From Pigoraptor vietnamica (Eukaryota > Opisthokonta > Filasterea), in assembly GCA_943704525.1 (NCBI GenBank), contig CALSCQ010002076.1, forward strand, positions 1 through 25,263: 25,263 nt of DNA, in the 5' to 3' direction. How positions within the stretch are numbered: position 1 is the first letter of the stretch; each line of letters opens with the position of its first letter. Both the position numbers and the translations under genes were made by a program. The notes beneath the pieces are model-generated. The model saw only the letters and a list, made by a program, of their open reading frames with translations. It was not told the DNA's origin and made no database searches. Shown one piece after another: positions 1 through 25,263 of this stretch.

Positions 1-79
1 CCCCCCAAAATACACACACACATACACCACGCATACACGTACGCATACAGAGTAGACACAATATAGCAAGGGGTCCCAC
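1..79 (-). other. Probable start of intron 2 of the TTC5-like gene, CA/TG-rich
   Basis: The conserved TPR sequence ends at the His codon at 80-82 (GALNH). The next minus-strand bases are GTGGGA, a weak but usable donor. After it the frame stays open but encodes low-complexity residues unlike TTC5, from TG-rich simple sequence (CA-rich on the plus strand at 11-60). The acceptor is outside the window, so the intron is inferred from loss of family similarity. Confidence 0.5.
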
Positions 80-519
80 ATGGTTCAGGGCACCGGAGAA
101 GCAGTTGCGCGCGCCTTCGATGTCGCCCTTCTTCCAGAAGCACTCGCCCAGCGAATTCCACGCGTCAATGAACTTGGGGTCGAGCTTCACAGCACGCGAC
201 AGGGACTCCTCCGCCTCACGATCGTACTCAGGGAGCACGTTCAGAGCGCGGCCGCGAAGATAGTTGAGCACAGGGTTGGACCGGTGCGCATCTGCGCATA
301 GCAAACGGCTGAGTTGCGCGCATAACTTGCGAGCGGAGAAAACGCATTCAACGCACCTACGAGGGGATTGACAACTTCGAGGGCCTTCTTCAGCTCTGCA
401 GCGAGAATCGCGCCCTTCTTGGACGCCTGGGAGACATCCCTCTTTTCGAAAAAGTGGTCGCGCAAGTGGTACACTGCGTCAACAGCGGCCGTTGCACTCG
501 CGACATCCGCGGCAGCCAT
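80..519 (-). CDS. TTC5: TTC5/Strap-like tetratricopeptide repeat protein, first two exons (partial, runs off left edge)
   Basis: Exon 1 is 519 to 357 and exon 2 is 291 to 80; joined, they give 125 residues. The start at 519 has G at -3 and G at +4. Residues 15-30 ([16 protein letters not shown]) resemble the TTC5 N-terminal helix. Residues 64-125 contain [18 protein letters not shown], then a TPR with [17 protein letters not shown] and [19 protein letters not shown], closely matching the first repeat of animal TTC5. Only about the first quarter of a normal TTC5 is present; the remaining TPRs and C-terminal OB fold lie outside the window. In animals TTC5 is a p300/JMY cofactor and recognises nascent tubulin for tubulin mRNA decay; that role here is inference. 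Without splicing, exon 1 runs into a stop at 241-243 and the conserved TPR is in another frame, so the intron is needed. The family call is from remembered family sequence, not a search. Confidence 0.8.
292..356 (-). other. Intron 1 of the TTC5-like gene (65 nt)
   Basis: On the minus strand the donor is G|GTGCGT at 356 and the acceptor is TATGCGCAG|AT at 292. The length is 65 nt, not a multiple of three, and the phase is 1, creating a GAT (Asp55) codon across the junction. Removing it brings the N-terminal helix and the TPR into one frame, with the spacing expected for TTC5. The upstream part has a TTTTCTCC tract and there is a TTTGC stretch just before the acceptor. Confidence 0.75.
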
Positions 520-685
520 TTCCCCTACAAGCAACGCAAGGACAGCAGCGCTATAACAGGCAGGAAAGCAAGGCAGAGTGAAGCGCAGAGGACAGACAAA
601 GTGCCGGTGGTTTGTGCGAGCCAACGTTTTCCTTCTGCTGGCGATGTTCATCAAGCCAATTGTACCTTGCACATTCCATCCACAC

Positions 686-702
686 GTAACACCGGTTGTT
701 AC
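686..702. repeat. Inverted repeat GTAACA-CCGGT-TGTTAC
   Basis: Two perfect 6-base arms (686-691 and 697-702) flank CCGGT. It lies about 170 bases upstream of the TTC5-like start. Its core ACCGGTT is close to the Grainyhead/CP2 site AACCGGTT, which may be coincidence. Confidence 0.35.
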
Positions 703-709
703 GCAGTTC

Positions 710-737
710 AAAAAAAAAAACAGATTGATGATTTATG
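710..737 (-). terminator. Possible polyadenylation signal for the ODAD3 gene
   Basis: On the minus strand a CATAAA hexamer (737-732), a known variant of AATAAA, lies about 120 bases after the ODAD3 stop codon. It is followed 11 bases later by a run of 11 U (720-710). This spacing suits a hexamer plus a downstream U-rich element, although the cleavage site cannot be placed. Confidence 0.35.
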
Positions 738-858
738 GACCGACGACGACGGTGGCCGACGGCTCCAACAAAAAAACGCCGCGCGCGCGCAGAGAAGACG
801 ACAAGGCACGCAATACGCATCGGCACGCACAGCCGCCGGGAATGCAGGACGGCGTCCC

Positions 859-2514
859 TCACTTTCCCTTTGGCGCCGCGGGAGGCGCCTGCGCACCGCC
901 GCCGCCGCCACCGCCACCGCCCGGCTGTCGCTTGGGTTTCTTGCCCTTGCGGCGCTTGTCCTGGTGGTGGTGAACAATCTGGTACGCCTGCTTCTTCATC
1001 GCATCGCGGTCCTGGAGCTCGTCCTCGCCGACGTTGTCGTCGTCCGAGGACGAGAAGAGCAGCTCGGCCGTCGCGCCGGTCGCCTCCAACAGCCGGTCGG
1101 GCAGCTTGATGCGGACGTTGTGCTCTGGGAGCGAAATGGGGGGCGGGTGGCGCGCCGGGTCGGCCGTCATCTGGCCCTCGCGCTCGTCGATCTTGGCGAG
1201 GATCTTCAGGAGACGCGTCTCGATCAGCGCGAGCGCGTCGCCCATGTTCTCTTCCGTGACCGTCGGCATGGCCTGCTCGCCCTCGACCTGGCCGATCTTG
1301 TTCGCGAGGTGCTGCACGCCGGCCTTCGCGTTCACAATGACGCGGCTCACGCGCAAGAGGCTTTCGCCCTTCTTGTCGCGACGCTCCGTCGCCTCGCGCA
1401 CGCGACGCTCGAGCTCGTCGACCAGCTGCCGCCCGCCCGACTGCACCTCCCCGGAGTACTTGAGCTCGTTCAGCTGGGCCAGGAGCGCGTTCTTCTCCTC
1501 GGTCAGGCGCACAATAGCGACCTCGTTGTCCTCCTGAAGCTTCGCGAGGTGCGTCTGCGTGTTGCCCTGCGTCATGAACTTGTCGATCACCTCCGTCATC
1601 TCCGAGATGCCCGTCGCCTCCTTGATCTTGCGGAAGGCCTCCTCGTACGTCGTCAGCTTCTTCTCCTGTTCCTCGTCAGGCACCTTGACCGCGTTGCCGG
1701 CGGCGCCTTCGTCCTCGCCCTCGACGACCTGCAACCGCTGCTGTCGCTTCTCCATCTTCTCGGTCGACTCGAGAACGCTTCGCACCATCTCCTTACGCTC
1801 CTTAAGCTCCCGCTCGCGCGCCTTGCGCTCCTCCGCCAAAAACTGCTCGAAATTGTGCAGCTCGAACCGCGTCACCTCCTTCGCGTGCTGCGCGTCCCGC
1901 GACACGACCTGCAGCGCCTCCAATTCCTTCGCCTTCGCCCGAATCGCCGCCTCGAGCATAGCGAGCTGATTGTCGTACGTCAGGCGCTCCTCCTGCAGCC
2001 GCTGCTGGATCGCCTCGTACGTCTTGCGGATGCTCTGCGCCTCGCTGTACTTGATGAGCGCCTTCTCGAGCCGATTTTCGAGACCGCGTATCCGCGCGAG
2101 TTGCGGCGACTCCTCCTCCGTCTTCTTCAGGCTCTTCTCCTCCCTCTCTAAGTCCTCAAGGCGGTCTTCGAGCTGCTGCGACTCTTCCTCCTTCGACGTG
2201 ATGATGTCGCTGAGCTCGTCGGCGCGCTTTCGCAACGTGTTGACCTTGTACTCGAGCTTGCCGATGGGATCGCTCCCAAACGACGCCTCGTCGCTGCCAC
2301 CGCGAATGTCCCCCTTCGTAATCTTCGAAATGCGCTGCCGAAGGTCCTTGTTGGCCGCGCGAAGGGCGGCGATTTCGTCGCGATTCGCCTTGATGGTCCA
2401 TTGCGAATTTTCGTAATACGCCTTCCGGTCTCCCTCCAGCAGCGCAAACCGCCGCTTCAAGTTCTCGAGCTCATCTTCCGGGTTGCCGGACGACGCCGAC
2501 ACGGCCGCAGCCAT
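859..2514 (-). CDS. ODAD3: Outer dynein arm docking complex subunit 3 (ODAD3/CCDC151/ODA10 family)
   Basis: This is a single open frame of 551 residues (human ODAD3 is about 595). Residues 25-42 read LLEGDRKAYYENSQWTIK, the N-terminal hallmark of CCDC151. Further family matches in order are GLENRLEKALIKYSEAQ (144-160), LEALQVVSRDAQHAKE (198-213), the LAEERKARERELKERKE basic coil (226-242), KIKEATG (296-302), FMTQGNTQTHLAKLQ (313-327), LNELKYSGE (348-356) and LPEHNVRIKLP (462-472). Most of residues 14-455 are predicted coiled coil. In animals ODAD3 helps to attach outer dynein arms to doublet microtubules; the Chlamydomonas relative is ODA10. The start has A at -3 and G at +4. The C-terminus carries an acidic stretch (SSSDDDNVGEDEL, 488-500), then KRRKGKKPKR and nine glycines. 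An X-box lies upstream at 2868-2881. No intron is needed. Family assignment is from recognised motifs. Confidence 0.92.
   Translation of the reverse strand: MAAAVSASSGNPEDELENLKRRFALLEGDRKAYYENSQWTIKANRDEIAALRAANKDLRQRISKITKGDIRGGSDEASFGSDPIGKLEYKVNTLRKRADELSDIITSKEEESQQLEDRLEDLEREEKSLKKTEEESPQLARIRGLENRLEKALIKYSEAQSIRKTYEAIQQRLQEERLTYDNQLAMLEAAIRAKAKELEALQVVSRDAQHAKEVTRFELHNFEQFLAEERKARERELKERKEMVRSVLESTEKMEKRQQRLQVVEGEDEGAAGNAVKVPDEEQEKKLTTYEEAFRKIKEATGISEMTEVIDKFMTQGNTQTHLAKLQEDNEVAIVRLTEEKNALLAQLNELKYSGEVQSGGRQLVDELERRVREATERRDKKGESLLRVSRVIVNAKAGVQHLANKIGQVEGEQAMPTVTEENMGDALALIETRLLKILAKIDEREGQMTADPARHPPPISLPEHNVRIKLPDRLLEATGATAELLFSSSDDDNVGEDELQDRDAMKKQAYQIVHHHQDKRRKGKKPKRQPGGGGGGGGGAQAPPAAPKGK
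895..921 (-). repeat. GGN codon repeat encoding nine glycines near the ODAD3 C-terminus
   Basis: Nine consecutive glycine codons encode residues 532-540, close to the end of the protein. The tract follows a basic segment and precedes AQAPPAAPKGK. Such trinucleotide tracts vary in length by slippage; the tail is probably disordered. Confidence 0.9.
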
Positions 2515-2642
2515 AGTGCGAGCACGCTCGTTCAGGCGATTCGCCCGCCTGCCGGTCGCGTCCCGCTCAAACCCTCTCTAAAAAGACCGAGCCAACGGGT
2601 GGCTCCCAAACAGTTGACACACACACGGCAAGATACAGACCC

Positions 2643-2658
2643 TGTGAGTGAGTGAGTG

Positions 2659-2692
<34 letters not shown>
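2643..2692 (+). repeat. Microsatellite: GAGT repeats running into a (GT)n tract
   Basis: About four GAGT units (2646-2661) are followed by an uninterrupted GT run of about 13 units (2666-2692). On the coding strand of ODAD3 it reads (AC)n, 130-180 bases upstream of the start codon. Confidence 0.95.
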
Positions 2693-2715
2693 CGCCACGC
2701 TTTTTTGCGCCGAGA

Positions 2716-2930
2716 CGTCACTGCGTTTCTTTACGAGGTTGAATGGTGTTGGTGGTTGTGTGGTCATTTGCCGAGTTGCTACTCTCTTCTGATCACATGG
2801 CCAGTTAGATTGCGTCTCCCAGCAATATTCAGTCAAAATTCATCAAAACTCTCAAATTAACATTATCGTTGCCATGGTGATCTGACCTGCTAATTACGTC
2901 ACGGTGGCGTATGGATGCTGTTTGCGTCAC
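2716..2930 (+). promoter_or_regulatory. Cluster of three CGTCAC (CRE-like) motifs
   Basis: CGTCAC occurs at 2716-2721, 2897-2902 and 2925-2930, all in the same orientation, within the contexts GACGTCAC, TTACGTCAC and TTGCGTCAC. The first contains the palindrome GACGTC, and all resemble ATF/CREB (bZIP) sites. They flank the X-box, upstream of ODAD3. Function is inferred from the motif only. Confidence 0.35.
2868..2881 (-). promoter_or_regulatory. X-box (RFX-factor binding site) upstream of ODAD3
   Basis: The minus strand reads ATCACCATGGCAAC, which fits the RTHNYYWTRRNRAC X-box consensus at every position. It lies about 355 bases upstream of the ODAD3 start codon, on the same strand as the gene. 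RFX factors drive ciliary genes through X-boxes in animals, so motif and gene agree. Binding has not been shown, and a 5' UTR intron would change its distance from the transcription start. Confidence 0.55.
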
Positions 2931-3265
2931 TACATATATGGAGTGCTTGTCGCCTGAAGTGCGAGTGTATTTGCAAAACTTACGCGTGCAACGAGAAAAA
3001 AAAGAAGCGAAAACGAAAAAAGTAAAAACGTAGGAAATGCCGCTTGCGTTTTTGCGAGCTTAACGCGGTACGCAGACGACCCGGCCCGTTTGGGTTACGG
3101 GAGCGTCTCACACACAATGCCTCGACACAAGAGTCGAGTGTCCAGTTTACGGAATTCACACACACAGCGCGCACAGCACAACACACCAAGAAGAAATGTT
3201 CAATGTCAGCGGAACGTCAGACTAGACGTCCGATGTCACAGAGAAGAGAAAGAGAGAGAAGCGCT

Positions 3266-3862
3266 TCAAGCCTCCGACTCGTTCGGGCCCTCAGCACCGC
3301 CCTCCTCAGGTTCGAGGTTGTGCAGCGGCGGCATCTGGAGCATGGCCGGCTGAGGCTGGGCGCCGGGCGGCGCGTCGACCGGAAGAGCAGGGCCAACGCG
3401 GACGCTGCTGGGCGGAAGGAGACCGAGAGCTGCGAGGGACGGCAGGCGGCGCGGGGCCGTCGAAGCCTGTCCGTTCGGAGGCGGAATCGGGAGGCGCTGA
3501 AGCGGGGGAAGGACCATCGCGGGCGGCGCCGGCTGGATCGCCTCGCTCGGGAGGTGACGGCGCTTGGCCTGCCAGTTGACCACGTCGGCGCGAGGGCCGC
3601 GCTGCTGAGCCTTGGGCGACGTCGAGCCCTGTCCGAGTGCAATGGGCGCGACAATCGGGGCCTGGCGGGGCAGCGGCGGCGCCGCGATCTGCTGGATGGC
3701 CGGCTGCATGGGCGAGGCGCCAATGTCCGGCATGTTGAGGAACGGATCCGGGTTGTTGCGCATGGCGACCATCGCGGGCGGGCGCGTCCACGGCTGGCTG
3801 GCGTCCTTCGGGAAGTCCGTCGGCATCGGCATGATCTTCTTGGTCGGCTTCGGGCGGAACCG
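3266..3862 (-). other. Proline-rich cytoplasmic tail of the giant protein
   Basis: About 198 residues, rich in Pro, Ala and Gln, with APPLPRQAP, VLPPLQRLPIPPP and LPVDAPPGAQPQP, and an acidic end (EPEEGGAEGPNESEA). There is one DPF (in NNPDPFLNM), a motif that can bind the AP-2 appendage. No PPxY, NPxY or kinase-like segment is seen. It is probably disordered and may bind SH3 or similar domains; that is inference. Confidence 0.75.
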
Positions 3863-6800
3863 CAGGTACACGAGCACCGCGACCGTCACAATCACGACAA
3901 AGAGCGAGGCCGGCAGCGCGTAGTAGAGGACAGGAACAGACTCCGGGTTGCCAAAGTTGCCCGAGATCGGCGACGTCGTTTCGGAGCTCGCCAGCGAAGA
4001 GTTGTCCGGGTTCTTGAGCAGGCCGTTGATGAACGTGGCCGTCAGGACGCCCGCACGCGGCGGCAGGGACCCAATCACGTCGAGGATAGTGATCTTCAGC
4101 GTGTTGCTCGCGGTCCACTCGCCGACGTAGCTGTTGCCGAGCGCCTGCGAGAACCGAATCAGCTGGTCGATGTTGGCCTTCGTCGCCACCGGCGGCTTGT
4201 TGGTCGGAATGTCAAACACGAACGTAATGACGTCGCCGGGGCTGTAGTAGTCATCGCCCTGGTCGGGGTCCGAAGCGTAGAACGCGATGACCTTCGGCGC
4301 AGGCGAACGCGTAACGTCCGACACGGGCGACGTCGTCGTGATGGTACGAGCGCGCGGGATGAAGTTCGTCAGCGCACTCGCCGAGAGGCCGGCGAGGTAT
4401 GCCTTCGCGGCGCGCGTCGTCGCGGTTGAGTTGCTCGACGTCACGTAGAACACCATCGTCGCGTATCCGTTGTCCTTGGTCCGCACGAGCACAATGTTCG
4501 CTGTCGTCGTGTTGAGCGTCGTCGAGAGGTTCGAGAGGACCTCGCGCTCGATCGGCAGAGAATACTGCCCGTACTGCACGTTGAGGTCAAGCTGGATATA
4601 GTCGGAAAGCGCGACGTCGTTCGAGAGGTCCGCCGACGTCCCGTTGCCTGTGCCGGCAAAGTTATTCAGGAGCCCGCTCTGGATGGCTGACGGGTTGATG
4701 GTGAGCGCCGTGACGACGTCCGCAGAGCTTCCGAGGGTCTGGCCGGTCGAGTCGAGGATGATGATCTCGAGCTCGTTCGCGGCAAGAGAGTCGCCCGTGC
4801 TGTTCGTGTCACGCACGTACAGACGACCGACGAGGTTTGCCCCGTACTTGGACGTGTCCAGCGGCGGGCACGGCGTGCCATCCGAGCTCTTGAAGCGCGC
4901 GACAAAGTTCGCGCCGAGAGTCTCGGGCTTGTCGAACAGCTTCGCGACCATCTCCTTGGGAATGACGTCGCAATGCTTGAAGTTGACAGGACCGTTAAAG
5001 GCGACAGTGACCACCGACCCGCGCGGAAGGGCCTTGCCAGTGTCCGACGAGTCTGCCTGCTCCTTGTTGATGACGAAGTCCGTAATCTTCGGCAGCGCCG
5101 TTCCCCAGTTGCCAGTCCACTGCGGCGAGAGGGCCTCCGAGGCGCGCGACGTCAGCGCCGCGTTGCGCAGGTTGCCAGACGCGCGGACCTGCAGGCGAAC
5201 GGTAGCGTCGAGCAGCGCGAGAGCGTTGGGGATCGGATGAATGCCCTGCGTGATCGCGATCACAAGCGTGGCGCCGGCGTCGGACCACGTGCCCACATAG
5301 TCCGCGCTCGCGAGAATGCCCGGCATCACGAACACGCGGTCAATGTCGCGCTTCGTGTCAACAAACGGCTGGCTCGTCGGCTCGTTGAACTTCACCGTGA
5401 TCGTGTCGCCGATGCCAAACTCCGAGTCGCGGTTGTTGGGATCCGCCGCAATTACGCTCGCAATGTAAGGTCCGAGGATTTCAACCGACACCTCAATCTT
5501 GGCCGACGCGCAGAGCACCGGCATGCCGAGGTCACAGATCGTGTACGAGATCGTTGCAAGGCCGATGAAGCCCGACGCAGGCGCCGTGTACATAATGGCA
5601 GAACGCACAGCGCCCGAGGCGGCGTCCGTCACGTTGACAATGGTGAGCGTGCCGGGCGGCAAGGGGTCGTCGACCCGCGTGCTCATGTAGTCAATGTTGT
5701 TGTCCACGTCCGTGGCCTTCGGCAGGACGTCGAACGTCTGGCTGGCGTTCGCGAGAAGTCTGATGCCGGTGAGCGAAGAGGCGAGCGGCGCGTCGTTGAC
5801 AGAGTTGACCGTCATGAAGATCTTGGCCTGCGCGCACGCCCCGTTCGAGTCGCACACGCGGTAGCTGAAGGAGACCGAGCCCCACCAGTTGAGCGCGGGC
5901 GTGAAGCGGATGATGCCGTTGAGAGAGTTGAGAGACAACGTCGCGTTCGGCAGCGACCGCTCGACGAGCGAGATGGTCATCTTGCGCTTGTCGCGGTTGT
6001 CGTCAATGTCGTTGACGTAATCCTTGGCAAAGATGAGGTACTCGACGTCCTCGTCCGTCGACACCGTAATGTCCTCCGGAACGGGTGGGTAGTTGACGAA
6101 CGTTACGTTGATGCCCACCTTCGCCAGTGCGCACGCGCCCTCAAGGTCGCAGATGCGGTACGTCACAGAGTCCAGGCCGTAGTAGTACTGATCCGGAACG
6201 TAGAGCAGCACACCGGTCGCAGGGTCGATCGAAACGACACCGTAAGTCGTCGACTTGAAGACAGACAGAAGATCCCCCGTGAGCGTGTCCTCCACGTCGC
6301 TGACGAGCGGAAGCAGCGGCACCGTGATGTTCGTGTCGCGCTTGAGCGAGACGTTCAGTGCGCGGGCAACCGGCGGGTCGTTGATGGGATCGACGACCAG
6401 CGTAAACGCCGACGACACGCACCCGCTCGAGCTGCAACCCTCGTAACTGACCACCTCGCGGCCATTGAAGTTGTGCGCCGGGACGTAGTGAACGATGCCC
6501 GTGGTTTTGTCGAACGTGAGGACACCGTGAGCCGTCGAGTTGAGCAGGTTGACGTTGGCTGGCGTCATCACATCGTCCGGATCGTACACGTGGGTCATCA
6601 TGTCAAAGTCGACGAACGTGTCCTCGTCGAGGCGAACGCTGAACGCAGACGGCCGCGGGAGGTCATCCACCGACGTGATTGTGACCGAAATCGTCGCCTG
6701 CGCGCACGCCGAGTCCGCGTCGCACACCTTGTAAACGAACGAGTCCGAGCCAAAGTAATCGGCGCCGGGCGTGTACGTGGCAACCATCGTGACAATGTTG

Positions 6801-9800
6801 ATCGTCGCAGTGCCGTTCTTGGGCTGCGTCACAATCGACAGCAACGTGCCATCGAGAATGGTCTCGACGTCGGCGACGAGGCCGCCGAAGTCCACCGTCA
6901 CCGGCGTATCCTCCAGGGTCGTCAGGCTGGCGCTTTGCGCCGTCGGCACGTCGTTCACAGAGGCAATGCTCAGAGTCACAGTCGCCGTCGCGCAGAGCAC
7001 CGGCGTGCCAAGGTCGCACACAGTGTACTGGAGCGAGTCGGGCCCGAAGTAGTTGGCCGCCGATGCGTAGCGAACCGTTCCGTTCGTCGCAAGCGACGCC
7101 GAGCCGTGCGTGGGTGCCTTCGAGATTGTGATCTGCGCGCCCGTGAGCGTGTCCTCCTTGTCAAACACAAGCGGAAGAAGGTGGAACCAGACAGGCGTGT
7201 CCTCGCTCGTCGCCACGCTCAGGTCGGCGGCGGTCGGCCCGTCGTTGACCGTGTTGACCGTAACGTCGATCGGCAGCGTGAGGCACGAGAACAGATCGCA
7301 GACAGTCACAACGAACGAGTCCGCGCCGAAATAGTCGGCCGTAGGCGTGTACGTGACAACGCCGCCCGCAACAGTGGCCGCGCCATGCGAGGCCGCCGTC
7401 GTGACCGTGACGTTCGCCGTGTCGAGCACGTTGTCGTAGTCGAACACGTTGGCGAAGACAGGAATGTCGAACGACGTGTCCTCGTCGAGCGTGATGTGGT
7501 CCCACTGCCACGTGTTCTTCTTCATCGGCGGGTCGTTGACGGCCACAAGCGAGAGGATGGACGTGACGACGTTGGACGCCGCCATGCTCAGATCCTTCAC
7601 AACGAGCGTAATGACGCGCGCCGTGACGTTGGGGTTGTGGTCGACAATCGTGTAGCGAATGTTCTGCAACACAGTCTCCCACTCCGCAATAGTCGCGACA
7701 CCCGTCAAAGTGAGCGTGCCCGTCGCGTTGTTTCCGCTAATCTTGTTCGAGATGCCCGCGGGAACGTACAGGCTCTCCTGGCCGGCGCTCAGGATAGTCG
7801 TCAGAGTGACCGTTGCCGTCGCCATCTTCGTGTCGTCCGTGTCCGTGATGCGCACCTCGGGGAACACGAGGGCAGACGAGCGCTCGACGACAAACGTGTT
7901 GTAGGTGGTGGCCGTCGTCGCATCCGCAAAGAGCTTGGGCGCGTCGTTGACCAGCACAATCGCGATCGTCGAGTAGAGGCGAATGCTGACGGCAGAGCCG
8001 TCCGAAACGTCGACCGAGAGGACACGGTTCGCGGGGTTCGGCTCGTCGGCAGTGTTCAGGTACCGGACGGTGCGCAGCACCGTCTCGAAGTCGGACGCGG
8101 GCGCCGAGCCAGTGATCGTGAGAGTGCCGCTGGCGTACGAAGCCGTCAGCGACGTTCCAGACGCGTCGGCCGAGAGGCTCTCGAGGGCGCCGTCCGGCGG
8201 CGACGAGACGAACGTCACCGTCACCGAGGCGAGCAGAGGCGAGTCCACGTCCACAATGGTGGCCGCGGCATCGACAATCGCCACCGCCGCGCCTTCCTCC
8301 GTGAACGAGGTCGAGTAGTTGCGGCCCGACGGCGTGCCGTTCAGGTCCACGATCGGCGCGTCGTTCACAGCCTGGAACGTGATGATGACCTCGGCGTAGT
8401 CGCTCGTCGCAGCGCCGTCGTTGACCGCAATGCGCACGTCGCGGGGCGAAGTGTTCGGGTTGCCCGGCTTCGCGTTAGCATTCGAGTAAGTCACTGTCTT
8501 CAGCACCTTCACAAAGTTGGCGACAGAGTCGGGTCCAGTGAGCGTGAGGCGGCCGTTGGCGTAAGCCTTCGTGATCGACGTGCCCGTGACCACAGCGTCA
8601 AGCACCTCCGCGGCGCCGTCCGGCATCGCCTGAAGTTCGGCGTAAGCGCTGGCCATCTGTGCGTTGTCCGAGTCATCGATGGCGAGGTTGTTCGTCGCGA
8701 GGGTGAGAACTCCGCCCTCCACGTAAGTGAGCGCAAGGTCGCGCGACACGGACGTGCTGTTGAGCGTGAGCACCGGCACGTCGTTGACGTACTGGATGGT
8801 CACGCTGCAGTAGGCAGTGACGGAGTGGAACGTCCCGTCGTAGACGACGAACGACACCGTGCGCTGGCCCGGGGTCGCGGGCTCGTCGGCAACGTTCTCG
8901 TAGACGACCAGCTTGAGCGCCGCTTCGTAATCGGCGACCGTCGCCGCACCCGAGAGTGTCAGCGTCCACGACGCACCAGTGTAGCTCGACGTAATGCCCG
9001 TGGGAAGTGTCCCAGCGACGACAAGACGCTCGTTCGCGCCGTCCTTGGCGTTCGTAATCTTCACGACTGCACTCTGCTGCATGAAGTTGCCAGTGTCCGC
9101 GTCGCGGAGAGAGAGATCCGTACCGAGCACCACCGAGGGGCCCTCCTCGACGAAAGTCACAGAGGCGTTCACGTTGCTGCCGTTGAGGCGCAAGACCGGC
9201 GCGTTGTCGTTCAGCAGCGTGAGCGCGACCGTCCGCGTCAGCGCGGCCGTCGAGAACTTGCCGTCAAACACCTGGAAGACGACGTCGCGGCTGCCCGGCT
9301 CCGGTTCCGCGGCGTCGTTGATGTACTGCGCCGACCGCAGGACCTTCTGGTAGTTCGAGTACGTGTCCGCGCCAATCAGCGAGAGAACGCGAGTCGTGGC
9401 GTCGTACGACGCGGCGATCGCCGTCCCGCTCACGTCGGCAAGGATGCGCTGCGACGCAGCGTCGAGGGAGCTGGTCACAATCGAAATGTTCGCCGAAGCC
9501 ATCAGGAAAGTGCCCTCCGGGTCCGTGTCCGTCAGCGTCAGGCCCGAGTTCGCAAGCGCGACAGCGGGGCCGTTCTCGATGTACGTCACGGACAGCACAC
9601 CGAGCGTGAGCACCGGCGCGTAGGCGTTGATCTGCGTGACCTTGAGGGACGCAGTGACGACAGACTGGTCGGCATCGTCGCTGACCGTGAACGTGAGGTT
9701 GCGCACGCCGGCCGAGGGGACAACCATCGTCGTCTTGTACTGGAACGACTTGACGAGGTTGACAAAGTCAGAAGTCGTCGTGCTCGCCGCAGGCACAAAG

Positions 9801-12800
9801 CGGTACCACACGTTGCTGCCCGTAGCGCCCTCGCTGGCCGAGAAGAGCGCGCCGGCATCCGTCCACGTGAGCGCCTCGCTCGGGTAGTCGACGGCGTGCG
9901 CAATGTCGACGCGGAGCCACGACATGGTCGAGTTGTCCTCATCGTAGATGCTCGTCGCGCTGACATTCACAAGGGCAAGAGGTGGGCTCGTCTCAATGTA
10001 CTCGAGCGTAGCCTCCGATGCCGCGCCGTAGAGCGTGAGGATGGGCGGGTCGTTCACCGACACAACCGTGATCGTTGCATTGGCGCGCGAGAGGCAGAAC
10101 GTGCCCGCGGGCGCCAACCGCACCACGTAGTTCACGCCGTACATTCCGTCGGCGAGCGAGCCGTCCGTCTGGTCCCACGGGGCGTATGTGAGGGTGGCCG
10201 TGCCATGGAAGTTGTGGTTAGGCAGGAAGCGCACCGACGCCGTCTCCGCGAGAAGCGTCGCGCGGCGGTCCGTCGGATTGACGGGGTAAATGGCGTTGTT
10301 CTCGAGAACGTTGCCAATGAACTTGCGCCACGTCGGGTCGGCGACCGTCTTGTACTGCCACTCGCCGTTGGAGACGTCCACGTCGAGGACAGCCATGCCA
10401 ATCTGTGTGGTTCCGTCCACGTCGCGTGCCGAAGGTGCGAGCAGGTCAAAGACCGTGATGCCCAGGTTGCTGGCGACGGGCGTGTCCTCGAGGATGGTCG
10501 GGACGATCGCCGCAACGCCGGTCAGAACAGGGGGATCGTTGACAGGCGTCACGATGATCGTGAGGGTGACGACGTCGTCGCTCACGGGCGCGTCGCTCGG
10601 GATGACGAGGGCGTTGCCGCTCATGTCCGGCGCACGCGTCTGGTCCCAGAGGCGGACCTGCAGCGTGGCCTGCCCGTTGAAGTCGAGGTTCGGAACGAAG
10701 CGAAGAGACGTCACCGTCACATTTGCCACCGTCACAGGCGTCGACGGCGACACAGCCGCAAGGTTGGCCCACGCGCCTCCAGAGACCGACGTCTGCCACG
10801 TGCCGTTCGCCACATCCGCGTCGATGACGACGACGCCAAACGTGGTTCCAATATCGACGTCCGACATGCGTCCCGTAAGGAGCGTAGAGATGCGGTTGCC
10901 GCCGTTGTCGGCATCCAGCACGTCCTCAATGATGCTCGGGAGAGAGACGACACCGGGCGCGAGGACCGGCTTGTCGTTGACGCTGGTGACCGTGATCATC
11001 ACAGCACGCGTCTCGTTGCTGAAAGCACCCGCGACGCGGAACATCGCATTGACGTTCGCCTGGCCGCTCAACGAACCGTCCGTCTCGTCCCACGCGGCAA
11101 ACGTGAACTGCGCAGTGCCCCAGTAGTTCGCCGCAGGGACAAAGCGAATAAACACCGTCGGCGCGACGCTGAGGACCGTCGCCGTGGCGCGCGACGTAGC
11201 GGCGGACACGGTGCTCCACGTCGAGCCAGAGTCCGTCGAGGTCTGCCAGTTGCCGTTGCTGCTGTCGACCGAGACGATGGCGATGCCAAAGACCGCGTCA
11301 TAGTCCTCGTCCGTGAGGAGGCCGGCCGCAAGCACGTCCGTCGCAATGCCCGGGTTCGAAGCCGACGGCACGTCCTCGATGATGTCCGCCATCGTCAGCG
11401 TGGCGCCCGTGGCGAGCACCGGCGAGTCATTGACGGAAATCACGGTGATGTTGACAGTCGCCGACGTTGCGCTGAACGCGTCAATGATCGAGGCAAAGCC
11501 GGAGGCATCGAACGACAACGAGCCGCTCGCGCCAGCTGTGCGATCCCACGCGCGAGCCTCCAGCATCGCAGAGCCGTGGAAGTTGCGCGCGGGCGCGAAG
11601 CGAATACGGTCGTTGGCACCGTTCGCGAGGAGAACGGCGCTCGCATCGGCAACATTGAGGGGAACGTCGACCCAGTCCGCGCCGTCAGCAGAGATCTGCC
11701 AGCGGCCGTTCGTTTGTTCGGCAGCCACAATCGCGATGCCCTTGAGAGGGTTTGCGTCAACGTCCGAAACGAAGGCATCAAACAGCGTCGAGACGCGCTC
11801 GCCACGGTTGTTCTCCGTGGGCACGTCCTCGTCGATGTCCGGCATGCGCAGCAAATTGACGTTAAGCACAGGCGAGTCGTTCACCGCCGTAACAGAGATG
11901 ACAGCCCGCGAAACGTTGCTGCGCGCACCAGCCATATCGGCCACGTACACGACGACGTTGCGGTTCCGCTCGGTGGGCGCCTGCGACGGGTTGACATACT
12001 GAATCGACCGGAGCATGCTCACGTAGTCGGCGATCGCAGCCGGGCCCGTAATCTCGAGAACGCGTGCACCCGCAACCGTCGACGTCGACACGTTCACGCC
12101 GCCGACCGCCGCGACGATGAGGTCCTCGCCGTTGTCAGCGGGGTCCGTCAGCGTGGCGCGAAGCAACGACATTTGCGAATCATCCGTATCGGTAATGACG
12201 TGGGCCGCGAAGAGCGAAACGGGGCCAGCATCCTCAATAAACGCGGCGCTGGCGTCAGCCAACGTGTTGTTGCCGTCCAGAAGCTTCGGCGAGTCGTTCG
12301 TGAGCGTGATCGACACGTTCGAGAACCGGCCAAGGGACACGGCACCGCCAAGGTCCGTCACCGTCACGAGCACCTCGCGGGCGACCGGGTTCGGCTCGTC
12401 CTTGAGGTTGTTGTACGTCAGCGTACGCAGCGTCTCCTCGAACACGGCAGTCGCCGCGGGGCCGTCGATCCGGAGCTCACCAGTGGCCGCATTGTACGAC
12501 ACAGTCACAGATGCATTGAACGCAACCGCCGCAAGCATTTCGTCCGCACCATCGGGGATGGGCGAGAGAATGGCCTGCGCGAATGCCATGACCGCACTGT
12601 CGATGTCGACCAGCGACAGATCCGCCTGCACGATCGAAACGGCTCCGCGCTCCTCCGTAAAGACGGCCGACGTGTTGACGCCCGGCTGAGCGCCGCTGAG
12701 GTCGAGGATGGGCGGGTCGTTGACGTCCGTGAACGCAATGTGCGCGTACACATCGGCGCTCGGACCGAGCCCGTCGAACACGACGAACGAGACGTTGCGA

Positions 12801-15800
12801 GGAATGTCAATAGGGTTGCCCGGACGCTCGTTGCTGTTGTGGTACGTCGCAGTGGAGAGCACGGCGATGTAGTCCGCAAGCGGGGCCGTGCCCGTGATCG
12901 TGAGCACGTAGTTGCTGTACGACTTCGAAAGCGACGTCGAGCCGAGGTTAACGTCGAGCACTTCGTTGATGCCGTCGGGGTGAGGCGTCAGGCGAAGGAC
13001 CGCCGACGTCAGCGTCGTGTTGTCGTCGTCCGTCACGAGCAGAAGGTCGGTGGCGAGCCGCAGCGGTTGCTGGCCCTCCGTGTAGGTGACATACATGTCC
13101 GGCACAGGCGACGACGAGTTGAGCGTGACCACCGGGAGATCGTTGACGAAAATGATCTTCGCGTCAGCGGCAACGAGCGTGCTGAAGTGAAGACCGTCGT
13201 TGAGGACGAACGTCACCGTGCGCAGGCCCTCGGGCAGCGGCTCGTCGGCCACATTGTGGTACTCAATCATACCAAACGCGGTCGCATAGTCGGCAACAGG
13301 AGCGCTACCAACAAGAGTAAGCGTGTACGAGGCCGCGTCATACGTGGCGTTGATGCCGGCGGGGAGCGTTCCGGACACCACCAGGCTCTCGGCAGCACCG
13401 TCCTTGCCGTCGGCAATCGCCACGACGGCGCCAACCATGTCGAAGTTGCCGCTGTCGGCGTCCGTGGCGACCACGCTGCGGCTCACGCGCACGGCCGCAC
13501 CCTCCTCGATGAAGATGACGCTGAAGTTGGCCGACGCACCATCCAGAGTGACCACTGGCGTCTTGTCGTTGACAAGCGTGACCGAGACCGAGCGCTGCTC
13601 GACCGACGACGAGAAATCGCCGTCGTTCACGACAAACGAGATGACCCGCGTCGTTCCAACGGGCTCGTCCTCGAGAATCACGTACGTCACCGAGCGCAAC
13701 ACCCGCTCGTAGTTGGCGACAGTGTCCGAGCCCGACAGAGACAGGGTGCGGCTCGTGACGTTGTAGCTCTTGGCAATCGACGTCGATGAAACGTTCGCGT
13801 CGAGACGCTCCGTTGCACTGTTGACCGTCGCCGTCACAATCTTCACCTCGGCACCGACCATGTAGAACATGGTGTTCAGGTCGGCGTCAGTGAGGGTGAG
13901 GCTGCTGTCCGTCACCGCAAGCGGCGCAGAGTCCTCGACGAAGACGGGGGAGAGCGAGCCAAGCGAGAGAACAGGGGCGTTGTCGTTGATGAGCTCAATG
14001 TTGACCGTAATGTTCGACAGAACGCTGTTGTCCGCGTAGTCGTTGGCCACCACCTCGACCGTGCGCGGCGTCGGGTTCGGCTCGACCGCGGTGTTCACAT
14101 ACTTGGCAGACGCAAGAATGTCACGGAACTCCGCCACCGTAACGCTGCTGGCCGCCGCAATGACGAGGGTGTAGTCGCTGCCGACACGCGAGGGCGTCAG
14201 AGTGACGTTGTACCCGTACGTGTTGACCGCAATCGTCTCGTCCGCGTCCTGGCAGCCGTGAATGACGAACGTCAGGCTCGCGAGGTTGTCGTCGTCCACG
14301 TCGATGAGGAAGGGGTGCGCAGCGAGCATGGCACCGGCCGTCTCCTCGCGGAACGTAACCGAGGGCGACGCCGTAGTGTTGTCAAAGTGAATAACGGGCG
14401 GATCGTTCACGGCAACCACCGACACGACCAAAATCGCCGCGTTGCTCGTAAGGCCGGCCGCATCCGTGACAGTCACCGTGACCGTCCTGTCGCCAGGGGT
14501 GGGGTCCTCGCTCGTGTGCTTGTACGTGAGCGATTTGATGATGCCCTCGTACACGGCGCGCGACGCAGACCCGCCGAGCTCGAGCGTGGTCCCGTCAAAC
14601 GCCGCCGTCACGCCAGTCACGTTCGACCACGAAAGCACCTCGACCGCAGACCCATCCACGTGTCCAGCCAGCACGATGTGCGCAGAGACCGTCTTGAACA
14701 AGCCATCGTCCGACAGCCACGTCGAGGGCGCGAGTGTCGTGGGCACATCGTCCTCGACGTAGACCGCCAGCGCGTCGTGGCCCCCGGTCGTCGTATCGCC
14801 ATCCAGGACGGGCGCGTTGTGCATCTTGATCGTCGTGTTGACCGTGTTGCTCCAGAATTGGCCGTCCGTCACACTCGTCCTCAGGAGACGGTCGGTAATG
14901 TCCGGAACGGCGGCCACGTCGATGTAGTACGTGAAGTCGAGAATCTTGGAAAGCTGCGCCGGCGACACAAAGCCCGTCACGTTGAGCGTTCCCGCGGAAT
15001 ACGACCAGTCAAAGTCGGGGCGGCTCACAGCCAGGAGGCGGCAGCCGACGTTCTCCAGGGGCACCACTCCAGTGTGATTGACCTCGAGCGACCACGTGCC
15101 ATCGATGCGCAGACCGTTCAGCGACGACAGGTCGCCCAGCGGGCGGAAGCTGCCGGGCATGCCGCGCGCGCACGCGCCCGCAAGGGACGACGACGCCCCG
15201 CTCGCGTCAAACACCGTCGCAAACATGTCAAGAACATCGCACGTCGTCGTCGTCGTCTGGTCAAACAGGTCGACCCGCGCTCCCGACGGGTGCACGAGCG
15301 TCACGCGCGTGTCAGCGATGGGACCCGCAATCTGCAACTCGACATCGAGGTCCAGAATGATGCTCGGCTCGACGACGGTGAAGGGAATCGAGAGCAGACC
15401 TGCGACCTGCACCCAGCCCTTCTGGTACGTGAGCGCAGGGACGGCGAACCGGTCATCGAGCGTGACGATGAGGCGCCAGCTCCGGAGAACGCCGTTGCGG
15501 AACGGCTTGTAAGCGTCCGTGACGGTGAGCGTCCAATCGCCGGCAAAGTCGAGGCCCTGGAAGCTCGAGAGTGCCTCGCTCGGGCGCAGGCTCGAGCGGA
15601 GATTGCTGAAGCACAGCCTGTCGACCGACTGAGACGCCAAGTCGTCCAGCACGAGGCCGCGAATGTCCTTGCCGTTGCACTCGCCCGCTGCGCCTCCAAG
15701 GGACAGGCGAGAGAAGAGCTTGACCTTGGTTCCGGCGTGCTCCAGCGTCACGATCAAGTCGCCAATGTAGCCGTGGTCGATGTTGAGCTCGACCTGCACG

Positions 15801-18800
15801 CTGCGCACCGCCCCGGCACCGCTCGCCGCCAGCACGTCCGTGACGCAGTAGCTCGTAGACGACCCGGGGCAGTCCACCCGGAGGTCCTTGTCAACGGAAC
15901 CTGAGGACAGGAGAGCCGTGTTGGACACGACCTGCGTCGGGTAGGCAACGACGATCGCCTCGTTCGCGCCGTCGGGAACCGCGTCAAACATGGCCTTGAG
16001 GCCGACGAGGTTGCTGTCAACATCAATCGCCATCGCCTGCCCGCCTGCGATGTGGATCCGCGGGCCGCCCTGCACAAAGATGACGCTGACGCTCGTGTCG
16101 CCCGTGCGGTTGAGCGCGAGCGTCGGCGCGTCGTTACGAGGCGCAATCACGACCGTGGCGAAGGCCTCGGGCCCGTAGAGGTTGCCGTCGTACATGCGGA
16201 CCGAGATCAGCCGCGGTGGCTGGCTGTCGACCGACGCCGTGCTCTTATAATGGACCGTCTGCAGAGCGCCCTGGTACGTCGCAATGGACGCCTCGCCCGA
16301 GATGGTGAGGCGACCAGACACGTCGTAGTCCCAGTCGAGCGCGGGGAAGGCGGTAAGGTCCGCAAAGAGGCTCTCGTCAAGATTGTCGAGCTCATCGACA
16401 ATGCGGACGACCGCCTCGGTCATCGTCGTGTTGTCCATGTCCGTGATCGTGACGTTCGCGAAAGCGAGCACCACGCCGGTAGAACGCTCGCCGTACGTGA
16501 CGTTGACATCGCGCATTCCGAGACCGCCGAGGAACACGAAAGGAAGGTCGTCCACGAGGTGCGTGGAGATGAAGACCGTGGCGACGTTCGTCTCAAGCAC
16601 AGGGCTCGTGAAGCCCGCGTCCGTGACGACAACCGTCACCTCGCGAGCTGGCAGGCGCGTCGGGTTGTGCGACGTGCTCACGTACCGAGCCAAGCGGAGG
16701 ACATTCCGATAAACCGAGATGGTGGCCGAACCGCTGACCGTGATCGTGTGTGTCGCGTTGCCCACGACCGCGAGACCGTAATCCAGAGTCGAGTCATCGA
16801 CGTAGAGGTACTCGTCCTGATCAAGAGCGTTCGTCAGGTTCAGGACAAGCTTGGACATGCGCAAATCATCGTCGTCCGTGATCGCGAGGCTGCGAGCGCA
16901 CAGAGGCGCGCCGACAGACTGCTCCACGAACGTGACGTAGAAGTCGGCTCCAGCGATCGCCGGATCGAGGTCGAGAACCGGCGCATCGTTGATCCAGATG
17001 ATGTTGATCGTCGAGTTGATGGTCACCGCGGCGTCAAGACCATCCGAGGCATCGACGCCAATGTCACGCGCGTCGTTCTTGGGCTCGTCGAGCGTGTTGA
17101 TGTAGCGAACCGTCCGCAGCACTTGCTGGTACATGGCCGGCGTGTCGACTCCCACAAGCGAGAGCGTCGCGTTCAAAGTCGAGTACCACGCCGTGATGGC
17201 CGTGCCCGAAGTGTCCGCCGACAGCGACTCGCCACTGCCGTCCACTGCGTTGCGAATGCGCACGGACGCCGAAACGATCGTCTCGCTGTCCACGTCGATA
17301 ATCGTCATGGCGGGGAACGCAAAGACAGCAGGTCCCTCCTCCGTAAATGATGTGACGTACACGCGTCCGGCCGCAGGCCCGTTGAGGTCGATGATCGGCG
17401 CGTCGTTCACAGCTTCGAAGGTCATGTCCGTGTAGACCGTCTCGCAAGGGTCGACGCCGTCGTAAACGACAAACGCAATCCGCCGCGGCGCCGTGTTCGG
17501 GTTGCCGGGCCGCGCGTTGAGATCCACGTACGTGGCAGTGCGCAGAACAGCAATGAAGTCGGAGACCGATGCCGGGCCAACAAGCGTCAGATTGCCGCCA
17601 GTGTGCACCTTGATAATCGGCGTGCCGCTCACGTCCACGTCAAGGACCTCGTCGGCACCATCCGGCGACATGACCATCGTAAGCGTGGCACTCACGAGCG
17701 TCGAGTTGTCGTCGTCCTCAATGTGCAGCGACGGCGACGCGATGGAAAGGGGCGTCAGGCTCTCGATGTAATCGACAAGGTAGTCCGCGTTGCCAGTGCC
17801 GTTGACGCTCAGGCGCGGCGGGTCGTTCACGTAGATGATCTGGACGACGGTGCTCATCGGTGACGAGCACTGCACGCCGTCACAGACGACAATCTCGATA
17901 GCCCTGAAGCCGGGCGCCGAGCCGGGCTCATCCGCAGTGTTCGCGTACACGACCGAACGGATCACATCCTCGTAGTCGCTAAGGAGGCCGGAACCGTGGA
18001 GCGAAAGCGTGTGCGTTCCAAAGTCGAACGCATCCACCGCAACGTTCGCGTTGCCGGTCGCGCTGATCGACTCGAGCGCGCCGTCCTGAGCGTCCACGAT
18101 TGTGATCGTGGCGCTCACAAGAGTGCCGCCATCGCTATCGGCGTCCGTCAGCGTCACAGACGGGCTCGGATTCCAGACCTGAATCGAGGGACCTTCCTCC
18201 ACGAACGTGACGGCCGAGGCAGGCGTGATAGTGACAACCGGCGTCTGGTCGTTGCGCAGAGTGACGTCGATGTCCTTCGTCGCCGTGCCTGTGAAGTCAC
18301 CGTCCGAGACAGTGAATGTCACCGTGCGGCTCAGATCCACCGGCTCTTCGATGTTGACGCGCCACGTCACCGTGCGCAGGAGAGCCTGATAAGAAGCGAC
18401 GTCGCAAGCGCCACTCAGCGTAAGCGTGCGAGACGAGACATCGTACGACTTCGTCACCGAGCACGGCAACGTCCCGGCGTCAAGAACATCCCCGGCCACG
18501 TCGGTCGAACCGCCCGACACTACAACCGTGGCAGAGCTCATGAGATAGTCGCCGTTGAAGTCGGCGTCCGTCAGCGTGATCGCAGAATCAACCGCAATCG
18601 CCACTGCGTCCTCGATCCAAGTCGTAGCACCAGTCGACGACGTCAGCACGGGCGCATTGTCGTTGACGGTGTGGACATTGATCGTCAACGTCGCAGTGGA
18701 GCTCGAGAGGAGGCTGTCCGACACAACGAACGAAACCACACGCGCCCCACGCGTCGGCTCGGCGGCATCGTTGACGTAGTGGAGCGACGAGAAGACTGCT

Positions 18801-21800
18801 TCGTAGTCATCGACCAATGCAAGGCCAGAGAATGTGAGCGTCTGCACTCCGCCTGTCGTCGAGTCCGTCAAGGTGAGGCCGAGGTCGCTGACCATCGTCG
18901 TGTTCACCGTCACGCGCTCAGCATCCACAATGCCGTTAACGGTGATGGTCGCTGCGCTGAGCGTGATGTTGTCAACGTCGACGACATCGACCGTGATGTA
19001 GTCGAACACCCAAACGTCCTGAGAGAGATTGTCCGACGTCTCAAGGAAGTCAAGCGTCGCCGTGTCGACGGTCACGACAGGCGCGTCATTCACAGGGCGG
19101 ACGACGATAGCGAGGCCGCGCGTCCCAAGGCTAAAGGCGGCGTCGGGTGCCGCGACAGTCGTGTCCACCACATCGCCGACGGCGTCCGACGTCTGATCCC
19201 AGCCCTTGAAGGTGCCCGTCGCCGTGCCAAAGAAGTCGTGGTTTGGAACAAAGCGGATGAGGGCGTCGACGTCGAGGAGAACAGCCGCCGTAGCCGATAC
19301 CGTGGGGAATGTCTGCCACGACGAGCCGCTGTCGGTCGAATACTGCCAGCTCCCGTGCGACGTCACAAGGCCCGTCACGGCGATGCCCTGAACGGCGCCG
19401 TCGTCCACATCAGCCATCACACCGTCCACAAGGTCCGACACAGACGTGCCGCTGCTGTCCGACGTGTCCTCCTCGATCGAGTCGCAGAACGAAGTTCCGG
19501 CAGAAACCACAGGACGATCGTTCACAGGCGTAACCGTGATGTCCAACGACGACTGGGCAGTCAGAGCACCGCCACTTCCCGTGTTGCCATCATCCGAGAC
19601 CTCAATGTCGATGGTCGCGTCGCCGTAGAAGTCCTGCGGGGGGTCGTACTCGAGCGCGCCGAGAAGCGCGTTCACGTCGGCAAGCGGTACGTTTATAACG
19701 ACGGGCGACGTCTGGAAAGTCGCGCCGGCATCGAGCGAGACGCGACCGTGATCAATGGTGATCGTGACCGTGATGGGTCCATTGGCCTCCTCGGCGTCGA
19801 CATCGGCGACAAGGAACTCGGTGTAGAGCGTCAGAATCGTGTCCTCGTCAACCGTCGCCGTGGAGGCCGCGCGGACAATCGAGGGGGCGTCGTTCACCGC
19901 CGTCACGACAACAAAACCAACAAGGTCCGCCGCGCTGTACGCGTCCGTGATGCTGACATCGGTCGCGTCCGCATTCGAGCCGTCCACCACCGAGTTCGTC
20001 TGATCCCAGCCACGCATCGTCACCGTCGCCTGCCCGTTCCAGTCGGCCGTAGGAGTGAACCGCAGCCAGTTGCCGGCCGCAGACGACAGGTGGCTAGCGT
20101 TCGACTGCGAGGCGGACGAGATCGTCGTCCACGAGTTGCCGCCATCCGTAGTGAAAGCCCAAACGCCGTTCGTGCTATCCACCGCGATCACAGCAACAGC
20201 AGTAACCGACGGTCCATCCACGTCAGTGAACTTGCCGCTGATGAACGACGAGATGGCAACAACCGCAGGGCCGTCTTCCGCAACCGTCGCAAGCGTCGCG
20301 GTCGCCGAGGCGCGCACAGGCGAGTCATTGACCGACACGAGCGTGATCGTGGTCGTGATCGTGTTGCCCGCGTCACCATACTCGTCCTGCACGACTGCAG
20401 TGACAGTCCGCTGGAGAGCCGGGTCGAAGGCGTCGTTCGTGTTCACGTACTCGAGGGACTGGATGAGGCTCACGTAGTCGGCGATGGCCGCGACTCCCGT
20501 GCACGAGACCGTCGTCGTGCCCGTGCACGTGATGCCGGACACGGACCCAACAGACAGCGACTCGAGGCTTCCAGCGTTGTGCAACGTAAACGTCGCACTC
20601 TGCATGTTGACGTCGTCGGAGTCCTCGATCGCAACGGCGCTCGCGTTGAAGACCGCAGTGTCCGCGTCGTTCTCCGTGAACGTGAAGCTCTGGCCTGCGT
20701 TCGACAGAAGGGGCGCGTCGTTGACCAGCGTGATCGTCACGATAGCGAACGCCGGAGCGCTGTTCAGGTAGTTGTCGTTAACGACGATTCGAACGTAACG
20801 ATCGTCGGGACTCGGCTCATCGGCGGTGTTGATGTACGAGAGCGTCTCGAGAACCGTCGCGTAGTCGTCAAACGAATAGTTGCCCGAAAGCGACAACACG
20901 CCGGTGCCAGCATTGTAGGACGCCGTGATGCTCGTTCCCGTGACGTCGACCGAGAGGCTCTCAAGGACACCGTCAAGAGGGTTGACAAGCGTGACGACCG
21001 CGTTCGCGAAGTTGCCCGAGTCAATGTCCGTGCACGTGAGCTGCGTCTGAATGAGGACGACTGCAGGGCCTTCCTCGACAAACGCCACCGTCGTGTTGAG
21101 CGCCGCGCCGTCCAGACGGACGACCGGGGGATCATTCACGGGCAAGAACGTGATCTGCACCTCCACATTGTCGCTGGAGAGCTCCTCGGCGCCGTGGTCA
21201 TCCGTAACATACAGCGTCACCGTCCGCAGAGCCAGCGTGGGAAGGCCAGAGATTTGGTTCTCGTACGTCAGCGAGCGAAGGACTGCGACGTAATCAGCGA
21301 CAGTCGCCGACCCAGAGAGGACCAGGTCAAGATGGTTCCCGCTGCGCACCACGCTCTTCGTGATGCCGGCCACGACGTCAACGTCGAGGAGCTCATTCGT
21401 GCCGTCGGGAACGGGCGAGAGGCGCACCTGCGCCGACGACATGTGCGTATCGTCGCTGTCGGTGATGACAAGGTTCGGGGCGAGAGAAAGCTCTCCGGTC
21501 GCCTCAATGTAGACCGTCTGCGCAAACTGCGCCGCGCCATCGAGAGTCAGAGCCGGCTCATCGTTCACGTACTGGATCGTCAGCAGCGAGTACACCGCCT
21601 CCGACGTAAACACGCCGTCCATCACGTGGAACGAGATGAGCCGAGACCCGCCAAGGGGCTCGTCAGCGTCGTTCCGGTACTTGACCGTCTTGAGAACGGC
21701 CGCGTAAGCCGCAACGCTCGCCGAGCCCGACAGCTGCAGCGTGTACGTGCCCGCATTGTACGTCGCCGTGATCGACCCGGTCCCAGTCGCCGAGAGCGCC

Positions 21801-24800
21801 TCGTCCGCACCGTCCGCGCCATCCACGATGACCACCTCGGCACCGACCATCGGCATCGCTCCGCTGTCCGCGTCCGTCAGAGTAAGCGCGTTCGTCGTGA
21901 GCGACAGCAGCGCGCCAGAGTCCTCGATGTACGTCACGCTCGTGTTGACAGCGCCTCCGTTGAGGAGGAGGACCGGCACCTTGTCGTTCACAAGCTGCAC
22001 GGTGACCGTGATATTCTCGATAGTCGTGGAAAACAGCCCGTCGAAGACGCTGAACGACGCCTCGCGGTCGCCGCCCGTCGGCTCGTCCGCCGTGTTCTGG
22101 TACTTGACCGTCCGCAGAATCGTCTGGTAGTTCGCCGCGCTCGTGGCTCCCTGAATGCTCAGCACACCCGACGAATACGTTGCCGTCACAGTGCCCGACA
22201 ACCCGCCCGGAATGGTCACCGACAGGACCTCACTCGAACCGTCGGGAATCGTCGCAAGCGTCACCGTCGCGCTCGCCATCGGGAAGCTCGGCGTGTAGTC
22301 CACATCAGTCACCGTCAACCCGCCGTCGACGACGACACTCGCGCCGTCTTCAACGTACGTGGCCAGCGCGGACGAAAGGACAAGCACAGGCGCGTGCAGG
22401 TTCTCCACCGTCACCGTAAACGTCGCAGTCGACGTGCTGCTGTCCAGCGCACCGTCGTTCACCTGCACCGTCACTGTGCGCGCACCGGGCTTCGGGAGCG
22501 CATTCGTGTTGCGGAACTTGAGCGAAGCAAATACGGCCTGGTACGTCGCAACCGTCGCCGACCCGCTGAACACGACCTGCATCGTCGCGGTGCTGGCGCC
22601 GGTAACGGTATCCGTCAGGCCGTTGGCGTCATACTCAAGCGTATCGTCGTCAAAGCCGCCGTCAACGTCCGCGCGCCCGTCGAGAATGACGGTCATGCTC
22701 ACAAGATCCGCACTGTCGATGTCAAAGAGCTGCGACGTTCCAGCGTCCGCGACGTCGACAGCGGCAGAACCTTGCGGGAAGTTGAGGCTACGAGCCGAGC
22801 TGGCCACCGAGATCACCGGGGCATCGTTCACAGGCGTGATGTCGACTGTGATCACGAGCACGTCGGTGCTATACGGATCGCGATAGTCGTCCACATGAAC
22901 GTCGGCGGTCTGACCAGCCGTACCAGCCGTCTCGTCCCACAGCAGCGCCGACAGCGACGAATCGCCGTCGTAATCAGCGACAGGAACGAAGCGGATGTCG
23001 GCGGTGCTCGGGACCAGGAGCGCAGCAGCCGCGCTGACCGACGCGATGTCCGTCCACGGATCACCGCCGGACAGGCGATACTGCCACTGGCCATTCGCGT
23101 TGTCTACCGTTGTGACAGCAAGCCCAAACTGCGTCGTGCCGTCCACGTCCGAACCAGCTCCGTTGAGCAGCGCCGGCAGAGAGTCGCCTGCGATCGTACC
23201 CGCGGTGTCGTCCTCCGTCACTGCCGTCAACGCAAGCGAGTTGACGAGCAGCACCGGCGAGTCATTAACGGCGGTGATCGTTAGCGACGCGACAGCGCTC
23301 GCCGAGCTAAACGGAGACGTGGCATCAAGAACCACCGGGTCAACGATGGTGCCAGCGAGAGCGGCACCCGTCTGATCCCACGCGACAAACGTCAGGGATA
23401 CGTCGCCATAGAGATTTGAAGCCGTGTTGAACCGAACAGCGCTCACACCGTCGTCCGCAAGAAGGAAGGCCGACGTCGACGAGAGGTTCGACGGCATATC
23501 GTACCACGTGGAACCGTTGATGGTGTACTCCCACACGCCCAGCGACGATCCGAGGTCGTAATCGATGATGCCCACGCCGAACACCGCGTCAGCGTCGTCG
23601 TCCGTGACGCCAGCGCCGAGCACGAGATCGGAAATCGAGAACGAAGTCAGCAGCCCGTCATCCTCGTTCACAGGTCCAATCGAGAACGTGGTCGTTTGCA
23701 CGACAGGCTCGTCATTCACGCTGTTCACCGCAATATCGAACTCGTACTCGTCAGCGCTAAATGCCGTCGACGCATCGAGACTCCGGGCATCCTTGTTCGT
23801 GTGGCCGCTCGTCGAACCGTCCGTCGTGTCCCACGCCGCAACCTTGAACCACGCAGCTCCGTGGAAGTTCGCCACGGGCGTGAAGCGCACCCGCACCGTC
23901 GACACAGCGCGCAAAACGACCGCCGAAGTCCGAGCCACCGTCAACGGCACCTGCGTCCACGCAGTCCCGCTGTTCGTGCTGAACTCCCACCGGCCGTTCG
24001 CCTGGTCCGCGTCAACAATCGCGAATCCAGTCACCGCATCCCAGTCGTCATCCGTAATCAGACCCGCAACAAGCGTTGCCCCATCAACACCCGCGTTGCT
24101 TCCAGACGCAACGTCCTCGTCAATCGCAGGCAAGGCAGAGCTGCCGGTCGCGATCACGGGCCGGTCGTTCACGGAGATCACAGTCACGGTCGCCGTCGCC
24201 GTCGCCGTGCTGAACGCGTCTGTGATGTCGGACTTGCCCGTGATGTCCGCCGTTTCATTGCTCGCGCCGCTCGTCTGGTCCCACGCCACAAACGAGAACG
24301 TCGCGGTCGACCAGAAGTTCAGCGCAGGCTCGAACCGCACGCGCGTCGTATTCGACTCGCCGCTCAGAAGCAGCGCGCTCGACGTCGTCACAGACGGAAC
24401 CGCGTACCACGTCGTGTTATCAACCGTGTACGACCACACGCCGTTCGTGTCGTCCACCGCGTAAATCGCGATGCCCTTGACTGCGCCAGCGTCAACGTCC
24501 GTCACCGTCCGACCAAGCAGCGACCAAATCGAAATACCCTCGTTCATCGCAGCCGGAATGTCCTCGTTGACCGACGCCAGCGTGAACGCCGCCTGCGTCA
24601 AAACGGGCGAGTCGTTGACGGCGACAACGTCCACGTAGACGCTGCGCGCAACGCTCACAAGCCGTCCGTTGTCGCGAACGGTGATGGTAATCACACGCTG
24701 CACGACAGTGTTCGGCGCCTGCGCCAACGTGCGATACGTGACATTCTTCGCGAGAACGAGAAGGTCGGCGACAGGAAGAGGCCCGAGGAGCAACAGACGC

Positions 24801-25263
24801 GTCTTGCCGACAGTGTAAACGACGTCGACGTCAGGGTAGTCGTCTGCTACAACCAAAAGCTCTTCGATGTAGTTGCCAGCCACGTCGCGGTCCTGCGGGT
24901 TCGTGATGATGATCGAAACTGACGTAAACTCGGGGCTGTCCGGGTCGCTGAACAAGAGGTTGTTGTCAAACAGCGTAACGGCCGTCGCGTCCTCGACATA
25001 CGTGCGCGTCGCGCCAGGCCAAGTGACAACAGGCCGGTCGTTCACCAATACAATCGTCACCAGCGACGTCCGCGTGTCGCTCCACAGAAGCGAGTCCGAC
25101 ACCCGGAAAGCAACCGAACGCGTCACCGGCGTAGGCTCGTCCCGCAAATTGTTGTACTTGACAGTCCGGAGGACCGTCTGGAACGCAGCCAGCGTGTCCG
25201 TGCCCGTAATATGCAGCGTCCACGTCGACGCGTCGTACGTGGCCGTCAGCGACGTCCCGGTCG
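3266..25263 (-). CDS. Giant modular type I surface protein with VND-linked cadherin-like repeats and two P domains (5' end missing)
   Basis: The frame is open from the right edge to a TGA at 3266-3268: 7331 visible residues, numbered here from the first whole codon (25261-25259). The start codon and any signal peptide lie outside. Order of modules: end of an A module and a full A (1-217), four B (218-813), six A (814-1646), B-C'-B (1647-2059), nine A with a P-domain pair nested in the eighth (2060-3620), six A (3621-4462), four B (4463-5071), six A (5072-5910), seven C (5911-6597), juxtamembrane region (6598-7111), membrane helix (7112-7133), proline-rich tail (7134-7331). A modules carry TDxDxxxMxSAxVxL and xDYxxVLRTVxYxNTADEP motifs; their DxD clusters suggest calcium binding. 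There are many NxS/T sites. Similar modules are common in large bacterial and protist surface proteins. No catalytic domain was seen. Adhesion or matrix function is inference. The regular module lengths (131-162) argue against hidden introns. Confidence 0.9.
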   Translation of the reverse strand, partial: TGTSLTATYDASTWTLHITGTDTLAAFQTVLRTVKYNNLRDEPTPVTRSVAFRVSDSLLWSDTRTSLVTIVLVNDRPVVTWPGATRTYVEDATAVTLFDNNLLFSDPDSPEFTSVSIIITNPQDRDVAGNYIEELLVVADDYPDVDVVYTVGKTRLLLLGPLPVADLLVLAKNVTYRTLAQAPNTVVQRVITITVRDNGRLVSVARSVYVDVVAVNDSPVLTQAAFTLASVNEDIPAAMNEGISIWSLLGRTVTDVDAGAVKGIAIYAVDDTNGVWSYTVDNTTWYAVPSVTTSSALLLSGESNTTRVRFEPALNFWSTATFSFVAWDQTSGASNETADITGKSDITDAFSTATATATVTVISVNDRPVIATGSSALPAIDEDVASGSNAGVDGATLVAGLITDDDWDAVTGFAIVDADQANGRWEFSTNSGTAWTQVPLTVARTSAVVLRAVSTVRVRFTPVANFHGAAWFKVAAWDTTDGSTSGHTNKDARSLDASTAFSADEYEFDIAVNSVNDEPVVQTTTFSIGPVNEDDGLLTSFSISDLVLGAGVTDDDADAVFGVGIIDYDLGSSLGVWEYTINGSTWYDMPSNLSSTSAFLLADDGVSAVRFNTASNLYGDVSLTFVAWDQTGAALAGTIVDPVVLDATSPFSSASAVASLTITAVNDSPVLLVNSLALTAVTEDDTAGTIAGDSLPALLNGAGSDVDGTTQFGLAVTTVDNANGQWQYRLSGGDPWTDIASVSAAAALLVPSTADIRFVPVADYDGDSSLSALLWDETAGTAGQTADVHVDDYRDPYSTDVLVITVDITPVNDAPVISVASSARSLNFPQGSAAVDVADAGTSQLFDIDSADLVSMTVILDGRADVDGGFDDDTLEYDANGLTDTVTGASTATMQVVFSGSATVATYQAVFASLKFRNTNALPKPGARTVTVQVNDGALDSSTSTATFTVTVENLHAPVLVLSSALATYVEDGASVVVDGGLTVTDVDYTPSFPMASATVTLATIPDGSSEVLSVTIPGGLSGTVTATYSSGVLSIQGATSAANYQTILRTVKYQNTADEPTGGDREASFSVFDGLFSTTIENITVTVQLVNDKVPVLLLNGGAVNTSVTYIEDSGALLSLTTNALTLTDADSGAMPMVGAEVVIVDGADGADEALSATGTGSITATYNAGTYTLQLSGSASVAAYAAVLKTVKYRNDADEPLGGSRLISFHVMDGVFTSEAVYSLLTIQYVNDEPALTLDGAAQFAQTVYIEATGELSLAPNLVITDSDDTHMSSAQVRLSPVPDGTNELLDVDVVAGITKSVVRSGNHLDLVLSGSATVADYVAVLRSLTYENQISGLPTLALRTVTLYVTDDHGAEELSSDNVEVQITFLPVNDPPVVRLDGAALNTTVAFVEEGPAVVLIQTQLTCTDIDSGNFANAVVTLVNPLDGVLESLSVDVTGTSITASYNAGTGVLSLSGNYSFDDYATVLETLSYINTADEPSPDDRYVRIVVNDNYLNSAPAFAIVTITLVNDAPLLSNAGQSFTFTENDADTAVFNASAVAIEDSDDVNMQSATFTLHNAGSLESLSVGSVSGITCTGTTTVSCTGVAAIADYVSLIQSLEYVNTNDAFDPALQRTVTAVVQDEYGDAGNTITTTITLVSVNDSPVRASATATLATVAEDGPAVVAISSFISGKFTDVDGPSVTAVAVIAVDSTNGVWAFTTDGGNSWTTISSASQSNASHLSSAAGNWLRFTPTADWNGQATVTMRGWDQTNSVVDGSNADATDVSITDAYSAADLVGFVVVTAVNDAPSIVRAASTATVDEDTILTLYTEFLVADVDAEEANGPITVTITIDHGRVSLDAGATFQTSPVVINVPLADVNALLGALEYDPPQDFYGDATIDIEVSDDGNTGSGGALTAQSSLDITVTPVNDRPVVSAGTSFCDSIEEDTSDSSGTSVSDLVDGVMADVDDGAVQGIAVTGLVTSHGSWQYSTDSGSSWQTFPTVSATAAVLLDVDALIRFVPNHDFFGTATGTFKGWDQTSDAVGDVVDTTVAAPDAAFSLGTRGLAIVVRPVNDAPVVTVDTATLDFLETSDNLSQDVWVFDYITVDVVDVDNITLSAATITVNGIVDAERVTVNTTMVSDLGLTLTDSTTGGVQTLTFSGLALVDDYEAVFSSLHYVNDAAEPTRGARVVSFVVSDSLLSSSTATLTINVHTVNDNAPVLTSSTGATTWIEDAVAIAVDSAITLTDADFNGDYLMSSATVVVSGGSTDVAGDVLDAGTLPCSVTKSYDVSSRTLTLSGACDVASYQALLRTVTWRVNIEEPVDLSRTVTFTVSDGDFTGTATKDIDVTLRNDQTPVVTITPASAVTFVEEGPSIQVWNPSPSVTLTDADSDGGTLVSATITIVDAQDGALESISATGNANVAVDAFDFGTHTLSLHGSGLLSDYEDVIRSVVYANTADEPGSAPGFRAIEIVVCDGVQCSSPMSTVVQIIYVNDPPRLSVNGTGNADYLVDYIESLTPLSIASPSLHIEDDDNSTLVSATLTMVMSPDGADEVLDVDVSGTPIIKVHTGGNLTLVGPASVSDFIAVLRTATYVDLNARPGNPNTAPRRIAFVVYDGVDPCETVYTDMTFEAVNDAPIIDLNGPAAGRVYVTSFTEEGPAVFAFPAMTIIDVDSETIVSASVRIRNAVDGSGESLSADTSGTAITAWYSTLNATLSLVGVDTPAMYQQVLRTVRYINTLDEPKNDARDIGVDASDGLDAAVTINSTINIIWINDAPVLDLDPAIAGADFYVTFVEQSVGAPLCARSLAITDDDDLRMSKLVLNLTNALDQDEYLYVDDSTLDYGLAVVGNATHTITVSGSATISVYRNVLRLARYVSTSHNPTRLPAREVTVVVTDAGFTSPVLETNVATVFISTHLVDDLPFVFLGGLGMRDVNVTYGERSTGVVLAFANVTITDMDNTTMTEAVVRIVDELDNLDESLFADLTAFPALDWDYDVSGRLTISGEASIATYQGALQTVHYKSTASVDSQPPRLISVRMYDGNLYGPEAFATVVIAPRNDAPTLALNRTGDTSVSVIFVQGGPRIHIAGGQAMAIDVDSNLVGLKAMFDAVPDGANEAIVVAYPTQVVSNTALLSSGSVDKDLRVDCPGSSTSYCVTDVLAASGAGAVRSVQVELNIDHGYIGDLIVTLEHAGTKVKLFSRLSLGGAAGECNGKDIRGLVLDDLASQSVDRLCFSNLRSSLRPSEALSSFQGLDFAGDWTLTVTDAYKPFRNGVLRSWRLIVTLDDRFAVPALTYQKGWVQVAGLLSIPFTVVEPSIILDLDVELQIAGPIADTRVTLVHPSGARVDLFDQTTTTTCDVLDMFATVFDASGASSSLAGACARGMPGSFRPLGDLSSLNGLRIDGTWSLEVNHTGVVPLENVGCRLLAVSRPDFDWSYSAGTLNVTGFVSPAQLSKILDFTYYIDVAAVPDITDRLLRTSVTDGQFWSNTVNTTIKMHNAPVLDGDTTTGGHDALAVYVEDDVPTTLAPSTWLSDDGLFKTVSAHIVLAGHVDGSAVEVLSWSNVTGVTAAFDGTTLELGGSASRAVYEGIIKSLTYKHTSEDPTPGDRTVTVTVTDAAGLTSNAAILVVSVVAVNDPPVIHFDNTTASPSVTFREETAGAMLAAHPFLIDVDDDNLASLTFVIHGCQDADETIAVNTYGYNVTLTPSRVGSDYTLVIAAASSVTVAEFRDILASAKYVNTAVEPNPTPRTVEVVANDYADNSVLSNITVNIELINDNAPVLSLGSLSPVFVEDSAPLAVTDSSLTLTDADLNTMFYMVGAEVKIVTATVNSATERLDANVSSTSIAKSYNVTSRTLSLSGSDTVANYERVLRSVTYVILEDEPVGTTRVISFVVNDGDFSSSVEQRSVSVTLVNDKTPVVTLDGASANFSVIFIEEGAAVRVSRSVVATDADSGNFDMVGAVVAIADGKDGAAESLVVSGTLPAGINATYDAASYTLTLVGSAPVADYATAFGMIEYHNVADEPLPEGLRTVTFVLNDGLHFSTLVAADAKIIFVNDLPVVTLNSSSPVPDMYVTYTEGQQPLRLATDLLLVTDDDNTTLTSAVLRLTPHPDGINEVLDVNLGSTSLSKSYSNYVLTITGTAPLADYIAVLSTATYHNSNERPGNPIDIPRNVSFVVFDGLGPSADVYAHIAFTDVNDPPILDLSGAQPGVNTSAVFTEERGAVSIVQADLSLVDIDSAVMAFAQAILSPIPDGADEMLAAVAFNASVTVSYNAATGELRIDGPAATAVFEETLRTLTYNNLKDEPNPVAREVLVTVTDLGGAVSLGRFSNVSITLTNDSPKLLDGNNTLADASAAFIEDAGPVSLFAAHVITDTDDSQMSLLRATLTDPADNGEDLIVAAVGGVNVSTSTVAGARVLEITGPAAIADYVSMLRSIQYVNPSQAPTERNRNVVVYVADMAGARSNVSRAVISVTAVNDSPVLNVNLLRMPDIDEDVPTENNRGERVSTLFDAFVSDVDANPLKGIAIVAAEQTNGRWQISADGADWVDVPLNVADASAVLLANGANDRIRFAPARNFHGSAMLEARAWDRTAGASGSLSFDASGFASIIDAFSATSATVNITVISVNDSPVLATGATLTMADIIEDVPSASNPGIATDVLAAGLLTDEDYDAVFGIAIVSVDSSNGNWQTSTDSGSTWSTVSAATSRATATVLSVAPTVFIRFVPAANYWGTAQFTFAAWDETDGSLSGQANVNAMFRVAGAFSNETRAVMITVTSVNDKPVLAPGVVSLPSIIEDVLDADNGGNRISTLLTGRMSDVDIGTTFGVVVIDADVANGTWQTSVSGGAWANLAAVSPSTPVTVANVTVTSLRFVPNLDFNGQATLQVRLWDQTRAPDMSGNALVIPSDAPVSDDVVTLTIIVTPVNDPPVLTGVAAIVPTILEDTPVASNLGITVFDLLAPSARDVDGTTQIGMAVLDVDVSNGEWQYKTVADPTWRKFIGNVLENNAIYPVNPTDRRATLLAETASVRFLPNHNFHGTATLTYAPWDQTDGSLADGMYGVNYVVRLAPAGTFCLSRANATITVVSVNDPPILTLYGAASEATLEYIETSPPLALVNVSATSIYDEDNSTMSWLRVDIAHAVDYPSEALTWTDAGALFSASEGATGSNVWYRFVPAASTTTSDFVNLVKSFQYKTTMVVPSAGVRNLTFTVSDDADQSVVTASLKVTQINAYAPVLTLGVLSVTYIENGPAVALANSGLTLTDTDPEGTFLMASANISIVTSSLDAASQRILADVSGTAIAASYDATTRVLSLIGADTYSNYQKVLRSAQYINDAAEPEPGSRDVVFQVFDGKFSTAALTRTVALTLLNDNAPVLRLNGSNVNASVTFVEEGPSVVLGTDLSLRDADTGNFMQQSAVVKITNAKDGANERLVVAGTLPTGITSSYTGASWTLTLSGAATVADYEAALKLVVYENVADEPATPGQRTVSFVVYDGTFHSVTAYCSVTIQYVNDVPVLTLNSTSVSRDLALTYVEGGVLTLATNNLAIDDSDNAQMASAYAELQAMPDGAAEVLDAVVTGTSITKAYANGRLTLTGPDSVANFVKVLKTVTYSNANAKPGNPNTSPRDVRIAVNDGAATSDYAEVIITFQAVNDAPIVDLNGTPSGRNYSTSFTEEGAAVAIVDAAATIVDVDSPLLASVTVTFVSSPPDGALESLSADASGTSLTASYASGTLTITGSAPASDFETVLRTVRYLNTADEPNPANRVLSVDVSDGSAVSIRLYSTIAIVLVNDAPKLFADATTATTYNTFVVERSSALVFPEVRITDTDDTKMATATVTLTTILSAGQESLYVPAGISNKISGNNATGTLTLTGVATIAEWETVLQNIRYTIVDHNPNVTARVITLVVKDLSMAASNVVTSILSLVAVNDPPMKKNTWQWDHITLDEDTSFDIPVFANVFDYDNVLDTANVTVTTAASHGAATVAGGVVTYTPTADYFGADSFVVTVCDLFSCLTLPIDVTVNTVNDGPTAADLSVATSEDTPVWFHLLPLVFDKEDTLTGAQITISKAPTHGSASLATNGTVRYASAANYFGPDSLQYTVCDLGTPVLCATATVTLSIASVNDVPTAQSASLTTLEDTPVTVDFGGLVADVETILDGTLLSIVTQPKNGTATINIVTMVATYTPGADYFGSDSFVYKVCDADSACAQATISVTITSVDDLPRPSAFSVRLDEDTFVDFDMMTHVYDPDDVMTPANVNLLNSTAHGVLTFDKTTGIVHYVPAHNFNGREVVSYEGCSSSGCVSSAFTLVVDPINDPPVARALNVSLKRDTNITVPLLPLVSDVEDTLTGDLLSVFKSTTYGVVSIDPATGVLLYVPDQYYYGLDSVTYRICDLEGACALAKVGINVTFVNYPPVPEDITVSTDEDVEYLIFAKDYVNDIDDNRDKRKMTISLVERSLPNATLSLNSLNGIIRFTPALNWWGSVSFSYRVCDSNGACAQAKIFMTVNSVNDAPLASSLTGIRLLANASQTFDVLPKATDVDNNIDYMSTRVDDPLPPGTLTIVNVTDAASGAVRSAIMYTAPASGFIGLATISYTICDLGMPVLCASAKIEVSVEILGPYIASVIAADPNNRDSEFGIGDTITVKFNEPTSQPFVDTKRDIDRVFVMPGILASADYVGTWSDAGATLVIAITQGIHPIPNALALLDATVRLQVRASGNLRNAALTSRASEALSPQWTGNWGTALPKITDFVINKEQADSSDTGKALPRGSVVTVAFNGPVNFKHCDVIPKEMVAKLFDKPETLGANFVARFKSSDGTPCPPLDTSKYGANLVGRLYVRDTNSTGDSLAANELEIIILDSTGQTLGSSADVVTALTINPSAIQSGLLNNFAGTGNGTSADLSNDVALSDYIQLDLNVQYGQYSLPIEREVLSNLSTTLNTTTANIVLVRTKDNGYATMVFYVTSSNSTATTRAAKAYLAGLSASALTNFIPRARTITTTSPVSDVTRSPAPKVIAFYASDPDQGDDYYSPGDVITFVFDIPTNKPPVATKANIDQLIRFSQALGNSYVGEWTASNTLKITILDVIGSLPPRAGVLTATFINGLLKNPDNSSLASSETTSPISGNFGNPESVPVLYYALPASLFVVIVTVAVLVYLRFRPKPTKKIMPMPTDFPKDASQPWTRPPAMVAMRNNPDPFLNMPDIGASPMQPAIQQIAAPPLPRQAPIVAPIALGQGSTSPKAQQRGPRADVVNWQAKRRHLPSEAIQPAPPAMVLPPLQRLPIPPPNGQASTAPRRLPSLAALGLLPPSSVRVGPALPVDAPPGAQPQPAMLQMPPLHNLEPEEGGAEGPNESEA
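3863..3928 (-). other. Single transmembrane helix of the giant protein
   Basis: Residues 7112-7133 are hydrophobic (LYYALPASLFVVIVTV continuing to AVLVYL). They are followed at once by RFRPKPTKK, so the positive-inside rule puts the small C-terminal part in the cytoplasm and the repeats outside. Confidence 0.92.
3929..5470 (-). other. Juxtamembrane ectodomain with copies of a GDxITVxF domain
   Basis: This covers residues 6598-7111. Copy 1 (5470 to about 5099) has ADPNNRDSEFGIGDTITV, then VKFNEPTSQP, YVGTWSDAGATLVIAIT and TGNWG. Copy 3 (about 4300 to 3947) has ASDPDQGDDYYSPGDVITF, VFDIPTNKP, YVGEWTASNTLKITIL and SGNFG. A more divergent middle copy (about 5090 to 4660) has GSVVTVAFNGPVNF and ELEIIILDSTG. 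Between the middle copy and copy 3, residues around LSNLSTTLNTTTANIVLVR form a separate small unit. I recognise this layout from other giant protist proteins but have no Pfam name for it. Confidence 0.65.
5471..7531 (-). repeat. Seven tandem cadherin-like C modules (tandem-95 type)
   Basis: The modules start at 7531, 7240, 6949, 6661, 6376, 6088 and 5791 and are 95 to 107 residues long. They show the pattern L-x-EDT near the start, then HG or NG-x-A, Y-T-P-x-x-x-Y-F-G-x-D-S, and VCD-x(3-7)-C before the closing strand. Such modules of about 95 residues occur in tandem in many bacterial surface proteins. The paired cysteines occur in all seven copies and could form a disulfide in each. The last copy lacks the EDT motif. 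Confidence 0.85.
7532..10048 (-). repeat. A-module cassette IV (A0-A5)
   Basis: The A modules start at 10048, 9622, 9205, 8779, 8359 and 7942. Signatures are SYDATTRVLSLIGA (A1), an extra Asn before APVL (A1/A2 linker), DADTGNFMQQSA with TLPTGITSSY (A2), KPGNPNTSPR (A3), SFTEEGAAV with YLNTADEPNP (A4), and DHNPNVTARV with DTDDTKM (A5). Confidence 0.85.
10049..11875 (-). repeat. Second block of four B modules (B1-B4)
   Basis: The modules start at 11875, 11425, 10972 and 10534 (150, 151, 146 and 162 residues). They match the first block in order: B1 ends IIDAFSATSATVNITVISVND, B2 has LAAGLLTDEDYDAV and WDETDGSLSGQANVNA, B3 has FGVVVIDADVANG, and B4 has DVDGTTQIGMAV and WQYKTVADPTW. B4 is longest, with an extra loop around FIGNVLENNAIYPVN. 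Confidence 0.85.
11876..14401 (-). repeat. A-module cassette III (A0-A5)
   Basis: The A modules start at 14401, 13981, 13564, 13138, 12715 and 12292. Signatures are SYNVTSRTLSLSGS (A1), an extra Lys before TPVV (A1/A2 linker), DADSGNFDMVGA with TLPAGINATY (A2), ERPGNPIDIPR (A3), FTEERGAV with YNNLKDEPNP (A4), and PSQAPTERNR with DTDDSQM (A5). Confidence 0.85.
15026..15415 (-). other. P/Homo B domain 2, divergent
   Basis: About 130 residues. LDVELQIAGPIADTRVTLVH, PSGARVDLFDQ, FDASGASSSLAGACARG, SFRPLGDLSSLNGLRIDGTW and SLEVNHTG follow the same P-domain order as the copy just before it. The IGDL motif is changed to IADT, and the usual D-x-G turn near the end is replaced by PLENVG. Confidence 0.75.
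15458..15904 (-). other. P/Homo B domain 1 (proprotein-convertase type)
   Basis: This encodes about 149 residues. Key motifs of the P domain are in order: VRSVQVELNIDHGYIGDLI, VTLEHAGTKVKLFSR, GGAAGECNGKDIRGLVLDD, SLRPSEALSSFQGLDFAGDW, then TLTVTDAYKPFRNGVLRSW. In subtilisin-like convertases this domain stabilises the protease, but it also occurs alone in large bacterial surface proteins. No subtilisin domain is visible in this window. Confidence 0.85.
16547..19084 (-). repeat. A-module cassette II (A0-A5)
   Basis: The A modules start at 19084, 18658, 18247, 17821, 17401 and 16984. Position signatures are SYDVSSRTLTLSGA (A1), an extra Gln before TPVV at the A1/A2 linker, RPGNPNTAPR (A3), SFTEEGPAV with DVDSETIVSASV (A4), and SHNPTRLPAREV (A5). 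A1 has one unusual cysteine pair (LPCSV and SGACDV). Confidence 0.85.
19085..20323 (-). repeat. Inter-cassette segment II: B1-like, cadherin-like C', B4-like modules
   Basis: The modules start at 20323 (B, 145 residues), 19888 (C', 124 residues) and 19516 (B, 144 residues). The first B has DVSITDAYSAAD, like B1 (DITDAFSTAT). The last has PNHDFFGTAT and AAFSLGTRG, like B4 of the second block (PNHNFHGTAT, GTFCLSRAN). The middle C' module has YDPPQDFYGDATIDIEVSDD and GNTGSGGALT, a form well known in bacterial tandem cadherin-like repeats. Confidence 0.8.
20324..22822 (-). repeat. A-module cassette I (A0-A5)
   Basis: Six A modules start at 22822, 22393, 21982, 21559, 21130 and 20716 and are 131 to 143 residues long. 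A0 is divergent at its start (SLNFPQGSAAVDV). A1 ends in QLVND plus an extra Lys before VPVL. A2 has DADSGAMPMVGAEVVIVDG. A4 has FVEEGPAVVL and DIDSGNF. A5 is the shortest and holds a pair of cysteines (TCTG and SCTG). Confidence 0.85.
22823..24610 (-). repeat. First block of four B modules (B1-B4)
   Basis: The modules start at 24610, 24163, 23710 and 23260 (149, 151, 150 and 146 residues). Each has an I/V-x-ED segment, DVD or DDD, then G-x-W-x-(Y/F) with a nearby W (as in NGRWEFSTNSGTAW), an (I/V)RF segment, and AWDQT or a close variant. This is a tryptophan-rich beta module seen in bacterial VCBS/cadherin-like giant proteins. B4 carries DVDGTTQFG, which recurs only in B4 of the second block. 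Confidence 0.85.
24611..25263 (-). repeat. Partial A4-type module and complete A5-type module at the right edge
   Basis: Residues 1-75 are the C-terminal half of an A module, with YNNLRDEPTPVTR followed by an LVND linker. The matching signature in other cassettes is YNNLKDEPNPVAR (module at 12293-12715) and YLNTADEPNPANR (7943-8359), both at position A4. Residues 76-217 form a module with a QAP loop and ARSVYVDVVAVND, like A5 of cassette III. The edge therefore seems to cut a further cassette. Confidence 0.7.

Follow-up and report, generated by a model that had tools for sequence, protein, structure and literature searches.

Described super-repeat and giant surface proteins

In the titin A-band, as described in PMC10665226, beta-sandwich modules are arranged in ordered multi-domain super-repeats. 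According to the same paper, domains in equal positions are more alike than others in the repeat, which is pronounced in the central C-zone; titin grew by recursive duplication of super-repeats, and conservation is unequal between positions (PMC10665226). The Giant1-5 proteins of Apilactobacillus kunkeei are presented in PMC12863079 as surface proteins of 3,000-8,000 amino acids reshaped by short intragenic recombination; Giant1-4 have beta-solenoid heads, and the exchange reported for the Giants is between strains and genera (PMC12863079).

The window analysed here is the entire contig C850 of Pigoraptor vietnamica (25263 bases). Compared with the titin A-band as portrayed there, its protein shares a modular rod, ordered super-repeats, likeness of equal positions, recursive growth and uneven conservation of positions. 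Titin, however, is a muscle protein built of Ig and FnIII domains, whereas the C850 protein is apparently extracellular, membrane-anchored and microbial. It consists of different modules, and the size of its spacer blocks varies, which sets it apart from titin as described. With the Giants, as described, it shares very large size and, probably, a surface location and short intragenic recombination; the Giants are bacterial and exchange across strains and genera, whereas the probable exchange in C850 would be between units of one gene. No comparable case was found in the open-licence papers searched.

We consider it probable that the locus encodes a surface protein anchored in the membrane and bearing a rod of titin-like super-repeats, grown by duplication of multi-module segments, with C850 and a second contig, C583, carrying parts of one gene. 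The duplication history is well supported; the function as a rod is what we infer. Growth by super-repeats, best known from titin, would thereby be clearly exemplified in a probable microbial surface protein.

Reading frame and module layout

The minus strand of the window carries a frame without interruption, the final 7331 residues of one protein truncated by the contig edge. Modules (m00-m46) were delimited by cutting the protein at its VND linkers. The features are as follows:

3266..25261, minus strand: uninterrupted frame, 7331 codons and a stop, with the 5' end open at the C850 edge
24617..25261, minus strand: m00, of which the contig edge leaves the second part, and m01, which is A5-like
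22829..24616, minus strand: B block m02-m05 (B1-B4 of unit 1 in the original prediction)
20330..22828, minus strand: A hexad H5, m06-m11 (also unit 1)
20225..20524, minus strand: core of a near-identical stretch that runs from the end of m11 into the first part of m12, probable gene conversion
19091..20329, minus strand: block m12-m14, made up of the divergent m13 and two B modules
16553..19090, minus strand: A hexad H6, m15-m20
14408..16552, minus strand: block m21-m23, which includes m22
14819-16135, minus strand: m22, 439 amino acids, two P_proprotein matches (Pfam)
11882..14407, minus strand: A hexad H7, m24-m29
10055..11881, minus strand: B block m30-m33 (B1-B4 of unit 2 in the original prediction)
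7538..10054, minus strand: A hexad H8, m34-m39 (also unit 2)
5495..7537, minus strand: m40-m46, seven shorter modules (95-101 amino acids) with Pfam Big_9 (7 stretches) and Cadherin_4/5 matches
3920..5494, minus strand: pre-membrane region, no Pfam family above cut-off
3857..3919, minus strand: hydrophobic stretch, probable membrane span (judged by eye, without a predictor)
3269..3856, minus strand: proline-rich C-terminal tail, probably cytoplasmic (judged by eye)

This frame represents the C-terminal part of a giant protein, probably a type I membrane protein, whose outer rod would consist of Ig/cadherin-like modules of ~140 residues, with A0-A5 hexads separated by blocks of other modules. 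The host is probably a flagellated eukaryotic microbe; a photosynthetic one was rejected, as no Chloroa_b-bind match was found.

Order and position matching of the hexads

Eight A0-A5 hexads are known: H5-H8 in the window and four more in the C583 frame. Their internal order is constant, except that H1 has an extra module (n03), which was set aside in the hexad analysis. The spacing between hexads is not constant: the inter-hexad blocks comprise 1, 2, 3, (6 across the contig gap), 3, 3 and 4 modules.

Within the window, the collinear order was the best of 720 orders in all six hexad pairs; the 36 position-matched module pairs had a mean score of 204 vs 119 for the 180 unmatched cross-block pairs, and none of 20000 within-block shuffles matched the observed sum. 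For both contigs, the means were 210 (168 position-matched pairs), 126 (840 unmatched cross-hexad pairs) and 130 (120 within-hexad pairs), with none of 5000 shuffles matching the observed sum; here the collinear order ranked first of 720 in 26 of the 28 hexad pairs and second in the remaining two. Of the 48 A modules, 40 had a module of equal position as their best match. Looking at each position separately, closeness of equal positions (the titin-type criterion) is clear for A1-A4 and weak for A0 and A5, whose best cross-hexad match is at the same position in only 4/8 and 5/8 cases; the core positions are clearly distinct and the ends less so.

Because the hexad frames were picked after the similarities were known, tests based on the blocks are not blind; a block-free test is independent of the assignment. 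In the window (38 modules, leaving out m00 and m22) the best partner of a module was followed by the best partner of the next module at 11 places, against a mean of 0.92 and a maximum of 6 in 2000 shuffled orders. Over both contigs (69 modules) there were 15 such consecutive best partners (shuffled mean 0.93), a count reached in none of 2000 shuffles.

The best match never lay in an adjacent module (0/38 in the window, 0/69 in both contigs), where a shuffled order expects about 2. Clustering of modules with their immediate neighbours, named in the original prediction as what would count against it, is not seen. Taken alone, the missing adjacent partners are only suggestive against single-module growth. 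The module tree also sorts by position, its six groups giving 8 label changes where the minimum is 5 and shuffling gives a mean of 32: A1 is united for 7/8 modules (support 99/98), A2 for 8/8 (85/88) and A3 for 8/8 (83/91), while A0 and A5 are not united, and A4 and A1 not completely. Given the position-grouped tree and the absence of adjacent best partners, we reject tandem growth module by module as the principal mode; collinearity and the position-grouped tree support growth by multi-module copying. The copied segments are the hexad and a larger unit of block, hexad, block and hexad, rather than single modules copied recently in tandem.

Kinship of the hexads and the ten-module unit

The original prediction was that one ten-module unit (B1-B4 plus A0-A5) had been duplicated once within the gene, giving 20324-24610 and 7532-11875. 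The eight motifs quoted for it each occur once and in the expected modules (one each in m02 and m30, two each in m03 and m31, one each in m05 and m33). The unit lengths are also as predicted (m02-m11 1429 amino acids, m30-m39 1448 amino acids), with coordinates shifted by 6 bases: after the cut at the VND linkers the units lie at 20330-24616 and 7538-11881. In both units four B modules precede the hexad.

Pairing of all ten modules by position held only in part. Based on the ranking within the window, no more than two of the ten claimed pairs, B1 (m02-m30) and B2 (m03-m31), are mutual best partners. The A1, A2 and A4 pairs rank first seen from unit 1 and second from unit 2, and the others are lower (ranks from the two sides: A0 7 and 3, A3 2 and 5, A5 2 and 4, B3 9 and 9, B4 9 and 7). 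When ranked over C850 and C583, m03-m31 is the sole mutual best pair of the ten. Concerning B3 and B4, ordered pairing failed: the claimed B order is third of 24, the top order exchanges these two, and m05 has m32 rather than m33 as its mutual best partner in the window.

The A0-A5 block is likewise not present as two copies, there being four in the window (m06-11, m15-20, m24-29, m34-39) and eight with C583. By summed scores, the nearest hexad to H5 within the window is H8, but H8 is nearer to H7 (1421) than to H5 (1218). In the tree H5 joins H3 of C583 and not H8 (support 98/98 on A0-A4, 90/94 on A1-A4); constraining the tree to H5+H8 costs 9.05 log-likelihood units and is rejected on A0-A4 (p-AU 0.038), although not on A1-A4 alone (p-AU 0.22). 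We therefore regard a single duplication of the ten-module unit as very improbable. Segmental copying of long ordered units is supported; the single unit copied once is not, and the inter-hexad blocks differ in make-up.

The larger unit (block, hexad, block and hexad) is seen at n14-n30 and m02-m20, with 8 of its 17 pairs mutual best in the whole set, and the grouping of H3 with H5 supports it; its weak pairs are n25-m15 (ranks 31 and 32), n27-m17 (12 and 10) and n28-m18 (7 and 3). The inter-hexad blocks n22-n24 and m12-m14 also match in order.

Age of the copies and probable gene conversion

At four-fold sites, 24 of the 25 tested pairs are identical at a fraction of 0.26-0.58, where chance gives 0.34-0.51 depending on the residue; the exception is n21-m11 (0.86). 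Silent sites so close to chance indicate that the duplications are old. Nearly all tested copies are old, and one short stretch was rewritten later: ~300 bases (core at the end of m11 and start of m12) are 92-98% identical in DNA to C583, and the downstream edge is abrupt, with identity of 0.98 in one 20-codon bin and 0.58 in the next. Later gene conversion between two units is the probable, and simplest, origin of this stretch.

There are 21 position-specific signature residues (mean 0.5, maximum 4 in 500 shuffles), retained despite the near-chance silent sites. Such persistence would also be expected if selection produced the super-repeat appearance, positions with the same job converging or staying alike over ordinary tandem growth. 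The likeness, however, extends over entire modules and runs of consecutive modules, it includes the ordered match of n22-n24 with m12-m14, and no module of the 69 has an adjacent best partner; this explanation is very unlikely, marginally more so than the single ten-module duplication.

A probable single gene on two contigs

C583 has an open frame of 4537 amino acids at the contig end, which starts with a hydrophobic leader (by eye) and carries four hexads. Most likely it is the front of the C850 gene, for a total of ~11,900 amino acids. All 49 A-module matches are on C850 or C583, with none on a third contig. A second N-terminus was searched for and none was found, and the other matches to the C-terminal part cover no more than 142 of its 742 residues (36-38% identity). 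The modules cut at the two contig ends are complementary, lacking ~8 residues between them (range 5-15 over the best 14 of 48 templates).

No read or sequence joins C583 to C850, and a larger gap with whole modules is possible. The two contigs could then be two genes of a family, both broken off at a gap in the assembly, with four hexads in each paralogue; n14-n24 are strikingly similar to m02-m14, as paralogues would also be. Given the single N-terminus, the single full C-terminus, the confinement of A modules to these contigs and the complementary cut modules, we judge two genes unlikely. With half of the hexads on another contig, a scan of a single window undercounts such units. B-type matches are also found in other long frames of the genome (C222, C1265, C33 and C630, inspected for linkers only).

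Domains, fold and possible function

Pieces 1 and 4 of the window match the Pfam families Cadherin_4 and Cadherin_5 above cut-off; Cadherin_3 is below it. CLSTN_C (PF19699) exceeds its curated cut-off in each of the four window pieces, where its best stretches sit on A modules, and in both C583 pieces. These best stretches span 52-82 of 354 profile positions; the matches being partial and Pfam giving no other calsyntenin part, the calsyntenin label was rejected. Identity as titin/connectin was rejected as well, since the Ig, FnIII and kinase families of titin are absent from the Pfam scans of the window and C583 frames.

The model of an A module (mean pLDDT 96.4) is all-beta with one short helix. 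Its fold search gave no match at E <= 0.001; the best was a weak one to a B4GALNT1 domain (E 1.1e-3, TM 0.52), and cadherins had TM 0.26-0.44 among the matches listed. A plain cadherin label was not adopted, given this weak resemblance to EC domains and Cadherin_3 below cut-off. The B-module model (pLDDT 85.1) likewise had no match at E <= 0.001. Against the sequences of solved structures, the A profile found two galectin-type chains only (E 0.5 and 0.72), which were taken as chance matches.

The features of a type I protein, recognised by eye, are the hydrophobic N-terminus on C583 and the hydrophobic stretch and tail in the window, on contigs that are not joined; a membrane-anchored surface protein is probably encoded. 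Acidic residues are conserved in 45 to 48 of the 48 A modules, which suggests that calcium may be bound at the module junctions. The rod could be a calcium-stiffened surface adhesin or filament; its better conserved core, A1-A4, may bear recurring binding faces, and the inter-hexad blocks may be spacers or special inserts such as P domains. The analysis offers a map of which of the six positions are conserved, which junction was rewritten and where a repeated partner could bind. More tentatively, the hexad might be a ruler: a titin-like extracellular super-repeat evolved independently in a eukaryotic microbe, built from a kind of module that bacteria have as well, with A1-A4 as separate binding faces recurring stepwise along a rod of several hundred nm, and exchange between units keeping chosen junctions alike.

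Comparison with bacterial proteins

A tblastn search with five to six A modules (m34-m38) gave 15 plasmid records, and in three of them a single place accounted for 80% or more of the query. Among the bacterial giant cadherin-like/tandem-95/DUF4347 proteins, which are 26-38% identical to the A modules, the Variovorax paradoxus protein resembles the C850 protein in the text of both its modules and its VND-P linkers. In the bacterial and archaeal genome collection, a single-module query gave 162 pattern matches, none of them confirmed, a result that holds for that query only. As a control the bacterial loci are thin, the linker pattern being able to cut one of the three plasmid loci (Variovorax). 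At this locus (10 usable modules) the best partner was adjacent in 5/10 cases and lay 3 to 7 modules away in the others.

Organisation of the giant frame

The genome searched is a 32.5 Mb assembly of 1395 contigs, one of which (C850) is covered in full by the window. An uninterrupted minus-strand frame of 7331 residues is open at the contig edge (25261) and ends with a stop at 3266–3268. Its modules, m00–m46, are defined by cuts at VND-P linkers and comprise two long types, A (~139 aa) and B (~150 aa), and seven short modules of the Big_9 type. The region at 3920–5494, which has no Pfam family above the cut-off, is followed by a hydrophobic stretch, the probable membrane span, and then by a tail rich in proline. 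Two other features are:

14819–16135, minus strand: module m22, 439 aa, two proprotein-convertase P-domain matches (50 bits)
859–2514, minus strand: 551-aa frame with a match to ODAD1, the outer-dynein-arm coiled coil (38.6 bits against a cut-off of 27)

The P-domain matches seem to sit inside a split A-like module. Since the neighbouring frame matches ODAD1, it hints at a flagellated eukaryote as the host; searching for a chlorophyll-binding family gave no match. The two genes are separated by a TG-rich simple repeat (2643–2692). Very long open frames are also present opposite the giant gene on the plus strand (4973–13789, 2938 aa; 17996–23284, 1762 aa) and are probably a by-product of the codons it uses at 60–65% G+C.

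Contig C583 and the likely extent of the gene

One A module used as a genome query gave 49 matches, all of them on C850 or on a second contig, C583. The C583 frame (4537 residues) has a hydrophobic leader close to its start (M at 13576) and is open at the contig end; its modules, n00–n31, hold four hexads (ordered A0–A5 blocks) further to those of the window. Both contigs are cut within a module, C583 in its last and C850 in its first; the two pieces fit as parts of one, with a gap of ~8 residues (14 best of 48 templates, range 5–15), and a second N-terminus was looked for and not found. The simplest reading is that both contigs, which no read joins, carry parts of one gene of ~11,900 residues. 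Concerning the C-terminal region (3920–5494), six other matches are found on other contigs of the genome, all partial (36–38% identity). B-type modules with VND linkers are also seen in the frames of C33:1–6000 and C630:1–8000, where no A-type match was found.

Strength of the super-repeat

The original prediction was of two copies of a ten-module unit (B1–B4 plus A0–A5); the A0–A5 block is found four times in the window (H5–H8). The collinear order is top of 720 for each of the six window pairs, the mean score is 204 for matched vs 119 for unmatched modules, and the observed matched sum was reached by none of 20000 shuffles. Across all eight hexads, mean scores are 210 for matched (168 pairs), 126 for unmatched cross-hexad (840) and 130 for within-hexad pairs (120), and the collinear order is the best of 720 for 26 of the 28 pairs and the runner-up for the other two. 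The best match has the same position in 40 of 48 A modules; the eight exceptions (n06, n08, n19, n25, m24, m29, m34 and m39) are mostly A0 and A5, and none has an adjacent module as best match. A block-free test of 69 modules (omitting m00, n31, m22 and m40–m46) gave 15 consecutive best partners vs 0.93 by shuffling. In line with the original prediction, none of the 69 has an adjacent best partner. The module tree (52 rows) requires eight label changes, compared with a minimum of 5 and a shuffled mean of 32. In it, A2 and A3 group whole and A1 groups in seven of eight, with A4, A5 and A0 mixed. Position-marking residues number 21 (shuffled mean 0.5, maximum 4 of 500).

Both predicted units are present, 6 bases off the coordinates proposed, with the expected lengths and all eight motifs. 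Among their ten position pairs, the members of the B1 pair and of the B2 pair are each other's best partner in the window, which holds for none of the other eight. B3 and B4 fit better swapped; as m05 has its mutual best partner of the window in m32, the B blocks are collinear with one unmatched module per side, not four for four. The implied sister pairing of H5 and H8 is rejected on A0–A4 (p-AU 0.038) and not on A1–A4 (0.22).

Duplication history and probable gene conversion

On concatenated hexads, H5 groups with H3 of C583 (support 90/94 on A1–A4, 98/98 on A0–A4). The run n14–n30 is collinear with m02–m20, barring m04 and m05; in 8 of its 17 pairs the two modules are best partners of each other across the whole set, and three pairs (n25–m15, n27–m17 and n28–m18) match poorly. 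Because of this grouping and this match in order, the copying was layered, involving the hexad and also larger runs including their blocks. Of 25 pairs tested, 24 have an identity of 0.26–0.58 at four-fold silent sites, close to the chance expectation (0.34–0.51), so these copies are old. The outlier is n21–m11 (0.86), where five 20-codon bins have 92–98% DNA identity and the next bin 58%:

20225–20524 (shared with C583): high-identity stretch, 92–98% DNA identity between otherwise old copies

Its abrupt edge falls within module m12, which argues for probable gene conversion within the gene rather than module copying. On the upstream side the change is gradual, and the flanks too exceed the average; more than one event may therefore have occurred.

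Known relatives and structure

Super-repeat growth is itself already known: in the titin A-band, domains at equal positions are described as alike, super-repeats as duplicated recursively, and conservation as differing between positions (PMC10665226). The super-repeat history of this protein is similar; however, it is not titin and its unit spacing is not constant. Searches of open-licence literature listed no comparable protist protein. Bacterial A-type modules are found in 15 plasmid records (26–38% identity), and Pfam gives a partial match to CLSTN_C.

The A-module model (mean pLDDT 96.4) is a sandwich, all-beta except for a single short helix. It has no match among solved structures at E <= 0.001; weak matches include a B4GALNT1 domain (TM 0.52) and, among the matches listed, cadherins (TM 0.26–0.44). 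The B model (pLDDT 85.1) gave no strong match to solved structures. Eight alignment columns are conserved in at least 43 of 48 A modules and four are acidic; in cadherin-like modules, calcium is often held by such residues. Our inference is a surface adhesin or filament, anchored in the membrane, whose binding faces would recur. A cadherin-like domain measures roughly 4–4.5 nm, at which a rod of ~78 modules would be some 300–350 nm. Mean identity by position is 42–45% for the core (A1–A4) and 33–35% for the ends (A0, A5).
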